A stretch of 64,000 nucleotides of DNA from Bacteroidota bacterium (lineage in GTDB: Bacteria; Bacteroidota; Bacteroidia; Chitinophagales; Saprospiraceae). Made by a program: the position numbers and the translations under genes. The notes under the pieces are model-generated. The model had not been told where the DNA came from and did not search any database. It was given only the letters and a program-made list of their open reading frames with translations. Shown here one piece after another: positions 1-64,000 of the stretch (its first letter is position 1; every line of letters begins with the position of its first letter). The stretch lies in NCBI GenBank assembly GCA_018222965.1, contig JAAEZH010000003.1, forward strand, positions 1-64,000, given 5' to 3'.

Positions 1-1
1 T

Positions 2-295
2 TTAGGAAATATCGGATTGATCTACAGCAATAAGGGTGAATTGGACGAGGCGTTAAAATACCATAAGTCAGCTTTGGAGCTAGATCGCCAGATAGGATAT
101 GTACAGGGAGAAGCTTCAGGTTTAGGAAATATCGGATTGATCTACAGATCAAAGGGTGAATTGGACGAGGCGTTAAAATACCTAAAGTTAGCTTTGATTA
201 TTTGGGAAAAATTAGAATTAGGTGGTGAAGTAAAGAAAACACAGGAAATACTTGATGAAGTAATTTTGGAATTAGAGTCATCTCCCAATGATTAA
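2..295 (+). CDS. TPR-repeat protein, C-terminal fragment
   Basis: The reading frame is open from the window edge, so only the C-terminal 97 residues are visible. They hold two tetratricopeptide units with a 40-residue period; each begins GNIGLIY and continues KGELDEALKY, the helix A/helix B pattern of kinesin-light-chain-like TPRs. These domains bind partner proteins; the partner cannot be inferred. The first ~73 bases of the two units are nearly identical at the DNA level (from 1 and from 121), suggesting recent repeat expansion or conversion. The stop overlaps the aroA start by 8 bases, so the two may be co-transcribed. Confidence 0.85.
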   Translation, partial: LGNIGLIYSNKGELDEALKYHKSALELDRQIGYVQGEASGLGNIGLIYRSKGELDEALKYLKLALIIWEKLELGGEVKKTQEILDEVILELESSPND

Positions 296-1559
296 GGTTT
301 CCCGCTCCCAAGAACCTCTCACCGGACGCATCCGACTCGATGGTTCCAAAAGTATCAGCAATCGCATCCTGATCCTGCGTGCCCTGAGTGGAAGTGATTT
401 TCCCATTACCGGTTTGTCGACCTCGAAGGATACAATTACGATGCAGGCCTTGCTCAAACAATATGCCGCCACCGATTTTGACACCCCTTTTGATGCCGGG
501 GCCGCCGGTACGACCTTCCGGTTTATGACCGCTTTTTTGTCTACGCGCCCTGAAACACAAATCCTAACGGGCTCTGAACGCATGAAGCAACGCCCTGTCG
601 GTCCGCTTGTGGATGCCCTTCGGGAGCTGGGCGCTGACATTCAATACCTCGAAAAAGAAGGCTATCCGCCTCTGAAAATAAATGCCTTTTCGCCGAAAGG
701 CAAGCATGCAAAACTCGCTATTCAGGCAAGCATGAGCAGCCAATACATCTCTGCCTTGCTGATGCTCGGTTCTTTTTTACCCGGCGGACTGGAGCTGGAA
801 TTGATTGGCGAGGTAGTCTCGCGCCCCTACATTCAGATGACCCTGGGGCAAATGGCTTATCTGGGCTTGCAATCCGACTGGTCGGGTTCTGTGATCCGGG
901 TGCCGGAGCAGATGATACAGGCGCGTCCGTTTAAAGTGGAAGCCGATTGGTCTGCCGCTTCTTATCACTATGGGTTGATGGCTTTCGCCGAATCGGAAAC
1001 TTCGGAGTTGTACCTGGATGGATTGAGTAGCGATTCCTTTCAGGGGGATGCGGTCATCGCCAAAATTATGGAGCACTTCGGATTGGAAACGACTTTTACC
1101 GATACCGGTTTATGCATCCGCAAAACAGCCCGCAAGCCCGGTGCTGTATTTGAATGGGACTTTCTGGAATGCCCCGATCTGGCGCAGACCCTGGCCGTTA
1201 TTTGTGCGGGCACAGGGGTGCAAGGGCGTTTCACCGGATTACAAACCCTGCGGATCAAGGAGACCGATCGCATTTTGGCATTGCAGCAGGAATTGAAAAA
1301 AGTGGAGGTAATCATGGAAGCCGAAGATGCTTCGGAAAGATGGTTCGCCATTCGCCCTGAGCGAAAAAAGGGAAAAGCAAACTGGGAAGAAACGCCTAGC
1401 TTTCAAACTTACGAAGATCATCGCATGGCAATGGCCTTTGCACCGCTAGGGATGTTTGATGAAGTGATGATTGAGGAACCGGAGGTGGTGGTAAAGTCCT
1501 ATTCGGCCTATTGGGACGATTTGAAGAAACTCGGATTTAAGGTGGCTCCTGTCTCCTGA
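288..1559 (+). CDS. aroA: 3-phosphoshikimate 1-carboxyvinyltransferase (EPSP synthase)
   Basis: Sixth step of the shikimate pathway: transfer of enolpyruvyl from PEP to shikimate-3-phosphate in the cytoplasm. The 423-residue length is normal. Visible family motifs are DGSKSISNR near the N-terminus, AGTTFRFMTAF around residue 70 (the PEP-binding loop, usually GNAGTAMR, so somewhat divergent), RIKETDRI near residue 320 and EDHRMAMAFAPL near residue 375. It starts inside the last codons of the TPR gene. Its 3' end overlaps the convergent pabB by 52 bases; both genes use chorismate-pathway metabolites. Confidence 0.95.
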   Translation: MIKVSRSQEPLTGRIRLDGSKSISNRILILRALSGSDFPITGLSTSKDTITMQALLKQYAATDFDTPFDAGAAGTTFRFMTAFLSTRPETQILTGSERMKQRPVGPLVDALRELGADIQYLEKEGYPPLKINAFSPKGKHAKLAIQASMSSQYISALLMLGSFLPGGLELELIGEVVSRPYIQMTLGQMAYLGLQSDWSGSVIRVPEQMIQARPFKVEADWSAASYHYGLMAFAESETSELYLDGLSSDSFQGDAVIAKIMEHFGLETTFTDTGLCIRKTARKPGAVFEWDFLECPDLAQTLAVICAGTGVQGRFTGLQTLRIKETDRILALQQELKKVEVIMEAEDASERWFAIRPERKKGKANWEETPSFQTYEDHRMAMAFAPLGMFDEVMIEEPEVVVKSYSAYWDDLKKLGFKVAPVS

Positions 1560-2866
1560 TCGAGCGCTTTCAAAATACCCTTGGCTTTAAGTTGACACTC
1601 TTCGTATTCCTCAAGTGGATCGGAGTCATACACGATTGCACCGCCCACCTGATAAGAAAGGTATTCGGTAGCTGCATTGTATTGCAGGCTGCGGATCACC
1701 ACATTGAAGTCAAAGTCTCCCTCGGGCGTGATATACCCTACTGCCCCGGAGTATAATCCGCGGCGACTTTCCTCGTAGGCTTCGATCATCTCCATGCAAA
1801 TCACTTTCGGTGCACCCGTCATGGATCCCATTGGGAAGGCCCTTTTAATGGCATCCACAAAATGTACGTCTTCCCGCAATTCTCCCTTAATCGTTGAGAT
1901 CATTTGATAGACCTGCTCAAAACCGTAAATGCCGAAGAGTTCTTCGACTTCGACCGTGCCGGGCTTACAGCTGCGGGCAAGATCATTTCGCACCAGATCA
2001 ACGATCATAATGTTTTCCGCTCGATCTTTTTCGCTGTAATACAGTTTGGTTTGCAGGAAATGGTCTTCCTCCGGATCCTGGCTTCTGCCAATGGTTCCTT
2101 TTATCGGTTGTGAAATAAGCGTGCTTCCCCGTTTTTGCATAAAACGCTCCGGACTGGAACAAAGCAGGTATTGCTTCCCGCTGTTAAACCAGGCTCCAAA
2201 GGGGGCTTTGCTCACGGCATTGAGTTTTTGGTATACCCGAAGCGGATTAATTTTTGCCTTTTCGGCGAAAAATTCCTGGCAGAAATTCATTTCATACAGA
2301 TCACCGGCTCGGATATGTTCCCGAATCCGTTCTACTGTTTCGAGGTATTTCTCTTTGGAGATTCGATTCGTAAATTCGGTATTGGCAGAAGCGGCAGCGT
2401 TCGGGCTCTTCTGCTCAATTATTTCCCGGTAAATATCTTTAGGGGCAGCTTCCCGACTGTGGATTTGCACCGAGTCCCGGAATATCTCCAGAACATAAAC
2501 CGGTTTGAAAAAATGAAGTAGTGGAAATCCCAGGTGATCGGGATTGTTTGAACTGAGGGCTTCCACATCGTTTTTCAGGTCGTATGCCAGATACCCAAAG
2601 GCCCAATCCGGGCTTTCATCATACCACTCCCGAAGTTTTTCGAAAGCATCTTTAGACTCATCCAGCTTACATATGGAGACCGCACCGGCTCCAATGATGG
2701 CTTCATACTGACCATAGCGGTCGCTCGAATAACCATTTGAATCGTAGCAGGCAGAAGGATCAAATTTGGAAGCCCATTGCAGGCTGGCCTTTTTGAAATC
2801 CTCCAGCGGAAGAAGAAGCGGAAAACGCTCCGTTTGCGGATATGTCTTTGAAATTGGTTTTACCAT
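1508..2866 (-). CDS. pabB: Aminodeoxychorismate synthase component I
   Basis: Converts chorismate plus ammonia to 4-amino-4-deoxychorismate, feeding folate synthesis. The 452-residue protein carries the chorismate-binding fold: PIKGTIGR (the Lys of PIKGT marks aminodeoxychorismate synthase, anthranilate synthase has PIAGT), DRAENIMIVDLVRNDLAR, MISTIKGEL, FPMGSMTGAPK and YSGAVGYI. The amidotransferase partner PabA is not in the window. A good Bacteroidota promoter lies just upstream. The last 52 bases overlap the convergent end of aroA. folB, another folate gene, lies 3 kb away. Confidence 0.93.
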   Translation of the reverse strand: MVKPISKTYPQTERFPLLLPLEDFKKASLQWASKFDPSACYDSNGYSSDRYGQYEAIIGAGAVSICKLDESKDAFEKLREWYDESPDWAFGYLAYDLKNDVEALSSNNPDHLGFPLLHFFKPVYVLEIFRDSVQIHSREAAPKDIYREIIEQKSPNAAASANTEFTNRISKEKYLETVERIREHIRAGDLYEMNFCQEFFAEKAKINPLRVYQKLNAVSKAPFGAWFNSGKQYLLCSSPERFMQKRGSTLISQPIKGTIGRSQDPEEDHFLQTKLYYSEKDRAENIMIVDLVRNDLARSCKPGTVEVEELFGIYGFEQVYQMISTIKGELREDVHFVDAIKRAFPMGSMTGAPKVICMEMIEAYEESRRGLYSGAVGYITPEGDFDFNVVIRSLQYNAATEYLSYQVGGAIVYDSDPLEEYEECQLKAKGILKALDQETGATLNPSFFKSSQ

Positions 2867-2882
2867 AGCAGGCTGAAAGGCG

Positions 2883-2913
2883 CAAAGGTAAGTCCCTTCC
2901 TTATTATGACCAA
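2883..2913 (-). promoter_or_regulatory. Promoter of pabB (Bacteroidota type)
   Basis: On the minus strand TACCTTTG (2890-2883) fits the -7 consensus TAnnTTTG, and TTG (2913-2911) sits 20 bases upstream as the -33 element. The start codon at 2866 follows 16 bases after the -7 box, so the leader would be very short. The -33 element touches the upstream terminator hairpin. Confidence 0.6.
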
Positions 2914-2949
2914 AAAAGACGGTCGGAGTAACTCCAGACCGTCTTTTTT
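2912..2949 (-). terminator. Rho-independent terminator of the OmpA-like gene
   Basis: Perfect inverted repeat: AAAAAGACGGTC and GGAG pair with CTCC and GACCGTCTTTTT around a TAA loop, A-rich on one side and T-rich on the other, so it could work in both directions. It lies 30 bases past the stop of the leftward OmpA-like gene. Confidence 0.85.
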
Positions 2950-2978
2950 AAAGGACTCTTAACGCTTTAGCCGACTTA

Positions 2979-4151
2979 TCAGCCGTCAAAGCCCAGGACT
3001 TTGATTTCAACCCGTTGGTTCTTTCTTCGTCCCTGGGCCGTATTATTGCTGGCAATCGGTTTCCGTTTGCCATACCCTTTGTATTGCAGCCGTTCTCGCG
3101 GAATGCCTCTTGAGATTAGATAATCTGCCACGGCTTTGGCGCGGGCAGTGGAAAGGCGGTCGCAATAGTCGTGTGGTGGATTGCCATTGGTATGACCTCC
3201 AATCTCTACAACCACATCTTTATTGATATCGAGGAATTGATAAATCTCATCCAATACCTGAAAGGAATTTTCTTTGATATTAGAACTGTCGGCCTGGAAG
3301 TAAAGTTGGTCAATTTGAATGACAGAACCTTCTTTCAAATTCTCCCGGACGAGCCGATCAGACATGATGCCTTCCAGCGGTTCGGTTTCGGCAATGGTGC
3401 CGGCGGTATCCTCCGGGGTTGATTCGGTATCTGTTTCTTTTGGTTCCGGGGTTTCTGGTACCGGAGCTGGTTCTGGTTCTTCTACCACCATGGCGATTGG
3501 TGTGTCTTCTTCACAGGGCACGGCAATGATAGGAGACATATTGTCGAGCAGCAGATTTCCGTTGTAAGGGAATAGAATTGGCTGGCGATAAAAAGCTTCC
3601 AGCGTGATGTATCGAATATCCTGACTGGGCTCAAAATGCAAGTCGAAGCGCAGCCAGCGCGTGTTTTTGATCAGATTGGTTTCGGCCAGAAGTTCGGTGC
3701 GGTCGCAATAAGAAGAACCACCCCAAATCATTAACTTAACCGGAGTCGTATAATTTACTTCAGAATCAGAAGTGCGGCTTTGACTAACATACATTTCGGC
3801 TCGAGCCAGGTAAATGCTAAAATCATAACATTTTCCTGCTTTAAGCGCAGAAGTAAGTCGCTGAGAAATTCGCTCCCAGGTATCGTTATCGCGCACAACC
3901 ATACCCAGATAAGTATTGCCGTCCTGAGCTGGATGGGTTACATTAAAATGCGGGATAGTCGGGTCTCCGGAGTGTACATCAGGTTCGGTTTCTCCGGGGA
4001 AACCACAATCTTCCCATCCTCGGGGAGCACTGCTATGGCTGGGCACACCCTCAAAGGAAGGGTTTACAAGTTCGATTATCTCATCCTGGGCAACAGCTTG
4101 CTGTCCGAATAATCCGATAAGGCTGAAAATGCAAATAATAGTATGACGCAT
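2979..4151 (-). CDS. OmpA-family outer membrane protein with N-terminal carbohydrate-binding-like domain
   Basis: A 390-residue secreted protein. Residues 1-21 are a signal peptide ending AVA-QDE. Residues ~25-215 begin ELVNPSFEG and resemble galactose-binding/carbohydrate-binding jelly-roll domains. A Pro/Glu/Thr-rich linker (~220-260) leads to a C-terminal OmpA domain (~280-390) with GGHTNGNPPHDYCDRLSTAR and GYGKRKPIASN, the peptidoglycan-binding motif. It probably tethers the outer membrane to peptidoglycan; what the N-terminal domain binds is unknown. It is a single gene with its own terminator. Confidence 0.88.
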   Translation of the reverse strand: MRHTIICIFSLIGLFGQQAVAQDEIIELVNPSFEGVPSHSSAPRGWEDCGFPGETEPDVHSGDPTIPHFNVTHPAQDGNTYLGMVVRDNDTWERISQRLTSALKAGKCYDFSIYLARAEMYVSQSRTSDSEVNYTTPVKLMIWGGSSYCDRTELLAETNLIKNTRWLRFDLHFEPSQDIRYITLEAFYRQPILFPYNGNLLLDNMSPIIAVPCEEDTPIAMVVEEPEPAPVPETPEPKETDTESTPEDTAGTIAETEPLEGIMSDRLVRENLKEGSVIQIDQLYFQADSSNIKENSFQVLDEIYQFLDINKDVVVEIGGHTNGNPPHDYCDRLSTARAKAVADYLISRGIPRERLQYKGYGKRKPIASNNTAQGRRKNQRVEIKVLGFDG

Positions 4152-4415
4152 AAGTTTAGCGCTTGTAATGAAAGAACAAATGAACCGGAAGGCTTACAAA
4201 AATACGGCAATCTGTGTTTTACAGGCCTTTAAATGGAGACTTTAACCCCATTTTAAAATGAATTGGCTTCTTCTAAAGCTTCTTCATTGGGTTAGGATGA
4301 GCCTTCGGTTGATTATGGCGTTTGCCAATTTTAAATCATTAACGTAAATCCGAAGGTGAAATGTTTATTCTGGCTAAAAAAAAGTGGTCAGGGAGGGATG
4401 ATTTGTTGATTTGAG

Positions 4416-4485
4416 GGTTTGCTGGCTGGTCAGTTAGTTCGTTGGCCCTTTGAGATAAACCAACAAACTAACCAACCGGCAAACC
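4416..4485. repeat. Imperfect inverted repeat in the 4152-4494 intergenic region
   Basis: The 343-base gap between the OmpA-like gene and gcdH holds no convincing ORF. It contains a long imperfect inverted repeat (arms 4416-4445 and 4460-4485, built from TTGGTTTG/CAAACCAA words). A 12-base direct repeat, ACCAACAAACTA, occurs at 4459-4470 and 4483-4494. Lying immediately past the gcdH stop, it may end that transcript. A -7-like box for the OmpA gene, TATTTTTG, reads leftward at 4204-4197 with no clear -33. Confidence 0.55.
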
Positions 4486-4494
4486 AACAAACTA

Positions 4495-5709
4495 TTATTT
4501 AAACGCATTCAGTCCGGTAACATCCATGCCGGTAATCAGCAGGTGGATGTCGTGGGTTCCTTCATACGTTAAAACTGTTTCCAGATTCATCATGTGGCGC
4601 ATTATCGGATATTCATTGGTGATACCCATGCCGCCATGTATCTGACGAGCCTCTCGTGCGATTTCCAGGGCCATGTTGACATTGTTGCGCTTCGCCATGG
4701 AAATTTGAGCAGGGGTAGCGCGACCTTCATTGGCCAGTGTACCCAAACGCCAGGTCAACAATTGCGCTTTGGTAATCTCCGTGATCATTTCAGCCAGCTT
4801 TTTCTGCGTCAGCTGAAACTGACCAATTGGTTTGCCAAACTGCTCCCGCTCCTTCGAGTAGCGAAGAGCACTGTCGTAGCAATCCAGGGCCGCTCCAATG
4901 GCTCCCCAGGCTATGCCATAGCGCGCTTTCGACAAACAGGAAAGCGGTCCTTTCAATCCGCGGATTTCAGGGAACACATTCTCTTTAGGTACCCGTACAT
5001 CTTCGAATACCAGTTCGCCTGTGATGGATGCCCGTAAACTCCACTTTCCGTGAATTTCCGGAGCAGAAAAGCCTTTCATATCTTTTTCTACCACCATGCC
5101 ACGGATCTTGCCTTCTTCATCCTTGGCCCAAACCACTGCAATGTCTGCAACCGGTGAATTGGTAATCCACATTTTGGCTCCATTTAGGATATAAGCATCG
5201 CCATCGTCTTTGATATTGGTTACCATGCCTCCCGGATTGGATCCGTGATCGGGTTCGGTCAGGCCGAAACAACCGATATACTCGCCAGATCCCAATTTGG
5301 GAAGGTATTTTTGCTTCTGGGCTTCAGAACCAAACTTGTAGATGGGATACATAACCAGGGAGCCCTGAACAGATGCCATAGAGCGGATGCCGGAATCTCC
5401 TCTTTCGAGTTCCTGCATGATCACACCGTATGCGATCTCATCCATTCCGCCTCCGCCATATTCTGCAGGCAGGCTGGGCCCAAAAGCACCAATTTCTGCC
5501 AGTCCTTTGAAAAGGTGGTGGGGACATTCAGCCCGATTGGCATAATCTTCAATGATAGGACTTACTTCTTTTTTTACCCAGTCTCTTACCGCTTCCCGGG
5601 CAAGGAGATGGTCTTCGCTGAGTAGTTCGTCCAACTGATAGTAATCGTGATGCTGGTAACGATCTTCTTTGGCTGATCGTACGGTTCCTGTTCCGTTTTC
5701 TTTCATCAT
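4495..5709 (-). CDS. gcdH: Acyl-CoA dehydrogenase, glutaryl-CoA dehydrogenase-like
   Basis: FAD enzyme of 404 residues. It most resembles glutaryl-CoA dehydrogenase, which oxidises and decarboxylates glutaryl-CoA to crotonyl-CoA. Supporting motifs are GLTEPDHGSNPGGM (flavin/substrate loop), KMWITNSPVADIAVVWAK, RGLKGPLSCLSKARYGI (the Arg-containing segment typical of this subfamily) and TYEGTHDIH with the expected catalytic Glu at about residue 383. Electrons would go to ETF. It is transcribed alone, divergently from folB. Substrate assignment rests on subfamily motifs, not on neighbours. Confidence 0.85.
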   Translation of the reverse strand: MMKENGTGTVRSAKEDRYQHHDYYQLDELLSEDHLLAREAVRDWVKKEVSPIIEDYANRAECPHHLFKGLAEIGAFGPSLPAEYGGGGMDEIAYGVIMQELERGDSGIRSMASVQGSLVMYPIYKFGSEAQKQKYLPKLGSGEYIGCFGLTEPDHGSNPGGMVTNIKDDGDAYILNGAKMWITNSPVADIAVVWAKDEEGKIRGMVVEKDMKGFSAPEIHGKWSLRASITGELVFEDVRVPKENVFPEIRGLKGPLSCLSKARYGIAWGAIGAALDCYDSALRYSKEREQFGKPIGQFQLTQKKLAEMITEITKAQLLTWRLGTLANEGRATPAQISMAKRNNVNMALEIAREARQIHGGMGITNEYPIMRHMMNLETVLTYEGTHDIHLLITGMDVTGLNAFK

Positions 5710-5756
5710 TTTGGTATTATCGTACTCCGGTTAGGGAATTTTTGGATATTGTCGGG

Positions 5757-5764
5757 CAAAGGTA
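5757..5764 (-). promoter_or_regulatory. -7 box of gcdH
   Basis: TACCTTTG on the minus strand matches the Bacteroidota -7 consensus and is identical to the pabB box. It lies 47 bases upstream of the gcdH start. TTG words occur 14 and 24 bases further upstream, neither at the ideal 19-21 spacing. Confidence 0.45.
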
Positions 5765-5855
5765 ATGCAAAAATTGCGCAACCTTAACCAATTAGCTTCA
5801 TACTTGCGTTAACTTAGCGCATAGTAATGGAGTCTTAAAAAACGAACAAGAGAAC

Positions 5856-6371
5856 ATGGCAACAGTTGCATTGGAGGGCATGCGTTTTTTCGCCTACCAC
5901 GGCTATTACGAAGAAGAACGCCTCATTGGTGGCGAATATGTCGTGGATGTATACATAACCACTGATGTTAGCAAAGCAGCTGTGAAAGATGATCTGGAGC
6001 GCACGATCAATTATGAGAATATTCACACGATCTGCCAGGCGGTCATGAAAGAACCCTGTAAGCTTATTGAAACCGTTGCTGAAAAGATCAGCCTCCGCAT
6101 AAAACACCTTTATCACTACATTAAAGAGATGAAAATCAGGGTGCGGAAACTCAATCCGCCGCTCAATGGCCCGGTTCAGCAAGCTATGGTTGAAGTCGAT
6201 GGCGATTTTCGAAAAAAATGTGGCCGCTGCCAACGTCCGCTGCTTTGCTATGGAGATCGCTCCTGCTGGTGTATTGATACCCACGTACACAAAGGGCAAC
6301 TAGAGCAATTGAAAATCCAGTATGGCAACAACTGCCTTTGCAAAGAGTGCCTGGATTTCTTCGCCGCCTAA
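5856..6371 (+). CDS. folB: Dihydroneopterin aldolase fused to a Cys-rich CWC-type domain
   Basis: Residues 1-~118 are a complete FolB (7,8-dihydroneopterin to 6-hydroxymethyl-dihydropterin, folate synthesis): EGMRFFAYHGYYEEER at the N-terminus and KIRVRKLNPPL in the last strand. Residues ~119-171 add a domain with CGRC, CWC and CLCKEC, which fits the small Cys_rich_CWC family, a likely metal-binding module. FolB normally ends near residue 120, so this is a fusion. No frameshift or internal start is needed to explain it. The tail's role is unknown. Confidence 0.88.
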   Translation: MATVALEGMRFFAYHGYYEEERLIGGEYVVDVYITTDVSKAAVKDDLERTINYENIHTICQAVMKEPCKLIETVAEKISLRIKHLYHYIKEMKIRVRKLNPPLNGPVQQAMVEVDGDFRKKCGRCQRPLLCYGDRSCWCIDTHVHKGQLEQLKIQYGNNCLCKECLDFFAA

Positions 6372-6510
6372 AACAACTTCATCCCCTTTTAAGTGACTCT
6401 TTAATAGGAATAACGTTTCAATAACAGAATCCAAAAGCGATTTGACGTTTCTTTACCAGAAGCAAACGCGTCAAACGAATTAAACGTACAACGTATAAAA
6501 CGTATTTATC

Positions 6511-7215
6511 ATGATAAAGAAAATGCTCCTACTGGTCCTCGTACTTCAATTTACAGCCTGTGATACACTCAACCAGATCGCCGGCGATTTCCTGGAAGAA
6601 GGAGGAATTAGCAATGCTGAAGTAGCTAAAGGACTCAAGCAGGCACTGGAATTTGGAATCATCGAAGGTGCTCAGAAACTCTCGAAAGAAAACGGTTATT
6701 ACCAAAGTCCGTACAAAATCCTCCTTCCGGCGGAAGCCCGAAAAGTAACCGATAAGCTTCAAAACATCCCAGGCTTCTCCAATCTGGAAGAAGTAATCCT
6801 GGAAAAGATCAATCGAGGAGCAGAAGATGCTGCTAAAAAAGCGGCACCGATCTTTAAAGATGCTATTACTTCCATGACTTTCTCAGATGCGATGAATATC
6901 CTGATGGGAAATAATGACGCAGCCACCAATTACCTCAATAAAGCAACCTACAACAGCCTGTACAAAGAATTTAATCCGGTGATCGTTTCTTCATTGGATA
7001 AATTCAATGCCCGCGATTATTGGGCCGATGCGGTAAATGCCTACAACAAATTACCATTTGTAGATCAGGTGAATCCCGATCTCGATGATCACGTGACCAC
7101 TATGGCGCTGGTAGGATTATTCGACATGATCGAAAAGAAAGAACTCGATATTCGAACCAATCTCAGTGCCCGTACCACCGATCTGCTGCGTAAGGTGTTT
7201 GCGAAACAAGATTAG
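6511..7215 (+). CDS. DUF4197 lipoprotein
   Basis: A 234-residue protein with a lipoprotein signal: MIKKMLLLVLVLQFTAC, lipobox Cys17. The mature part is helical and matches the DUF4197 family pattern (AEVAKGLKQALEFGIIEGAQ near the start, SMTFSDAMNILMGNNDAATNYL in the middle, TNLSARTTDLLRKVF at the end). Its function is not established; it should sit on a membrane facing the periplasm. The 139-base upstream gap is rich in AAACG words, and a clean terminator follows. Confidence 0.88.
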   Translation: MIKKMLLLVLVLQFTACDTLNQIAGDFLEEGGISNAEVAKGLKQALEFGIIEGAQKLSKENGYYQSPYKILLPAEARKVTDKLQNIPGFSNLEEVILEKINRGAEDAAKKAAPIFKDAITSMTFSDAMNILMGNNDAATNYLNKATYNSLYKEFNPVIVSSLDKFNARDYWADAVNAYNKLPFVDQVNPDLDDHVTTMALVGLFDMIEKKELDIRTNLSARTTDLLRKVFAKQD

Positions 7216-7290
7216 GGGGAATTGATAATGTTTAATTCTTAATTTTTAATGGAACCAATTAATAATTAAAACCTAAGAACTAAGAATTCC

Positions 7291-7317
7291 AAAATGGCCG
7301 CCTCAAGCGGCCATTTT
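7291..7317 (+). terminator. Terminator after the DUF4197 gene
   Basis: Perfect 11-bp stem AAAATGGCCGC / GCGGCCATTTT with a 5-base loop, ending in T residues. It lies 75 bases past the stop and 44 bases before paaH, separating the two units. Confidence 0.8.
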
Positions 7318-7361
7318 GCTTTGTACATTTCTTACCTTTCCGGTCTCAACCTAACCATTAT

Positions 7362-8516
7362 ATGAAGATCGGAATAATTGGAAGCGGCTCGATGGGAGCC
7401 GGTATTGCACAAGTGGCCTCTACTGCCGGCCACGAAGTTTATCTCTACGACAATAATCCCGCGGCTCTCGAACGAGCCAACAAGAATCTGCGCCGCATCA
7501 TGGCCCGCCTGGTCGAAAAAGGTCGGGTAGAGCAGGATGAAGCGATGGCTATTCAGAGCCGGATTACCTATGTCGACAGCATTTTTAAAATGACAGATGC
7601 CGGTCTGGTGATCGAGGCGATCATCGAAGATCTGGACGTTAAAAAGGCTGTTTTTGAGCAAATGGAAGATGTGCTTGAAACCGATGCTATCCTGGCCAGT
7701 AATACGTCTTCTCTTTCCATTGCATCTATAGCTGCATCCTGCAAGAAACCAGAGCGAGTACTTGGGCTCCACTTCTTTAATCCGGCCCCTTTGATGAAGC
7801 TGGTAGAGGTGATTCCGGCTGTGCAAACTTCCTCCGAAATTGTGGAAGAGGCCACCAAACTTATGGAATCCTGGGGCAAAACAACCGTGCTAACCAAAGA
7901 TACTCCGGGCTTTATCGTAAACCGTGTTGCCCGTCCGTTTTACGGAGAAGCGCTCCGCATTTACGACGAAGGGCTGGCTGATCCGTCTACCATTGACTGG
8001 GCGATGACAGAATTAGGTGGTTTCCGGATGGGCCCATTTACCTTAATGGATTATATTGGGAATGATGTCAATTACAAGGTGACTGAAACTGTTTTCAATT
8101 CCTTTTACAACGATCCTCGATACCGTCCTTCTTTTACGCAAAAGCGATTGGCAGAAGCCGGATACCTGGGCCGAAAATCCGGACGCGGGTATTACGATTA
8201 TTCGGAAGGGGCCAAAATCCCGGCACCCAATAAGGACAAAGAACTGGGCGAGCATATCTTCTGGCGCATCCTGGTCATGTTGATCAACGAAGCCGCAGAT
8301 GCACTCTACTGGAAAATCGCTTCCCGTGATGATATTGATCTGGCCATGACGAAGGGGGTGAATTATCCCAAAGGACTCCTGGCCTGGGCCGATGAAAAAG
8401 GCATCAAACATTGTGTGGAAACCATGGACCGCCTGACCGCCGAATATCAGGAAGATCGCTACCGCTGCAGCCCGATGTTGCGAAAAATGCTGCGCGAGGG
8501 GAAAAACTTTTACTAG
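7362..8516 (+). CDS. paaH: 3-hydroxyacyl-CoA dehydrogenase, phenylacetate-type
   Basis: NAD-dependent oxidation of (3S)-3-hydroxyadipyl-CoA to 3-oxoadipyl-CoA in the lower phenylacetate pathway. The 384 residues hold an N-terminal Rossmann domain (GIIGSGSMGAGIAQ; SNTSSLSI around residue 110; LHFFNPAP with the catalytic His near 140), a first C-terminal HCDH domain (TPGFIVNRVARPF) and a second one (~290-384), the layout of PaaH/FadB-like monomers. The neighbours paaI, paaJ, paaY and paaZ support the phenylacetate role. It abuts the next gene with no gap (TAG then ATG). Confidence 0.88.
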   Translation: MKIGIIGSGSMGAGIAQVASTAGHEVYLYDNNPAALERANKNLRRIMARLVEKGRVEQDEAMAIQSRITYVDSIFKMTDAGLVIEAIIEDLDVKKAVFEQMEDVLETDAILASNTSSLSIASIAASCKKPERVLGLHFFNPAPLMKLVEVIPAVQTSSEIVEEATKLMESWGKTTVLTKDTPGFIVNRVARPFYGEALRIYDEGLADPSTIDWAMTELGGFRMGPFTLMDYIGNDVNYKVTETVFNSFYNDPRYRPSFTQKRLAEAGYLGRKSGRGYYDYSEGAKIPAPNKDKELGEHIFWRILVMLINEAADALYWKIASRDDIDLAMTKGVNYPKGLLAWADEKGIKHCVETMDRLTAEYQEDRYRCSPMLRKMLREGKNFY

Positions 8517-9827
8517 ATGCAAGCCCTACTCAGAATCCTGTTCCTTTGCCTGCTGACTTCCGCCTTGCAGGCACAAATCTTCGTTTCACCACTGGCAGAT
8601 ATGCCGGAACCGGTAAGCAATAATGCGGTAACGCAAGCAAGGGTGAACGGAAATTTGTATGTCTATTCCTTTGCAGGGATCGATGAAAGCAAGGATCACA
8701 GCGGAATCCACAAAAAAGCCTGGCGATACAGTGTGGCAGATGATCAATGGGAGTCTATTGCCCCCCTGCCTCTTGGTTTGGAACGAATAGCTGCCGGCGC
8801 AAGTACCGTGAAGAATAAGATCTACATCATCGGAGGTTACCACGTTTTTTCCACCGGTGCAGAAGTCTCCCTGGATCATGTGCATATCTACAATCCGGAA
8901 ACCAATTCTTACGAAGCAGACGGTACGCCCTGCCCCGTGCCAACTGATGACCACGTACAGGCAGTGTGGCGCGACAGCCTGATCTATGTGATTTCCGGCT
9001 GGAGCAATTCGGGAAACATCCCTACCGTACAGATTTACAATCCGACTGAAGACAGTTGGGCCTTTGGGACCTCTGTTCCGAATACGGCCGATTACGAAGC
9101 TTTCGGTGCGAGCGGGATCATTATCGATGATGTGATTTATTACATTGGGGGCGCCACAGACCTTTGTTGCAATCCCGTTTTTCCCGCTGCTCCGTTTTTG
9201 CGGATTGGTCAAATCAATCCCGATGATCCAACTGATATTAGCTGGTCAGTAGTGCAAGATCCTTTAGCTACCCGATACCGGGGCATACTACTGGAAGACT
9301 CCTATGGTACGCTGGTTTCTTTATTTGGTTCGAGCTTGACGTACAATTACGACGGCATCGATTACAATGGCAGCGGAGGCGTAGAGCCCGATACCGTGCC
9401 CGTGCACTTCGGTACGGCTGATCCCGCAGATATGGAAGTGTTGTTTACCACCGATTTTTCCCTGATGGACCTTCGCGGGTATGGGGATCTGGGCAACGCT
9501 AAATACATCCTTGCAGGCGGGATGTTGGCTGGTCAGGAGGTCAGTAATAAAACCTGGCTGGTAGAGCCGGAACAAACTGTCGACACAAAAGAAATAGATA
9601 AACTTTCGGTTTCAATTTTCCCCAATCCGGTGTCAGATCAGGTTTTTGTAGCGCCTTTCGGCGAATATGCCTTTAAAGTGGTAGGATTAGACGGAAGTGT
9701 ACTTATGCATAAAACGGATTTCTCCTCAGCTCCTCTCGACGTATCTGCCCTGGCCTCCGGGATATATTATTTGCAGATTCTGAATCGCAGCGGCCAATCC
9801 GTTGCTAAGAAAATGGTAATTCCCTGA
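8517..9827 (+). CDS. Secreted kelch-repeat protein with type IX secretion sorting domain
   Basis: A 436-residue protein with a signal peptide (residues 1-19, ending LQAQ) and about five kelch-like blades, each with a YIIGG/YVISGW-type hairpin (YIIGGYHVF, YVISGWSN, YYIGGATD). A C-terminal ~75-residue sorting domain begins SIFPNPVSDQVFV and ends VAKKMVIP, the signal used by the type IX system to move proteins across the outer membrane. A beta-propeller on the cell surface or released is expected; the ligand is unknown. It sits between paaH and paaI with 0-1 base spacing, so it is probably co-transcribed, which is odd for a catabolic operon. Confidence 0.87.
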   Translation: MQALLRILFLCLLTSALQAQIFVSPLADMPEPVSNNAVTQARVNGNLYVYSFAGIDESKDHSGIHKKAWRYSVADDQWESIAPLPLGLERIAAGASTVKNKIYIIGGYHVFSTGAEVSLDHVHIYNPETNSYEADGTPCPVPTDDHVQAVWRDSLIYVISGWSNSGNIPTVQIYNPTEDSWAFGTSVPNTADYEAFGASGIIIDDVIYYIGGATDLCCNPVFPAAPFLRIGQINPDDPTDISWSVVQDPLATRYRGILLEDSYGTLVSLFGSSLTYNYDGIDYNGSGGVEPDTVPVHFGTADPADMEVLFTTDFSLMDLRGYGDLGNAKYILAGGMLAGQEVSNKTWLVEPEQTVDTKEIDKLSVSIFPNPVSDQVFVAPFGEYAFKVVGLDGSVLMHKTDFSSAPLDVSALASGIYYLQILNRSGQSVAKKMVIP

Positions 9828-9828
9828 T

Positions 9829-10251
9829 ATGGATAAAAAAGAACAAGCTACCCGCATCACCGATGCGATGATGGATAAAGATTATTTTTCCCAATGGCTG
9901 GGCATAGAGCGTTTGGAAGACGGAGAAGGTATTTCTGTGCTTCAGATGACCGTGCGCAAGGAGATGCTCAACGGATTTGGCATTGCTCACGGGGGCATAA
10001 CTTATAGCCTGGCCGACAGCGCTTTTGCTTTTGCATCAAACTCCCACGGCCGACATGCTGTTTCCATTGAAACAACCATCTCTCATACAGCCCCATTGCG
10101 TGAAGGAGATGTGCTCACTGCCCGGGCCCAACTGGACAAACTCAGCAATCGGGTAGGCTGGTACAATGTTCGGATCACCAATCAAAACGATGAGTTGGTC
10201 GCGCTCTTCAAAGGAACGGTTTACCGGAAATCAGCAGAATGGGAGGTATAA
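9829..10251 (+). CDS. paaI: Hotdog-fold acyl-CoA thioesterase
   Basis: A 140-residue single-domain hotdog thioesterase. NGFGIAHGGITYSLADSAF (residues ~44-62) contains the HGG and the acidic residue used for catalysis in PaaI. PaaI hydrolyses ring-hydroxylated phenylacetyl-CoA products and releases CoA trapped as dead-end thioesters. It follows the kelch gene by one base. After it lies a 356-base gap with repeats. Confidence 0.87.
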   Translation: MDKKEQATRITDAMMDKDYFSQWLGIERLEDGEGISVLQMTVRKEMLNGFGIAHGGITYSLADSAFAFASNSHGRHAVSIETTISHTAPLREGDVLTARAQLDKLSNRVGWYNVRITNQNDELVALFKGTVYRKSAEWEV

Positions 10252-10257
10252 GGTCCG

Positions 10258-10290
10258 GCTTTCGCCGAAAGGCACTAAACCTTCGCCGAA
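10258..10290. repeat. Two tandem copies of the dispersed TTCGCCGAA palindrome
   Basis: GGCTTTCGCCGAAAGGC (10258-10274) is followed 8 bases later by TTCGCCGAAAGGC (10282-10294). These are the only intergenic copies of a palindromic word found at least 16 times across the window; see findings for the full list. Confidence 0.75.
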
Positions 10291-10323
10291 AGGCAAAACC
10301 GGATGGAGATATGGAGTGTTTTT

Positions 10324-10372
10324 GGATAGAGGATAGAGGATAGAGGATAGAGGATAGAGGATAGAGGATAGA
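10324..10372. repeat. Seven exact tandem copies of GGATAGA
   Basis: A 49-base microsatellite of the heptamer GGATAGA with no mismatches, 72 bases past the paaI stop. Such an array is prone to slippage. It is not inside a gene. Confidence 0.95.
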
Positions 10373-10478
10373 ATCCCGTCCGGCGTAGTACGTTCTCATG
10401 AAAAAAACTGATTACAAAATTTTGAATGTAAAATGAGAAATGTAAAACGATAACCCTTGGACCAGAAAGCCTCTACCT

Positions 10479-10528
10479 TGCCCGCTTTAGCCGGGCATCT
10501 CAACCCTGACTGCCAAAGGCAGGCAGTC
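10479..10528. repeat. Pair of small hairpins in the 10252-10607 gap
   Basis: TGCCCG/CGGGCA (10479-10497) and GACTGCC/GGCAGTC (10508-10528) each form a short hairpin, and each is followed by TCTCAAC. The paired arrangement resembles a REP-like doublet or a relic of a miniature element. The rest of the gap is AT-rich with AAACG words just before the thiolase gene; no ORF or clear promoter is seen. Confidence 0.55.
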
Positions 10529-10607
10529 TCAACAAAAACAAATGTAAAATTTGGAATCCCCAGTCACTCTCTAAAACGCATAAAACGCAAAACGAAAAAA
10601 CGATTCA

Positions 10608-11825
10608 ATGAACGCAGCATATATAGTAGACGGAATTCGAACACCCATAGGCAGATTTGGAGGTACTTTATCACCTGTCCGCGCAGATGATCTGGCAGCT
10701 CATGCCATCAAGGCATTGCTCGACCGGCATCCGGATTTGGATAAAGCTGCGATTGAAGATGTGATCTTTGGTTGCGCTAACCAGGCCGGAGAAGACAATC
10801 GAAACGTAGCCCGTATGGCTGCCTTATTGGCCGGACTGCCCTGGTCGGTGCCGGGCGAAACAGTAAACCGTCTTTGTGCTTCGGGTATGTCGGCCGCGGT
10901 GCATGCACGGCGTGCTATTATGGCTGATGAAGGAGACCTCTTTATCTCCGGTGGTATGGAACACATGACAAGAGGCCCGTGGGTTATCTCCAAAGTGTCA
11001 AAGCCCTTTGGCCGCGATGCGGAGATGCACGACAGCAGCTTTGGATGGCGCTTTGTCAATAAGAAAATGAAAGAATTATACGGCACAGACGGCATGGGAC
11101 AAACCGCCGAAAACCTGGCCGAGAAATTTGATATAAGCCGGATCGATCAGGATCGATTTGCGTATTGGTCGCAGATGAAGACCAAAGAGGCGATGGAATC
11201 CGGTCGATTGGCAGAAGAAATTGTACCGGTAAGCATTCCGCAGCGGAAAAAAGATCCGATCCTTTTTGATACGGATGAGTTTCCGCGGCCGACAACCAGC
11301 ATGGAAGCGCTGGCCGGATTACGTACTGCTTTTAAACCCCTGGATCAGGGGGGAACGGTTACCGCCGGTAATGCATCCGGCTTAAACGATGGGGCAGGGG
11401 CTCTGTTGATAGCTTCCGAGCAAGGCTTGAAAGATCACAACTTAAAGCCACTGGCACGCATGGTTTCTTCGGGTGTGGTGGGTGTAGAACCCCGTATCAT
11501 GGGTATTGGCCCAGTTGGAGCTTCCCGAAAAGCACTGAAGCGCGCCGGGCTCACTTTGGATGATATGGATGTTATTGAGCTCAACGAGGCCTTCGCCTCA
11601 CAGGTGCTCGCCTGTACCCGCGAACTGGGTATTTCAGACGATGACCCAAGGATCAATCCAAACGGAGGAGCGATTGCTATCGGTCATCCGCTGGGTATGA
11701 CAGGAGCACGCATCTTATTGACCGCTGCTTTGGAACTACGCCGCCGAAAAGGGCGTTATGCTTTGGTGAGCATGTGTGTGGGAGTAGGGCAGGGTTATGC
11801 AGTAGTCCTGGAAAACATGGATTAA
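10608..11825 (+). CDS. paaJ: 3-oxoadipyl-CoA / acetyl-CoA acyltransferase (thiolase)
   Basis: Thiolytic cleavage of 3-oxoadipyl-CoA to succinyl-CoA and acetyl-CoA, the last step of phenylacetate and of beta-ketoadipate breakdown. The 405 residues contain NRLCASGM with the nucleophilic Cys near residue 90, NEAFASQ, GGAIAIGHPLGMTGAR with the active His, and CVGVGQG with the second Cys. The GRFGG and GCANQAGEDNRNVARMA segments are those of the PaaJ/PcaF subfamily. The alternative is a degradative FadA-type thiolase; the paa neighbours favour PaaJ/PcaF. Confidence 0.86.
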   Translation: MNAAYIVDGIRTPIGRFGGTLSPVRADDLAAHAIKALLDRHPDLDKAAIEDVIFGCANQAGEDNRNVARMAALLAGLPWSVPGETVNRLCASGMSAAVHARRAIMADEGDLFISGGMEHMTRGPWVISKVSKPFGRDAEMHDSSFGWRFVNKKMKELYGTDGMGQTAENLAEKFDISRIDQDRFAYWSQMKTKEAMESGRLAEEIVPVSIPQRKKDPILFDTDEFPRPTTSMEALAGLRTAFKPLDQGGTVTAGNASGLNDGAGALLIASEQGLKDHNLKPLARMVSSGVVGVEPRIMGIGPVGASRKALKRAGLTLDDMDVIELNEAFASQVLACTRELGISDDDPRINPNGGAIAIGHPLGMTGARILLTAALELRRRKGRYALVSMCVGVGQGYAVVLENMD

Positions 11826-11914
11826 TAAGTTTTGCGGAATATTTCCTGCCACAACGGGTGGGAATTTTGAATTATATTCGCATCAATCGTTAGAGATAAA
11901 CTAAATGAAAAATA

Positions 11915-12667
11915 ATGGCTAAACGAGGCAATTTATTTCAATCCCATAACCCGGTCATGAACGAGCGGGCGCTGCAGGGAGAAGTGCAGTCAAAGTCCGA
12001 CGGACTGATCATGCAGGATAAGATGACTGTGCAGGGGGCGATCAATAAAAGCTTGATCCTCTTTGTATTATTACTTCTGACTTCTGCTTTTGCTTATATG
12101 AATCCATCTAACTTGTTCTTCTACGGAGGTATGTTTGGTGGATTGGGGATCGTGATTCTTAGCGTATTTAAACGAGAGTGGTCGCCCTTCCTTGCACCTA
12201 TGTATGCAGCGGTGGAGGGCTTATTCGTAGGCTCTATTACGGCGATGTATGCCAGCTTTATGGACGGGATTATCTTCAATGCAGTCAGCCTGACTTTTGC
12301 ATTGTTGTTCCTGATGCTCTTCCTTTACAAGATGCGGATCATTAAGGTGACAGAGAAATTCCGTTCCGGGGTAATCATGGCAACGGGAGCTGTATTTGTG
12401 GTTTACCTGGCCAGCTGGATTCTGGGCATGTTTGGCGTTAGCCTTCCATTTCTCCACGAAGGAGGGGCCATCGGTATCGGAATAAGCCTGGTGATCATTG
12501 CAATCGCTTCGCTGAACCTGTTGTTGGATTTCGACTTTTTTGAAAAAGGCGAAAAGGCAGGTGCTCCGGCTTATATGGAGTGGTTTGCCGGCATGGGATT
12601 ATTGATCACACTGGTGTGGTTGTATGTCGAAATCCTTCGTCTGTTGTCTTATCTCTCGTCTGATTAA
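11915..12667 (+). CDS. Bax inhibitor-1/YccA family membrane protein
   Basis: A 250-residue integral membrane protein. A ~45-residue cytoplasmic N-terminus (NPVMNERALQ) precedes seven hydrophobic segments. The family signature includes PMYAAVEGLFVGSITAMYAS in the middle and the acidic DFDFFEKG in the late loop. The family covers calcium-leak channels (BsYetJ) and YccA, an FtsH modulator; which applies here is not clear. It is placed between the thiolase and paaY, 7 bases before the latter, so probably co-transcribed. Confidence 0.85.
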   Translation: MAKRGNLFQSHNPVMNERALQGEVQSKSDGLIMQDKMTVQGAINKSLILFVLLLLTSAFAYMNPSNLFFYGGMFGGLGIVILSVFKREWSPFLAPMYAAVEGLFVGSITAMYASFMDGIIFNAVSLTFALLFLMLFLYKMRIIKVTEKFRSGVIMATGAVFVVYLASWILGMFGVSLPFLHEGGAIGIGISLVIIAIASLNLLLDFDFFEKGEKAGAPAYMEWFAGMGLLITLVWLYVEILRLLSYLSSD

Positions 12668-12674
12668 GTAATAC

Positions 12675-13271
12675 ATGATCTACGAATTTAAAGGATTTAA
12701 ACCTGTTGTCCATCCTACCGCTTTTGTACATCCACAGGCAGTAGTTACGGGCAACGTCATCATCGGGGCCGACGTTTACGTGGGCCCCGGTGCTGCTATA
12801 AGAGGAGACTGGGGAGAAATCATCATAGAAGATGGTTGCAATGTGCAGGAGAATTGTACGATACACATGTTTCCCGGTGTCACGGTAAGGTTAAAAGAAG
12901 CGGCACATGTTGGGCATGGAGCTATCATTCACGGTGCTACCCTCGGTAAGAATTGCCTGATCGGTATGAACTCGGTAATCATGGATCGGGTTGAGATCGG
13001 GGATGAATCTATTCTCGGTGCGCTCACTTTCGTGAAAGCCGATACGGTCATTCCTCCTCGGAGCCTGGTGGTTGGAAATCCGGCCAGAGTAGTCAAAGAA
13101 GTAAGTGATGAAATGATCGCCTGGAAAACCAAAGGCACGCAATTGTATCAGCGCCTCCCCGGCGAATTGCACGACAGCCTGAAGCCCTGTGAACCATTGC
13201 GGGAAGTTCCAAAAGATCGCCCCAAACAGGAAACACTCTTCCAGACATGGAATGAGATGAAGGGGGATTGA
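12675..13271 (+). CDS. paaY: Gamma-carbonic-anhydrase-like thioesterase (PaaY family)
   Basis: A 198-residue left-handed beta-helix trimer. Hexapeptide repeats run from about residue 12 to 145, and three candidate metal-binding His are visible in TIHMFPG and HVGHGAIIHG. PaaY hydrolyses 2-hydroxycyclohepta-1,4,6-triene-1-formyl-CoA, the dead-end product that arises when PaaZ fails. Its position 2.4 kb before paaZ fits that role. A generic gamma-carbonic anhydrase is the alternative. The C-terminal tail (~150-198) is charged and helical, as in PaaY. Confidence 0.84.
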   Translation: MIYEFKGFKPVVHPTAFVHPQAVVTGNVIIGADVYVGPGAAIRGDWGEIIIEDGCNVQENCTIHMFPGVTVRLKEAAHVGHGAIIHGATLGKNCLIGMNSVIMDRVEIGDESILGALTFVKADTVIPPRSLVVGNPARVVKEVSDEMIAWKTKGTQLYQRLPGELHDSLKPCEPLREVPKDRPKQETLFQTWNEMKGD

Positions 13272-13292
13272 TAAATTTTATATTTTGAGAGG

Positions 13293-14399
13293 ATGGTAGA
13301 CAGACTTCATGTCCATAATTACAAATCTCTGGTGGATTTTGAATTAATCAATATCCCCAATTTTTGTGTTTTTGCCGGACCGAATGCATCCGGGAAGTCT
13401 AATATTTTTGAGGCTTTGCAGTTTTTGGCTTATTTAATTCCGGTGCTTGGTACTGGATATAAGCACTTTCCACCTGATGGAGTCGAGGAAGAGAAAATGG
13501 CTGGCTATTATTTAAAAAGTTCAGTTGTTTCTGCGTTTGGAGGCATGCAGGACATATTAAATAAAAATGCAGTAAGGCAGAATGCATTTGATTTTAGCTC
13601 TGATGATAGAGAATTGTCAATAAATATTGATATCGATGGAGAGAGGTTTGGGTATGATCTCTTGGTTGGTTTCGAGGAGAAGGAAGACAAGTTCTCGTCG
13701 AAATCATATACACCTATCGATTTTAGTTTTAAAACGAGGAAAGAGGTTGAAAAAAATCTTGCCAGTGTTTTATATAGATACAACAGCAGTTTCCTGAGGC
13801 TTTTTGTTGATAATGAAAATGTAACAAAAGAAAAGAATAATAGCAACCAAAAACTCGCCTCAGACGCATCCAATCTGGGAAAGGTATTGGATCGGCTTTT
13901 AAAAGAAGAAGCTAAGCGGGAACAGATATTTGAGTGGTTGGACTTGTTGATCCCTGAATTCGAATCCATAAAAACAGAGAAGGGGCCAGATGGTAGTTCT
14001 TTTTATTTTGTCAAAGAACGCAATACGGAAGAATGGTTTGGTCCAGATCTGATCTCTGATGGTACCAAAGCGATTTTAGCCATTCTGGTTGCTGTGTTTC
14101 AATCTGATGAACCACAGTTTTTGTGTATCGAAGAACCGGAAAATGGCCTCAACCCCTATGTGCAAAGAAGTTTGGTTGATTTTTTCAGAACGATGTGCGA
14201 GGATTACGGGCACACTATTTGGCTAAATACGCACTCCCAAACAATTGTGAGTCAGTTGAATCCCGGAGATTTAGTGTTGGTGAACAAGGAAGACGGGATC
14301 ACAAAAGCTAAGCATATTACGGCTGATACAAATCTGCATGGACTAAGTATGGATGAGGCCTGGTTAAGCAACGCATTGGGAGGAGGAGTGCCATGGTGA
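13293..14399 (+). CDS. AAA family ATPase (RecF/OLD-like) of a two-gene module
   Basis: A 368-residue ATPase of the AAA_15/AAA_21 type. N-terminal VHNYKSLVDFELINI is typical of SMC/RecF-like enzymes, followed by Walker A GPNASGKSN (~residues 29-37), LISDGTKAILAILVAVF (signature region), Walker B FLCIEEPENGLNP and WLNTHSQTIVSQL (His switch). It is paired through a 7-base overlap with a DUF4276-like gene. Such pairs often sit in phage-defence islands, related in layout to OLD, AbiL or Rlo systems; a defence role here is an inference. The module is clearly more AT-rich than its paa neighbours, suggesting transfer. Confidence 0.82.
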   Translation: MVDRLHVHNYKSLVDFELINIPNFCVFAGPNASGKSNIFEALQFLAYLIPVLGTGYKHFPPDGVEEEKMAGYYLKSSVVSAFGGMQDILNKNAVRQNAFDFSSDDRELSINIDIDGERFGYDLLVGFEEKEDKFSSKSYTPIDFSFKTRKEVEKNLASVLYRYNSSFLRLFVDNENVTKEKNNSNQKLASDASNLGKVLDRLLKEEAKREQIFEWLDLLIPEFESIKTEKGPDGSSFYFVKERNTEEWFGPDLISDGTKAILAILVAVFQSDEPQFLCIEEPENGLNPYVQRSLVDFFRTMCEDYGHTIWLNTHSQTIVSQLNPGDLVLVNKEDGITKAKHITADTNLHGLSMDEAWLSNALGGGVPW

Positions 14400-14936
14400 A
14401 GACCGGATTTATTGTGGAGGGCGACTGCGAAAAAATAATATTGGAATCAGAGAATTTTCAAGCATTTCTTCGAGAAGCAAAGATTGAAGTTGCCGGCAAT
14501 ATAATCAATGCACGAGGGGTAAATAATTTGGAAAACCCTGAGCTGCGTCAAGCTTATGTCAGTCAGTTAAAAAGTCAGGGGGCAGAAGAAATTATCATTC
14601 TCCGGGATTTAGAAGATCATCCTTGTATAACATCGGCTAAAGAAAAAACTGATCCTGAAAATGCCTGTAGAGTATTTGTTGCCAAACAAGCTATTGAGAC
14701 TTGGTTGATAGCGGATGAAGCAGCCTTGTCCTCTTTCCTTAAACAAAAAAATAAATTGTGAAAACCCGGAGGAAATTCCTGACCCTTATGCATGGGTGAA
14801 AGAAAAAAATATGGAATTAAATGGAAGAGGAGTCCAGAAAAAAATTTTTGCAAAGTCCATGATCCGCAATGGCTTTAATATTGAAAATTCAGATTGCCCA
14901 AGCGCTCAATACTTCCATAAAAAGTTAAAGGGTTGA
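14393..14936 (+). pseudogene. DUF4276-like (TOPRIM-like) partner, frameshifted
   Basis: Frame 1 (14393-14761) encodes GFIVEGDCEKIILES and IIILRDLEDHPC, an acidic pattern (VEG...RDLED) consistent with a TOPRIM-like DUF4276 protein, and stops after KQKNKL. The next frame continues with INCENPEEIPDPYAWVKEKN to a stop at 14936. Removing one A from the seven-A run at 14746-14752 joins them into a single ~180-residue protein of normal family length. This may be a true inactivating frameshift, a phase-variable tract, transcriptional slippage or a sequencing error. The start overlaps the ATPase stop. Confidence 0.75.
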
Positions 14937-14963
14937 ATAAGAAGCAACTCCTATTCAACCCTT
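14928..14963 (+). terminator. Terminator of the ATPase/DUF4276 module
   Basis: Perfect 12-bp stem AAGGGTTGAATA / TATTCAACCCTT with a 12-base loop, overlapping the module's last stop codon. It could also serve the convergent membrane-protein gene ending at 14997. Confidence 0.75.
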
Positions 14964-14996
14964 CATTTTGTGCCTCACACTCAAACCCAAACTAAA

Positions 14997-15494
14997 TCAC
15001 AGGTAAAACCTCAAACCCAGTCCACCACCGATATGGCCGGCTGTTTTATCCAATAACTGTAGTCTTGGTGTTGCTCGGAGGTAGATCTGGAAAATGTCGA
15101 AATAGGCACTTAATCCAATCGTACCACTAACTCCCATATAAAGGTTTCCATCAAGCCCTTTTGGTGGTCCGTCCCAATCGCCTTCAATCCCGGCAAACAC
15201 ACCAGGTCCGTAAAACCAGGTAAAATTGTTTCCGGCCAGCGGGTTCTCATACATAAAGTGCAGGTTGGCAAATAGATAATCGTTTAAGTCCCAGGCGAGC
15301 AGTAAATCGTAACTCGGACGGCCCTGCGCACCAAAGTGCAAACTTAGTCCGGTAGGGGATCCAATTTGAGCGCCAATTCCAAAGGAAGTCGGCTGGCTGT
15401 AGGCTTTTTGAGGGCTAATAAATAAGCTAAGTGCATACAAAGCAACAATGCTTGTAATCAGTCTGCCAAATCGGCTAAATGCTGGATAGTTCAT
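14997..15494 (-). CDS. Small outer-membrane beta-barrel-like protein
   Basis: A 165-residue protein when started at the ATG at 15494, which places a proper signal peptide at the N-terminus (cleavage after KAYS-Q). The longer frame, up to 15575, adds a charged stretch that would bury the signal. The mature protein shows alternating beta strands rich in Gly and aromatics (FGIGAQIGSPTGLSLHF, GGGLGLRFYL) and ends in Leu after aromatics, typical of an 8-strand porin-like barrel. No specific function is recognised. It is divergent from paaZ. Confidence 0.78.
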   Translation of the reverse strand: MNYPAFSRFGRLITSIVALYALSLFISPQKAYSQPTSFGIGAQIGSPTGLSLHFGAQGRPSYDLLLAWDLNDYLFANLHFMYENPLAGNNFTWFYGPGVFAGIEGDWDGPPKGLDGNLYMGVSGTIGLSAYFDIFQIYLRATPRLQLLDKTAGHIGGGLGLRFYL

Positions 15495-15647
15495 AGGGGT
15501 AAATTTGATTTTAGTTACATTATCAGAACCGTCGGACCTGTCCGGATGTTCGTTTTTGAGATTCAGACTTGACAAAAACTTGCCTTATCTTCGGGGTCTT
15601 AACCGAATACTCGATGGGTGTAAAATCCCACTGAAATAAATAGAACC

Positions 15648-17696
15648 ATGCAGATTACGAATTACATTCAGGGTAAATGGGTAGAACACAAGGATGATGG
15701 ACTCCCGCAGTATAATGCCGTTACCGGCGAATTGATCGGCACGACCAATAGCAAGCCTGTCGACTATCAGGGCATGTTGGATTATGCCCGAAAAACAGCC
15801 GGCCCGGCCCTTCGGAAAATGACTTTTCACGAACGCGGGCGCATGCTCAAAAGCCTGGCATTACACCTGCACGGAATCCGCAAGAAATATTATCCATTGA
15901 GCTTCCAGACCGGAGCAACCAAAGCCGACAGCTGGGTGGATATTGATGGCGGAATAGGGACACTCTTCGCTTATGCAAGCCTGCGCAAGAAATTCCCCAA
16001 TGAAACCTATTATGTAGACGGAGAAACAGTCGGCCTCTCCAAAGGCGGTACTTTTATCGGCCATCACATCATGGTGCCCAAACCCGGTGTGGCTATTCAT
16101 ATCAATGCCTTTAACTTCCCTATTTGGGGAATGTTGGAAAAAGTATCTGTAAATCTCCTTGCCGGGGTACCGGCAATCGTAAAAGCCAGCGAACTGAGCT
16201 CCTTCCTTACCCGGGCTATGGTAAAAGACATCGCCGAATCCGGCATTCTGCCGGAAGGAAGTCTGCAGTTGGTTTGTGGCACAGGAGAAGGTATCCTCGA
16301 ACATGTAACCTATCAGGACGTGGTGACCTTTACCGGCTCTGCAAGCACCGGAAAGAAACTTCGCGCGCATCCCCGGATCTTATCTGAAGGCGTTCCTTTT
16401 AATTTGGAAGCAGACAGCCTGAATGCAGCTGTTCTCGGACCGGATGCCAAGCCGGGAACTCCTGAATTCGATCTTTTTGTAAAGGAAGTACGCCGGGAAA
16501 TGACCACCAAAGCCGGGCAAAAATGTACGGCCATACGGCGGGCTATTGTTCCGGAAGGATTGATTGAGGATGTACAATTGGCCCTGAGTGCCCAATTGAA
16601 AAAAACGACCATTGGTGATCCCAACGATGAGCGGGTACGCATGGGGTCTTTGGTTTCCCGCTCGCAACTGGAAGAAGTGCGTCGACGGGTAGAAGAACTC
16701 AAAAAAGCATCCCGACTGGTATATGGAGACCCCAATGAAATCGAGGGTGTAATCGGAGCCGATGCAGAAAAAGGCGCTTTCATCTCGCCCATGCTTTTTA
16801 TCAATGACGATCCATTCAAGAATCAGGAGACACATACGGTGGAAGCCTTCGGCCCGGTAAGTACGCTTTTGCCCTACAAAGACCTGGGCGAAGCCATCGA
16901 ATTGGCCAATATGGGCAAAGGCTCTTTGGTGAGTACCATCGTAACCAACGACCCGAAAGTCGCCCGCGAATATGCGATCGAATCAGCTCCTTATCACGGA
17001 CGTATCCACGTACTGAATGAAGCTTGCGCGAAAGAAAGTACCGGACACGGATCACCCATGCCTATGTTGGTTCACGGCGGACCGGGTCGAGCAGGCGGGG
17101 GCGAAGAAATGGGAGGTATGCGCGGCGTATTCCATTATTTACAACGCACTGCCATACAGGGACACCCAAGTATGGTGACCGCCATGACCAATGTGTTTCA
17201 ATATGGCGGAGAGCAGAAGGAAAAGCCGGTACATGTATTCCGCAAACACTTCGAAGAACTGGAAATTGGGGATACCGTAGTTACCGCCAGGCATACTGTT
17301 ACGGAAGGGGATATCAACAATTTTGCGAATCTAAGTGGCGACCACTTCTATGCGCATGTCGATGCTACTTCCCTGGAAGGAACCATATTTGAAGGCAAGG
17401 TTGCGCATGGGTATTATATCCTGTCTAAAGCTGCCGGGCTGTTTGTAGAACCTAAAAAAGGGCCTGTTTTGCTCAATTATGGTATCGATGAATGCCGCTT
17501 TACCAAGCCGGTTTACCCGGGAATGACCATAGGCGTAAAATTGACCGTAAAGGAAAAGGTGGATCAGGAAAAACGAAGTGAGGACGATATTGCCAAGGGC
17601 ATTGTGAAATACCTCGTTGATGTGTATGATGAGACAGGTGAAACCGTTGCCCTGGCAATCATCCTGACAATGGTGAAAAAGCTGGATCAATCCTGA
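15648..17696 (+). CDS. paaZ: Bifunctional oxepin-CoA hydrolase / 3-oxo-5,6-dehydrosuberyl-CoA semialdehyde dehydrogenase
   Basis: Opens the seven-membered oxepin-CoA ring and oxidises the resulting aldehyde in phenylacetate degradation. Residues 1-~520 are an aldehyde dehydrogenase (NAFNFPIWGMLEKV; FTGSASTGKKL; FNLEADSLNAAVLG with the general-base Glu; AGQKCTAIRR with the nucleophilic Cys). Residues ~535-682 form a MaoC-type hydratase with ANLSGDHFYAHVD. The length matches full-size PaaZ. The upstream epoxidase genes (paaABCDE) and paaK are not in the window, so the pathway must be dispersed. Confidence 0.93.
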   Translation: MQITNYIQGKWVEHKDDGLPQYNAVTGELIGTTNSKPVDYQGMLDYARKTAGPALRKMTFHERGRMLKSLALHLHGIRKKYYPLSFQTGATKADSWVDIDGGIGTLFAYASLRKKFPNETYYVDGETVGLSKGGTFIGHHIMVPKPGVAIHINAFNFPIWGMLEKVSVNLLAGVPAIVKASELSSFLTRAMVKDIAESGILPEGSLQLVCGTGEGILEHVTYQDVVTFTGSASTGKKLRAHPRILSEGVPFNLEADSLNAAVLGPDAKPGTPEFDLFVKEVRREMTTKAGQKCTAIRRAIVPEGLIEDVQLALSAQLKKTTIGDPNDERVRMGSLVSRSQLEEVRRRVEELKKASRLVYGDPNEIEGVIGADAEKGAFISPMLFINDDPFKNQETHTVEAFGPVSTLLPYKDLGEAIELANMGKGSLVSTIVTNDPKVAREYAIESAPYHGRIHVLNEACAKESTGHGSPMPMLVHGGPGRAGGGEEMGGMRGVFHYLQRTAIQGHPSMVTAMTNVFQYGGEQKEKPVHVFRKHFEELEIGDTVVTARHTVTEGDINNFANLSGDHFYAHVDATSLEGTIFEGKVAHGYYILSKAAGLFVEPKKGPVLLNYGIDECRFTKPVYPGMTIGVKLTVKEKVDQEKRSEDDIAKGIVKYLVDVYDETGETVALAIILTMVKKLDQS

Positions 17697-17734
17697 TAAG
17701 GAAACATTAGCCGGATTTTGCTGTTGGGTTTTTA

Positions 17735-19180
17735 ATGAAGATTCTACTCACCGGTGCTACCGGATATATTGGAAAACGCATATTACCTGTTCTTCTGGAA
17801 GAAGGACATGAGGTCATCTGTTGCGTGCGAAACAAAGACCGCTTTGAATGGAAATCAGACTTTGAAGGGCGTGTAAGCCTTTTTAAGGTAGATTTCATGG
17901 AGTCGCCCGACCTGGAAAATGCTCCCCTGGATTTTGATGTAGCTTACTACCTGATCCATTCGCTGACAAGCAGCATTGGAGGATTTGAAGATATGGAAGC
18001 AACTACCGCTAAGCATTTTCTGGAATTTGTAGAAGCCTCTTCCGCACGCCAGATCATCTACATGAGTGGTATCGTAAACAGTGAAGACCTGTCTGTGCAT
18101 CTCCGTTCGCGAAAGCGGGTGGAAGAAATTCTGGCAAATGGAACTGTTCCTGCAACGACCCTGCGAGCAGGGATTATTGTGGGGTCCGGCAGCGCTTCCT
18201 TTGAGATTATCCGTGATTTAGTGGAAAAACTACCTGTAATGGTAGCGCCCCGTTGGTTGAATAGTAAATGTCAGCCGGTGGCTATAAGAGATGTGATTAC
18301 AGCTTTGATTGGTGTAATCGATCATCCGGATTGTATCGGACAAGCTTTCGATATTGGTTGTGGTCCGATAAAAACCTACCGGGAAATGTTGGTGGAATAT
18401 GCGGAGGTGCGCAAACTCAATCGCTGGATCAGAACAATTCCGGTGATGACTCCCCGACTTTCCTCTTACTGGCTTTTCTTCATCACATCAACCTCCTACC
18501 CACTTGCTGTTAATCTGGTGGATAGCATGAAATACGACGTGATCTGCGCCGACAACCGATTGGGAGAAATGCTTGACATCGACTGGATACCGTATAAAGA
18601 AGCGGTTGAACTCGCTTTCGCGAAAATCAGACAAAACATGGTGGTCTCCAGTTGGAAAGACAGTCTGGTCTCCAGCAGTTCCCTGCCGAGCCTTACAGAA
18701 TATGTGGAGGTACCTAAATTTGGATGTTTCTTTGACCGTAAAGAGCGGGAGTTGGAACCTGGAACTGAAGAACAGGTGCTGGCTAATATTTGGGCGATCG
18801 GCGGCGACCGGGGTTGGTACTATGGCAATTGGATGTGGAAATTGCGAGGGTATCTGGACAAGCTGGCCGGCGGGGTAGGCCTGCGCCGGGGAAGAACCGA
18901 TCCGGTCGAAATCCATGCAGGTGATTCACTGGATTTTTGGCGGGTCCTGGCAGCTGATAAAAAAGCGCAACGATTGTTGCTTTATGCCGAGATGAAATTG
19001 CCCGGAGATGCCTGGCTGGAATTTAGTATTGAAAAGAAAAACGGCAAATCCATCCTGAAGCAGGTGGCAACCTTTAGACCCGACGGATTGTTAGGTCGTT
19101 TGTACTGGTTTAGTGTGTTGCCCTTCCATCTATTTGTCTTTAATGGCATGATCTCTCGGATCAAGAGGTTTCGAGGATAG
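17735..19180 (+). CDS. NAD(P)-binding SDR-family protein with C-terminal DUF2867
   Basis: A 481-residue protein. Residues 1-~300 form an atypical short-chain dehydrogenase/NmrA-like Rossmann domain (LLTGATGYIGKRILP; YLIHSLTSS; HLRSRKRVEEIL). Residues ~310-480 match the DUF2867 extension found in YbjT-like proteins, with WYYGNWMWKLRGYLDKLAGG and the closing LPFHLFVFNGMI. Substrate and role are unknown; relatives bind NADP(H). The gene follows paaZ after 38 bases and may be co-transcribed, but no pathway link is evident. Confidence 0.82.
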   Translation: MKILLTGATGYIGKRILPVLLEEGHEVICCVRNKDRFEWKSDFEGRVSLFKVDFMESPDLENAPLDFDVAYYLIHSLTSSIGGFEDMEATTAKHFLEFVEASSARQIIYMSGIVNSEDLSVHLRSRKRVEEILANGTVPATTLRAGIIVGSGSASFEIIRDLVEKLPVMVAPRWLNSKCQPVAIRDVITALIGVIDHPDCIGQAFDIGCGPIKTYREMLVEYAEVRKLNRWIRTIPVMTPRLSSYWLFFITSTSYPLAVNLVDSMKYDVICADNRLGEMLDIDWIPYKEAVELAFAKIRQNMVVSSWKDSLVSSSSLPSLTEYVEVPKFGCFFDRKERELEPGTEEQVLANIWAIGGDRGWYYGNWMWKLRGYLDKLAGGVGLRRGRTDPVEIHAGDSLDFWRVLAADKKAQRLLLYAEMKLPGDAWLEFSIEKKNGKSILKQVATFRPDGLLGRLYWFSVLPFHLFVFNGMISRIKRFRG

Positions 19181-19275
19181 GGAAGATTTGGCAATGCGCC
19201 CGTTTTTTAGGAAATTTGCACTCCGTTTTGAGTGTGTGCACGCTCATTTTGTATTCCAAATAAAACCTACCCGGC

Positions 19276-20046
19276 ATGGACAAAAGGCAGCTTGGTTCTG
19301 TAGAAACCAGCCATAATAATGGCATTGCTACCATTGAATTTTTTCACCCTTCCCACAATTCGCTTCCCGGCCGCTTGCTGGCCGAATTGGCAGCAGCTAT
19401 TACCGCTGCCGGAGAAGATGACTCTGTTACCCTGATCCTTCTGAAAAGCGCCGGTGACCGCACCTTTTGTGCAGGCGCAAGCTTCGACGAACTCATTGCC
19501 ATTGAAGATCTCGACAAAGGGAAAACCTTTTTCCTCGGATTTGCCAATGTGATCAATGCCATCCGTAAGTGCCCAAAATTTGTGGTGGGCCGCGTACAGG
19601 GTAAATGTGTAGGCGGGGGCGTTGGCCTTGCTTCAGCAGTAGATTTCTGCGTGGCTACCAAATACGCATCCATAAAACTGAGCGAACTGGCCATCGGTAT
19701 CGGACCCTTCGTCGTTGGTCCGGCTGTCGAGCGAAAAGTAGGACGCTCAGCCATGAGCCAACTGGCTATTAACGCCACTGCCTGGAAAACGGCCCAATGG
19801 GCTGCTGAGAAAGGGCTGTTTGCCGAAGTTTTTGAAAGTGCAGAAGAAATGGACAAATGGCTGGACGAGTTTCTAACCAAAACAGCCGGTATGAACCCGG
19901 AAGCTATGGCAGCACTCAAAGCCAATTTCTGGGATGGTACAGACCACTGGGATGAATTACTCGATGCCCGTGCGGCCATGAGCGGCAAACTGGTACTCTC
20001 GGATTATACCAAAAAAGCCATTGCCCGTTTTAAGGAGAAAGCATAG
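19276..20046 (+). CDS. Enoyl-CoA hydratase/isomerase family protein
   Basis: Crotonase-fold protein of 256 residues: oxyanion-hole segments FCAGASFDEL (~residues 68-77) and GKCVGGGVGLASAVDFCVA (~112-130), then ASIKLSELAIGIGPFVVGPAVERKVG. In phenylacetate operons such genes are PaaF (hydratase) or PaaG (ring isomerase). The usual second catalytic Glu after LPELNIG-like segments is not obvious here, where the sequence reads ELAIGIGPF, so the exact reaction is left open. The 3' end is 21 bases from the E1 gene. Confidence 0.82.
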   Translation: MDKRQLGSVETSHNNGIATIEFFHPSHNSLPGRLLAELAAAITAAGEDDSVTLILLKSAGDRTFCAGASFDELIAIEDLDKGKTFFLGFANVINAIRKCPKFVVGRVQGKCVGGGVGLASAVDFCVATKYASIKLSELAIGIGPFVVGPAVERKVGRSAMSQLAINATAWKTAQWAAEKGLFAEVFESAEEMDKWLDEFLTKTAGMNPEAMAALKANFWDGTDHWDELLDARAAMSGKLVLSDYTKKAIARFKEKA

Positions 20047-20067
20047 ACCCTGTCAAAAAGAAATAAT

Positions 20068-22140
20068 ATGATCGCCGAAAAAGTGAAGATTCCGGAAGAG
20101 GTTTTGTTGAAAGGCTTTCGCCTAATGGCAACGGCCAAGTCTATGACGGATATCTATGAGGAGAATTTTAAAGAAGTCTCCAAATATGTGCATGCTACTT
20201 CCAGAGGACACGAAGCCATCCAACTGGCTGTCGGACTGCAATTGAAGCCGCAGGATTGGGTGGCTCCTTACTATCGCGACGACTCCCTCTTGCTGGCTAT
20301 TGGAATGGAACCTTATGATTTGATGCTTCAGCTGATGGCGAAGCGCGATGATCCTTTTTCCGGCGGACGATCCTACTATTCACACCCCAGTTTACGTGAT
20401 GACGATAAGCCAAAAATTCCGCATCAATCTTCAGCTACCGGTATGCAGGCGATCCCTACAACCGGGGTTGCAATGGGGGTGCAATACAAAGAAAAGCTGG
20501 GTATTGGAGAGGATTATGGCGATGAAAAACCCGTTGTGGTTTGTTCGCTTGGTGATGCCTCCGTTACAGAAGGCGAAGTAGCAGAAGCCATGCAGATGGC
20601 AGCGCTCAAGCAGTTTCCGATCATTTTTTTGGTACAGGATAACGGCTGGGACATTTCCGCAAATGCAGAAGAAACCCGGGCCCAGGATGCGGCAGAATAT
20701 GCTAAAGGTTTTCACGGTATTGAGGTGCGCAGCTTTGAGGGCAATGATTTTCCGTCTTGTTATTCCGAGTTGGAGGAAGTCATCGGACTGGTACGCAAAG
20801 AGCGTCGACCCTTTCTCGTGCATGCGCGTGTGCCCTTGCTGAACCACCACACTTCCGGGGTTCGAAAAGAGTGGTACCGGGATGATCTCGAAGAACACGA
20901 AACACGGGATCCATATCCGATTTTCCGGACCTGGCTGAAAGATCAGGGCATTGGAGAGCGGAAGCTGAAGAAAATAGAAAAAGAAGCCCGGGCAAAAGTG
21001 GAAGAAGACTTCCAGCGTGCCCGGCAAGCAGAAGACCCTCGTCCGGAAGATTTGTTTTTGCACGATTTTGCACCAACACCGATCACTGAAGAGGCGGGCG
21101 AACGTTCGCCGAAAGGCGCAGAACCTACTGTAATGGTAGACAGTGCTTTGTTTGCGGTGGAGGAACTGATGCGCAAACACCCTGAATGTCTCCTTTACGG
21201 ACAGGATGTTGGCGGTCGATTGGGAGGTGTGTTTCGGGAAGCAGCTACTCTGGCCCAGAAATTTGGCGACGACCGGGTATTTAACACACCAATCCAGGAA
21301 GCTTTCATCGTAGGAAGTACCGTGGGAATGTCGGCTGTAGGCTTGAAGCCCATTGTTGAGGTACAATTTGCCGATTACATCTGGCCGGGCCTCAATCAGT
21401 TGTTTACCGAAGTTAGTCGCTCCTGCTATTTGTCGAATGGAAAATTCCCGGTGAGTATGATTCTTCGGGTTCCGATCGGGGCATACGGGAGTGGCGGACC
21501 ATACCACAGCTCCAGTGTAGAGTCGGTGGTAACCAATATTCGCGGCATAAAAATCGCTTACCCAAGCAATGGCGCCGATCTGAAAGGCCTCATGAAATCA
21601 GCCTATTACGATCCAAATCCGGTCGTCATGTTTGAGCATAAGGGACTGTACTGGTCCAAAGTGCCCGGCACGGAATCGGCACGCACCATTATGCCCGATG
21701 AGGATTATGTTGTGCCTTTCGGCGAAGGGCGGATCATTCAGGAGGCAGCTGCCGACAAAGTAGAAAACGGGGAAAGTTTGCTGGTAGTTTCTTACGGTAT
21801 GGGGGTTCACTGGGCATTCAAAGCGGCTAAAGAGCATGAAGGCCGGGTAGAAGTTCTGGACTTGCGGACCCTTTATCCGCTTGATGAAGATTTGATTTAC
21901 GAGCGGGCTAAAGAGCACGGCCGGGTTTTGGTTGTGACTGAAGAGCCTTCCAATAATTCGTTTGCCCAAAGCATTGCAGCCCGGGTACAGGAAAACTGTT
22001 TTGAATACCTGGATGCACCGGTACGAACAATAGGTTCGGAAAACATGCCTGCCATTCCCTTAAATTCAACGTTGGAAAAAACCATTATTCCTTCTGCTGA
22101 AAAAGTGAGCGCGGCCATCGGGGCATTGTTGGATTATTAG
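20068..22140 (+). CDS. 2-oxoacid dehydrogenase E1, fused alpha and beta subunits
   Basis: A thiamine-diphosphate enzyme of 690 residues. The alpha part (~1-340) has the TPP motif GDASVTEGEVAEAM...QDNGWDIS and YYRDDSLLLAIGM. The beta part (~355-690) has YGQDVGGRLGGVFREA, FNTPIQEAFIVG and VQFADYIWPGLNQ. This is the branched-chain 2-oxoacid (2-oxoisovalerate) dehydrogenase type, common in Bacteroidota as a single fused chain. It decarboxylates 2-oxoacids and loads the acyl group on E2 lipoate; E2 and E3 are not in the window. Confidence 0.88.
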   Translation: MIAEKVKIPEEVLLKGFRLMATAKSMTDIYEENFKEVSKYVHATSRGHEAIQLAVGLQLKPQDWVAPYYRDDSLLLAIGMEPYDLMLQLMAKRDDPFSGGRSYYSHPSLRDDDKPKIPHQSSATGMQAIPTTGVAMGVQYKEKLGIGEDYGDEKPVVVCSLGDASVTEGEVAEAMQMAALKQFPIIFLVQDNGWDISANAEETRAQDAAEYAKGFHGIEVRSFEGNDFPSCYSELEEVIGLVRKERRPFLVHARVPLLNHHTSGVRKEWYRDDLEEHETRDPYPIFRTWLKDQGIGERKLKKIEKEARAKVEEDFQRARQAEDPRPEDLFLHDFAPTPITEEAGERSPKGAEPTVMVDSALFAVEELMRKHPECLLYGQDVGGRLGGVFREAATLAQKFGDDRVFNTPIQEAFIVGSTVGMSAVGLKPIVEVQFADYIWPGLNQLFTEVSRSCYLSNGKFPVSMILRVPIGAYGSGGPYHSSSVESVVTNIRGIKIAYPSNGADLKGLMKSAYYDPNPVVMFEHKGLYWSKVPGTESARTIMPDEDYVVPFGEGRIIQEAAADKVENGESLLVVSYGMGVHWAFKAAKEHEGRVEVLDLRTLYPLDEDLIYERAKEHGRVLVVTEEPSNNSFAQSIAARVQENCFEYLDAPVRTIGSENMPAIPLNSTLEKTIIPSAEKVSAAIGALLDY

Positions 22141-22176
22141 TTGAGCGTTTAGAGGAAAAATAAATGGCATTAGGTA

Positions 22177-22208
22177 TTGTGAATATTCACAGAAAGAATA
22201 TATCTTTG
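22177..22208 (+). promoter_or_regulatory. Promoter of rpmE (Bacteroidota type)
   Basis: TTG at 22177-22179 and TATCTTTG at 22201-22208 with a 21-base spacer fit the -33/-7 pattern of the phylum's primary sigma factor. The start codon at 22240 follows 32 bases later. Confidence 0.65.
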
Positions 22209-22239
22209 CACTCCATTAGAAAGAAAAGAGCGAAAAGTC

Positions 22240-22524
22240 ATGAAAAACGACATTCATCCAGATAATTATCGCACCGTAGTATTCAAGGATTTCTCCTCAG
22301 ATGAGTCTTGGTTGTCCCGTTCCTGTGCTCCTTCCAAGGACACAATCAAGTGGGAAGACGGCAACGAATACCCATTGGTGAAGCTGGAGATCTCCAATAC
22401 ATCTCACCCGTTCTTTACCGGTAAGATGAAGTTTGTTGATACAGCGGGACGGATCGACAAGTTTAACAAGAAATTTGCCAAGTCGAAATTTGCCAAGAAG
22501 GAAGAGGAAAGCGAAAACGACTAA
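22240..22524 (+). CDS. rpmE: 50S ribosomal protein L31, type B
   Basis: A 94-residue ribosomal protein ([20 protein letters not shown] at the start; [21 protein letters not shown] in the core). It lacks the Cys pair of the zinc-binding type A form, so it is the type B (RpmE2-like) version. An acidic C-terminal tail (KKEEESEND) is longer than usual. It has its own promoter and terminator. Confidence 0.95.
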
Positions 22525-22563
22525 TTCCCTTTTGCAAGTCGGTTTGGTGCGAAACGCACAAAG

Positions 22564-22594
22564 AAGTCTCAGCCAACAGGGTTGGGACTTTTTT
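22564..22594 (+). terminator. Terminator of rpmE
   Basis: An 11-bp stem with two G-T pairs (AAGTCTCAGCC / GGTTGGGACTT) followed by a run of six T. It lies 40 bases past the stop and 22 before the next gene. Confidence 0.82.
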
Positions 22595-22615
22595 CGTAAT
22601 ATTGCTTAGCCCGAT

Positions 22616-23830
22616 ATGAGGAACCTAATTCTATTCGACAGCGACATTCGCGATCGCCTTTTGCCACTTACCTATACCCGCCCGGTATGCGAACTGCGGG
22701 TAGGAATACTCTCCATTCGTGAAAAATGGGAGAAACACCTTGGTGGTAAAGCTTCTTATATAACCCAGGACTACCTCAACGAAAAGTATCCAATCAATAT
22801 ATCCTCCGACAATTATGTCATCAATGGCAGTTTGCTGCCAACCGATGATATTCTGCGTCTGGTGAAGGATTTGAAGCCTTCCGTTGCCTTATTGCACGGA
22901 GAGAGTGAAGACCTGATCGCAGCTCGTCTGACTCAGGATCAATTCACCCGCCTGATCGAAAACAACGACCCGGATGATATCTCCGGTTTGAAGATCGATA
23001 AGTTTCCGCCCCGTTTGGTCGATTCCCTGACCAAGATTTTTACCTATAACGGATCTGAGATTGAGTCGGATTTTAATCTGCTGACCCGGGGTCGTACTTC
23101 TGCCCCATTATCAGCTACCAACACCCTGATCGGTGATGGTCCTGTTTTTTTGGAAGAAGGTGCCTGGGTAGAAGGGGCTACACTTAATGCGCAAAACGGT
23201 CCGATTTACATCGGAAAAAATGCGACTGTCATGGAAGGCAGTATGTTGCGCGGACCAATAGCCGTATGCGATAATGCGACTATTAAAATGGGGGCAAAGA
23301 TCTACGGAGAAACGACCATTGGTCCCTGGTCAAAAGCTGGTGGCGAAATTGGTAACTCTGTCCTTTACGCCTACTCCAACAAAGGCCACGACGGTTATCT
23401 GGGCAATTCTGTGATCGGAGAATGGTGCAATATTGGTGCAGACACCAACGTGTCAAATCTCAAGAACAACTATACCGAAGTGCGGCTTTGGGACTACCCA
23501 AGCCAGCGTTTCCAGCCTACTGGAGAACAATTCTGCGGATTGATCATGGGGGATCATTCCAAATGCGGAATAAATACCATGTTTAATACGGGCACCGTAG
23601 TTGGGGTAAGTGCTAATATTTTCGGCGATGGTTATCCCCGAAACTTTATTCCATCCTTTGCCTGGGGAGGAGCCTCCGGCTTCTCGACCTACGACCTCGA
23701 AAAGGCCTATGACACTGCTGAAAAAGTGATGGCTCGTCGGAGTCAGAATCTGAGTCATGCAGAAAGGCTGATCCTGATGCGTGTATTCGAGGATTCTGCT
23801 GTTCACCGTCGTTGGGAACCCAAGAAGTAA
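22616..23830 (+). CDS. GlmU-family sugar-nucleotidyltransferase-like protein
   Basis: A 404-residue protein with a degenerate N-terminal nucleotidyltransferase-like part (MRNLILFDSDIRDRLLPLTY) and a left-handed beta-helix (~residues 150-350) of hexapeptide repeats (GDGPVFLEEGAWVEGATL; GAKIYGETTIGPWSKAGGEI). This is the Bacteroidota GlmU family protein, distinct from true GlmU. It lacks the classic pyrophosphorylase GxGTRM motif, so only acetyl- or acyltransferase or nucleotide-sugar functions can be guessed. Confidence 0.85.
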   Translation: MRNLILFDSDIRDRLLPLTYTRPVCELRVGILSIREKWEKHLGGKASYITQDYLNEKYPINISSDNYVINGSLLPTDDILRLVKDLKPSVALLHGESEDLIAARLTQDQFTRLIENNDPDDISGLKIDKFPPRLVDSLTKIFTYNGSEIESDFNLLTRGRTSAPLSATNTLIGDGPVFLEEGAWVEGATLNAQNGPIYIGKNATVMEGSMLRGPIAVCDNATIKMGAKIYGETTIGPWSKAGGEIGNSVLYAYSNKGHDGYLGNSVIGEWCNIGADTNVSNLKNNYTEVRLWDYPSQRFQPTGEQFCGLIMGDHSKCGINTMFNTGTVVGVSANIFGDGYPRNFIPSFAWGGASGFSTYDLEKAYDTAEKVMARRSQNLSHAERLILMRVFEDSAVHRRWEPKK

Positions 23831-23832
23831 TC

Positions 23833-24510
23833 ATGGAACAGCCCCGCTGGAAAAAATGGCTTTCCTGGTTATTTGAGTGGCACATCGAAAGTGCCCCCAG
23901 TCCGATAAACCCACATTTATATGTCAGTTTGAAAAGAGGGAGGTACCAACTTTCCACCGCTCATGCTGTTTATTCCTATGGAGATTTGTACGACAATTTC
24001 CGCCGGGCCTTTAAAGGGGTAGATCTCGACAGGCTTTCCGGAAAAAAGGTGCTTTTGCTGGGCTTTGGCCTGGGCAGTGTGCCGTATATGTTGGAAACGG
24101 TCTTTGAACGGCACTTCCGATACACAGCAGTAGAAATCGATGAGTCGGTTATTGACCTGGCCAGCCGATATGTGCTTCCTCAAATGGAGTCGACCATTGA
24201 GCTGATCCAGGCAGATGCCTTCGCTTACATGCTGCAACAGAGCGACACCTACGATCTGATTGCTATGGATGTATTTCTGGATGATACTGTTCCGGAATCA
24301 TTCGAAAGCGATGCATTTCTGGAAGCACTAAATAGAGCTCTAAAACCCGATGGGTTGTTGATTTATAACCGACTGGCTCAAACCCAAACAGATAAAGAGT
24401 CTACCCGTAATTTTTACAAGGATCGATTTAAAAAACATTTCCCGAAAGGGGATTATCTGGATGTAAAAGGAAACTGGATGTTGATTAATCGGTCTGACTA
24501 TCGGCTTTAA
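23833..24510 (+). CDS. Spermidine-synthase-like methyltransferase-fold protein
   Basis: A 225-residue Rossmann-fold protein: VLLLGFGLGSVPYML is the nucleotide-binding glycine loop, followed by YTAVEIDESVIDLASRYV and LIQADAFAYM, then LIAMDVFLDDTVPESF in the position of the spermidine synthase active-site loop. It is likely a SpeE-like/SAM-binding protein without a certain substrate. The ATG at 23833 is preferred; a longer start at 23812 would overlap the previous gene. The two genes are probably translated together. Confidence 0.78.
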   Translation: MEQPRWKKWLSWLFEWHIESAPSPINPHLYVSLKRGRYQLSTAHAVYSYGDLYDNFRRAFKGVDLDRLSGKKVLLLGFGLGSVPYMLETVFERHFRYTAVEIDESVIDLASRYVLPQMESTIELIQADAFAYMLQQSDTYDLIAMDVFLDDTVPESFESDAFLEALNRALKPDGLLIYNRLAQTQTDKESTRNFYKDRFKKHFPKGDYLDVKGNWMLINRSDYRL

Positions 24511-24549
24511 GCCACGATTTATTAATTTTGCACCACAAATACGCAACCT

Positions 24550-25152
24550 ATGTTTACGATTAACATATACCTCCGATTCACTTTGATCGCACTCACCATT
24601 GGAGGCGGAGTCGCTCTGGCAGCTGCTTATGGTTTTTGGTACGCTTTTCCACTCTTTTTGATAGGCCTGGTTTTGCTGGTAGGATACCTGCTTTTGGGTA
24701 CGATTGGCTCTGCAGCTCAATTGATGCAAACCGGTGATCTGGATGTTACTGAAAAGCGACTGAACATGACCCTGACCCCGCGCTTGCTCTATGCAACCAA
24801 CCGGGCTTATTTCTATATGCTTAAAGGAAGTATAGCTCAATACCGCGGCGAAAATGACCAGGCAGAAACCTACCTGACCAAAGCACAGGAGATTAAAGTT
24901 CCGACCGATAATGAAGGAGCTATGATCCAACTGCAATTGGCCAATATTGCTGCACAAAAGAACAAATGGAATCAGGCGAAACTGTATCTGCGGGCTGCCA
25001 AACAAATGAAGGTAACAGAACCAAACATCAAGGAGCAGATCAAGAATTTTGAAAAAGCCCTGACCAATCGCGGACAGGCACGTGTAGCCATGCAATCCGG
25101 CCGTCGTGGCCAGAATCCGGGTGGTAAACGTCGTCGCCCGAAAATGAGATAA
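24550..25152 (+). CDS. Membrane-anchored tetratricopeptide protein
   Basis: A 200-residue protein with two N-terminal transmembrane helices (residues ~8-30 and 33-53), two to three TPR-like helix pairs (residues ~80-165; AYFYMLKGSIAQYRGENDQA), and a highly basic tail (RRGQNPGGKRRRPKMR). A -7-like box, TAATTTTG, lies at 24523-24530. Function unknown; probably a cytoplasm-facing scaffold. It ends at the exact base before the convergent lnt stop. Confidence 0.75.
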   Translation: MFTINIYLRFTLIALTIGGGVALAAAYGFWYAFPLFLIGLVLLVGYLLLGTIGSAAQLMQTGDLDVTEKRLNMTLTPRLLYATNRAYFYMLKGSIAQYRGENDQAETYLTKAQEIKVPTDNEGAMIQLQLANIAAQKNKWNQAKLYLRAAKQMKVTEPNIKEQIKNFEKALTNRGQARVAMQSGRRGQNPGGKRRRPKMR

Positions 25153-26955
25153 TTATTCCTTACTCTTTTCAGGAGTTAATTGCCTGACCAGGCTATTCAA
25201 AAGGAATAAGGCTGTCAGGAATAAAGAAATCCGTCCGATCAGGTCACCGTGTCTCAGGTAGAAGGTGGCCTCATCGGAAGGATAAATCGTTCCGGCAACA
25301 GCCGCTTCCTCTCCATACTTCGTTTCATTAAAGATATCTCCTCTGGCATTGATAAAGCCCGATATGCCTGTATTGGCTGAGCGGGCGATTGGTCGTCTTG
25401 TTTCAATAGCACGCAAAGAAGCAAATTTGAGGTGTTGCTTGTGACCGGCGGTGTTGTCCCACCAACCGTCATTGGTCATGATGAAGGTCATATTGGCTTT
25501 GCCTGCCCGCACATAACCGCCATAATATTCTCCGTAAATGGATTCGTAACAGATGGCCGGGCCTACAACAAGCTGGCCATTTTCTGATTCAAATGCACTG
25601 CGTTTTTCCTGTGCGCCATATCCGGCCATGCTTCCTTCCAGCTTGTCTACCAGTGGCTTAAGGAAGAAAAACAGTTTACGGTAGGGGAGGAATTCGGCTC
25701 CGGGCACCAGTTTGGATTTTTTGTAAACGGGTACTTCCTCCTGGCCTGCTGTAAATTGAACCGCCGCATTGATCATTTCAAAACGGAAGATGTTTCCATT
25801 GCCTCTGTCTCTTTCCCGCACAGCTCCGGTGAGGGGCTCTCCTTCTTCAAACACGTGGTAAACGGTCAGCCCGCTGATGAGTTTTAGTCCGGGCCGGGCA
25901 TCGGTAAAATCCTTTAATTGCCGCGTTAGTGGTTCAGTGCCGAGCTGGCGATCCTGAATGGCCCCAAAGCTGGTCTCCGGAAATACCAGGTATTCTGTTT
26001 TATCGCTAAGGGCTTTCGCCGAAAGGCTTAAAAAATGATCGAGCTGCTCCTGCTCCGGAATATCGAATTTCTGATAATGCGGCTCATAATTGGGTTGCAC
26101 CACCACTACTTCCACTCCTTCTCCCTGCTCCGGATCGAAGCGAGAATACTGAATCAGTGAAAGGACGACCGGGACAACAATTAGCCCGCCGAAACGCAGC
26201 AGGCTGGGCAGTACCGACAAACGCCCTTCTTTTTTTCGTTTCCACAGGAATTGAAAGAGCAATAAATTGGCCAGTAAGATCCAAAGGCTTCCGCCGAATA
26301 CACCGGTGAAGGAGTACCATTGGACCCAGGATGGATATTCTGCGAAAGCATTTCCAAGCGTAAGCCAGGGCCAGCTAATTTCCCAGCGAAGGTGTAAATA
26401 TTCAAAAGAAAGCCAGTAGGACAAAAAGATCAGAAAGCCAAAGCGAGGCATCCGTTTTAGGGTCCAGGACGTCAGAAGGAGCGGCACGCACATGAAAAGT
26501 GCGTTGACGAAAATGGCGAAGATGCCAGCTACGAAGGCTGTATTGGCTACCCAGAAAGTGGTGAGGATGTTCCAGGTCACAAAGAAGTGGTAGCCGTATT
26601 TAAACAGTCTTCGGCGGGGTTTTTCAATATCGGTTGCTTCCAGAATTTCCCGGGAGAGCCAAAAAAGCGGCACAAAGCCCAGAAACATCAGAGGCGTAAA
26701 GGGAAGTGGAGGAAATCCCAGTGAAAGCAAAGCGGCACCACTCGTGGCCATAATAAACCAGCGAATGCCGCGGCGGTCGTTTAGCGTTTTGCGGGCAGTC
26801 CATAAAAAGATGCTACTCCATCCGGCCAGAAAAAGGCCCAGAGGCCAGTGCCCCCAGAGTTCTTCCTGTTGATGCAGATGAATCATCCAATAAGCGATGC
26901 CGGCGGTGATCAGCGTGAAACCGGCGGCCAGACTTAATCGTAAACGTTTATTCAA
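25153..26955 (-). CDS. lnt: Apolipoprotein N-acyltransferase
   Basis: Adds the third acyl chain to the N-terminal Cys of lipoproteins on the outer face of the inner membrane. The 600-residue protein has about seven transmembrane helices in the first ~250 residues, a periplasmic nitrilase-like domain (~270-560) and a final membrane helix. Catalytic triad candidates are the Glu of LVFPETSFG, the Lys of YKKSKLVPGAEFLP and the Cys of GPAICYESIYGE. It is longer than the ~510-residue E. coli enzyme. It lies 33 bases downstream of metG and is probably co-transcribed. Confidence 0.92.
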   Translation of the reverse strand: MNKRLRLSLAAGFTLITAGIAYWMIHLHQQEELWGHWPLGLFLAGWSSIFLWTARKTLNDRRGIRWFIMATSGAALLSLGFPPLPFTPLMFLGFVPLFWLSREILEATDIEKPRRRLFKYGYHFFVTWNILTTFWVANTAFVAGIFAIFVNALFMCVPLLLTSWTLKRMPRFGFLIFLSYWLSFEYLHLRWEISWPWLTLGNAFAEYPSWVQWYSFTGVFGGSLWILLANLLLFQFLWKRKKEGRLSVLPSLLRFGGLIVVPVVLSLIQYSRFDPEQGEGVEVVVVQPNYEPHYQKFDIPEQEQLDHFLSLSAKALSDKTEYLVFPETSFGAIQDRQLGTEPLTRQLKDFTDARPGLKLISGLTVYHVFEEGEPLTGAVRERDRGNGNIFRFEMINAAVQFTAGQEEVPVYKKSKLVPGAEFLPYRKLFFFLKPLVDKLEGSMAGYGAQEKRSAFESENGQLVVGPAICYESIYGEYYGGYVRAGKANMTFIMTNDGWWDNTAGHKQHLKFASLRAIETRRPIARSANTGISGFINARGDIFNETKYGEEAAVAGTIYPSDEATFYLRHGDLIGRISLFLTALFLLNSLVRQLTPEKSKE

Positions 26956-26988
26956 GTGTCTGGTTTTTTTTAGGTATTCAAGTTGATC

Positions 26989-29112
26989 TTAGGCTACCGG
27001 CCATCCTTCCGGCCAGCCATCCGGGGCATTTACAAAGCCCAGCTTGCCATCCTGATCTTCGGCCATAAGGATCATACCCTGCGATTCAATGCCACGCAAT
27101 TTGCGCGGAGCCAGATTTACCAGCACCAGTACTTGTTGGCCGATTATGTCTTCCGGCTGAAAGTATTTGGCGATACCCGAAACCACTGTTCTTTTTTCGA
27201 AGCCCAGGTTAACTTCAATTTTTAGCAGTTTGTCGGCCTTTTTTACTTTCTCGGCACTGATTATGGTCCCGGTGCGGATGTCCAGTTTGGTGAAGTCCTC
27301 AAACTGTATTTCTGGTTTTAATGCAGGATGTTCCATTTTATTTTCTTCTTCCAGAATGGCTTCCAGTTGTTGTTTCTGGCTGTCGACAATTTCTTTGAGG
27401 CTTTGATCTTTTTTGTTGTTGATCTTAGCGAAAAGAATCTCCGGCTCCCCGATTTTTGAGCCTGGCTTAAGGATCGGTTCCTGCTTTTTCCAGGCATGGA
27501 TGGCTGCTTCCAAATCGCCCGCTTCGAGCGCAGGCAGGCCTAAAATTTTCCGCACTTTTTCAGCAGTAAATGGTACAAAGGGAGACAGGATGACGCTGAG
27601 CAAACCGGCGATCTGCAAACTGGTGAAAATGCAATCTTTGATTTCCAGGCTGTCCGGATCTTCTTTCCAGATTTTCCAGGGAGAAACATCTTGCAGGTAG
27701 GTGTTGCCTGCAGAGGAAATTTCCATCACCAGATTAACAGCAGATTTGAAATGAAAAGACTCCAGTTCGTTGGTCCATTTATCCAGCAATTCTTCCACGC
27801 CACCCAGAGTAGATGGCCAGGGAAGGCCGGGTGTAGGAACAGCTCCTTCAAAATATTTATTGGCGAGTACAACTACCCGGTTGAGGAAGTTGCCGAGATT
27901 GTCGGCTAGCTCTTTGTCGTGGAAATCTACAAACTCATCCCATTTAAAATCGCTATCGCGGTTTTCCGGCATGTTTCGGATCAGAGCATAACGCAAGGCG
28001 TCTTCCTTATTGGGGAAGTCCTTAAACTTTTCGAGGTATTCATGCTGCTCTATTCCCCAGCCTCGAGACTTAGAGAATTTTTGTCCTTCAAAATTCAGGA
28101 ATTGATTGGCCGGGACATTCACCGGAAGGTTATAATCTCCATGAGCCTTGAGCATGGCCGGAAAGACAATGCAGTGAAAAACGATATTATCTTTCCCGAT
28201 GAAGTGAACCAATTCCAGGTCATCGCCGCCTTTCCAGTAATCTTCCCAGTTTTTTCCATTCTCTTGTGCCCACTGCCGGGTAGCGGAGATATAACCAATT
28301 GGTGCATCAAACCAAACATACAGCACTTTTCCTTCTGCATCGGGAAGTGGAACCGGAATGCCCCAGTCCAAGTCCCGCGTAATAGCCCGAGCTTGTAAGC
28401 CGCCATCGAGCCAGGAAAGACATTGTCCGGTTACGTGTTTTTTCCATGTTTTGGGATCGTGGTGTTGTTTGCCATCCAGAATGCCTTTATCGATCCATTC
28501 CCGCAGCCAGTCCTCGTGTTTGTCCAGCTTAAAGTACCAGTGTTTGGTTTCCCGAAGGATGGGTTTGTTGCCACTGAGTGTTGAAACCGGGTTGATCAAT
28601 TCGGTGGGCGATAGAGCGGATCCACAGTTCTCACACTGATCTCCATAGGCTTCTTCATGGCCACATTTCGGACAGGTTCCTTTGATGTAGCGATCTGCCA
28701 GAAACTGATCGAACTCCTCGTCGTAGTATTGTTCGTTGGTGCGCTCTTCAAACTGGTCTCCCTGTTGGTACAGCTTCTTGAAAAACTCCTGTGCTGTTTG
28801 GTAGTGCAGGTCAGCGCTGGTTCTGTGGTAGTAATCAAAGGAAATACCCAGCTTCTCGAAAGTCCCTTTATTGAGATTGTGATATTTGTCGATAATTTCT
28901 TGCGGACTGATATTTTCTTTCTTTGCCCGCATGGTAATAGCGGCTCCGTGTTCGTCTGATCCACAAACAAATACAACATCTTTTCCGCGCAGGCGCAGGT
29001 ATCGTGCGTAAACATCTGCCGGCAGATAAGCTCCTGCCAGGTGTCCCAGGTGTAAGGCACCATTTGCATAGGGCAGGGCAGAGGTCAGCAGGTATTTTTT
29101 ATCCTTCTTCAT
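26989..29112 (-). CDS. metG: Methionyl-tRNA synthetase with C-terminal tRNA-binding domain
   Basis: A class I synthetase of 707 residues charging tRNA-Met. The N-terminal ALPYANGALHLGHLAG holds the HIGH motif. A zinc knuckle, CPKCGHEEAYGDQCENCG, lies near residues 145-165. The KMSKS loop appears as KFSKSRGWGI. The last ~110 residues form an EMAPII/Trbp111-type tRNA-binding and dimerisation domain (FTKLDIRTGTIISAEKVKKA). A strong leftward terminator hairpin sits 78-116 bases upstream of the start and could be an attenuator. Confidence 0.95.
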   Translation of the reverse strand: MKKDKKYLLTSALPYANGALHLGHLAGAYLPADVYARYLRLRGKDVVFVCGSDEHGAAITMRAKKENISPQEIIDKYHNLNKGTFEKLGISFDYYHRTSADLHYQTAQEFFKKLYQQGDQFEERTNEQYYDEEFDQFLADRYIKGTCPKCGHEEAYGDQCENCGSALSPTELINPVSTLSGNKPILRETKHWYFKLDKHEDWLREWIDKGILDGKQHHDPKTWKKHVTGQCLSWLDGGLQARAITRDLDWGIPVPLPDAEGKVLYVWFDAPIGYISATRQWAQENGKNWEDYWKGGDDLELVHFIGKDNIVFHCIVFPAMLKAHGDYNLPVNVPANQFLNFEGQKFSKSRGWGIEQHEYLEKFKDFPNKEDALRYALIRNMPENRDSDFKWDEFVDFHDKELADNLGNFLNRVVVLANKYFEGAVPTPGLPWPSTLGGVEELLDKWTNELESFHFKSAVNLVMEISSAGNTYLQDVSPWKIWKEDPDSLEIKDCIFTSLQIAGLLSVILSPFVPFTAEKVRKILGLPALEAGDLEAAIHAWKKQEPILKPGSKIGEPEILFAKINNKKDQSLKEIVDSQKQQLEAILEEENKMEHPALKPEIQFEDFTKLDIRTGTIISAEKVKKADKLLKIEVNLGFEKRTVVSGIAKYFQPEDIIGQQVLVLVNLAPRKLRGIESQGMILMAEDQDGKLGFVNAPDGWPEGWPVA

Positions 29113-29189
29113 TCAGTAAAATTCTGGTACTTATTTCGATTGCGAAGATAATCTAATCTGGTGAGAGGAAAGAAAGGGGAAGGGGAGGT

Positions 29190-29228
29190 AAAAAAAAACA
29201 GGGCACTTTCGAAAAATCGAAGTACCCT
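29190..29228 (-). terminator. Leftward Rho-independent terminator upstream of metG
   Basis: Minus-strand stem AGGGTACTTCGA / TCGAAAGTGCCCT (one bulge, one wobble) with an A/T loop, followed by G and nine T. No minus-strand gene ends here, so it either closes a short RNA made from the 29229-29599 gap or is an attenuator in the metG leader. Confidence 0.7.
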
Positions 29229-29268
29229 GTATAACCCCAAAAAACCAAATGAAAACAATCTACATAAA

Positions 29269-29379
29269 ATGTCTTATCGTAAAGTTACGATCGCTGGTTT
29301 GTACGATCTCGTAACAACGTGGTCACAATCTATGAAAAAAATGTGGAATAAACTACCACTCTTTTCCAAAAGAATTTGA
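29269..29379 (+). CDS. Possible small basic peptide ORF
   Basis: A 36-codon ORF, from ATG to TGA, encoding a basic amphipathic peptide (MSYRKVTIAGLYDL at the start, KLPLFSKRI at the end). It is the only candidate coding sequence in the 487-base gap between metG and radA. It is preceded by CCAAAAAACCAAATG-like A/C-rich sequence and the hairpin described above. No homology is recognised; it may be spurious. Confidence 0.25.
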   Translation: MSYRKVTIAGLYDLVTTWSQSMKKMWNKLPLFSKRI

Positions 29380-29451
29380 GACAAACTCAATTGCCTCTCG
29401 AGCACAAAAATAATAAAAAGTGTAGATTCAATGTACCTACAAATTAATTTA

Positions 29452-29481
29452 TTGACACAAAGTCAATTTTTTTTGTGTCAA
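29452..29481. repeat. Inverted repeat TTGACACAAA / TTTGTGTCAA in the metG-radA gap
   Basis: Perfect 10-base arms separated by 10 bases, about 120 bases upstream of radA. It could be an operator or a weak terminator. The surrounding DNA is very AT-rich. A leftward -7-like box, TATTTTTG, is at 29412-29405. Confidence 0.55.
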
Positions 29482-29599
29482 TTTTACATTACTATGATAT
29501 TACCAAATGGTTAAATCATATTATCGGACACTTCCTAACATACAAATTTTGAAGAACTTCTCAAAGTTTGCTTCTTTGTAAAAGAAAACAAAATGGCCT

Positions 29600-30976
29600 G
29601 TGAGTAAGACAAAAACCGTTTATATCTGTTCGAATTGCGGGAATAAAGCTCCAAAGTGGTTTGGCAAATGCACCAGCTGTGGTGAGTGGAACACCTGCCA
29701 GGAAGAGATTGAAAGCAAACCCGGAACCCGGGAAGCGCGGAAGGATAGTTGGCGGGGAGAACCACGGAAAGGACACCGGCCGGTACCCCTTCCGGAAATT
29801 CAGGCTAAAGGCATTGTGCGGACCACCGTACCTGATGAAGAACTGATGCGGGTACTTGGCGGCGGTATCGTGCCAGGCTCTATTGTTTTGCTCGGGGGCC
29901 AGCCGGGAATTGGTAAATCAACGCTGCTGTTGCAGGCAGCTGTACGCACCAACCTTCGGGTCCTTTATGTGTCTGGAGAAGAGAGCGAGGAACAAATCAA
30001 AATGCGCGCTGATCGCGTTGGTCCGTCGAGACCTGATTGTTACATTTTTACTGAAACCAATACCGAAAAGATTCTGAAACAGGCCCGCGAGCTGGAGCCG
30101 GATTTTTTGGTGATAGACTCCATACAAACCCTTTCTTCGCCTTATCTGGAATCCACACCGGGAAGTGTTTCTCAGGTTCGGGAAACGGCCGGGGAGATGC
30201 AGCGTTTTGCCAAAGAAACCGGTGTGCCGGTATTCCTGATCGGACACATAAATAAAGAGGGTTCTATTGCCGGGCCCAAATTACTGGAGCATATCGTAGA
30301 TACGGTGTTACAATTTGAGGGCGATCGGCACTATTCCTACCGGATACTCCGAACCCTCAAGAACCGCTTTGGATCTACTGATGAAATGGGGATCTATGAA
30401 ATGCAGGCAGATGGTCTGCGTGAAGTCTCCAATCCGTCTGAGTTGTTGCTTGCGCAGAAAGACGAAGACCTGAGTGGGAGTGCAGTGGGCGCAACCATGG
30501 AAGGGATGCGCCCCATGCTGATCGAAGCACAGGGGCTGGTCAGTTCGGCAGTATACGGGAATCCCCAAAGAACAGCTACGGGTTTTGACTTACGTCGAAT
30601 GGGCATGTTGCTGGCCGTGCTGGAAAAACGCTGCCATTTGCCTTTTGGGCAGAACGATGTCTTTCTGAATATTGCCGGTGGCATTCGCGTATCAGATCCG
30701 GCAATTGATCTGGCTGTAGTTTGCGCGTTGATCTCTTCATTGCACGACATTCCGGTTCCCAAGGATTATTGCTTTGCCGGCGAGGTGGGGCTAAGCGGAG
30801 AGATTCGGTCAGTCAACCGGGTAGAACAGCGGATTCAGGAAGCTGATCGTCTCGGGTTTACACGGATATTCATATCCAAGTACAACGCCAAAGGCTTAAA
30901 CTTTGATAAATACAATATTGAGGTAATGTTGGTGAGTCGCCTGGAAGAACTACTCGATGAGGTATTTGGATTATAG
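29600..30976 (+). CDS. radA: DNA repair protein RadA
   Basis: A RecA-related branch-migration helicase of 458 residues. An N-terminal zinc finger (CSNCGNKAPKWFGKCTSC) is followed by the Walker A motif GGQPGIGKSTLL (~residues 98-109), the RadA-specific LKNRFGSTDEMGIYEM, and a C-terminal Lon-protease-like domain (~290-458). The start is GTG at 29600; the nearby ATG at 29593 opens only a 4-codon frame that stops inside radA. No operon partner upstream. Confidence 0.94.
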   Translation: MSKTKTVYICSNCGNKAPKWFGKCTSCGEWNTCQEEIESKPGTREARKDSWRGEPRKGHRPVPLPEIQAKGIVRTTVPDEELMRVLGGGIVPGSIVLLGGQPGIGKSTLLLQAAVRTNLRVLYVSGEESEEQIKMRADRVGPSRPDCYIFTETNTEKILKQARELEPDFLVIDSIQTLSSPYLESTPGSVSQVRETAGEMQRFAKETGVPVFLIGHINKEGSIAGPKLLEHIVDTVLQFEGDRHYSYRILRTLKNRFGSTDEMGIYEMQADGLREVSNPSELLLAQKDEDLSGSAVGATMEGMRPMLIEAQGLVSSAVYGNPQRTATGFDLRRMGMLLAVLEKRCHLPFGQNDVFLNIAGGIRVSDPAIDLAVVCALISSLHDIPVPKDYCFAGEVGLSGEIRSVNRVEQRIQEADRLGFTRIFISKYNAKGLNFDKYNIEVMLVSRLEELLDEVFGL

Positions 30977-31033
30977 TCATTAATAGTATAAAGCATCGCT
31001 ATTCTACCGAAAGCATTTTACGAACGATCCGAT

Positions 31034-31612
31034 GTGGTACAACTCAGCAGGGAACTGTTGGGAAAGTATATAGTTACCCAATTTGAGGAAGGGAAAAGTG
31101 TGGGGCGTATAGTAGAAACGGAAGCCTATCGGGCACCGGATGATAAAGCCTGTCATGCTTATAATAATCGCCGAACCAAACGCACAGAGATTATGTTTGC
31201 GGCCGGTGGTTTTGCTTATGTTTATCTTTGTTATGGCATCCACCATCTGTTTAATGTGGTGACAGGCCGCGAAGAGGAGGCCTCCGCTGTTTTGATCCGG
31301 GCGGTCGAACCAGTGGAAGGCATTCCGTTGATGCAGCAACGTCGCGGAATAGAAAAACTCAAACCACAATTAACCGCCGGTCCGGGCGTTATGTCAAAGG
31401 CTTTGGGTATTACAACCCATTACAGCGGGCATTGTCTTTATGAAAAGAATGCCCGGATATGGATAGAGGATCGAGGAGATATTTTGAGTGAAAATGAAAT
31501 CCTGTCAAGTCCTAGAGTTGGAGTGGCTTACGCCGAAGAATGTGCGCACTGGCCATGGAGATTCCGGATAAAAAACAATAAGTGGTGTAGCCCGGCAAAG
31601 CCTGTTTACTGA
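31034..31612 (+). CDS. mpg: 3-methyladenine DNA glycosylase, AAG family
   Basis: Excises alkylated purines in base-excision repair. Motifs include LSRELLGKYIVTQF, GRIVETEAYRAPDDKACHAYNNRRTKRTEIMF (shortened here to key parts: ETEAY with the catalytic Glu, and RRT), and YVYLCYGIHHLFNVVT. The GTG at 31034 is the first canonical start, but the upstream in-frame codons from 31001 read LPKAFYERSD, which matches the conserved family N-terminus. The true start may therefore be ATT at 31001 or ATC at 30995. It follows radA after a short gap. Confidence 0.88.
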   Translation: MVQLSRELLGKYIVTQFEEGKSVGRIVETEAYRAPDDKACHAYNNRRTKRTEIMFAAGGFAYVYLCYGIHHLFNVVTGREEEASAVLIRAVEPVEGIPLMQQRRGIEKLKPQLTAGPGVMSKALGITTHYSGHCLYEKNARIWIEDRGDILSENEILSSPRVGVAYAEECAHWPWRFRIKNNKWCSPAKPVY

Positions 31613-31630
31613 AGTTAAATCAAGTTTATT

Positions 31631-32908
31631 TTGACGAAAGCGCTAAAGCAATTTCCTGTTTTTATTTTTTTCCTTTTCCCGTTGGTAGTATCTGCGCAGG
31701 ATGAAAACCTGGAGTTTAAGGACAAAGTATATGTTCCGAATATTCACAGTGTCCAGTTTTTTGTAAGCGGTCTGGTCCTGAGCAATCCCATTATTCAGCT
31801 GGGAGCCAATACGCAATTGTATTTCACTTTTGACGACCTGGATGATCGCCGGAAAACCTATGTCTACAGTTTTGAGCATTGCAATGCAGACTGGACACCT
31901 TCCGGACTCACAGAACCCGAGTATATCGATGGCTTTACGGAAAATTATATTGATAACTACGAGTATTCGATCAATACGCTGGTACCTTTCGTACATTATT
32001 ATTTAAGCTTTCCAAACCGGGATTTTTCGTTTTCCAAATCCGGAAATTACCTGCTTAAAGTTTACGAAGATGAAGACGAAAAGCGCCTCGTTATAACGCG
32101 CCGTTTTATGGTTGTTCGTCCGATGATGCAGGTAGTTCCTGAGGTGGTACGTACGGCTATGGTCAATAAATCCAATTCGCATCAGGAATTGGATTTTGCG
32201 GTATTGCATCCGGATGTGGACGTGCGTTCTCCGCTTTCTGAAGTGACGGCAACCATTCTGCAAAATGGACGCTGGGACAATGCCATTACGGGGGTTAAGC
32301 CGAAATTCATGCGGCCCCAGGAAATTATTTTTGATCATCAGGATAAGGTTGTTTTTGAAGCTGGTAAAGAATATCGATGGGCAGACCTCCGATCATTCAG
32401 AACGCCGGATAGAAGATCGGTATACACGGTGGATCAATTTGATGACGGATGGGATGTAACCATGATGCCGGATGAAAAACGACTGGATACCTACTATCTG
32501 GATATTAATGATATCAATGGTAAATTTGTAATCGGCACGAGTGATTACCGGGATAAAGATCTGCAATCTGATTATGCCAATGTCTTGTTTTTCCTAAGAA
32601 GTCCGACAGCGTTTTACGATGCCGATGTATACTTGTTTGGAAGACTTACAGATTGGGAGATTAAGCCCTCCTTTAAGATGACCTACAACTATCAGAAACA
32701 GGTATACCTAGCAGAAGTCTTTTTAAAGCAAGGATTTTACGATTATGAATATGTACTTGTTCGAGAGGGAGAAAAACCGGATATTTCGGAAACAGAAGGT
32801 AATTGGTATGAAACCAATAATGACTATACCATTTTGATTTATTACCGTCCTTTTGGGGCGCGATTTGATCAGTTGGTAGCCACCCGTTCGATCACCTCGA
32901 GATCTTAA
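31631..32908 (+). CDS. Secreted DUF5103 protein
   Basis: A 425-residue protein with a signal peptide (ending VSAQDEN) starting at TTG 31631. The mature part matches the Bacteroidota-restricted DUF5103 family: SFEHCNADWTPSGLTEPEYI near residue 78, GNYLLKVYEDEDEKRLVITR near 140 and YLFGRLTDWEIKPSFKM near 335. It looks like an all-beta periplasmic or surface protein. No function is established for the family. Confidence 0.87.
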   Translation: MTKALKQFPVFIFFLFPLVVSAQDENLEFKDKVYVPNIHSVQFFVSGLVLSNPIIQLGANTQLYFTFDDLDDRRKTYVYSFEHCNADWTPSGLTEPEYIDGFTENYIDNYEYSINTLVPFVHYYLSFPNRDFSFSKSGNYLLKVYEDEDEKRLVITRRFMVVRPMMQVVPEVVRTAMVNKSNSHQELDFAVLHPDVDVRSPLSEVTATILQNGRWDNAITGVKPKFMRPQEIIFDHQDKVVFEAGKEYRWADLRSFRTPDRRSVYTVDQFDDGWDVTMMPDEKRLDTYYLDINDINGKFVIGTSDYRDKDLQSDYANVLFFLRSPTAFYDADVYLFGRLTDWEIKPSFKMTYNYQKQVYLAEVFLKQGFYDYEYVLVREGEKPDISETEGNWYETNNDYTILIYYRPFGARFDQLVATRSITSRS

Positions 32909-32978
32909 ACACAGGTGCAGCCAAACGGGCATTTCAGGCCATTAATCCGATTCAGCTTAAGTTTGATATAAAAAATTC

Positions 32979-32995
32979 GTCGATCGTCGATCGAC
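32979..32995. promoter_or_regulatory. Quasi-palindrome upstream of the TolC-like gene
   Basis: GTCGATCGTCGATCGAC is symmetric apart from its centre base. It lies 49 bases before the TolC-like gene, in a 135-base gap that is otherwise featureless. The size and position fit a repressor operator, but no regulator gene is adjacent. Confidence 0.35.
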
Positions 32996-33043
32996 TTATT
33001 ACTATTGTATCTCCAGTTGGAGTCACCCTAAACGCAATGTATT

Positions 33044-34480
33044 ATGCGACTAAAAGCTGTTATTTTTCCATTTTTTATTTGCCTGTTTGTGTTGCCCTTG
33101 TCGGCACAACAGGAAACCTGGGATCTCAAGGATTGTATTGAGTACGCCCGGGAAAACAACTTAAACCTGGAACGGGCTGAATATGGCCTCCGGGATGCCG
33201 AATTGGTAAACACAGCCAATCGGCTCAGCCGCTTACCCAACCTCAATGCGCAGGTCTCCGGCGGTGCTCAATTTGGTCGTACCATCGACCCTACTACCAA
33301 TGAGTTTGACAACCAGACTATCGGTTTCAACAGTTATTCCGTCAGTTCGGGTATGACCATTTTTGATGGTGGTCGCATTCATCATACGGTAAAACAAGGA
33401 GAGGCAAACCTCGAAGCTTCCAGACACGATCTGGATGCTGCCTTCAATGACCTGAGTTTGCAGATAGCTTCTGCTTACCTCCAGATTCTGTTGGCAGATG
33501 AACAATTGGCTGCCGCCGAAAAACGACTGGAGCTGTCGGAGCTCCAATTGGATCAAACGGATAAATTGATCCGGGCCGGTTCCCTTCCGGAGAATGACAG
33601 ACTGGATTTTGTAGCGCAGATAGCTACAACGGAACAGACTGTTATTCAGGCTGCGAATGCCCGTGCAAGTGCCCTGCTTACATTGCGGCAACTGCTGCAA
33701 CTGGACCTTGGCCAGGATCTGCAGATTGAGCGCCCGGATGTTATTGTACCGGAAGAAGATGCCGTAGAAACCTTCAATGCAACCGAAGTGTATATGGCTG
33801 CACTGAATACCCAACCACAAATAAAGGCCGATCAATTTAGAATGATCGCAGCGGAAGAAGGTGTTGGTGTAGCTCGTTCGCAGGGAATTCCCTCTATCAA
33901 TATTTTCGCAAACCTTACTACCAACTGGTCGAGTCTCGGACAGCGGCTCACCGGTAATGAAAGCACTGTTTTTGTGCCCCTGGATGTGAAATTTCCCGAT
34001 GGTTCGGAAACAACGCTTGAAATTGGACAGACATTCCCGGAAACGGAAGAAAGCCCTTTCGGGACCCAACTCACTGAAAACTTTGGACAAAATGTAGGCG
34101 TGAGTTTGAATGTTCCTATTTTCAATGGCGGAAGTGCCAGTATTGCGCGACAGCGTGCCGAACTCAATGTGCTAAATGCACGTGTATCCGCTGACCTAAA
34201 CAAGCAATTGCTCCAGGCAGATGTGCAGCGGGCCGTTAATGACGTTTCGGCCTCTGAAAGAGCTTACGCCGCCGCTCAGCGTGCTTTTGAAGCTTCTTCT
34301 GCTTCTCTGGATAATGCGCGAAAGCGTTTCGATCTCGGAGCTATCAATACGTTTGAATTGACAACTGCTCAGAATAATTACGATCAGGCGGAAATTGAAT
34401 TGATCCGCTCAAAATACCAGTATCTGTTTAACCTGAAGATTCTGGATTTTTATCTCGGCAGAGAATTGAATATCGATTAA
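33044..34480 (+). CDS. TolC-family outer membrane efflux protein
   Basis: A 478-residue outer membrane channel of the TolC/OEP family. A signal peptide (ends PLSAQQ) is followed by two repeated OEP halves rich in coiled coil; the first begins DLKDCIEYARENNLNLERAEY, and the second contains the typical GVSLNVPIFNGG. It would form the outer exit duct of a tripartite pump with the HlyD-like protein 36 bases downstream. The inner-membrane transporter is not encoded nearby. Confidence 0.9.
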   Translation: MRLKAVIFPFFICLFVLPLSAQQETWDLKDCIEYARENNLNLERAEYGLRDAELVNTANRLSRLPNLNAQVSGGAQFGRTIDPTTNEFDNQTIGFNSYSVSSGMTIFDGGRIHHTVKQGEANLEASRHDLDAAFNDLSLQIASAYLQILLADEQLAAAEKRLELSELQLDQTDKLIRAGSLPENDRLDFVAQIATTEQTVIQAANARASALLTLRQLLQLDLGQDLQIERPDVIVPEEDAVETFNATEVYMAALNTQPQIKADQFRMIAAEEGVGVARSQGIPSINIFANLTTNWSSLGQRLTGNESTVFVPLDVKFPDGSETTLEIGQTFPETEESPFGTQLTENFGQNVGVSLNVPIFNGGSASIARQRAELNVLNARVSADLNKQLLQADVQRAVNDVSASERAYAAAQRAFEASSASLDNARKRFDLGAINTFELTTAQNNYDQAEIELIRSKYQYLFNLKILDFYLGRELNID

Positions 34481-34516
34481 TCTCAGCAGGAATAAAACCA
34501 ACTAGAAGGATTAACC

Positions 34517-35887
34517 ATGGCAAAGAAAAAGAGAAATAATACCCTGTTGTACGTCCTGTTAGGCGTCGTAGCCTTACTTATTGTATGGGCGGTTATCAAA
34601 TCCCAAAATCGGGTAGACGGGACCAAAGTGTCTTCTGAAGTCACCGAAAAACGGACCATTATTCAACAGGTTTCTGCTTCCGGAAAAATATTTCCGGTAA
34701 CAGAGGTACAGATCACCTCCGATGTATCCGGGGAGGTTGTCGAATTATTTGTGGAAGAAGGCGATTCGGTGATAGTTGGCCAGTTGTTGGCCAAAGTTGA
34801 TCCCGATGCCTACGAATCGCAGGTAGAAAGGGGAGAGGCTACCGTTAATAATGCCCGGGCCAATCAGGCAAATGCCATGGCCCAGGTTGAGAGCCTCACA
34901 GCCCAGAAAGAGCAGATTCAGGCACAGCTGGATAATGCGCGGGATATATTCAATCGAAACAAGAAGCTCTATGAGGAAGGCGTAATTTCTGAAGCAGATT
35001 TCGACCTGGCAAAATCCAACCTGGAAGCCCTGGAGGCCAATCTGCGGTCTTCTGAAGCCTCCATTCGCTCCGCAGAACAAAGTGCCCGGGCTGCTGAATA
35101 TACCGTTAGCAGCACCCAGGCTACCCTGAAAGAACTCCGAACCAATCTAAAACGTACCACGCTGTACGCCCCGATTGACGGAATTGTATCCAGCCTCTCT
35201 ATTGAAAAAGGAGAACGGGTGGTAGGTACTATCCAAATGTCTGGTACGGAGTTGATGCGCATCGCTGATCTCAATGCCATGGAAGTTCAGGTAGAAGTGA
35301 GTGAAAATGATATCCCCAATGTAGCCCTGGGCAATGAAGTTGATATAGAAGTGGATGCTTATATCGGTCGCACCTTTAAAGGTACGGTGAGCCAGATCGC
35401 AAACTCCGCGAGCAATACGACAGGAGCAGCGGCTCAGGTTTCTCTGGTTACGGATCAGGTGACCAATTTTATCGTGACCATTGATATTAATCAGGCATCC
35501 TACAAAGACCTGATCACGGCACAGAAGCCTTATCCATTCCGCCCGGGAATGTCTGCTTCGGTAGAGATATATACACAGACATTAAAAGACGTACTCAGTG
35601 TACCCATTCAGTCTGTTGGAACCCGCGAACGAGACGATGAAGGTGCGCGTTCAGCCAATACACTCACCGATAATATTGAAGAAGTGGTATTTGTTGTTTC
35701 AGCCGACTCGGTAAATCAGGTGACTGTTACAACGGGGATTCAGGACGACGACTACATCCAGGTATTAAGTGGATTGTCTGGCGGCGAAGAGGTCGTCACC
35801 GGGCCCTACGACGCTGTTTCCAGAGAACTGGAACAGGGCAGTGAAGTTACGGTTGTCGACAAAGACGATCTATACAAAGAAGAATAA
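34517..35887 (+). CDS. HlyD/RND-type periplasmic adaptor protein
   Basis: A 456-residue adaptor: one N-terminal membrane anchor (residues ~9-27), a split lipoyl domain (SDVSGEVVELFVEEGDSV and TLYAPIDGIVSSLSIEKGE), a long alpha-helical hairpin (~100-215) and beta-barrel/membrane-proximal domains. This MacA-like layout usually precedes macB-type ABC genes. Here a terminator and an unrelated polysaccharide gene follow, so the pump partner must lie elsewhere. Confidence 0.9.
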   Translation: MAKKKRNNTLLYVLLGVVALLIVWAVIKSQNRVDGTKVSSEVTEKRTIIQQVSASGKIFPVTEVQITSDVSGEVVELFVEEGDSVIVGQLLAKVDPDAYESQVERGEATVNNARANQANAMAQVESLTAQKEQIQAQLDNARDIFNRNKKLYEEGVISEADFDLAKSNLEALEANLRSSEASIRSAEQSARAAEYTVSSTQATLKELRTNLKRTTLYAPIDGIVSSLSIEKGERVVGTIQMSGTELMRIADLNAMEVQVEVSENDIPNVALGNEVDIEVDAYIGRTFKGTVSQIANSASNTTGAAAQVSLVTDQVTNFIVTIDINQASYKDLITAQKPYPFRPGMSASVEIYTQTLKDVLSVPIQSVGTRERDDEGARSANTLTDNIEEVVFVVSADSVNQVTVTTGIQDDDYIQVLSGLSGGEEVVTGPYDAVSRELEQGSEVTVVDKDDLYKEE

Positions 35888-35890
35888 ATT

Positions 35891-35920
35891 AAAGCCCGGC
35901 ATTTTGTCGGGCTTTTTTTT
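35891..35920 (+). terminator. Terminator of the TolC/HlyD operon
   Basis: Stem AAAGCCCG / CGGGCTTT with a 9-base loop and a run of eight T, starting 3 bases past the HlyD stop. Confidence 0.88.
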
Positions 35921-36017
35921 ATTGGGTTATTCCTATATTTCGGCTAGTATTGAGAACTTCCATTTTTAGGCTACCGGAACCTCTGGTAGTTTGGAAGTTA
36001 AAACAAAGCCGGACCCA

Positions 36018-39000
36018 ATGGAAAATCCCATTCTGAAAAATGCTGAAACACTCATTTTAAAAGGACTCGTATTCCTTTGGGGGTTCTGGGTATTGTTGGA
36101 ATTTTTACTACACAATCCACATGTATTTGAGGGAGTCCTTTCTCCGGCCTACGGCTCGCTGCAACTGGGGCTTGGCTTGGTCATTGGTGGTTCCTGTGGC
36201 TTTCTCTGGTATAAAAAAAGAAAGCGAAAAGACGGCATTCTCGAAATACCCTTTTTCGGAATAATCGTTCCGATCCTGACGCTGATATCCTCTCTAATCA
36301 TTCTGGCAGCTGTTCTTCCAAATTTAACTTCGATTGAATCGGGAAACATGGGATCCAGGCTTGGATACTTTGGCTTTTTCAGCAGCCTGATGCTATTGCA
36401 GTTATTTTTTATTGTTCTTACCGTTTATGGGCTTGGCCATTGGGTGTTGAACAAATTTCCCTATGTATATGGATCTGCTTTGCCGGTCTTGTCTATCGGC
36501 CTGGGGTTTGTCCTGTTGGGCGTAGTCCTGTTCTTAATAGGAGCCTTCGGATTCTTGAACATGTATGTTTGTTGGGTATTGATGGGACTTCTTTTTCTCT
36601 GGAGGGCAAAATCAAACGGGCGCTTTGCCTTTGACCTCCTCCTAAAACGGAAAACGATAAAGTTGGAAAGGGTGTGGCCGGTAGCTTTGTTTTTGTTGCT
36701 CGTGATCATTACCGCAATCTATATAATTGCAGCTACTAAACCTTATCCGGTTGGCTTCGACGGCAATATGGTTTATCTGAATCAAGCGGGTCTGGTAGCC
36801 GAATACGGAGGCTTACCTTTAAGTGAATCCCCTTATAACTGGGGACTGATCATGGGCCTGGGCCAAATTCTTTTCGGACAGGCGACTATCTCTATCTACT
36901 TATCGCAATTGATGAGTGTCCTGGTTTTATTTGCACTCTTCGTGTTTTTGAAAAGATGGTTAAGCGCCAATCATGCTTTGCTCGCTGCCAGTGTAGTGTA
37001 TTTGATCCCCGCCTTTAGATTTCATGCGCATGCAGATGAAAAGACAGATCTGGCATTCCTCTTCATAGCTATTTGCTCGCTCACCTTTGTTTTTCTCAAA
37101 AACAGAAAAGGGGCGAAAACAGCGGACTGGCCGATATTTGGAAATAAAAACTACCTAAACAAGTGGCTGCTGGCCGGATTATTAGCGGGATTTGCTTTCG
37201 GAATAAAATATACCGGGATATTGTTGATCATTTCCTTGTTGGGCTTGGCCTTTCATCAAAAAGGAAAGGAATCCGTTTTAGCCGGGTATTTTACGACTGT
37301 CTTTGGTGCCCTGTTTTGCTTTGGAATTTACCGATTTGCTTTTTTGCCATTGGAAGCATCTGATGCAATGATCATCGGAGGAGTAGCTATAACTATTGGA
37401 GTCTTGCTGATGCTAAAAGGCGTACAATGGAAGTACAGGGAACTTAAAAAGCCGGCACTTACTTTTGTTGCTCTTGCAGCCACAAGCTTTTTGGTGTTTG
37501 CTCCCTGGGTAGGATTGAATATAAGTCGGTCAGATAGTATTTCGGTTCAAAGCATGGTGTCTCCTGAAGAGTCTGGTGCTGAATTGATATTTCCTTTTCG
37601 GCAATTGGATGAAAGTAAGGTCGAATCACTGGTCGATAGTTTAAGTAGTATTCAGAATGATCCACAGCAGGGCATTGACTCCCTGAGACTCGAACGGTAT
37701 AAAGAAAGAACAGAATCTCAGGATACAGCCCCGGTGGAGGAATCTGAATTAAAAAAGACAACAGATGAACTTTATGAAAAAGGCGTCTACGAAGAACTAG
37801 TGCGTTATCTGGGGTATGAAGAAGGATTGTGGCGTTATACCTCCCTGCCCTTCGACATTACCAATAAGGTCAATACCAACTTTATACAGGGACATTATAT
37901 AAATATCGGATTCCTCTTCCTGCTGTTTTTACCCCTGTTTCTCTTTTCTCCTCCCGGAAGTCGTTGGAGTATTCTTAGAAATATAGGAGCCTTTTTAGCC
38001 ATTGCCGCCTGGACCGTGAGTAATTACTATTCTACTTTTGGCCAGAAGGGAATTCGAACGGAATCAGCAGTTGGGGATCAACTAAAAATGGGATTCTCCG
38101 ATCCGGAAAGTGGATTCGGAAATATACTCTTAAGTATTTATGAGCCCTTACTTTCAGTGGTGATGTGGTTTATGAATATGTTGAAATCCCCACTCGAATT
38201 TGGTGCCGGTTTGAGTTTCCCAATGGTGCTGGTTGCCATGCTTCTTCTTTTTGGCTTGCTCTTATATTTCCTTTGGCCCCGTCTGGGCAAAATGGAAAGC
38301 AGCTTTCGGACCATGGTGTTTTTTGTTTTGACCTTTATGTTTCTATGGTGGCTTATGGGCAATGGAGTGGTGTGGTATGGATTTTTGCTTTGGGCCTTGT
38401 TGCCTGCTGTTTTTGTATATAATTTGCATAAGCCTGCTTCTTTCTTAGGGGAATCAAATGTGAAGTTTGCCCGAGTATTTACCGGTCTTGTACTAGGTCT
38501 TTATTTTTTATTGGGTTTTAACCAGCACATGACTGGCATTTTTGACGATCGGGCAAAAGAAGACCTTTTCCACTGGCAGATGGTAAATTTTGCCACTGAC
38601 CCCGGGGTGGGAAAGAAAGAGGTCCTTGCTTCATACAACCCCTTCTTCAATGAAGCAATTGGCTATCTGAATGAGGATATGGATGCAAAAATCTTTGGTG
38701 TGAATACCTTTTTCAGGTACCACATTCGGGAAAATGATCGCCGGTTATACAACGATGCCGTACTGTCCAGATTTGATGAAATAATTTCCAAAGTCAGACA
38801 GGACCGGAATTTTATCAATACCTTAAAGAAAAACGGATATAAATACATTTTATACGATTTGCGCACAGCAGGTATTGATCAAACAGCAGAACAATCTCTG
38901 GTACACCGCTGCAATCGATTTGTTAACCTGCTGCTGCAATCTGAAAGAGTTGAATTACTGGTAACCGATAACTTTATAGAGGACAATGAAAAAGGAGATA

Positions 39001-39104
39001 AAACAGTGACACTCCCCAACGGCAAAAAATATCGCATACGAGCATCATTGACAGGCGATCCGGTAATGCCTGGATCTTTCGCCCTGTTTAGGATAGGTGA
39101 ATAA
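36018..39104 (+). CDS. Large polytopic membrane protein, GT-C glycosyltransferase-like
   Basis: A 1,028-residue protein when started at the ATG at 36018 (a TTG at 35991 is the longer option). It has about 17 hydrophobic segments with a soluble insert (~515-590) and a ~200-residue soluble C-terminus. The early loop YPVGFDGNMVYLNQAG, carrying an acidic residue after the first membrane helices, resembles GT-C enzymes that use polyprenyl-phosphate sugars. It starts a tight operon with a GT2, DUF2304 and a GT4 (gaps of 2-32 bases), which supports a glycan-assembly role. Donor and acceptor are unknown. Confidence 0.72.
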   Translation: MENPILKNAETLILKGLVFLWGFWVLLEFLLHNPHVFEGVLSPAYGSLQLGLGLVIGGSCGFLWYKKRKRKDGILEIPFFGIIVPILTLISSLIILAAVLPNLTSIESGNMGSRLGYFGFFSSLMLLQLFFIVLTVYGLGHWVLNKFPYVYGSALPVLSIGLGFVLLGVVLFLIGAFGFLNMYVCWVLMGLLFLWRAKSNGRFAFDLLLKRKTIKLERVWPVALFLLLVIITAIYIIAATKPYPVGFDGNMVYLNQAGLVAEYGGLPLSESPYNWGLIMGLGQILFGQATISIYLSQLMSVLVLFALFVFLKRWLSANHALLAASVVYLIPAFRFHAHADEKTDLAFLFIAICSLTFVFLKNRKGAKTADWPIFGNKNYLNKWLLAGLLAGFAFGIKYTGILLIISLLGLAFHQKGKESVLAGYFTTVFGALFCFGIYRFAFLPLEASDAMIIGGVAITIGVLLMLKGVQWKYRELKKPALTFVALAATSFLVFAPWVGLNISRSDSISVQSMVSPEESGAELIFPFRQLDESKVESLVDSLSSIQNDPQQGIDSLRLERYKERTESQDTAPVEESELKKTTDELYEKGVYEELVRYLGYEEGLWRYTSLPFDITNKVNTNFIQGHYINIGFLFLLFLPLFLFSPPGSRWSILRNIGAFLAIAAWTVSNYYSTFGQKGIRTESAVGDQLKMGFSDPESGFGNILLSIYEPLLSVVMWFMNMLKSPLEFGAGLSFPMVLVAMLLLFGLLLYFLWPRLGKMESSFRTMVFFVLTFMFLWWLMGNGVVWYGFLLWALLPAVFVYNLHKPASFLGESNVKFARVFTGLVLGLYFLLGFNQHMTGIFDDRAKEDLFHWQMVNFATDPGVGKKEVLASYNPFFNEAIGYLNEDMDAKIFGVNTFFRYHIRENDRRLYNDAVLSRFDEIISKVRQDRNFINTLKKNGYKYILYDLRTAGIDQTAEQSLVHRCNRFVNLLLQSERVELLVTDNFIEDNEKGDKTVTLPNGKKYRIRASLTGDPVMPGSFALFRIGE

Positions 39105-39106
39105 TT

Positions 39107-39787
39107 ATGAGATACGAGGATATTTGGACCCTGATCCCTGCTTACAATGAGGCAGGTATGATCCAGGAGGTTATTCGGGACCTTAAAGAGGCCGGATTCT
39201 CTAATGTGCTTATTGTCGACGACGGCAGTACGGATGATACATACAGTCTTGCCCTTAATGCCGGCGCACGGGTTTTAAAACATGTCGTTAATCGGGGGGC
39301 AGGAGCTGCTGTACAAACCGGATTGCAATATGCCAAACAACAAAACTGGAAATATTTGGCTATGATGGATGCAGATGGTCAGCACGCTGCTTCAGATATA
39401 AAGATTATGTATGATGCGATGGTTGAGGCAGACCTGGACCTGGTCGTTGGCAGTCGGTTTATGAATCTGGATAATGAAATTCCCACCAGTCGTCGCTTTT
39501 TCAATCGCATCGGCAACCTGATGACAAACCTGAGTTGTAAAGGACATTATACCGACTCCCAGTCTGGTCTCCGGTTTTTAAATAATCGGGCCCTTCAGGT
39601 CCTTGAATTACACATCGACGGCTTTGGATTTTGCAGCGAGATGCTTTATCAGGCCGAATTAGATGGATTAAAGATTGGTGAAATCCCTGCTCAGGTTCAA
39701 TATACAGCCTATTCAATGGGGAAAGGACAGGACTTTGAAGCGGGAATCACCACTGCTTTGATGTATTTGAGAAGAATATTTTTTTAA
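39107..39787 (+). CDS. Family 2 glycosyltransferase (dolichyl-phosphate-sugar synthase-like)
   Basis: A 226-residue GT-A enzyme without membrane anchors: IPAYNEAGMIQEVI, LIVDDGSTDDT, MMDADGQH (the DxD-type metal site) and VVGSRF. This pattern is that of polyprenyl-phosphate mannose/glucose synthases, which would supply the lipid-linked donor for the adjacent GT-C-like protein (start 2 bases after its stop). Confidence 0.88.
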   Translation: MRYEDIWTLIPAYNEAGMIQEVIRDLKEAGFSNVLIVDDGSTDDTYSLALNAGARVLKHVVNRGAGAAVQTGLQYAKQQNWKYLAMMDADGQHAASDIKIMYDAMVEADLDLVVGSRFMNLDNEIPTSRRFFNRIGNLMTNLSCKGHYTDSQSGLRFLNNRALQVLELHIDGFGFCSEMLYQAELDGLKIGEIPAQVQYTAYSMGKGQDFEAGITTALMYLRRIFF

Positions 39788-39819
39788 AGCAGGATAATCC
39801 TTGATAAAGCGGACAGCTT

Positions 39820-40170
39820 ATGGAATTTCGGTTTTTTCAAATCATTGTACCCCTGTTGTCTATCGTGTTTATCGCAAGTCAGACAAGCAGATTTTTTAAG
39901 GGAAAGACCCGAATTTTTGAAACGGTTGTAATCAATTTGTTTTGGATCGGAGTCGGTGTCTTCGCTCTGATCCCGGATGTGATATCCAATCTAATCGCTC
40001 GCGCTTTTGGGATTGAAAGCAATGTAAATGCCATCATCTTTTTAAGCATTGGGTTTATTCTGTTTTTCCAGTTTCGTCTTTACAATATGATCAAAGAACA
40101 AGAAAAAGAAATCACCATTCTTACCCGGGAAATCGCATTGAAAAACGACCGGAAAAATGAAGAGGGATAA
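39820..40170 (+). CDS. DUF2304 membrane protein
   Basis: A 116-residue protein with three transmembrane helices (residues ~5-22, 38-58, 70-88) and a charged C-terminal coiled coil. DUF2304 proteins commonly sit beside GT2 dolichyl-phosphate-sugar synthases, as here, and probably act as their membrane partner. No catalytic motif is visible. Confidence 0.83.
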   Translation: MEFRFFQIIVPLLSIVFIASQTSRFFKGKTRIFETVVINLFWIGVGVFALIPDVISNLIARAFGIESNVNAIIFLSIGFILFFQFRLYNMIKEQEKEITILTREIALKNDRKNEEG

Positions 40171-40176
40171 AGACGC

Positions 40177-41277
40177 ATGAAGATTCTTTTTGTACTGGAA
40201 CACTATCACCCCTACATTGGCGGGGCCGAACGTCTCTTTAAGGATTTAGCCGAATCGCTGGTTAGCGAAGGAGCTGAAGTTCAGGTGATCACCACACGTT
40301 TTGACAAGCGTCTTCCTGCCAAAGCGGTTCTAAACGGGGTGAAAGTCAAACGGATAACCTGCCGGAATCGGTTTCTCTTTACTTTTATGAGCCTTCCGGC
40401 TATCTGGCGTCTGGCCGGAAATTGCGATTTCATCCATACCACGACCTATAATGCCGCATTGCCAGCCTGGCTGGGGGCACGTCTCAGAAGAAAACCCATT
40501 ACGATCACTTTTCATGAGGTTTGGGGGAAATTGTGGCTCCGCCTCCCTTTTGCATCTGCTTTTTCCCGGCGCTTGTTTTACCTGTATGAGCAATTGATTC
40601 TCAAGTTGGGCTTTGATCGATATGTAGCTGTTTCCAATTCGACAAGGGATGCTCTGGTTGAACACGGTGTTGCTGCTGATAAAGTAATTCGCATTTATAA
40701 CGGACTGGATTACGAGTCTTTTAAAGGCTATGATTATGCGCCTTCCGGCGAATTTTGTTTCGCCTACTTTGGCCGATTGGGGATTTCTAAAGGATTGGAT
40801 CTGCTCCTCCCCGCAGCATCCAGGTATTTTGAGGAAGGAGGGGAAGGTCGAATGATCCTGATTATCCCAAAGACCCCCCAAAACGTATATAAAAAGGTAA
40901 TGGAACTGTTGGAGCAATATGCTTTGCATGACAGAACAGATGTCTGGCACGAACTGGACAGAGACAGTCTTTTTAAAAAGATCTGCCAGTGTACAGCAGT
41001 GGTAATTCCCTCATACAGTGAAGGATTTTGTTTTGTTGCTGCGGAAGCTGTTGCTATGGGAATTCCTGTTGTTTCTTCCCATCAGGCTGCCCTTAGAGAA
41101 GTGGTGACTGGAAAGCTGATCAGGAGTGAAGGGCAAAGTATAGAAGCTTATTTCAACGCATTAAACAGAGCTGCCGCTGGCGACTGGGATGAAATACCAG
41201 TCATTCGATATAGGATGCGTGATTCGGTAGCTGAGTATCTGAAGCTTTATAAGGGGCTTTCAAAAGACGCAAAATAA
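40177..41277 (+). CDS. Family 4 glycosyltransferase
   Basis: A 366-residue GT-B enzyme. N-terminal EHYHPYIGGAERLFKDLAESL is the acceptor side; YFGRLGISKGLDLLLPA begins the donor domain; VVIPSYSEGFCFVAAEAVAMGIPVVSS is the E-x7-E motif that binds the nucleotide sugar. It uses a retaining mechanism by family rule. Last gene of the operon, followed by a shared terminator. Confidence 0.88.
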   Translation: MKILFVLEHYHPYIGGAERLFKDLAESLVSEGAEVQVITTRFDKRLPAKAVLNGVKVKRITCRNRFLFTFMSLPAIWRLAGNCDFIHTTTYNAALPAWLGARLRRKPITITFHEVWGKLWLRLPFASAFSRRLFYLYEQLILKLGFDRYVAVSNSTRDALVEHGVAADKVIRIYNGLDYESFKGYDYAPSGEFCFAYFGRLGISKGLDLLLPAASRYFEEGGEGRMILIIPKTPQNVYKKVMELLEQYALHDRTDVWHELDRDSLFKKICQCTAVVIPSYSEGFCFVAAEAVAMGIPVVSSHQAALREVVTGKLIRSEGQSIEAYFNALNRAAAGDWDEIPVIRYRMRDSVAEYLKLYKGLSKDAK

Positions 41278-41312
41278 AAAAGCTGTACCATCATAGACGA
41301 TACAGCTTTTTT
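41276..41312. terminator. Bidirectional terminator between convergent genes
   Basis: AAAAAAGCTGTA pairs with TACAGCTTTTTT over a 13-base loop, starting at the GT4 stop and lying 19 bases from the end of the leftward small secreted gene. The A and T runs on either side let it serve both. Confidence 0.85.
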
Positions 41313-41330
41313 TAATTGACGTAAGGGAGA

Positions 41331-41663
41331 TTATCCCTCTTTAGCGTCGAGGATTTCCTGCCATTGGGTAGGTGTGATTACATCCTGACGAACACTTTGC
41401 TTCAACAGTTTGAACTGAGCTTTGTAAGCTTCAGGTGTGTCAAACGATTCCCAGTCGATGTTGGCAGAAATAGCCAAAATCTCATCTACCTGAGCCTGCG
41501 TTAGTGTGGTGAAAGTGTTGATTTTGTCAATGAGGCGTTGTGCTGGATCTCCTGGATTTACCAGTTCTGATTCGGCATTAGCCGTGGTTGCGGTCGCAGT
41601 GGCTGTGTTAGAATACATAACACCAGCTCCAACTACGAGAAGCATGAGAAGAAATTTTTTCAT
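41331..41663 (-). CDS. Small secreted protein of unknown function
   Basis: A 110-residue protein with a clear signal peptide (MKKFLLMLLVVGAGVMYS, cleavage in the Ala/Thr-rich ATATATTANA stretch) and a small helical mature domain (LIDKINTFTTLTQAQVDEIL; two predicted helices with a DIEWESF-like loop). It is not a family I recognise. A -7 box, TACTTTTG, reads leftward at 41713-41706. Confidence 0.7.
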   Translation of the reverse strand: MKKFLLMLLVVGAGVMYSNTATATATTANAESELVNPGDPAQRLIDKINTFTTLTQAQVDEILAISANIDWESFDTPEAYKAQFKLLKQSVRQDVITPTQWQEILDAKEG

Positions 41664-41705
41664 GGTCCTAGATTACAATTGTTAATTAAATAGGAGTTTC
41701 ACTTC

Positions 41706-41713
41706 CAAAAGTA
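41706..41713 (-). promoter_or_regulatory. -7 box of the small secreted protein gene
   Basis: TACTTTTG on the minus strand fits TAnnTTTG, 42 bases upstream of the start codon. No TTG is seen at the ideal -33 spacing, so support is partial. Confidence 0.4.
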
Positions 41714-41727
41714 CAAAAAAATAGTGT

Positions 41728-42435
41728 TTAACGCACGTTTTCTAGTAAAGTAAAAACAGCAGGGATATAAATGGCTTCACCTCCTGCATATTTTAAATTC
41801 GTTTGGAGCTTGGCATCGCCAGAGGAAATGACCTGAAAATATGCTTTCGGAAAGAAATGGTTAAGCTTTTCAAGGGATACTCCTTTAGGAGGCAAATTGC
41901 TAATAAAAACCTGCCTTAGCCTTTCCGGTAGTTCGCTAAACTTCCCATTTTCTACCCGGAAGTGATCCCGGATTCCATCCGACACCTCCACACAATACAT
42001 CCGCCCACGATTTCCCAAAAGTTTCTTTACGGCTGATTGAAAGGCCGGAAGGTGTTCGTCCAGTATTTGGTGAAGAACTCCGCGCATGTAGATATTCAAA
42101 TCACCCATCTTAGCAGAAATTTGGGCAACCGCAGCTTCATCTGTAATGTCCAGGACTCCAAATTCTATATTATCCGGATGTTGTTTGCTTTGGGCAATTC
42201 TTACAGCTTCGGCACTTACATCTACTCCCAAAACCCTCGGGAAGTGTTTGGACAAAAAAACCGATTGGGTGCCTGTACCACATCCCAGGTCGAGTATAGG
42301 CAGATCGGATGGCAAGTGACTGGAAAAGTAGGTATAGTCTGTTCCTACCGCTTCTTCAGCAGGTACATCCCATAATGCCTTTTTCTTACTACCGTAGGTC
42401 CGAATGTAATATTGATCCCAGTTTTTTCCGTACAT
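41728..42435 (-). CDS. SAM-dependent class I methyltransferase
   Basis: A 235-residue methyltransferase with LDLGCGTGTQSVFLSKHF (SAM loop, ~residues 48-65), GVDVSAEAVRIAQSK and a post-motif MRGVLHQILDEH in the active-site region. It begins 2 bases after the halogenase stop, so it is the last gene of the carrier-protein operon. It may methylate the halogenated acyl group or the sugar; the target is not evident. Confidence 0.83.
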   Translation of the reverse strand: MYGKNWDQYYIRTYGSKKKALWDVPAEEAVGTDYTYFSSHLPSDLPILDLGCGTGTQSVFLSKHFPRVLGVDVSAEAVRIAQSKQHPDNIEFGVLDITDEAAVAQISAKMGDLNIYMRGVLHQILDEHLPAFQSAVKKLLGNRGRMYCVEVSDGIRDHFRVENGKFSELPERLRQVFISNLPPKGVSLEKLNHFFPKAYFQVISSGDAKLQTNLKYAGGEAIYIPAVFTLLENVR

Positions 42436-42437
42436 AA

Positions 42438-43799
42438 TTATTGGTCAACGAGTTCAGCCTTTTTTGCACAAACTTTACTGACTTTGTCTACTTCCGGATG
42501 ACCGATCAAATGGCGATATTTGTCTATCATGTCCGGATTGCGAAGAATTTCAATGGCAGCAAGGTATTTCTCGTGGTTGCTAAAAAAGTCACCGGCAAGG
42601 ATCAGGTGCAAAATGGAATAAGCGGTTTCAAATTTTTGGAAACTGTATTTTTTCAATGTTTCCTGACCACCGGCAAAGTTGATGGAATCCGGATCATAAA
42701 ATGTGGTAACCAGCTTTTCAACCAATTTGTAAGCACCGTCAATTTGGCGATATGCCTCATCCATGAGGTCCATCTTGCCTTCCCTCAAATACTGGTCTAC
42801 TCCTTTGCTCACCAATTGGGCACCCTTCATTCCCAGGTAAATTCCACTGGAAAAAATCGGATCTATGAATCCGCCGGCATCTCCTACCAGTGCAAAGTTT
42901 TTACCATACTTCTGAGTAGAATAATAAGAGAAATCGCCATTCGCGGCAAGCGGATTAACCATCTCCGCATCCTTCAATACGGCAGATACTTCCGGAGAAG
43001 TAGCAATTTCCTGAAGATACAGGGCAGTTTGCCAGTCTTTATGGGATTTGGATAACAACTTGCGCTGCGCTTTGCTGTAATCCATATTAAGGGCTACGCC
43101 AATACTCAGTCGATCGTCTCCAACCGGGATCATCCAAATCCACCCGAGCTTTTCTCCTTCGAGGTGGACGATCTCGATATTGCCTTCTTCAAGGCTTTCG
43201 TTTAGATTCAGGTTTTTCCAGTGAGTGGATAATGCCACCCGTTTGTTTAATTTTTCGAAGGGCACTTTGGTCTTCATTTGACGCGCCATCAGGGAATCCT
43301 GACCGGAGGCATCAATAACCATCTTCGTCTGATAAGTATTCTCCTTACCGTCTTTGTCTTCAGCTACAACAGTGGAAAGCTGTCCTTCTTCTCCAAAATC
43401 TACCCGGAGCACCCGGGTTTCCTCCAGAACCTGAGCTCCTTTACTACGGCTGTTATGGAGCAACATATCATCAAATTCTGCCCGAACCACGTGGAAGGAC
43501 AGATAGCTGTCATCCTTAATTACATGTTTAAAACACCATTTGGAGTATTGCTCCCCATCAATATTGGAAAATTTCACGCCCGGCTTTCGGGTGAAGCGCG
43601 CTTTCATCTGATCGAGTACCCCCAGGTCTTCAAAGATGTTGTACAGAAATGGTAAAAGGGATTCGCCTACGTGCGGACGGGGAAATTTGGCTTTTTCCAG
43701 TACCAGGACCGTATAGCCCATATCCGCCAGACAGCTTGCTGTGGTAGAACCGGCAGGTCCACCTCCGATAATGATGCAATCAAAAATATTTTCTTTCAT
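42438..43799 (-). CDS. Flavin-dependent halogenase (PltA-like)
   Basis: A 453-residue FAD enzyme. GGGPAG (residues 12-17) binds FAD, GESLLP (45-50) is the halogenase-type loop, Lys72 in RKPGVKF is the likely catalytic Lys that forms the chloramine or guides HOX, W220-I-W222-M-I224-P225 is the diagnostic WxWxIP motif, and GDAGGFIDPIFSSG closes the flavin site. All these motifs are expected in halogenases acting on carrier-bound pyrrole or phenol, and WxWxIP argues against a simple monooxygenase. A flavin reductase partner is not nearby. A 79-base gap separates it from the dehydrogenase gene. Confidence 0.82.
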   Translation of the reverse strand: MKENIFDCIIIGGGPAGSTTASCLADMGYTVLVLEKAKFPRPHVGESLLPFLYNIFEDLGVLDQMKARFTRKPGVKFSNIDGEQYSKWCFKHVIKDDSYLSFHVVRAEFDDMLLHNSRSKGAQVLEETRVLRVDFGEEGQLSTVVAEDKDGKENTYQTKMVIDASGQDSLMARQMKTKVPFEKLNKRVALSTHWKNLNLNESLEEGNIEIVHLEGEKLGWIWMIPVGDDRLSIGVALNMDYSKAQRKLLSKSHKDWQTALYLQEIATSPEVSAVLKDAEMVNPLAANGDFSYYSTQKYGKNFALVGDAGGFIDPIFSSGIYLGMKGAQLVSKGVDQYLREGKMDLMDEAYRQIDGAYKLVEKLVTTFYDPDSINFAGGQETLKKYSFQKFETAYSILHLILAGDFFSNHEKYLAAIEILRNPDMIDKYRHLIGHPEVDKVSKVCAKKAELVDQ

Positions 43800-43878
43800 G
43801 GTTAGATTATAATTTGTAGCAGCCCTTTGAAATGTGGACTAAAATTAAGGCTTTATGGGGATATTTTATGCCTCGATC

Positions 43879-45033
43879 TTATTTCAATCTCATGTGGGTA
43901 GCCAAAATATTCCGAAGTACTTCTGTGGTGCCGGAATATAAGCTGTCGCCAACTGCATCCCTTAACAGTTGTTGTGCTTCGTGTTCTTCGCGGTATGCTT
44001 TGCCGGCATATAGCTGCATCAGTTGGGTGGCAAAACTCCGGAAAGTTTCGCTGAGCTGGACTTTAGCCATAGCCGCATCCATTCCGGCAGGTTTTCCTGC
44101 ATCGAGTTTCCAGGCAGCTTTCAGGGTAAGCAGCCTCGCCGATTCTATCTGGATCTTTAAATTGGCAAGCGGGTGTGAGACCGCCTGATTGGAAGCGATT
44201 GACTTTCCGCCCGACTTTCTGGTTCTTGCAAAGGATATCGCTTTTTCCAGTTGTTTTTCCATGGCGCCCAAATGAAGCGCTCCCAGACAAATCCGCTCCC
44301 ATTCCATGGAGGTATTGAAGATCATACCCCCTGCGCCCTCTTTGCCCAATAATCCCTGCCCACCAATGAGTGTGTCTGTAAACCGGAATTCTCCCATCTG
44401 GCAGGTGCGCACTCCAAACTTTTCCACTTTCTCACTCGCGAAAAAATCCTGCTTCCCTTTTTCAAGAAGGAAAGCAGAAATGCCTCCAAAGAAACCTTTT
44501 CCGGGAGTAGTTGTGAAATAAGCCAGTACAACATCCGCCACTGGTCCGTTGGAGCAAAAGTTTTTGTGGCCATTCAGAATATATCCCTCCGGACCTTTTA
44601 CGGCGGCGGCTTCCATGTTGAAGGCATCGGAACCCGAACTGGCTTCTGTCATGGCATTGGCTGCGATCCATCGCCCGTCAGATAGTGCCGGTAAAAAGTA
44701 ATTTTTCTGTTCCTCGCTGCCAAACAACTGGATCGGTACCACACAAGCCAAAAGGTGGGCAGCAAGCGAGAAATTTAAACCGCTGTCTGCACTTCCATAC
44801 CCCAGCGCTTCGAGAGCAACTACGGTAGAAACAGCATCCAGTCCGCGTCCGCCGTACTCTTTTTTTACGAGCATCCCGGGCAATTTGAGTTGGCCGCAGG
44901 CTTCCCATAAACTGCGGTCGAAGAATTGCGCTTTGTCTCGATCCAGAGCTCCCGGAGTGAGTGTCTCCTCCGAAAAGGCAATGATCTCTTCGCGCAGACT
45001 TTCTTGTTCTTTGCTAAGGGAAAAGTCAATCAT
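43879..45033 (-). CDS. Acyl-CoA dehydrogenase-like flavoprotein, prolyl-carrier oxidase (PltE) type
   Basis: A 384-residue acyl-CoA dehydrogenase-fold protein: MTEASSGSDAF (flavin loop), KNFCSNGPVADVVLAYF and a C-terminal GDSLYSGTTEVLRNIL. The usual catalytic Glu of short-chain enzymes is not at the YxGT-adjacent position; instead Glu244/Glu246 in SMEWERICLG occupies the isovaleryl-CoA-dehydrogenase/PltE/RedW site. The partner genes (adenylation enzyme, carrier, halogenase) suggest oxidation of an aminoacyl thioester, as PltE turns prolyl-S-PCP into pyrrolyl-S-PCP. It overlaps the adenylation gene by 8 bases. Confidence 0.8.
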   Translation of the reverse strand: MIDFSLSKEQESLREEIIAFSEETLTPGALDRDKAQFFDRSLWEACGQLKLPGMLVKKEYGGRGLDAVSTVVALEALGYGSADSGLNFSLAAHLLACVVPIQLFGSEEQKNYFLPALSDGRWIAANAMTEASSGSDAFNMEAAAVKGPEGYILNGHKNFCSNGPVADVVLAYFTTTPGKGFFGGISAFLLEKGKQDFFASEKVEKFGVRTCQMGEFRFTDTLIGGQGLLGKEGAGGMIFNTSMEWERICLGALHLGAMEKQLEKAISFARTRKSGGKSIASNQAVSHPLANLKIQIESARLLTLKAAWKLDAGKPAGMDAAMAKVQLSETFRSFATQLMQLYAGKAYREEHEAQQLLRDAVGDSLYSGTTEVLRNILATHMRLK

Positions 45034-46540
45034 TGGATGCTGTTTTTAGGGCCTGATAATCGACTTTTTGGGTGCTGGTTTGTGGCAGGGATTTCAAAAA
45101 CCTAAAAGAATCCGGAAGCATATACATCGGAATGTGTTTGAGACAGGCTTCTTTCAGTTCGAGTCCGCTGGGCGGATTTTCAGGGTCTTCCACACCCAGC
45201 CAGGCAATGACTTCGGTTTCTTCTTTCTCATTTGATCGGGCGATAACTCCGGCCTCAATAACAGAGGGATGGTGCGCGAGTGCCGACTCAATTTCGCCGA
45301 GTTCAATGCGATATCCCCGGCGTTTAACCATGCGATCTATCCGGCCGTTGAAGAGTAGATTCCCGGTGTCGTCTGTTGTAACGAGGTCTCCGGTCCGATA
45401 CCAGATACGATTGTCTTCATCTTGTATGAAGCTGGTACTTGTACGTTCCGGCCTGTTTAAGTATCCACGGGCTACCGATTCTCCGGTTATCAATAATTCA
45501 CCGGAAACTCCCGGGCCGGGTTTTTTAAGGCCATCATCGTCAATAGCACACTTAATATGTCTGCAGGCTTTTCCGATTGGGAAAGGGCTGGTCTGTGTTT
45601 CCGAAATCTGATCAGGTATGGGAAACCAGGTGACCACATTGGTTTCAGTGGGACCGTAAAGGTTGTAAAAGGCCACATTTGGCCATTTGCTTTTTAGTTG
45701 ACGAAGCGGCTCAATGGGGAAAACTTCTCCGGCAAAGTGAACGATGCGGAGGGAAGTGTGGTCATAGCGGTCTATTCGTCCATAGCTTAAAACCAATCGG
45801 AGCAGGGTAGGAGTAGCATAAAGGATGCTAATCTTAAATTGGTCGATCAGCATGGAGAGTAGCATGGGGTTTTTAGCTGCTTTTTGATCGATCAGGACCA
45901 AAGAACCTCCGGCAAGCAAGGATACATAAATGTCGTGGATGGAAAGATCGAAGTGAAACGGCGCAATGGAAGAAAAAACATCTTCTTGTGATACTGGAAA
46001 GGTATCCATACACCACTCAATAAAGCTCAGCGCATTCCTGTGCGTGATCAGTACGCCCTTGGGCTTCCCTGTAGAGCCGGATGTGTATAACATATACGCC
46101 AGATCTTCCGGGAGTTTCGGACCGGCCTCGTCATACGAAAAGCGGATTCGACGAAAGTCAAAACCCGGCACCTCCTCTACGATCAGGTCACCTGAAAATT
46201 GTTCCCTCATCGAATCGACTAATTGCGGTGCGATGAGCAGTGCGTCTGCCTGGCAATCAGACAGTATCAGGGCATTCCGGGTGGCTGGTGCATGGGTATC
46301 GAGTGGAACATAGGCATGTCCGCTTTCCAGGATGGAGAGGATGGCGGTCAGGCTTTCGCCGGATTTGGGAATAAGTACGCCAATGACCTGTTTGTCTTTG
46401 GCAGCTAATTGTGCAGCCAGCGATTGGGTGTTTTGCCAAAGCTGTGCATAGCTGAGAACCGATCCGTTGGGCTCCTGAACTGCCGGGCGATCCGAAAACT
46501 TTTGGAAAGAGCCTGATAATATTTCAGACAGATTCTGCAC
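45026..46540 (-). CDS. Stand-alone amino-acid adenylation enzyme (PltF/DltA-like)
   Basis: A 504-residue AMP-forming ligase that activates an amino acid and loads it on a carrier. YTSGSTGKPKG (A3), FHFDLSIHDIYVSLL (A4), YNLYGPTETNV (A5), GELLITGESVARGYL (A6), YRTGDL (A7), GRIDRMVKRRGYRIELGEIE (A8) and the A10 Lys in TSTQKVDYQAL are present. My hand-aligned specificity code reads D-L-H-Y-H-A-L-V-V-K, close to the proline code of PltF-type enzymes (D-L-L-Y-L-A-L-V-C-K from memory). There is no condensation or carrier domain. The GTG start overlaps the carrier stop by 1 base. Confidence 0.83.
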   Translation of the reverse strand: MQNLSEILSGSFQKFSDRPAVQEPNGSVLSYAQLWQNTQSLAAQLAAKDKQVIGVLIPKSGESLTAILSILESGHAYVPLDTHAPATRNALILSDCQADALLIAPQLVDSMREQFSGDLIVEEVPGFDFRRIRFSYDEAGPKLPEDLAYMLYTSGSTGKPKGVLITHRNALSFIEWCMDTFPVSQEDVFSSIAPFHFDLSIHDIYVSLLAGGSLVLIDQKAAKNPMLLSMLIDQFKISILYATPTLLRLVLSYGRIDRYDHTSLRIVHFAGEVFPIEPLRQLKSKWPNVAFYNLYGPTETNVVTWFPIPDQISETQTSPFPIGKACRHIKCAIDDDGLKKPGPGVSGELLITGESVARGYLNRPERTSTSFIQDEDNRIWYRTGDLVTTDDTGNLLFNGRIDRMVKRRGYRIELGEIESALAHHPSVIEAGVIARSNEKEETEVIAWLGVEDPENPPSGLELKEACLKHIPMYMLPDSFRFLKSLPQTSTQKVDYQALKTASND

Positions 46541-46788
46541 TAGCCTTTTTTAGCTTTCACAAATTCTTCGATCAGATTCAGTGTGTTTAGGTTATCCTGA
46601 TCTACTTCGTGTGGCTGAAATTGAAAGTTGAATTTTTCTTCCAAAAAAGCAACCAATTGCAGAGAAGAAATTGAATCTACAATCCCACTGCTGAGGAGAG
46701 GTGTTTCATCTTCAATGGGGCCGGTTTCGCTTTCATTTACGAAAGAATCCAACAGGAATTTTTTTACCTCCAATTTAATATTGTCCAT
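46540..46788 (-). CDS. Acyl/peptidyl carrier protein
   Basis: An 82-residue carrier. SGIVDSISSLQLVAFLEEKF holds the D-S-I motif with Ser39 for the 4'-phosphopantetheine arm; the flanking hydrophobic helices are as in PltL/DltC-type stand-alone carriers. It is the first gene of the leftward operon and tethers the substrate of the adenylation enzyme, dehydrogenase and halogenase. A phosphopantetheinyl transferase is not in the window. Confidence 0.86.
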   Translation of the reverse strand: MDNIKLEVKKFLLDSFVNESETGPIEDETPLLSSGIVDSISSLQLVAFLEEKFNFQFQPHEVDQDNLNTLNLIEEFVKAKKG

Positions 46789-46899
46789 AATGATTAACTA
46801 TAGAGACTATTAGAATTTATATTGATTATTTGGCAGGGCGGGTAAAGATACATCTCCGTATACATACCCGGCACAAATATGCTATTTTTTCGTCGATCA

Positions 46900-46927
46900 A
46901 CAACTTCCACAATAAAGTTGTAGCAAC
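46900..46927. promoter_or_regulatory. Overlapping inverted repeats in the divergent promoter region
   Basis: ACAACTT (46900-46906) and AAGTTGT (46915-46921) form one palindrome, and GTTGTAGCAAC (46917-46927) forms a second that shares bases with it. They lie midway in the 225-base gap between the carrier operon and the exporter operon. A leftward -7-like TATCTTTA is at 46850-46843. A shared regulator could use these sites. Confidence 0.4.
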
Positions 46928-47013
46928 TTCTAGGGGGAGTAATCCCGGTAAATTTCAAAGAAAAATCTACACCTTTGTATTTTGTCGAAACAGAAAAGGT
47001 TTCATTTTTAAAG

Positions 47014-47886
47014 ATGCAGAAGGACAACACAGGAATAGATCAGGTTTCGATAAGCCTGAAAGTGGAGCGCCCCCCGGGATTGCTGGGCAGTTGGAGGAAG
47101 ATTATACATAATATATCCCGCTACCGTTTCTTTCTGCGCCAACTGGTGCGCATTAATATGCTGGTGGGTTTTAAGAAGTCCTTCATTGGTCTCTTGTGGC
47201 TGTTTATCCTGCCGGTCATTGCTGTATTTGTCTGGATATTACTCCAGGGCGCAGGTATTGTGGATCCCGGTAAAACAGATATTCCCTATCCGGCTTATGT
47301 CCTGCTTTCCACCTCTATTTGGGGTTTTTTTATCGAGATATATCGCACGGTCAGTCAGGTGTTGTCGGGCAATGGGAAGATTATGATTATGACCAAGTTT
47401 CCCCATGAGGTACTGGTTGCCGAAAAGATCATCGTTCATCTGATCCGTTTTGCCATTCCGCTGGCAGTGAATCTGGTTGCACTCTTACTGTTTGGCATAA
47501 AATTCAGCTGGTTAAGTCTGCTGTTTCCATTTACGCTAATACCGCTTTTGTTGCTTGGAGTGTCTATTGGATTGATCGTGGCCCTACTGCGAGTTGTGGC
47601 GGTTGACATCAGCTCCCTGATCGATGAGTTTATGCGCTTCCTGATGTATCTCACGCCCATTGTGTATGCACCCCGGGTAGAAATTGGCTGGTTGTCGGGC
47701 ATAGTGGAATACAATCCGCTTACCTATCTAATTGGCTTTAGTCGGGATATACTTACTACGGGCAGTTTTTACGAACCGCAAAAGTATCTGATTTGGACCG
47801 GTATCAGTATTCTGTTTTTTATCGTGGTGGTTCGTTTCTTTTTTCGTGTTGAATCACGGATGTTGGAAAGGCTAATAAATAATTAA
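47014..47886 (+). CDS. Polysaccharide ABC exporter permease (Wzm-like)
   Basis: A 290-residue ABC-2 type membrane protein when started at the ATG at 47014 (a TTG at 46975 is the longer alternative). It has six transmembrane segments after an amphipathic N-terminus, with LVGFKKSFIGLLWLFILP near the first helix and the late EYNPLTYLIGFSRDIL, both typical of O-antigen/teichoic-acid exporters. With the ATPase 4 bases downstream it should export an undecaprenyl-linked glycan across the inner membrane. Confidence 0.85.
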   Translation: MQKDNTGIDQVSISLKVERPPGLLGSWRKIIHNISRYRFFLRQLVRINMLVGFKKSFIGLLWLFILPVIAVFVWILLQGAGIVDPGKTDIPYPAYVLLSTSIWGFFIEIYRTVSQVLSGNGKIMIMTKFPHEVLVAEKIIVHLIRFAIPLAVNLVALLLFGIKFSWLSLLFPFTLIPLLLLGVSIGLIVALLRVVAVDISSLIDEFMRFLMYLTPIVYAPRVEIGWLSGIVEYNPLTYLIGFSRDILTTGSFYEPQKYLIWTGISILFFIVVVRFFFRVESRMLERLINN

Positions 47887-47890
47887 TTGA

Positions 47891-48721
47891 ATGGATCAGG
47901 CTGAAAAAATACCACTATTGAGTTTGGAGGGTGTGTACAAAAAGTTTAGCACAGACATCCGTTCCAATATGGTGTACGGGATACGGGATCTTATTAGTAC
48001 ACCGAAGAATTACATGCACCTGCGCAAACGCGAGTTTTGGGCTTTGGATGATATCAACCTCAAACTTTATGAAGGCGAAATCGCCGGTGTCGTTGGAGCA
48101 AATGGTTCGGGCAAAACGACTCTGATGCGTATCATTTCGGGGATTTATCCGGCCAATGGCGGCAAAATCCTGATGGCTGGCGATAAAAAAGTGACAGCTG
48201 TTTTTGCCTTGCGAGCAGGGATGCAACAGTTATTTACCGGCCGGGAAAATGTATACATCAAAGGCTCCATGTATGGTATGAGCAAGGAGGAAATCGATGC
48301 TCAAATGACATTCATTGAGGAGTTTTCCGAGTTGGGCGACAAACTGGATCGCCCTTTTGGCAATTATTCTTCCGGTATGCGGGCACGTCTGGCCTATTCG
48401 ATTGCCCTGGCCACCGATCCCGATATTTTCATCATCGATGAAGCCCTGGCTGTGGGAGATTCTGTCTTTAAAGCCAAATGCTTTGACAACCTCAAGGACT
48501 TTGTAAAGCGGCCCGGAAAAGGGGTGTTGTTTGTGTCCAATAACATTAAAAAGGTCATGAAAATTGCTACCCGGATCATGGTCATGGATTTCGGGAAAAT
48601 GATCCTGCAGACCGATGATATCCAGGAGGGATTGTTGTATTACGTTCGAAATTGCCTCCGCCACCTCGATGACGAACAGATCGAATTGCGACTCAACCGG
48701 GTCCGGGATTACGACATGTAA
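47891..48721 (+). CDS. Polysaccharide ABC exporter ATPase (Wzt/TagH-like) with altered H-loop
   Basis: A 276-residue ATPase: VVGANGSGKTTLMRI (Walker A), FGNYSSGMRARLAYSIALA (signature), DIFIIDEALAVGD (Walker B and D-loop). The switch region reads VLFVSNNIKKV, with Asn where the H-loop His is expected (usually VSH). There is no C-terminal carbohydrate-binding domain, so it is the short, non-recognising form. The reduced H-loop could weaken hydrolysis. Confidence 0.86.
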   Translation: MDQAEKIPLLSLEGVYKKFSTDIRSNMVYGIRDLISTPKNYMHLRKREFWALDDINLKLYEGEIAGVVGANGSGKTTLMRIISGIYPANGGKILMAGDKKVTAVFALRAGMQQLFTGRENVYIKGSMYGMSKEEIDAQMTFIEEFSELGDKLDRPFGNYSSGMRARLAYSIALATDPDIFIIDEALAVGDSVFKAKCFDNLKDFVKRPGKGVLFVSNNIKKVMKIATRIMVMDFGKMILQTDDIQEGLLYYVRNCLRHLDDEQIELRLNRVRDYDM

Positions 48722-49363
48722 ATGGTCATCAATCACACATATCGATTTTGCTATTTTGCCATTCCCCGCACGGGGTCCAAAGCGGTGTCTAAAGTATTGC
48801 TAGAGTTGCCGGGCAGTGAAGAACGCCTGCCAATGCATCTGGGAGTGGAAGGATTTCTGGTCGATGCAACGGCCGATGAGAAAAGCTATTTTCGCTTTGC
48901 GAGTATCCGCAATCCGATGGATTCTGTGGTGAGCGCGTATTACAAAAAGAAAATGGATCACAACGGAAGATTCTCCCGGGGTACCTTCAAAAAAGGAAAA
49001 CCCATCGCGCCGCAAGCCTTGGAGGAGTATCGCTTTATTGTGGAGCATGACGCCGACTTTGCCACCTATTTTGCTGCTTTTTTTACGGAAGAATACCGAC
49101 GTCCCAAGCACGAAAATACGGTGGCAGCTATGAATGACCTCATCCGTTTTGAGAATCTGCAATCCGATTTTGAGCGCATTTGCAAGGCCTTGTCCATGCC
49201 CCGAATGGAGGTGCCCCATTACAACAAAACTGCCGGTCGAAAAAGAGATTTTATTCACTTGTATACTCCCGCCATTCGCCGAAAGGCAAAAAAAGTATTT
49301 GGACCAATAATGAATGATTGGGGCTATGAATTTCCGGAAGATTGGCAGGCTGTTACTGATTGA
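48722..49363 (+). CDS. Sulfotransferase family 2-like protein
   Basis: A 213-residue PAPS-dependent sulfotransferase: FAIPRTGSKAVSKVL is the 5'-phosphosulfate loop and FASIRNPMDSVVSAYY the 3'-phosphate site (Arg and Ser). It likely sulfates a sugar. The ATG follows the ATPase stop directly, so exporter and sulfotransferase are co-translated. Its end overlaps the convergent MBOAT-SGNH gene by 11 bases. It contains a copy of the dispersed TTCGCCGAA palindrome at 49275. Confidence 0.82.
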   Translation: MVINHTYRFCYFAIPRTGSKAVSKVLLELPGSEERLPMHLGVEGFLVDATADEKSYFRFASIRNPMDSVVSAYYKKKMDHNGRFSRGTFKKGKPIAPQALEEYRFIVEHDADFATYFAAFFTEEYRRPKHENTVAAMNDLIRFENLQSDFERICKALSMPRMEVPHYNKTAGRKRDFIHLYTPAIRRKAKKVFGPIMNDWGYEFPEDWQAVTD

Positions 49364-51863
49364 TCCTTTCCTGCAATTCTAAATCTTCTTTCCACTTTTT
49401 GTAAATACTCTCTGCGATCAATTTATGACCAAGGACACTTGGGTGCCGATCCCAGGGGCGAACACAAACCTCTTCTTTGGGGTACCCCTCATAAAGGTCA
49501 GACAGATCATAACTCAGGAAGCCAATACTTTCAGCAAATTCTGCCCATTTTTTATTTTCATTATTATGCGGGCTTTCGCCGAATGACGGTATGAATATCC
49601 AGAGGGGAATGATGTCTGCTTCCTGGCATTTTTCAGCTATTTGGGTCAGGCCCCAACGGATCAATTGTTGGCCATAGGGGCGTAGTTTTCGCTGTATGCT
49701 CTCATGGCTGTCATCAAGCTGAATATTGGCTGCCCGGCCAATGGAATCGAGAAATGTGTATTCCCCGGACCAGCCGTCCTTATAGAACAAAGTGAACTTT
49801 CGGATAGCCCGGCCTTCCTCATTTGGGTGGGCGGTGTAAATGACCATATCCGGATCAAAAGGCGGAATCTTTTGCTCAACCCGGGCAACCTGCTGCGGCA
49901 TGTGTGTGCCTGAAATGGCAAAGTTTAAGATTTCAATCTTTTCCGGATAGTCGAACAGCGGATCTCTGTTGAGCTTATCTTCCAATTGATTTTCAAAAGT
50001 CTCCAAATTGCTCACTCCCGAACCCATTTCTATGGAGGTGCCAAGCAGGGCGATCCGGAAAGTGCCGGCTGCTTTTTGAAGGGTGTAAGCACGGTCGCGA
50101 AGGCCAAATGAATTGGTTTCAAGTAAGGCTTCCTTAAACACAACGGAGGTGTCTGGCACCAGTCTTTTTTCGAGCAAATCCCCCGTTTCAATGATGATTC
50201 CGGTGGTGTTGAGTTTGTCCCAGTTGTCGGGTCTTTGGCGTTCCATATCCGGGACGGCTGAGCCAATATTGGTATTGACCACCAGGCTTTCATAATACCC
50301 CTGAAATAAACGCTCCTGATCGGCTTTGTTAAGTTGGGTTTCCAGAATGGGGTCCAACGAAAAAGGAATTGCCGGGGCGATTTTTTCGGTAACGGGCTTG
50401 CTGCCCAGAATCACCAGAATGCCCAAAATAGCCGAGCAGGAAAACAAAGACCGATTGGAGAGTCCATAGGTCTTGATCCTGGCCTGTTTATACTTTTGTT
50501 CGAGCAGCAGCAGCCCGCTTCCGATGAGTAAAGTAGCGATCAGAATCACCAGCAAAAGGCTGCATTCTCCAGGGGATGGCAAACCCGCCTGATTCAGAAG
50601 CCGCCACCAATTGGCCAAAGAATCGCTTATCCATATAGACCATAGGAATACAGTTGTCATAAATACAGCCAGGATGCCCGCTGCTTTTTTCAGGCTTTCG
50701 CGAAAGCCGGGAGCTCCGGAAGGAGATTTTTTGTTTTGTTGACGCCACTGACTCCAGGCCAGTAAAATGCCGAATGCGGTCCAGAAAATAAAGTCAGTCC
50801 ACCGGATTGGAAAGTTGCCTCGAATCCAAAACCACTGGAAGGAGTGCAGGAGCCAGTTGATAAAAAAGATGATGAGGGTGCTCAGGATCAGGGCACGGGC
50901 ATTTCGGTTTTTGAATCTGAAATACACCGGAAAAAAGAAGACCTTTTGTACAAAGTCCCGCCAGTAAATATTGATGCGTCGCCAGTAGACATTAAAATCG
51001 GAAGCCGTAAAGAAATTTGTAAATACCACCGGAAGATCAAATCCAAAAAGACAGATGATTCCAACCGATAAATGGAAGAAACCGGATAGGCGGATGATCA
51101 GCAAATAGGAGGCGATCATGAATTGCAACAGTGAGAATATACCTGAGATATCACCGGGAGCCGGGATCAGATAGGTATAGATCAGCCGGTAAATAAACAA
51201 ATGTGCCAGTCCCAGCAGGATCCACCGCAGTCCCTTTCGATAAATTTCTGCTGCCGGACGATTGTAGTAATTTCTCCTAAAGGTTTTCAGATCGACGACC
51301 GGAAAGATGAAAAACACCAGATTGGGCAGCAAAAAGAAGTAACAAAGACTGGTTACAAAATCCGGATGGTCCTCTTTGATTCGGGTTTCGTAGAGATAGA
51401 GCATCAACCGAAACATAAACAAGGCACCGAGCACCCGGATGGAGATTTTGTCGGCTCCTACGGGGATGATGTCGAGTTGTATGAGGGCCAGAATCAGGGT
51501 GATGCCAAGGATTAAAGCCAGGCGGATTCTGTATGGGGCCCGCATTCGACTAATGCCAATAATGGCAATACCTGTAGCGAGTACGATGAGAGCCGGCTTT
51601 AAGCCAAAGAGCAGAATTAAAGCTATGATATTCAGGGAAAACAAAAAGGCTTTCCGGTACTTGAAAGGAAGCCATGTATGTAAGGCAAATCCTCCGATTA
51701 CCAAAGGCATCAATACCGGAAGCTGAACCTCCGCTTCAATGTTAAATATGGAGATAAATAGTCCGCAGAGCGCCAGACAAATTAGTAATGGGAAAAACGC
51801 TCGCAGGTTCACCAGCGCGTTTGGCCGACTCGCTTCTTTATATATGTGGATGGCGTTTTCCAA
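49353..51863 (-). CDS. MBOAT acyltransferase fused to SGNH domain, copy 1
   Basis: An 836-residue protein when started at TTG 51863, which aligns MENAIHIYKE with the start of copy 3 (MREAIAIRES) and clears the upstream gene; the ATG at 51929 would overlap it by 61 bases. The first ~480 residues are polytopic with the MBOAT segment WRRINIYWRDF and the catalytic His in NWLLHSFQWFWIRGNFP. The C-terminal ~290 residues are SGNH-like: IALLGTSIEMGSGVSN (Ser in GTS) and WDRHPSVLGHKL (Asp-x-His). This probably acylates a surface glycan. It is the most diverged of the four copies. Confidence 0.83.
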   Translation of the reverse strand: MENAIHIYKEASRPNALVNLRAFFPLLICLALCGLFISIFNIEAEVQLPVLMPLVIGGFALHTWLPFKYRKAFLFSLNIIALILLFGLKPALIVLATGIAIIGISRMRAPYRIRLALILGITLILALIQLDIIPVGADKISIRVLGALFMFRLMLYLYETRIKEDHPDFVTSLCYFFLLPNLVFFIFPVVDLKTFRRNYYNRPAAEIYRKGLRWILLGLAHLFIYRLIYTYLIPAPGDISGIFSLLQFMIASYLLIIRLSGFFHLSVGIICLFGFDLPVVFTNFFTASDFNVYWRRINIYWRDFVQKVFFFPVYFRFKNRNARALILSTLIIFFINWLLHSFQWFWIRGNFPIRWTDFIFWTAFGILLAWSQWRQQNKKSPSGAPGFRESLKKAAGILAVFMTTVFLWSIWISDSLANWWRLLNQAGLPSPGECSLLLVILIATLLIGSGLLLLEQKYKQARIKTYGLSNRSLFSCSAILGILVILGSKPVTEKIAPAIPFSLDPILETQLNKADQERLFQGYYESLVVNTNIGSAVPDMERQRPDNWDKLNTTGIIIETGDLLEKRLVPDTSVVFKEALLETNSFGLRDRAYTLQKAAGTFRIALLGTSIEMGSGVSNLETFENQLEDKLNRDPLFDYPEKIEILNFAISGTHMPQQVARVEQKIPPFDPDMVIYTAHPNEEGRAIRKFTLFYKDGWSGEYTFLDSIGRAANIQLDDSHESIQRKLRPYGQQLIRWGLTQIAEKCQEADIIPLWIFIPSFGESPHNNENKKWAEFAESIGFLSYDLSDLYEGYPKEEVCVRPWDRHPSVLGHKLIAESIYKKWKEDLELQERINQ

Positions 51864-51868
51864 ATGAT

Positions 51869-52756
51869 CTATTTCTGTTGGCTGATGACCAGCCGGGCAT
51901 GAAGCATGTCTCTCCAGGATCTTTGCCACTCATCAAAACTCTGAGGGTATTCCGGATATTCGTCAAAGGAACGCAAAGCATGAGACGCTTCCCAGGGTTT
52001 TTTACGGGCAGTGTAATGTACTGCCTTACACCCGTCATAATCCACCCCATCCTGTTGTAAAATGTGCTCGCTTACCACAAATCGGTAATTCCAGGTACTG
52101 GAAACGATGCTGTAATTATCCCGAAACTGTTGGTTGATCAACATCTGATCGGAATGGCTGGAGGTGATGTGTTTAAAATGCTCCACATTGATCATATCGA
52201 CCATGGCCTGATAATTTTCGGGCGTTAATACGGAACGATCGATCATCATCATGCCGGAATTGAAGGTGTCGGTCCAGACCTCATCCAGTTTTTCCGCTTC
52301 TTTGGGAGAAACTTTGTGGAAGGTTTTTGGATCTCTTCGTTTGCCTTTGTAATAGTAAGCATCGCCACAGACCAGCAAGTTTCCTTTCTGTCGAAACAAG
52401 GATTTAAAGCTTCCGCGAATCAGAAAGTCGCTGTCCAGAAACAGCACCCGATCGTAGTCGTATAGCTTGAAGGCATTCAGTGAATAAAACTGCCCCTTGC
52501 GATGCTGAAAGCGATCGTATACCTCAGACAGTTTTTCCGTGCGTTCATGCAAAACGGGATCGACTTCCTCAAAACGAAAGCGCGGGAAATGGTCGAAGTA
52601 CTGTCGCTCCCCGGCACTCAAATCATTGGTGAAGACCACAATGTCTCCCTTAAACCAGGAATTGTGCTCCAGGAAAGAATGGAGCAAGACCAGTGTTCCG
52701 GACAGGAATCTCGAATCGCTTACGGTGGCCAGACAATATTTTTTTTGAAAGATCAT
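51869..52756 (-). CDS. Glycosyltransferase, GT8-like
   Basis: A 295-residue GT-A fold retaining transferase: LATVSDSRFLSGTLVLLHSF at the N-terminus, RVLFLDSDFLIRG with the DxD metal site, FNSGMMMIDRSVL and the C-terminal HYTARKKPW, the HxxGxxKPW-like metal/nucleotide motif of GT8. It lies 9 bases after the sulfotransferase gene (upstream on this strand). Confidence 0.83.
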   Translation of the reverse strand: MIFQKKYCLATVSDSRFLSGTLVLLHSFLEHNSWFKGDIVVFTNDLSAGERQYFDHFPRFRFEEVDPVLHERTEKLSEVYDRFQHRKGQFYSLNAFKLYDYDRVLFLDSDFLIRGSFKSLFRQKGNLLVCGDAYYYKGKRRDPKTFHKVSPKEAEKLDEVWTDTFNSGMMMIDRSVLTPENYQAMVDMINVEHFKHITSSHSDQMLINQQFRDNYSIVSSTWNYRFVVSEHILQQDGVDYDGCKAVHYTARKKPWEASHALRSFDEYPEYPQSFDEWQRSWRDMLHARLVISQQK

Positions 52757-52765
52757 AGCTGTATT

Positions 52766-53638
52766 CTAAGGGAGCATGGCTTCTACTTCCGAACGATCGT
52801 AAAATTGCCAGCAGGCATGATCGCGGGAAAGAAGCTTTTCACCCAGTCTTTTCATAATATCGGAATCGTATAATTTACTCCGGTTTTTGCTCTCCAGCGG
52901 ATACTCCAGATTGGCTGCTTCAGGTACAACAGTCTGGAGCGAGCGGCCATTGGTCTTAATCAAATCTTCGTATCGGATGATCGAACTTTCCGGCAGCTTC
53001 GTGTACTGCTCAAAGTACCACTGGAGTATGTGCAGTTGTTTTTCATACAGATCATCCATGGCTTCTAATTCCTTGTGCAACTTCGTATTCAACCATTCGG
53101 AAGCTCTGACCTCGCCCCGGGAGGCAGGTACATCCAGGCTGTTCCAACTGCCCAATACCGGGATTGGGTTACGGATCTGGGCAAAGAAGGGGTAAATAGC
53201 CCGAAGCTCATCCATCAGAATGGTAAAGGTGGCATTGTGCTTGATCCCCAGATAAAAGTCGGGATTCAGATCTTTGTCGATGGTGACCCGCTGTTTCTTG
53301 GCAATGGTTTTACGTCCTTTACCATCGGCAAAATTATTATCGGTAATGCCTTTTTTGGTAGCGCGGGCGATGGCCGTTTTTTCAGTCAGCAAGGTGTGCC
53401 TGTTTTCCTGGAAAAAAGTCCCTATGCCTTCGATGATATTCTCTTTGGTTCGCAAGCGCCCAATGCGTACAGGCTCGTTTAAAGCCACGGAGTTGGGAAT
53501 CTCCGTCAATAAAAAACAGGTGAGTGTCGTGCCGGATCGAGGTACCCCTGTCAGGATGATATTGCGATCAGAAAGATCCGGACCTTCCGTTTTTTTGCCA
53601 AACAGCTGTTGCAATTTTTGGAGTATGTTGCTTTGCAT
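52766..53638 (-). CDS. Sulfotransferase
   Basis: A 290-residue PAPS-dependent sulfotransferase: LTGVPRSGTTLTCFLLTEI holds the 5'-phosphosulfate loop, and FAQIRNPIPVLGSWNSLDVP the 3'-phosphate site. The start at 53638 (MQSNIL) is preferred because the longer frame to 53683 would overlap the next glycosyltransferase by 41 bases. The glycan acceptor is inferred from context only. Confidence 0.8.
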   Translation of the reverse strand: MQSNILQKLQQLFGKKTEGPDLSDRNIILTGVPRSGTTLTCFLLTEIPNSVALNEPVRIGRLRTKENIIEGIGTFFQENRHTLLTEKTAIARATKKGITDNNFADGKGRKTIAKKQRVTIDKDLNPDFYLGIKHNATFTILMDELRAIYPFFAQIRNPIPVLGSWNSLDVPASRGEVRASEWLNTKLHKELEAMDDLYEKQLHILQWYFEQYTKLPESSIIRYEDLIKTNGRSLQTVVPEAANLEYPLESKNRSKLYDSDIMKRLGEKLLSRDHACWQFYDRSEVEAMLP

Positions 53639-53642
53639 GAAA

Positions 53643-54680
53643 TTACGATCTATTGAATAATGATTGCTGTTCCCAGATGTCATGAGCCTGGTCCAGAAGA
53701 GTGATTAATGCCTGCCGCTCGTTTTCGATCTGATGTTCTTGTGCTTTTGCCCGGCCATTTGACCGATAATAATCCTTTTTTTCGGTTGGCAAGTTCCACA
53801 TTTCGAGGGTTTTCTGTAAAATATCTGCAACCGTATACTTTGGTACCAGGCAATTAACCCGGTCCAAACAGTGGTCTACATTACCAACTGCATGCGGACA
53901 AACGACCAGGGTGTTTAAGGCCATGGCTTCCAGCGCCGGAAGATAAAAACCTTCGGATCCCCGATTGGCTTGCAAAGGTAAACATACAGCCATTTTTGCT
54001 CTTGCCAACAAGCTTAAAAAATCCATTCGGGTGGGTAATTTCGGCGGAAGTTGTACCTCTATGTTTGAAGGCAGGGTGCGGAACTGGCTTTTTCGAAACG
54101 CCCTTCGCCAACGAAGCCGGCGAATAATTTTCCGCGCCAGCTTCGGCTCCTTCAGTCCGATAATGAGAATGTCGATGTCTTTTTCTTTTGGAACTGGAGG
54201 CAGCATGCCCAAATCAATACCGTCCGGAATGACATAAACCGGGCCGTTTACGCCAAATTTTTTCAAAATATTTGCTCCGTTCTCGCTCTTGGCGATTCGT
54301 ATGGCCGGATACTTGAGGTATGGATAGCGGGGATCGTCGGGACGGGTGTGCCGGGGCTGCGCAATGTTCAGAACAGGTACGGGAGGATTCTGGCATTCTG
54401 CTTCCGAAAAGGCCCGCCAATCGGTACCGGAGAAAAACACCAGGTCTTCCTTTTGCGGATCCCATTCGGGGACACCCTGATCTTTTAAATCTTTCCAGTG
54501 GTTGCCGGGATGATCGTTCCAGACCGTATCCGGGGAAAAATAAACAAGGGGCGTAAAGGAATCGGATTCCAGTACATGATTGTAGCAATCCCGCACCTTT
54601 AAATTGCCGCCATTCGTTCCAGAGGAAGGAGACAACAGCCGGCGGTAAAACCAAACCCGTTTTTTATTTTTTGTACCCAT
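53643..54680 (-). CDS. Glycosyltransferase, GT4-like
   Basis: A 345-residue GT-B enzyme: N-terminal FYRRLLSPSSGTNGGNLKVRD, central YVIPDGIDLGMLPPV, and donor-site ANRGSEGFYLPALEAMALNTLVV with the two acidic residues of the E-x7-E motif. The start at 54680 (MGTKNK) leaves 1 base to the upstream sulfotransferase; the longer frame to 54695 overlaps it. Sugar specificity unknown. Confidence 0.8.
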   Translation of the reverse strand: MGTKNKKRVWFYRRLLSPSSGTNGGNLKVRDCYNHVLESDSFTPLVYFSPDTVWNDHPGNHWKDLKDQGVPEWDPQKEDLVFFSGTDWRAFSEAECQNPPVPVLNIAQPRHTRPDDPRYPYLKYPAIRIAKSENGANILKKFGVNGPVYVIPDGIDLGMLPPVPKEKDIDILIIGLKEPKLARKIIRRLRWRRAFRKSQFRTLPSNIEVQLPPKLPTRMDFLSLLARAKMAVCLPLQANRGSEGFYLPALEAMALNTLVVCPHAVGNVDHCLDRVNCLVPKYTVADILQKTLEMWNLPTEKKDYYRSNGRAKAQEHQIENERQALITLLDQAHDIWEQQSLFNRS

Positions 54681-54681
54681 A

Positions 54682-55560
54682 TCAGGCGGACTCAAAGTGA
54701 TACTTTTCGAGGAAGGAATAGGGAGCCATTTTCTCTTCCATAAGGCTTATCATTTCCGGTGTCCAAATGGCTTCCACTTTTTTTCGGGATTGATTGGGGT
54801 TGTCCCAAACAATGGAAGCACAATCTTTTATATAATTTCCTTCGGCTTTAAGTCCGATAAAATCAAGGATTTCCTCCAAACCGCTTTCCGGTTGGCGGAT
54901 GAAGGCATCCAGGTGTATGTCGAGTACCGGAATGATTTCGTCCTGTCTGATTTTATCAATAATCCGGCAGCGATCAAAATAAAAGCGCATTTGCCGCTTG
55001 AGGAGTGGCTGCGCGATTTTTGCTCCTTTGCGGGCAGCTGTGCGCCGCACCATGGTAGAGACATTGTCAAAAGGATTCCGGATAACATGCAGCAACTTCA
55101 TCTGGTTTCCCGATTGCGCGTGTGCCTGATACAGCAGCTTGTCGTCTCCGGCTAATTTGAGTCGGTGACTGGTTCTGCCGCCACATTTATCTCCAATCAC
55201 TCGAAGCTTGCGATATTTCCCCTGCCATTGATTTGGAACCCGGTAGTGATAACCTTCCCATTCTCTGCCCATTCGCGTAAAGCGGATGGAATTTTGGAGA
55301 ATCCGATAATACAATTGAGTATTTGAAAAGCCCTCGCGATAATAATACAGGGCATCCAGTTCGTGTGCAATAAGCATATCCGGATGAGCATCAAGCATGG
55401 ATCCGATTAATGTATGGCCGGATCGGGGATAACCAATAAATAGCAAGAGCTGCTCTACTTCCTTAAAATCTTTTTGGTAGAATAATCCCTGCATAGCCTG
55501 GGTCTTCCACCACCATTTTTGCAATGGGTTTTTGGCTTCCGTGTCAAAAGTATGGGCCAT
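54682..55560 (-). CDS. Sulfotransferase
   Basis: A 292-residue protein with LLLFIGYPRSGHTLIGSML as the 5'-phosphosulfate loop and KLLHVIRNPFDNVSTMV as the 3'-phosphate site. PRSGHT replaces the more common PRSGTT. This form resembles the group that acts on polysaccharides or lipids. Gap to the next sulfotransferase is 2 bases. Confidence 0.8.
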   Translation of the reverse strand: MAHTFDTEAKNPLQKWWWKTQAMQGLFYQKDFKEVEQLLLFIGYPRSGHTLIGSMLDAHPDMLIAHELDALYYYREGFSNTQLYYRILQNSIRFTRMGREWEGYHYRVPNQWQGKYRKLRVIGDKCGGRTSHRLKLAGDDKLLYQAHAQSGNQMKLLHVIRNPFDNVSTMVRRTAARKGAKIAQPLLKRQMRFYFDRCRIIDKIRQDEIIPVLDIHLDAFIRQPESGLEEILDFIGLKAEGNYIKDCASIVWDNPNQSRKKVEAIWTPEMISLMEEKMAPYSFLEKYHFESA

Positions 55561-55562
55561 AA

Positions 55563-56201
55563 TCAGAGAAAATTTCGGTTTAACAAGGTACAGGCTTCCT
55601 GGTATAATTCCAGATCGCGACTGTTTAGCTTTAGCAGGGCTTCCCGATCTTCTGCAGAAAGGGGAGCTGCTTTGAGTTGGTTGAGGTAGGGGGTGGAGAC
55701 ATCGGGCCAGTCCAGTTTGGCAGCCAGACGCTTCAGGTCTTCCTCAAAATGCTCCAACAGGCCAAAAAAATACAAATCGGAAAGCCGACAGCCATTCAGG
55801 AATTCGCACATGCGATTCTGGTTTTCGGGTTTGGAGGCATATTCTAAAAGGCTTTCGCCGAATCTGTGTTTGTTTAGCTCGTATTGTGCCGGATTGCGCA
55901 TGGGGTTTTTCAGGCCTGCCATAAAAAAGCGGTAGTTGGAATAGACCCGTTCAGCCGGATCGCGCAGCCAGCAAATTACTTTTATAGCAGATTGCTTTTG
56001 CAACGCACTGATTTCCGGATAGCGAAAATGGCCGTGCAAAACCTGGAGTTTGCTGTCGGGATGTTGCTCCAATGGGCCCATTTCTTTCAAATCCTTTCGT
56101 CGATAGGATCTTGACAAACGATCGCCATACACATTCCGAAGGATGTGGTAGAAGGAAGTGCCTCCCGTCTTGGGTATGTGTATGGAAATAATCTCAGCCA
56201 T
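55563..56201 (-). CDS. Sulfotransferase family 2 protein
   Basis: A 212-residue paralogue of the following gene: ISIHIPKTGGTSFYHIL is the PAPS 5' loop and VICWLRDPAERVYSNY the 3' loop. This is the heparan/chondroitin O-sulfotransferase-like (Sulfotransfer_2) group. The pattern ENQNRMCEFLNG...LYFFGLLEHFEEDL is shared with the next protein. It overlaps that gene by 8 bases. Confidence 0.85.
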   Translation of the reverse strand: MAEIISIHIPKTGGTSFYHILRNVYGDRLSRSYRRKDLKEMGPLEQHPDSKLQVLHGHFRYPEISALQKQSAIKVICWLRDPAERVYSNYRFFMAGLKNPMRNPAQYELNKHRFGESLLEYASKPENQNRMCEFLNGCRLSDLYFFGLLEHFEEDLKRLAAKLDWPDVSTPYLNQLKAAPLSAEDREALLKLNSRDLELYQEACTLLNRNFL

Positions 56202-56901
56202 GGTATCTGTCTCTTCGTTCCAGTGCTTTTTGGTACAGTTCTACGTCTGCCTGGTTATACCGGGCAATTTGAGCGCGCTCTTCATCCGATACTCCTTCCT
56301 TTTTTCTGCCGGTAATATTGTGTTTTAATTCCTGGGTTTCTTCCCAATCCAGGAGTTTGGCAATGCGCTGAAGGTCTTCGCTAAAGTGATCCTGAATGCC
56401 TACGAAGGCAAAATCTTCCAGTTCCATGCCGGCCAGAAATTTACTCATCCGATTCTGATTGATCTCCTGAGCGGCATACTCCATGAGGCTGCGCTGCATT
56501 TTACTCAGAATATTTAGGCCGCGTTTTTCTTCTTCCAGCTCTTCCCGCAATCGCTTTTGGAGGTAAAAATAATTGGATATCACGCGTTCGATCGGATCGC
56601 GCAACCAGGTGATAAAAGGGGTGCTCTCCGAAATGTCAAAGTATTTATGAAGCAGGGCCGGAGAGAAATGGCCGTGTGCTACCCGCACTTTTGAAGAGAC
56701 TTTCTTTTTGTCGTACAGCTCCTCATTGATTCGAATTTTTTCATTGACCAGGCCGATGTCCAGTCGGATAACAGCCTCTTCACCATACACTTCCTTTAGT
56801 ATCCCCCGAAAAGAGGTACCGGCTGTTTTGGGAATGTGTACGGAAATGAGCTGAAACTTATTCCGTATTCCGGAGTTTTTATTCCGTAGGAATGGGATCA
56901 T
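56194..56901 (-). CDS. Sulfotransferase family 2 protein
   Basis: A 235-residue paralogue of the preceding protein with ISVHIPKTAGTSFRGIL and FITWLRDPIERVISNY. A basic N-terminal extension (MIPFLRNKNSGIRNK) distinguishes it. The coding ends overlap neighbours by 8 and 23 bases, which indicates tight translational coupling with the MBOAT-SGNH gene upstream. Confidence 0.85.
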   Translation of the reverse strand: MIPFLRNKNSGIRNKFQLISVHIPKTAGTSFRGILKEVYGEEAVIRLDIGLVNEKIRINEELYDKKKVSSKVRVAHGHFSPALLHKYFDISESTPFITWLRDPIERVISNYFYLQKRLREELEEEKRGLNILSKMQRSLMEYAAQEINQNRMSKFLAGMELEDFAFVGIQDHFSEDLQRIAKLLDWEETQELKHNITGRKKEGVSDEERAQIARYNQADVELYQKALERRDRYHG

Positions 56902-59437
56902 GATAGTCCTTTTTTAAGATGACTTCATACAGCCTTTCGGCGAATATTTTATGCCCCAAAATATTGGGGTGTCTGTCAAATGAAGCGAGTATCAGCTCAT
57001 CGGGGTCATGACTGTCATAGACATCAATGAGGTTGATGATTTTATACCCGATCTTTTGTGCAATATGCAGACTCTTATCAGCGCTTTCATTGCTTTGTAT
57101 TCCGCTCATGGTTTTGGTGCGAGGCCAGTATACAAATACCGGAGTACTCCCGGCTTTGTCACAGTAATTTGAGATCCGCTTAAGGCATTTTTTTACAACG
57201 AGCTGGCTCAAAGAATCAATTTGATCGTACTTCAACCTGATTTTTTTTCCGGGAGAAATACCGAAGTCGGCAACGATCCGGTCAATGTAGGGGATGCCCA
57301 GTGTGTCGCCTCCTTCGTAAGTATCTTTAATGATCTTATAACATTTCTCAAAGTCGACTCCCTGACTGATAACAAATACTTCATCGGGGTTAAAGCGTTC
57401 AACATTGTTTTCTACTGCATAAACCAGATGCAGTAAATGATATCCGGGCACCGAAAAGTTTAGCAATTCGTAAACGGGGCTTTCTTCTCCGTCTGTATTT
57501 AATTTTTCTTCGCAAACCTGCTCAAAAACTTCTTCATTACTTACTCCGCTGCCGAAGACATAGGATCCGCCAAAAATGGCGATACGGTAGTGTCCTTCCG
57601 GCTTTTCAAGGGAATATTCCTTGTCTCGCATTGCGTGGCTGTTGGTGCTAAGCGGCTGCCCCTTAAAGAGAATGGATTTATTGGGTTTCAGTATTTGATG
57701 AGGCCAGTAATTCAGTTGCCGGGCTGCGTCTGAATCCCGGAAAGCTACCCAGTCCTCGGGCCTTTGTTGTAACTCCGGCAGCGGACTGCTAAATTGATTG
57801 GGGATGAGGATGTCTTCGTAATACCCCTGAACCATCAAGGCATCATCGGCCTGGGAAAGCCGGGTTTCGTAGAGGTGGCTGACAGGTTTCTTAGTCAAAG
57901 GTTGAAAGACTTCCAGGATCGGGGGATAAAGCAAAAGCAGGAAAACCAATAAGCTCAGTCCACCCCAGATCATGGAGCCTGGTTTGTGTTCGTCTGGTTC
58001 CATCCATTTTTTCAAGCGGGTTTGCTCAAAGGCTAAAAGTCCGGCAAAAAGAAGGACGTAAAATAATAACAGGAGCAGCGCAAGCATTTTCCATTCGGCG
58101 AAAGCCGCTGTGCGGATCGGACTAACAAGTTCCCACCAGTCGGAGACTGTCGGGCTGTTCCAAAAGGTCCAGAGCAGGGACATAAACCCAAGCATGCCGG
58201 TAATTTGCAAGCTTTTGATGGCTGTTTTGAGGTAAGGACTTTGAGCGGAATTTCCCTTTTTTTTGTTCGCTCTTTTTTGCTGGTAAACGCCATTGGCTGC
58301 TACGGATATGCCGAGAATTGCCCAAAACAGCGTGTCTGTCAGGTGAAACGGGAAGCTTCCCCGGATCCAAAACCATTGAAAAGAATGCAGGAACCAGGTA
58401 ATGGCAAATGCAGCCAGCGTACTAACAACCAGACGGCTCGTATTTCCCATTCCGCGAAAGCGAAAATAAAGCGGGTAATAAAAGACCTTCATGACATAAT
58501 CGCGCCAGTAAATATTGATGCGTCGCCACAGGTCGCTGAATCCTGTCGCCAGAAAATAATTATGAAAGACCGGGGGCAGGTTAAAGCCAAACAGACAAAG
58601 AATACCGGTAGCAAAATGAAAGATCCCCGATAGGCGGAGGATGAGCGCATAAGTAGTAAAGGCATAAAAGGCCAATCCACTCAGGGTGAAAACCATCTGT
58701 GGATCGGGCTGAATGAAGTAGTAAATGATGCGGTACAACATCAGATGAAAAAATCCGCGAATCATCCAGCGTATGCCTTTGCGGTAGATTTCCTGTGCCG
58801 GCCGGTTGTAATAGCTTCTGCGCCATACTTTATAATCTACCACCGGAAACAGGGTGAAAAAGATGTTGGGCAGCATAAAGAAATACGCAAGACGCTGTAA
58901 GAATGGTGCCGGCGCTTTCTCGTGTTTTACATCATATAAGTAAACGGATGCCCGAAACATAAAGATCGACCCAATAACCGGAATTAGTTTGGAGCTGCCC
59001 GGAATGATGGTTGGTTTATAGGCCCAGATCAGACCAAGAATAAGTCCTGCGATGGCCAGTAGTATTCCCCGGATTCTGACAGATGCGGGTAACTGAAGAA
59101 TGCCAAAAAATAAACTAAACAGGGCAAGTGATAACAAGCCGGGACCCCAGCCAAGGATGTAAAAAAGGCAGACGAGTCCGGTAGTCAGAAAGATGGGCAA
59201 TCTTAAATTTGGCGGACAGACTGTATGGATCAGAAATCCGGAAAGCACAATGGGCAACACCAATGGCAGCATGAGGCTTTGCTCTACCTGTAGCTGAATA
59301 ACCAGAAAGCACAGTAATCCCAGCTGAAGCAGAGATACCAAAAACAAACCGGGTTGCAGAATACCAAGCGCTTCCAATCGGTTGGGTTTGGATTCTGCTA
59401 TTGAAGGAGCCTGGCGTTTTGCGGTTTCTTTTTGCAT
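56879..59437 (-). CDS. MBOAT acyltransferase fused to SGNH domain, copy 2
   Basis: An 852-residue protein: hydrophobic N-terminal block, MBOAT motifs DLWRRINIYWRDYVMKVFYYP and catalytic His in TWFLHSFQWFWIRGSFP, more membrane helices to ~residue 520, then a ~300-residue SGNH domain with FGGSYVFGSGVSNEEVF (Ser) and FDRHPNILGHKI (Asp-x-His). In the usual GxND position it has QGVDF. Predicted role: acylation of a glycan, with MBOAT moving acyl groups across the inner membrane and the SGNH part acting in the periplasm (AlgI/AlgX or DltB/DltD analogy). Confidence 0.85.
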   Translation of the reverse strand: MQKETAKRQAPSIAESKPNRLEALGILQPGLFLVSLLQLGLLCFLVIQLQVEQSLMLPLVLPIVLSGFLIHTVCPPNLRLPIFLTTGLVCLFYILGWGPGLLSLALFSLFFGILQLPASVRIRGILLAIAGLILGLIWAYKPTIIPGSSKLIPVIGSIFMFRASVYLYDVKHEKAPAPFLQRLAYFFMLPNIFFTLFPVVDYKVWRRSYYNRPAQEIYRKGIRWMIRGFFHLMLYRIIYYFIQPDPQMVFTLSGLAFYAFTTYALILRLSGIFHFATGILCLFGFNLPPVFHNYFLATGFSDLWRRINIYWRDYVMKVFYYPLYFRFRGMGNTSRLVVSTLAAFAITWFLHSFQWFWIRGSFPFHLTDTLFWAILGISVAANGVYQQKRANKKKGNSAQSPYLKTAIKSLQITGMLGFMSLLWTFWNSPTVSDWWELVSPIRTAAFAEWKMLALLLLLFYVLLFAGLLAFEQTRLKKWMEPDEHKPGSMIWGGLSLLVFLLLLYPPILEVFQPLTKKPVSHLYETRLSQADDALMVQGYYEDILIPNQFSSPLPELQQRPEDWVAFRDSDAARQLNYWPHQILKPNKSILFKGQPLSTNSHAMRDKEYSLEKPEGHYRIAIFGGSYVFGSGVSNEEVFEQVCEEKLNTDGEESPVYELLNFSVPGYHLLHLVYAVENNVERFNPDEVFVISQGVDFEKCYKIIKDTYEGGDTLGIPYIDRIVADFGISPGKKIRLKYDQIDSLSQLVVKKCLKRISNYCDKAGSTPVFVYWPRTKTMSGIQSNESADKSLHIAQKIGYKIINLIDVYDSHDPDELILASFDRHPNILGHKIFAERLYEVILKKDYHDPIPTE

Positions 59438-59449
59438 GACGTCTGCCCG

Positions 59450-61975
59450 TTAATTGATTGAAGGTTTTTGCTTTATTCTGGTCTTAATAAAAGAGGCAAT
59501 GCTATCGGCAACCAACTGGTGACCGAGCTTGTTTGGATGGCCGTCAAAGGGGGCTACCTTAAGGTCCTCCGAATCATAATCTACATAAATGTCTTTCATG
59601 TTGAGTATCAAAAAATCGTGACTTTCAGCTATTTCTACCAATCTTTTTTCTTCAGGACTTCCCCCTTTAAATTGTGTCCGGGGCCAAAAAGCGAATATGG
59701 GTATAATTCCCGATGATTTACAGCTTTCAGCCAAATGTTTATAGGCGGCATCTACCAGCGTTTCAGAAAATTCATCCACGGCATCTTTTCCGCTTATGGC
59801 GATTTTACCTTCCTCGATTCCTGCTGCTCTGGCCAGGGAGTCGGCAAAAGGGAGATCCAGCGGCAGTCCGGACATATAGGCTTTTATAATGCTGTTGTAA
59901 TTCTTTTTGAAGTCTAATCCGTGAGAAAATATTATTACAGCATCCGGTTTAAAATCCAGTACCTGATCGTGAAATCTGTGAATAGACTGGAGGAGGTGAT
60001 GTCCTGGAACAGCAAAATTTAGAAATTGATAGTTGTTGCTGTTTTCGCTGCTTTTATTGAATTGTTCTTCACATAGGCGGTCAAAGACCTCATCGTTTGA
60101 CACGCCTACACCCGCGGTATAAGATCCTCCCAGGCTGGCAATGCGCAGTTTGTTGTCCGGGTTTTCCAGATTTACTTCCGGGCCTCTCATGCCAAATGCA
60201 TTGGTTTGAAAAGGGGCGCCATTTACGATCGTATTTGCAGAGGGCTGAAGGGTGTACACCCGCCAGTCATCTACAGGAAGGGATGCTTTGGTTCGGGTAA
60301 AGGGCAACCAATCTTCGGGAGACTTAATGTTTTCAGCTTCGAGTTTTCTGTCTGATAGCGGAGAAGTAAAAGGATTGGCGATTAGAATTTCTTCGTAATA
60401 GCCCTGCACTTTTAGTGCATCATCCTGCACATTGAGACGGTTTTCAAAATAATGGGAGAGCGGTTTTTTGAAAACAGGTTGAATGGCATTCTGTACCACC
60501 GGCAGCGTAAGCCCGGTGAAAATGCTCAGAGTGGTCAGCGACCAAAAGACGGATAGCGATTTGCCATCGTCGGGCTCGAGGAATGCAGCGATTTTAGGGT
60601 TTTGAAACAGGCGCAAGCCAACAAAAAGGCAACCTAAAAAAAGGAAGACAAGGACCGCAAACCAAAGCCATTCGCCGAAAGGCGCCGCAAGTGCTTTTTG
60701 GATAAGGCTCCACCAATCGGTCAGCGACGGACTGTTCCAGAGGGTGTAAATAAGGCTCATAAAAGCAAACATGCCTCCGATCTGCAGGCTGCGAATGGCC
60801 GTTTTTTGATTTATCCCCCGGCTCTTTTTTGGCCCTTTCGTCATTTTCTTTTGCTGGTAAGCAGCATTGGCAGCCACCAGCACCCCAAATGTGATCCAGA
60901 ATACGGCATCAACGGTACGCACCGGAAAACTGCCCTTCAGCCAAAACCACTGATAAGAATGCAGGAACCAGCTGATGAGGAAAGCGATGAGGGTGGTGAG
61001 GACCATGCCCCGCAAATTGCCCCATTTTCGAAGCTTGAAGAAAAGGGGGAAGTAAATAAGTTTGGTGACATAATCCCGCCAGTAGGTGTTGATGCGTCGC
61101 CAGATATCGCTAAAACCAGATGCGAGGAAGTAGTTGTGAAACAAGGGGGGCAGATCAAATCCGAAGAGTGCCAGCACGCCAGCAGACGTATGGAAAATGC
61201 CGGAGAGCCGGAGGATGAGCAGGTAGGTGGTGGCAAAATAAAAGGCAATTTGACCCAGGGATTGCAGGTATTGCGGATCGGGCTGAAAATAGTAGTAAAC
61301 GAGCCGATAGAGCATCAGGTGACAGAAGCCGCGAATGAGCAATCTGGCACCTTTCTGATAAATTTCGAGATCGGAGCGGTTGTAGTAAAACTTTCGGAAG
61401 TTCTTGTAGTCGACCACCGGAAAAAGGGTCAGCACAAAATTGGGCAGCATGAAGAAATAGGCCAGTTGCTGAGGAAGCGGAACGGGTTGTTTTTCAAATT
61501 GCTGTTCGTACAGAAAGAGCGATGCCCGAAACATGAAGATGGAGCCCACTACAGGGATTACCCGTTGAGCACCAGGCAGTAAAAAGGGTTTGAATTGCCA
61601 GATTGCAGCCAGCACAGCTCCTGCCAACAATAAGAGGATGGCCCTGATTCTGACCGAATAGGGCAATTGCAGGATGCCAAAAAGGACGGCAAAAAGACCA
61701 AGCAGGACAGCAGCCGGCACCGGATCAAAGAGGTAAAAGACGGCAAAGAGCCCGAAACTCAAAAAGAAGGGCAGCCGCCAATTAAAAGGCAGCAGGGCAT
61801 GAATGGCAAATCCGACAGTTGCGAGGCTCAGCAAACGGGGCAGTCCGATCAACGTTTCAATGGCATAGCGATTAGCCAGCCAGGAAACAGCGATGAGCTG
61901 AAGCAATACGAGAGAGAGTCGCAGCGCGCGGCGCAGCGAGAAAGTGCTTTCGCGAATGGCAATAGCTTCTCTCAT
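59450..61975 (-). CDS. MBOAT acyltransferase fused to SGNH domain, copy 3
   Basis: An 841-residue protein. MBOAT region: DIWRRINTYWRDYVTK (~289-305) and the catalytic His339 in SWFLHSYQWFWLKGSFP. The SGNH domain starts near 540; Ser618 in GGSYTAGVGVSNDEV and Asp811-x-His813 in DGHPNKLGH are the expected catalytic residues. Residues ~178-521 are encoded by DNA identical to copy 4. It lies 12 bases upstream of copy 2, so the copies form one operon. Confidence 0.86.
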   Translation of the reverse strand: MREAIAIRESTFSLRRALRLSLVLLQLIAVSWLANRYAIETLIGLPRLLSLATVGFAIHALLPFNWRLPFFLSFGLFAVFYLFDPVPAAVLLGLFAVLFGILQLPYSVRIRAILLLLAGAVLAAIWQFKPFLLPGAQRVIPVVGSIFMFRASLFLYEQQFEKQPVPLPQQLAYFFMLPNFVLTLFPVVDYKNFRKFYYNRSDLEIYQKGARLLIRGFCHLMLYRLVYYYFQPDPQYLQSLGQIAFYFATTYLLILRLSGIFHTSAGVLALFGFDLPPLFHNYFLASGFSDIWRRINTYWRDYVTKLIYFPLFFKLRKWGNLRGMVLTTLIAFLISWFLHSYQWFWLKGSFPVRTVDAVFWITFGVLVAANAAYQQKKMTKGPKKSRGINQKTAIRSLQIGGMFAFMSLIYTLWNSPSLTDWWSLIQKALAAPFGEWLWFAVLVFLFLGCLFVGLRLFQNPKIAAFLEPDDGKSLSVFWSLTTLSIFTGLTLPVVQNAIQPVFKKPLSHYFENRLNVQDDALKVQGYYEEILIANPFTSPLSDRKLEAENIKSPEDWLPFTRTKASLPVDDWRVYTLQPSANTIVNGAPFQTNAFGMRGPEVNLENPDNKLRIASLGGSYTAGVGVSNDEVFDRLCEEQFNKSSENSNNYQFLNFAVPGHHLLQSIHRFHDQVLDFKPDAVIIFSHGLDFKKNYNSIIKAYMSGLPLDLPFADSLARAAGIEEGKIAISGKDAVDEFSETLVDAAYKHLAESCKSSGIIPIFAFWPRTQFKGGSPEEKRLVEIAESHDFLILNMKDIYVDYDSEDLKVAPFDGHPNKLGHQLVADSIASFIKTRIKQKPSIN
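60414..61442 (-). repeat. 1,029-bp identical repeat, unit in copy 3
   Basis: Identical base for base, by my reading, to 62972-64000 (offset 2,558). The first mismatch at the left edge is 60413/62971. The right edge is unknown because the partner runs off the window. It covers the MBOAT half, not the SGNH domain. Confidence 0.93.
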
Positions 61976-62019
61976 TTTCGGGTTCTGCCTTTAAAGGTTT
62001 AGTGCAATTACATACACTG

Positions 62020-64000
62020 TTATTCCACCGGTTTATCAGGAATGAGGTTATTGTCTGTCAACAAGCGGTAAATTTTTTCAGCTGCCAATTGATGTCCCAG
62101 TCGGTTTGGGTGCTCATCCCAGGCAGCTAATTGTATCTTCTCTTTGGGATTTCCCTGATAGAGTCCTTCGGCATCCAAAATTTGAAATCCGTGTTTTCGG
62201 CCCATTTTCAGGATGCGTTCTTTTTGGTCTTTTCTATTGTCGGTTTGGGTACGTGGCCAGTATAAAAGGATGGGGGTGATGTCTTTTTTGCGGCACTCTT
62301 CTGCCAGCCACTGGTAGCAAAGATCGGTAAGGGTTTCGGTTTTTTGCAACCAATCGGAAAAGTTTGTTCGGATGTCGGCATCCGGTTGGAAGCCCAGTGA
62401 ATCAGCAGCAGCTTTTAAGAAGTCATAGGGGATGCCGGGATAACCTCTACTGTAATTTCGGCCGATGGTTTCCAGCATTCGGTTTATGTCTACCCCGTGG
62501 GTGATGACCAGGAGGGCATCCAATTCAAACTGACTGGCTTTTTCCTGGTACAGATCGATCAGATGAAGCAGATGGTAGCCGGGTACGGCAAAATTCAGCA
62601 ATTCATAGGCGGTATTTTCGCTTGCCTCCTGATTTAAGCGGCTTTCCAGAATGGCTTCAAATACTTCCTCATTATCCACGCCAGACCCTACCACATAGGA
62701 GCCGCCGAGTATGCCCATGCGCCAGGTATCTTGAGGAGTAGCTTTCGCGTACTCCCGGTCCCGCATGCCCAGGCTGTTGGTGGTAAAAGGAGCTCCTTTT
62801 AGTTGGAGGTTATTGTTGGGTTTGATATCATACATTTTCCAATCATGCGTCAGTATTGCTGCTTTCGATTGCGAAAAATTGACCCAGTCCTCCGGTTTTT
62901 TAGGCACATCTGTCAGGGGCGAAGTAAAGGGATTGGCTACTAAAATCTCTTCGTAATAGCCCTGTACTTTCAGTGCATCATCCTGCACATTGAGACGGTT
63001 TTCAAAATAATGGGAGAGCGGTTTTTTGAAAACAGGTTGAATGGCATTCTGTACCACCGGCAGCGTAAGCCCGGTGAAAATGCTCAGAGTGGTCAGCGAC
63101 CAAAAGACGGATAGCGATTTGCCATCGTCGGGCTCGAGGAATGCAGCGATTTTAGGGTTTTGAAACAGGCGCAAGCCAACAAAAAGGCAACCTAAAAAAA
63201 GGAAGACAAGGACCGCAAACCAAAGCCATTCGCCGAAAGGCGCCGCAAGTGCTTTTTGGATAAGGCTCCACCAATCGGTCAGCGACGGACTGTTCCAGAG
63301 GGTGTAAATAAGGCTCATAAAAGCAAACATGCCTCCGATCTGCAGGCTGCGAATGGCCGTTTTTTGATTTATCCCCCGGCTCTTTTTTGGCCCTTTCGTC
63401 ATTTTCTTTTGCTGGTAAGCAGCATTGGCAGCCACCAGCACCCCAAATGTGATCCAGAATACGGCATCAACGGTACGCACCGGAAAACTGCCCTTCAGCC
63501 AAAACCACTGATAAGAATGCAGGAACCAGCTGATGAGGAAAGCGATGAGGGTGGTGAGGACCATGCCCCGCAAATTGCCCCATTTTCGAAGCTTGAAGAA
63601 AAGGGGGAAGTAAATAAGTTTGGTGACATAATCCCGCCAGTAGGTGTTGATGCGTCGCCAGATATCGCTAAAACCAGATGCGAGGAAGTAGTTGTGAAAC
63701 AAGGGGGGCAGATCAAATCCGAAGAGTGCCAGCACGCCAGCAGACGTATGGAAAATGCCGGAGAGCCGGAGGATGAGCAGGTAGGTGGTGGCAAAATAAA
63801 AGGCAATTTGACCCAGGGATTGCAGGTATTGCGGATCGGGCTGAAAATAGTAGTAAACGAGCCGATAGAGCATCAGGTGACAGAAGCCGCGAATGAGCAA
63901 TCTGGCACCTTTCTGATAAATTTCGAGATCGGAGCGGTTGTAGTAAAACTTTCGGAAGTTCTTGTAGTCGACCACCGGAAAAAGGGTCAGCACAAAATTG
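62020..64000 (-). CDS. MBOAT acyltransferase fused to SGNH domain, copy 4 (5' end outside window)
   Basis: About 660 C-terminal residues are visible and the frame stays open at the window edge, so the start lies beyond 64000. The MBOAT half is the same as copy 3. The SGNH half (GGSYVVGSGVDNEEVF; WDEHPNRLGHQL) is closer to copy 2 than to copy 3, for example in YELLNF-VPGYHLLHL and YWPRTQT. The protein is thus a mosaic of two paralogues. The gap to copy 3 is 44 bases. Confidence 0.85.
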   Translation of the reverse strand, partial: NFVLTLFPVVDYKNFRKFYYNRSDLEIYQKGARLLIRGFCHLMLYRLVYYYFQPDPQYLQSLGQIAFYFATTYLLILRLSGIFHTSAGVLALFGFDLPPLFHNYFLASGFSDIWRRINTYWRDYVTKLIYFPLFFKLRKWGNLRGMVLTTLIAFLISWFLHSYQWFWLKGSFPVRTVDAVFWITFGVLVAANAAYQQKKMTKGPKKSRGINQKTAIRSLQIGGMFAFMSLIYTLWNSPSLTDWWSLIQKALAAPFGEWLWFAVLVFLFLGCLFVGLRLFQNPKIAAFLEPDDGKSLSVFWSLTTLSIFTGLTLPVVQNAIQPVFKKPLSHYFENRLNVQDDALKVQGYYEEILVANPFTSPLTDVPKKPEDWVNFSQSKAAILTHDWKMYDIKPNNNLQLKGAPFTTNSLGMRDREYAKATPQDTWRMGILGGSYVVGSGVDNEEVFEAILESRLNQEASENTAYELLNFAVPGYHLLHLIDLYQEKASQFELDALLVITHGVDINRMLETIGRNYSRGYPGIPYDFLKAAADSLGFQPDADIRTNFSDWLQKTETLTDLCYQWLAEECRKKDITPILLYWPRTQTDNRKDQKERILKMGRKHGFQILDAEGLYQGNPKEKIQLAAWDEHPNRLGHQLAAEKIYRLLTDNNLIPDKPVE
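62972..64000 (-). repeat. 1,029-bp identical repeat, unit in copy 4
   Basis: Partner of 60414-61442, continuing past the window edge. Upstream of 62971 (toward the SGNH end) the two genes first show scattered synonymous differences and then diverge fully. Confidence 0.93.

Follow-up and report, generated by a model that had tools for sequence, protein, structure and literature searches.

Given that two adjacent genes of this locus carry the same first half in front of different second halves, the question is how such a mosaic arose and what enzymes built in this way would do. We analysed a stretch of 64,000 nucleotides from a Saprospiraceae genome (the window), together with the contig beyond it, whose positions are prefixed C61. 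Five MBOAT-SGNH genes lie here on one strand (minus). Four form a tandem run in the order c5-c4-c3-c2: copy 5 (C61:64701-67274, just beyond the window), copy 4 (62020..64000 in the window, the gene running to C61:64688 across a scaffold gap), copy 3 (841 aa, 59450..61975) and copy 2 (852 aa, 56879..59437). Copy 1 (858 aa, 49353..51929), which clusters with a sister-genome gene, stands apart. Inside the window, 60414-61442 equals 62972-64000 base for base; these are the at least 1,029 bp of identity between copies 3 and 4 that an earlier sequence-only reading had reported. The assembly does contain the block, at greater length than claimed. Extension past position 64000, which that reading had proposed as a check, gave a full exact repeat of 1,521 bp (60414-61934 and 62972-64492), as well as the fifth copy. 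In copy 3 the block (60414..61934), marked by the exact match and by clustering of synonymous codons, spans codons ~14-521, that is, the MBOAT half and the transmembrane helices that follow; in copy 4 the in-window part (62972..64000) continues to C61:64492 and then meets 100 N. Attached to it are divergent SGNH halves, at 59450..60413 in copy 3, where linker and YY motif are the gene's own, and at 62020..62971 in copy 4.

The AlphaFold2 model of copy 3 (pLDDT 88.7) has a DltB-like N-terminal half (Z 20.8 to DltB, rmsd 4.1 over 363 residues; Z 17-18 to PORCN, HHAT and MBOAT7) and an SGNH C-terminal half (Z 21.6 to CgnD and ~15 to TesA and other GDSL enzymes). No MBOAT model matched at E<=0.1 in Pfam (copies 1-4, copy 4 by its window part) or at E<=1 in NCBIfam (copies 1-3), Pfam GDSL_2 fell just under its cut-off on copy 3 (3.5e-7), and a PDB sequence-profile search returned matches to the SGNH part only. 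The fold matches nevertheless bear out the assignment made from the sequence, and modelling indicates that the genes very probably encode MBOAT-SGNH acyltransferases. Residues were counted over 96 proteins and fragments, some genomes being counted twice. His339, in a membrane helix, is present in 77/77 rows with that column, as are the SGNH-block Ser (Ser618), Asn and His (77/77 each), with Asp in 75/77; the catalytic residues, Ser618, Asp811 and His813 on the model, are kept in all five copies. A linker pair, YY526-527, occurs in 75/75 rows and, in split planctomycete systems, resides on the SGNH gene; we tentatively predict from this conservation that it serves as an acyl shuttle. A PatA/DltX-type FxYxxF shuttle is absent from the end of the MBOAT part in copies 3 and 4, which read LIYTLW at a position that is mostly LLWSLW-like. 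FxYxxF occurs in 14 of the 96 proteins and fragments, and at the homologous MBOAT tail position only in locus L097. That locus was not counted as a split system, its two-ORF break being a stretch read as X.

The genes around the array could offer a source for an acyl group. On the minus strand lie a methyltransferase (235 aa, 41728..42435, Pfam), a flavin-dependent halogenase-like protein (453 aa, 42438..43799, Pfam Trp_halogenase), a dehydrogenase (384 aa, 43879..45033), an amino-acid adenylating ligase (504 aa, 45026..46540) and an acyl/peptidyl carrier protein (82 aa, 46540..46788; Pfam PP-binding above cut-off, with weak DltC similarity); a ligase and a carrier thus share a cluster with MBOAT-SGNH, as in a Dlt-type system. 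The dehydrogenase is nearest to L-prolyl-carrier-protein dehydrogenases: its top three PDB matches (4irn at 4.8e-83, 5zw0 and 6af6) are all of this kind and outscore the next acyl-CoA dehydrogenase by ~25-40 bits, and its best NCBIfam models are PigA and L-prolyl-carrier dehydrogenase, both below cut-offs. The ligase matches Pfam AMP-binding and exceeds the TIGR01733 cut-off, with DltA models at 299-312 bits against cut-offs of 476-560; it matches the L-prolyl-carrier ligase 6o6e (1.4e-70), with gramicidin synthase modules scoring higher, and like the dehydrogenase it stays below curated equivalog cut-offs. The best PDB matches of the halogenase include ChlB4, 5buk and PltA. WxWxIP is the motif of FADH2-dependent halogenases; the protein reads GWIWMIP, and W-x-W-x-[IVL]-P is found in 14/15 halogenase rows (its own row included, one locus twice). 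On the plus strand are an ABC-2 export permease and ATPase, Wzm/Wzt- or TagGH-like (46975..48721; Pfam/NCBIfam, below equivalog cut-offs), and a sulfotransferase (48722..49363, Pfam Sulfotransfer_2). Between copies 1 and 2, six minus-strand genes (51869..56901; ORFs and Pfam), overlapping or 2-9 bp apart, encode a GT8 glycosyltransferase, a sulfotransferase-like and a GT4-like protein (both below cut-off), a sulfotransferase and two Sulfotransfer_2 proteins.

The explanation that we favour overall, with a probability of roughly 60%, is that the array is a set of tandem paralogues, each of them a transmembrane acyltransferase of Dlt-like type that unites an MBOAT half and a periplasmic SGNH half in a single chain. 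Ligase, carrier and dehydrogenase, with halogenase and methyltransferase, would build a prolyl-derived, pyrrole-2-carboxyl-type acyl group on the carrier. The MBOAT half, through His339, would move it across the membrane to a tyrosine, most likely in the invariant YY526-527 of the flexible linker. From there Ser618 of the SGNH half would pass it on to a hydroxyl group on a sulfated glycan, the presumed cargo of the neighbouring ABC transporter. The paralogues may set one carrier-bound acyl group on different acceptors and, with one donor and several acceptors, homogenisation could act on the donor-side half and leave the acceptor-side halves distinct. It is plausible, by analogy with descriptions of PatAB- and OatA-type systems, that the SGNH half chooses the acceptor. 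Gene order and co-occurrence make it likely that the linked carrier cassette feeds MBOAT-SGNH; that the transferred group is of pyrrole type is somewhat favoured by the cassette's homologies.

The strongest competitor, which we nevertheless consider unlikely, is that these are ordinary MBOAT-SGNH O-acetylases using acetyl-CoA, and that the carrier cassette makes an unrelated small molecule nearby by chance. PatAB-type systems are described as using acetyl-CoA (PMC12148441), and 26/48 named loci have no cassette gene within the available flanks. Against chance stands the distribution of the cassette among 398 genomes of the family, 24 with MBOAT-SGNH and 374 without. Halogenase relatives (E<=1e-60) occur in 19 of the 398, all 19 among the 24 (hypergeometric 3e-28), and in 0/374 of the others; in 16/19 the two genes lie on the same contig within 15 kb. 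Five of the 24 have no halogenase at this cut-off, three of these being 83-87% complete. Dehydrogenase relatives (E<=1e-80) are found in 20/24 MBOAT-SGNH genomes, which supply the 18 best-scoring matches, and also in 29/374 genomes without MBOAT-SGNH; in three of the 24 the dehydrogenase scores no better than in MBOAT-SGNH-free genomes. A single-sequence scan of genome contigs returned no relatives; an alignment-based scan found them. A carrier or ligase lies within 200 bp on the same strand at 12/48 named loci (one, L065, only 23% identical), and this direct adjacency, seen in Bacteroidota, a Gammaproteobacteria MAG and Planctomycetes, holds also where MBOAT and SGNH are separate genes, which further argues against coincidence. 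In the cultured isolate Neolewinella aurantiaca SSH13, locus L068 has relatives of the carrier, ligase, dehydrogenase, halogenase and methyltransferase. At three planctomycete loci the available flanks contain a ligase or carrier but neither dehydrogenase nor halogenase. Because some MBOAT-SGNH genomes lack the halogenase at the cut-off and some loci show part or none of the cassette in these flanks, the acyl group may differ from one system to another. Our own genome has one halogenase and one dehydrogenase match at the cut-offs and five MBOAT-SGNH genes.

Comparison of the halves shows how abruptly the genes part. After codon ~521, copies 3 and 4 are 34-35% identical in amino acids and 46% in nucleotides, so the SGNH halves do differ as had been claimed, and 37% of the codons for identical residues are identical; within the tract, all 480 of 480 such codons are the same, and protein constraint therefore cannot explain it. 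The proposed kinship of the SGNH halves of copies 4 and 2 was rejected, their identity being 35%, against 34-35% with copy 3 and 36-37% with copy 5; a sister-genome gene comes closest (45-47%), and within the genome SGNH identities are 33-38% among copies 2-5 and 29-32% with copy 1. Likewise, the idea of a uniform membrane engine holds for copies 3 and 4 and fails for copies 1, 2 and 5, whose MBOAT halves are only 40-57% identical to those of copies 3 and 4 and to each other. We ran a segment test on synonymous differences only, with 5,000 shuffles and hence a floor of p=0.0002, on 25 chosen pairs, 22 within and 3 between genomes; among them were no pairs of copy 1 with another copy, none across clades in other genomes and none from split systems. 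MBOAT-side homogenised tracts emerged in 3/22 within-genome pairs, from three array genomes (p<0.001): copies 3 and 4 (480 codons, 1.00 same, p=0.0002, the floor), SH-MAG116 (61 codons, 0.98 same, p=0.0002) and KLAP184 (116 codons, 0.84 same, p=0.0004). The other 19 gave p>0.1, and the between-genome controls p 0.55, 0.30 and 0.016. In the sister genome (G001) the comparable stretch carries no homogenisation signal (p=0.40), and it was not counted as a second clear case despite its fitting contig breaks; its contig ends fit a shared MBOAT half, with a 25-nt end overlap and contig C21 starting at the same point.

The block shared by copies 3 and 4 thus very probably arose by gene conversion and, since MBOAT-side synonymous homogenisation appears in three array genomes, the synonymous sites indicate that such conversion recurs in Saprospiraceae. 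In this event copy 4 was probably the donor and copy 3 the recipient of the MBOAT half; the tract would have stopped at the start codon and, at its other end, in a conserved linker island (LNxxD...GYYE), these being the limits of homology. Trees were built after removal of three short fragments, of the duplicates among the loci (L100 onwards) and of rows filled below the set limits, the MID tree additionally without loci L087, L088 and L090-L099. The MBOAT-half tree joins the identical copies 3 and 4 with gene a of the sister genome (SH-aLRT 99); the SGNH tree joins copy 4 alone with that gene (100/97) and leaves copy 3 outside. The AU test rejects neither an SGNH clade of copies 3 and 4 (p=0.151) nor one of both with gene a (p=0.291), which makes the direction from copy 4 to copy 3 no more than probable.

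The sequence-only reading had left the choice between conversion and unequal crossover; the 480 identical codons and the like tracts in SH-MAG116 and KLAP184 support the former. Head-to-tail paralogues on one strand would suit a crossover within the array, but a chimera duplicated in this way would be expected to match its upstream neighbour, copy 5, in the SGNH half, and copies 4 and 5 are only 36-37% identical there, so that a simple unequal crossover is improbable; a variant of it in which the parent gene has since been lost could still account for the absent partner tract.

Slightly less probable again is an assembly effect, in which small differences between two moderately similar genes were merged, or a repeat edge was mis-copied, and the 100% identity is not biological. 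The block in copy 4 has its upstream end at a run of exactly 100 N (C61:64493-64592), a scaffold gap inside the gene, and the flanking contig ends have 55 identical bases in common. Among the four internal N-runs in ~440 kb of the genome, two have flanks overlapping by exactly 55 nt, the other being 10 N at C61:74389-74398, and two have no overlap. A de Bruijn assembly at k=55 would leave 55 nt at a repeat fork, and the copy-4 gap probably hides no missing sequence. Isolated mismatches are the type of difference that assemblers collapse, and such differences between copies 3 and 4 could have been merged; even so, the underlying sequences would still be near-identical, against 56-59% of nucleotides for the same half of copies 2 and 5. 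Moreover, no gap interrupts either junction at which the repeat passes into its own 3' half, at least one loop has to run in the order block-SGNH4-block-SGNH3, and SH-MAG116, a second genome, has readable sequence of 94-100% identity beyond the part missing from its assembly. With a 100-N gap at the end of the block and an exact 55-nt overlap between its flanks, the present assembly does not show how many repeat units there are; the 100% identity and the copy number depend on a scaffold of short reads resembling a k=55 assembly and stay provisional until long reads cover them. Finally, had the whole gene been duplicated recently and the SGNH half alone then changed very fast (hypermutation or strong selection), the difference would be confined to the 3' half as seen, but we reject this as very unlikely on synonymous sites, as only 37% of codons are retained at identical SGNH residues while 1,521 bp upstream are unchanged, and as copy 4's SGNH half groups with another genome's gene and therefore predates the event.

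The suggestion of a diversity generator, taken as a switching device, finds no support: all five copies keep their catalytic residues, and the searches made turned up neither a silent SGNH cassette nor an inverted repeat. An own-genome search with copy 3 for a loose SGNH half of the family met one distant SGNH protein (24% identity) and no other, and no inverted repeat of at least 20 nt surrounds the array at 49000-64000 and C61:57000-68999. The genus sample comprises two genomes of different species.

Taken to its full extent, the argument leads to a possibility that we hold only tentatively: a hitherto undescribed Gram-negative Dlt-like pathway that may place a carrier-made (halo)pyrrole-carboxyl group on a sulfated, ABC-exported surface polysaccharide through tandem fusions, whose donor halves are homogenised by conversion as the acceptor halves diversify, so that one acyl group would reach several sites. 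If true, this would bring together two fields kept apart, the carrier chemistry of secondary metabolites (prolyl to pyrrolyl, halogenation) and the acylation of surface polymers across the membrane. Glycans with halogens or pyrrole groups would then be expected in Saprospiraceae as well as in other bacteria. It would also provide a natural one-chain MBOAT-SGNH enzyme for structural study of acyl crossing and, in swapped acceptor domains on an identical engine, a natural test of which half picks the acceptor. In open-licence literature, neither the pairing of cassette and MBOAT-SGNH nor a mosaic of the c3/c4 type is described among the matches listed (titles and abstract openings), and no match has halogenase and MBOAT together.

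Prolyl- to pyrrolyl-carrier cassettes are found in PltF/PltL/PltE/PltA and, with PigA, in prodiginine synthesis. The present cassette resembles them in its adenylating ligase, carrier, prolyl-carrier dehydrogenase relative and PltA-type flavin halogenase relative; it differs in being linked to a membrane glycan acyltransferase and sulfotransferases, and in scores below the curated equivalog cut-offs. With the AT3-SGNH fusions OatA and OafB the copies share a single chain and a C-terminal SGNH domain, but the membrane half modelled for copy 3 matches the MBOAT and not the AT3/TmAT fold, two folds described as structurally distinct (PMC12423673). In PatA/PatB and AlgI/AlgX, an MBOAT with a separate SGNH protein is described as carrying out a two-step membrane transfer with an invariant His and an SGNH acceptor step (PMC12148441), a scheme that by analogy may apply here. 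Unlike PatA/PatB, our proteins are fused, mostly have Trp at the FxYxxF position (LLWSLW-like), carry an invariant YY before the SGNH domain and are linked to a carrier cassette. The Dlt system consists of the ligase DltA, the carrier DltC, the MBOAT DltB, the tyrosine shuttle DltX and the SGNH protein DltD. Here MBOAT and SGNH are in one chain, no DltX is seen, genes for a prolyl-dehydrogenase-like protein, a halogenase and a methyltransferase are added, and the setting is a glycan/sulfotransferase cluster instead of teichoic acid; D-alanine is not indicated, as DltA models score below cut-off and the prolyl-type dehydrogenase and halogenase point elsewhere. What the two have in common is the set of ligase, carrier, MBOAT and SGNH, with DltB among the best fold matches.

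Five fused MBOAT-SGNH genes (copies 1–5) lie on the minus strand of a 214-kb contig, whose first 64 kb make up the window (genome size 5.48 Mb). Because Saprospiraceae MAGs are the closest named relatives, the genome was assigned to that family. Copies 1 to 4 are ORFs at 49353-51929, 56879-59437, 59450-61975 and from 62020 across the window end; reading past position 64000, where coordinates continue the window numbering, revealed copy 5 at 64701-67274. The same extension carried the identity between copies 3 and 4, noticed in the sequence-only reading, onward to 64492. An exact 1,521-bp block is thus common to copy 3 (60414-61934) and copy 4 (62972-64492); it is real in the assembly and longer than that reading had it, although a gap in copy 4 imposes an assembly caveat. 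Within the first 63 bp beyond the 3' limit of the block (gene sense) the two copies differ at 11 positions, and they diverge thereafter. At the gene start, two neighbouring bases distinguish 61880-61975 of copy 3 from 64593-64688, which lies beyond the gap; the likeness ends at the ATG.

The copy-4 block terminates in exactly 100 N, and the gap flanks have 55 nt in common. In a k=55 assembly graph, contig ends at a repeat fork are expected to look like a 55-nt flank overlap. Of four internal N-runs in the ~440 kb of this genome inspected, two show a flank overlap of exactly 55 nt, each of them located at a repeat in this contig, and the remaining two show none. The second of the overlapping pair is a 10-N scaffold gap set among direct repeats of 78-107 bp (74123-74604), with the same 55-nt mark as the copy-4 gap. 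Should the 55 nt represent one overlap, simple arithmetic leaves the copy-4 frame unbroken (41 + 2,473 nt, giving 838 codons including the stop). The path from entry through block, copy-4 SGNH, block and copy-3 SGNH requires at least two traversals of the block; the real array may contain more, and single differences between block copies may have been merged by assembly.

We analysed conversion as the clustering of identical codons among residues identical in both proteins, against 5,000 shuffles, which avoids reliance on protein constraint. Clustering was significant (p<0.001) in 3 of 22 within-genome pairs, with p>0.1 in the remaining 19, and three between-genome control pairs gave p values of 0.55, 0.30 and 0.016. 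The homogenised tracts, all on the membrane side, span 480 codons in copies 3 and 4 (all identical), 61 codons in genes 1 and 2 of the relative SH-MAG116 (0.98 identical) and 116 codons in genes 1 and 2 of the relative KLAP184 (0.84 identical). The conversion first proposed for copies 3 and 4 is well supported, and it recurs beyond this genome. The SH-MAG116 contig begins inside gene 1, and its first 105 nt are identical to gene 2; the match then holds at 94-97% over ~60 codons, falls to 57%, climbs back to 94% near the linker and the first block of the SGNH domain, and ends at ~50%. Profile columns 585-615 of this locus, where the SGNH domain begins, form a second patch of high identity (94% of nucleotides) apart from the MBOAT tract. 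Another SH-MAG116 contig, on which the gene start is alike (78% identity over ~180 bp), stops after ~25 codons of the gene; the sequence that would join it to the gene 1 contig was not found.

In the MBOAT-half tree, gene a of the sister genome, a gene joined here from two contigs with a 25-nt overlap, groups with the identical copies 3 and 4 (SH-aLRT 99). In the SGNH-half tree gene a groups with copy 4 (100/97) and copy 3 is separate; the middle region pairs by genome, copy 3 with copy 4 and gene a with gene z of the sister genome. These placements point to copy 4 as the putative conversion donor. AU tests of the SGNH clade rejected neither copies 3 and 4 together (p=0.151) nor both with gene a (p=0.291). 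The proposed resemblance of the copy-4 SGNH domain to that of copy 2 does not stand.

The array belongs to a run of twelve same-strand genes, from a GT8 gene beyond copy 5 down to copy 1, that overlap or are separated by ≤44 bp; besides the five MBOAT-SGNH genes it comprises four sulfotransferase-like, two GT8 and one GT4-like gene. At 68312-70336 a sulfotransferase domain is joined to a GT4 glycosyltransferase in one protein, and ORFs that by eye start similarly occur near the array in several relatives. Adjoining copy 1, a minus-strand cassette (46788 down to 41728) encodes a carrier protein, an amino-acid ligase, a prolyl-carrier-dehydrogenase-like enzyme, a flavin halogenase and a methyltransferase; a polysaccharide ABC exporter and a sulfotransferase run divergently on the plus strand.

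The link between MBOAT-SGNH genes and the cassette extends beyond this genome. Of 398 family genomes, 19 carry halogenase relatives (E≤1e-60), and all 19 are among the 24 with MBOAT-SGNH genes (E≤1e-60; p 3e-28, a value that ignores shared descent and takes the two 398-genome scans, which share genome identifiers, as the same draw); in 16 of the 19 the halogenase lies within 15 kb on the MBOAT-SGNH contig. Dehydrogenase relatives (E≤1e-80) occur in 20 of the 24, and the 18 best-scoring matches all come from 17 of them; matches in 29 other genomes, from 1.8e-93 down, are expected of a broad family. At these cut-offs our genome has one halogenase and one dehydrogenase match against five MBOAT-SGNH genes. 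Carrier, ligase, dehydrogenase and halogenase genes were sought around 48 named loci: one or more of the four is present at 22 loci, the full set at 8, and none in the flanks examined at 26, while 12 have a carrier or ligase ≤200 bp away on the same strand. In three planctomycete loci the flanks examined showed only ligase or carrier. Two halogenase relatives stand side by side in genome G611 (C204:15818-18474) and on separate contigs in G233 (C121:1269-2591 and C159:4844-6172), possibly reflecting a second halogenation step. In KLAP184 the third MBOAT-SGNH copy is followed (L045 13479-14930) by an ORF that by eye resembles AlgI and by a gene resembling acyl-AMP ligases, the latter 23% identical to the window's ligase.

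The MBOAT models of Pfam and NCBIfam gave no match to the fused proteins. A structure predicted from 40 sequences of the window and named genomes (mean pLDDT 88.7) aligns in its first half with DltB (Z 20.8), PORCN, HHAT and MBOAT7, and in its second with SGNH/GDSL enzymes, best with CgnD (Z 21.6), described as a hydrolase in crocagin biosynthesis (PMC10070186). The catalytic residues are present in all five copies. A YY pair, invariant in all 75 rows compared, falls within a low-confidence linker (525-538), five codons beyond codon 521, where the conversion tract ends. MBOAT and SGNH are separate ORFs in planctomycete loci and at one locus from Oligoflexia, with YY on the SGNH ORF. In two planctomycete loci (L087 7653-11482 and L096 7560-11156, its second SGNH gene cut by the contig end) a single MBOAT gene precedes a pair of differing SGNH genes, so that the engine and its two heads are distinct proteins.

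We propose that ligase, carrier and dehydrogenase would make one carrier-bound acyl group from proline, possibly halogenated and methylated, which several MBOAT halves would take and different SGNH halves would place on different hydroxyls of a putative sulfated glycan. With a shared donor, the membrane halves would tolerate, and perhaps gain from, homogenisation, and the SGNH halves would remain distinct because their acceptors differ. The reading of the mosaic as a diversity generator is not supported. The larger interest lies in the carrier-fed MBOAT-SGNH system itself, of which we found no description in the open-licence literature searched. In PatA, an acyl-carrying tyrosine sits within FxYxxF at the MBOAT tail (PMC12148441); the same position here is mostly LLWSLW-like, with a tyrosine in copies 3 and 4 (LIYTLW). 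Since YY is invariant in the linker while that position mostly lacks the motif, we suggest YY as the candidate acyl shuttle. At the three planctomycete loci where only ligase or carrier was seen, the transferred group may instead be a plain amino acid, a possible parallel to Dlt.
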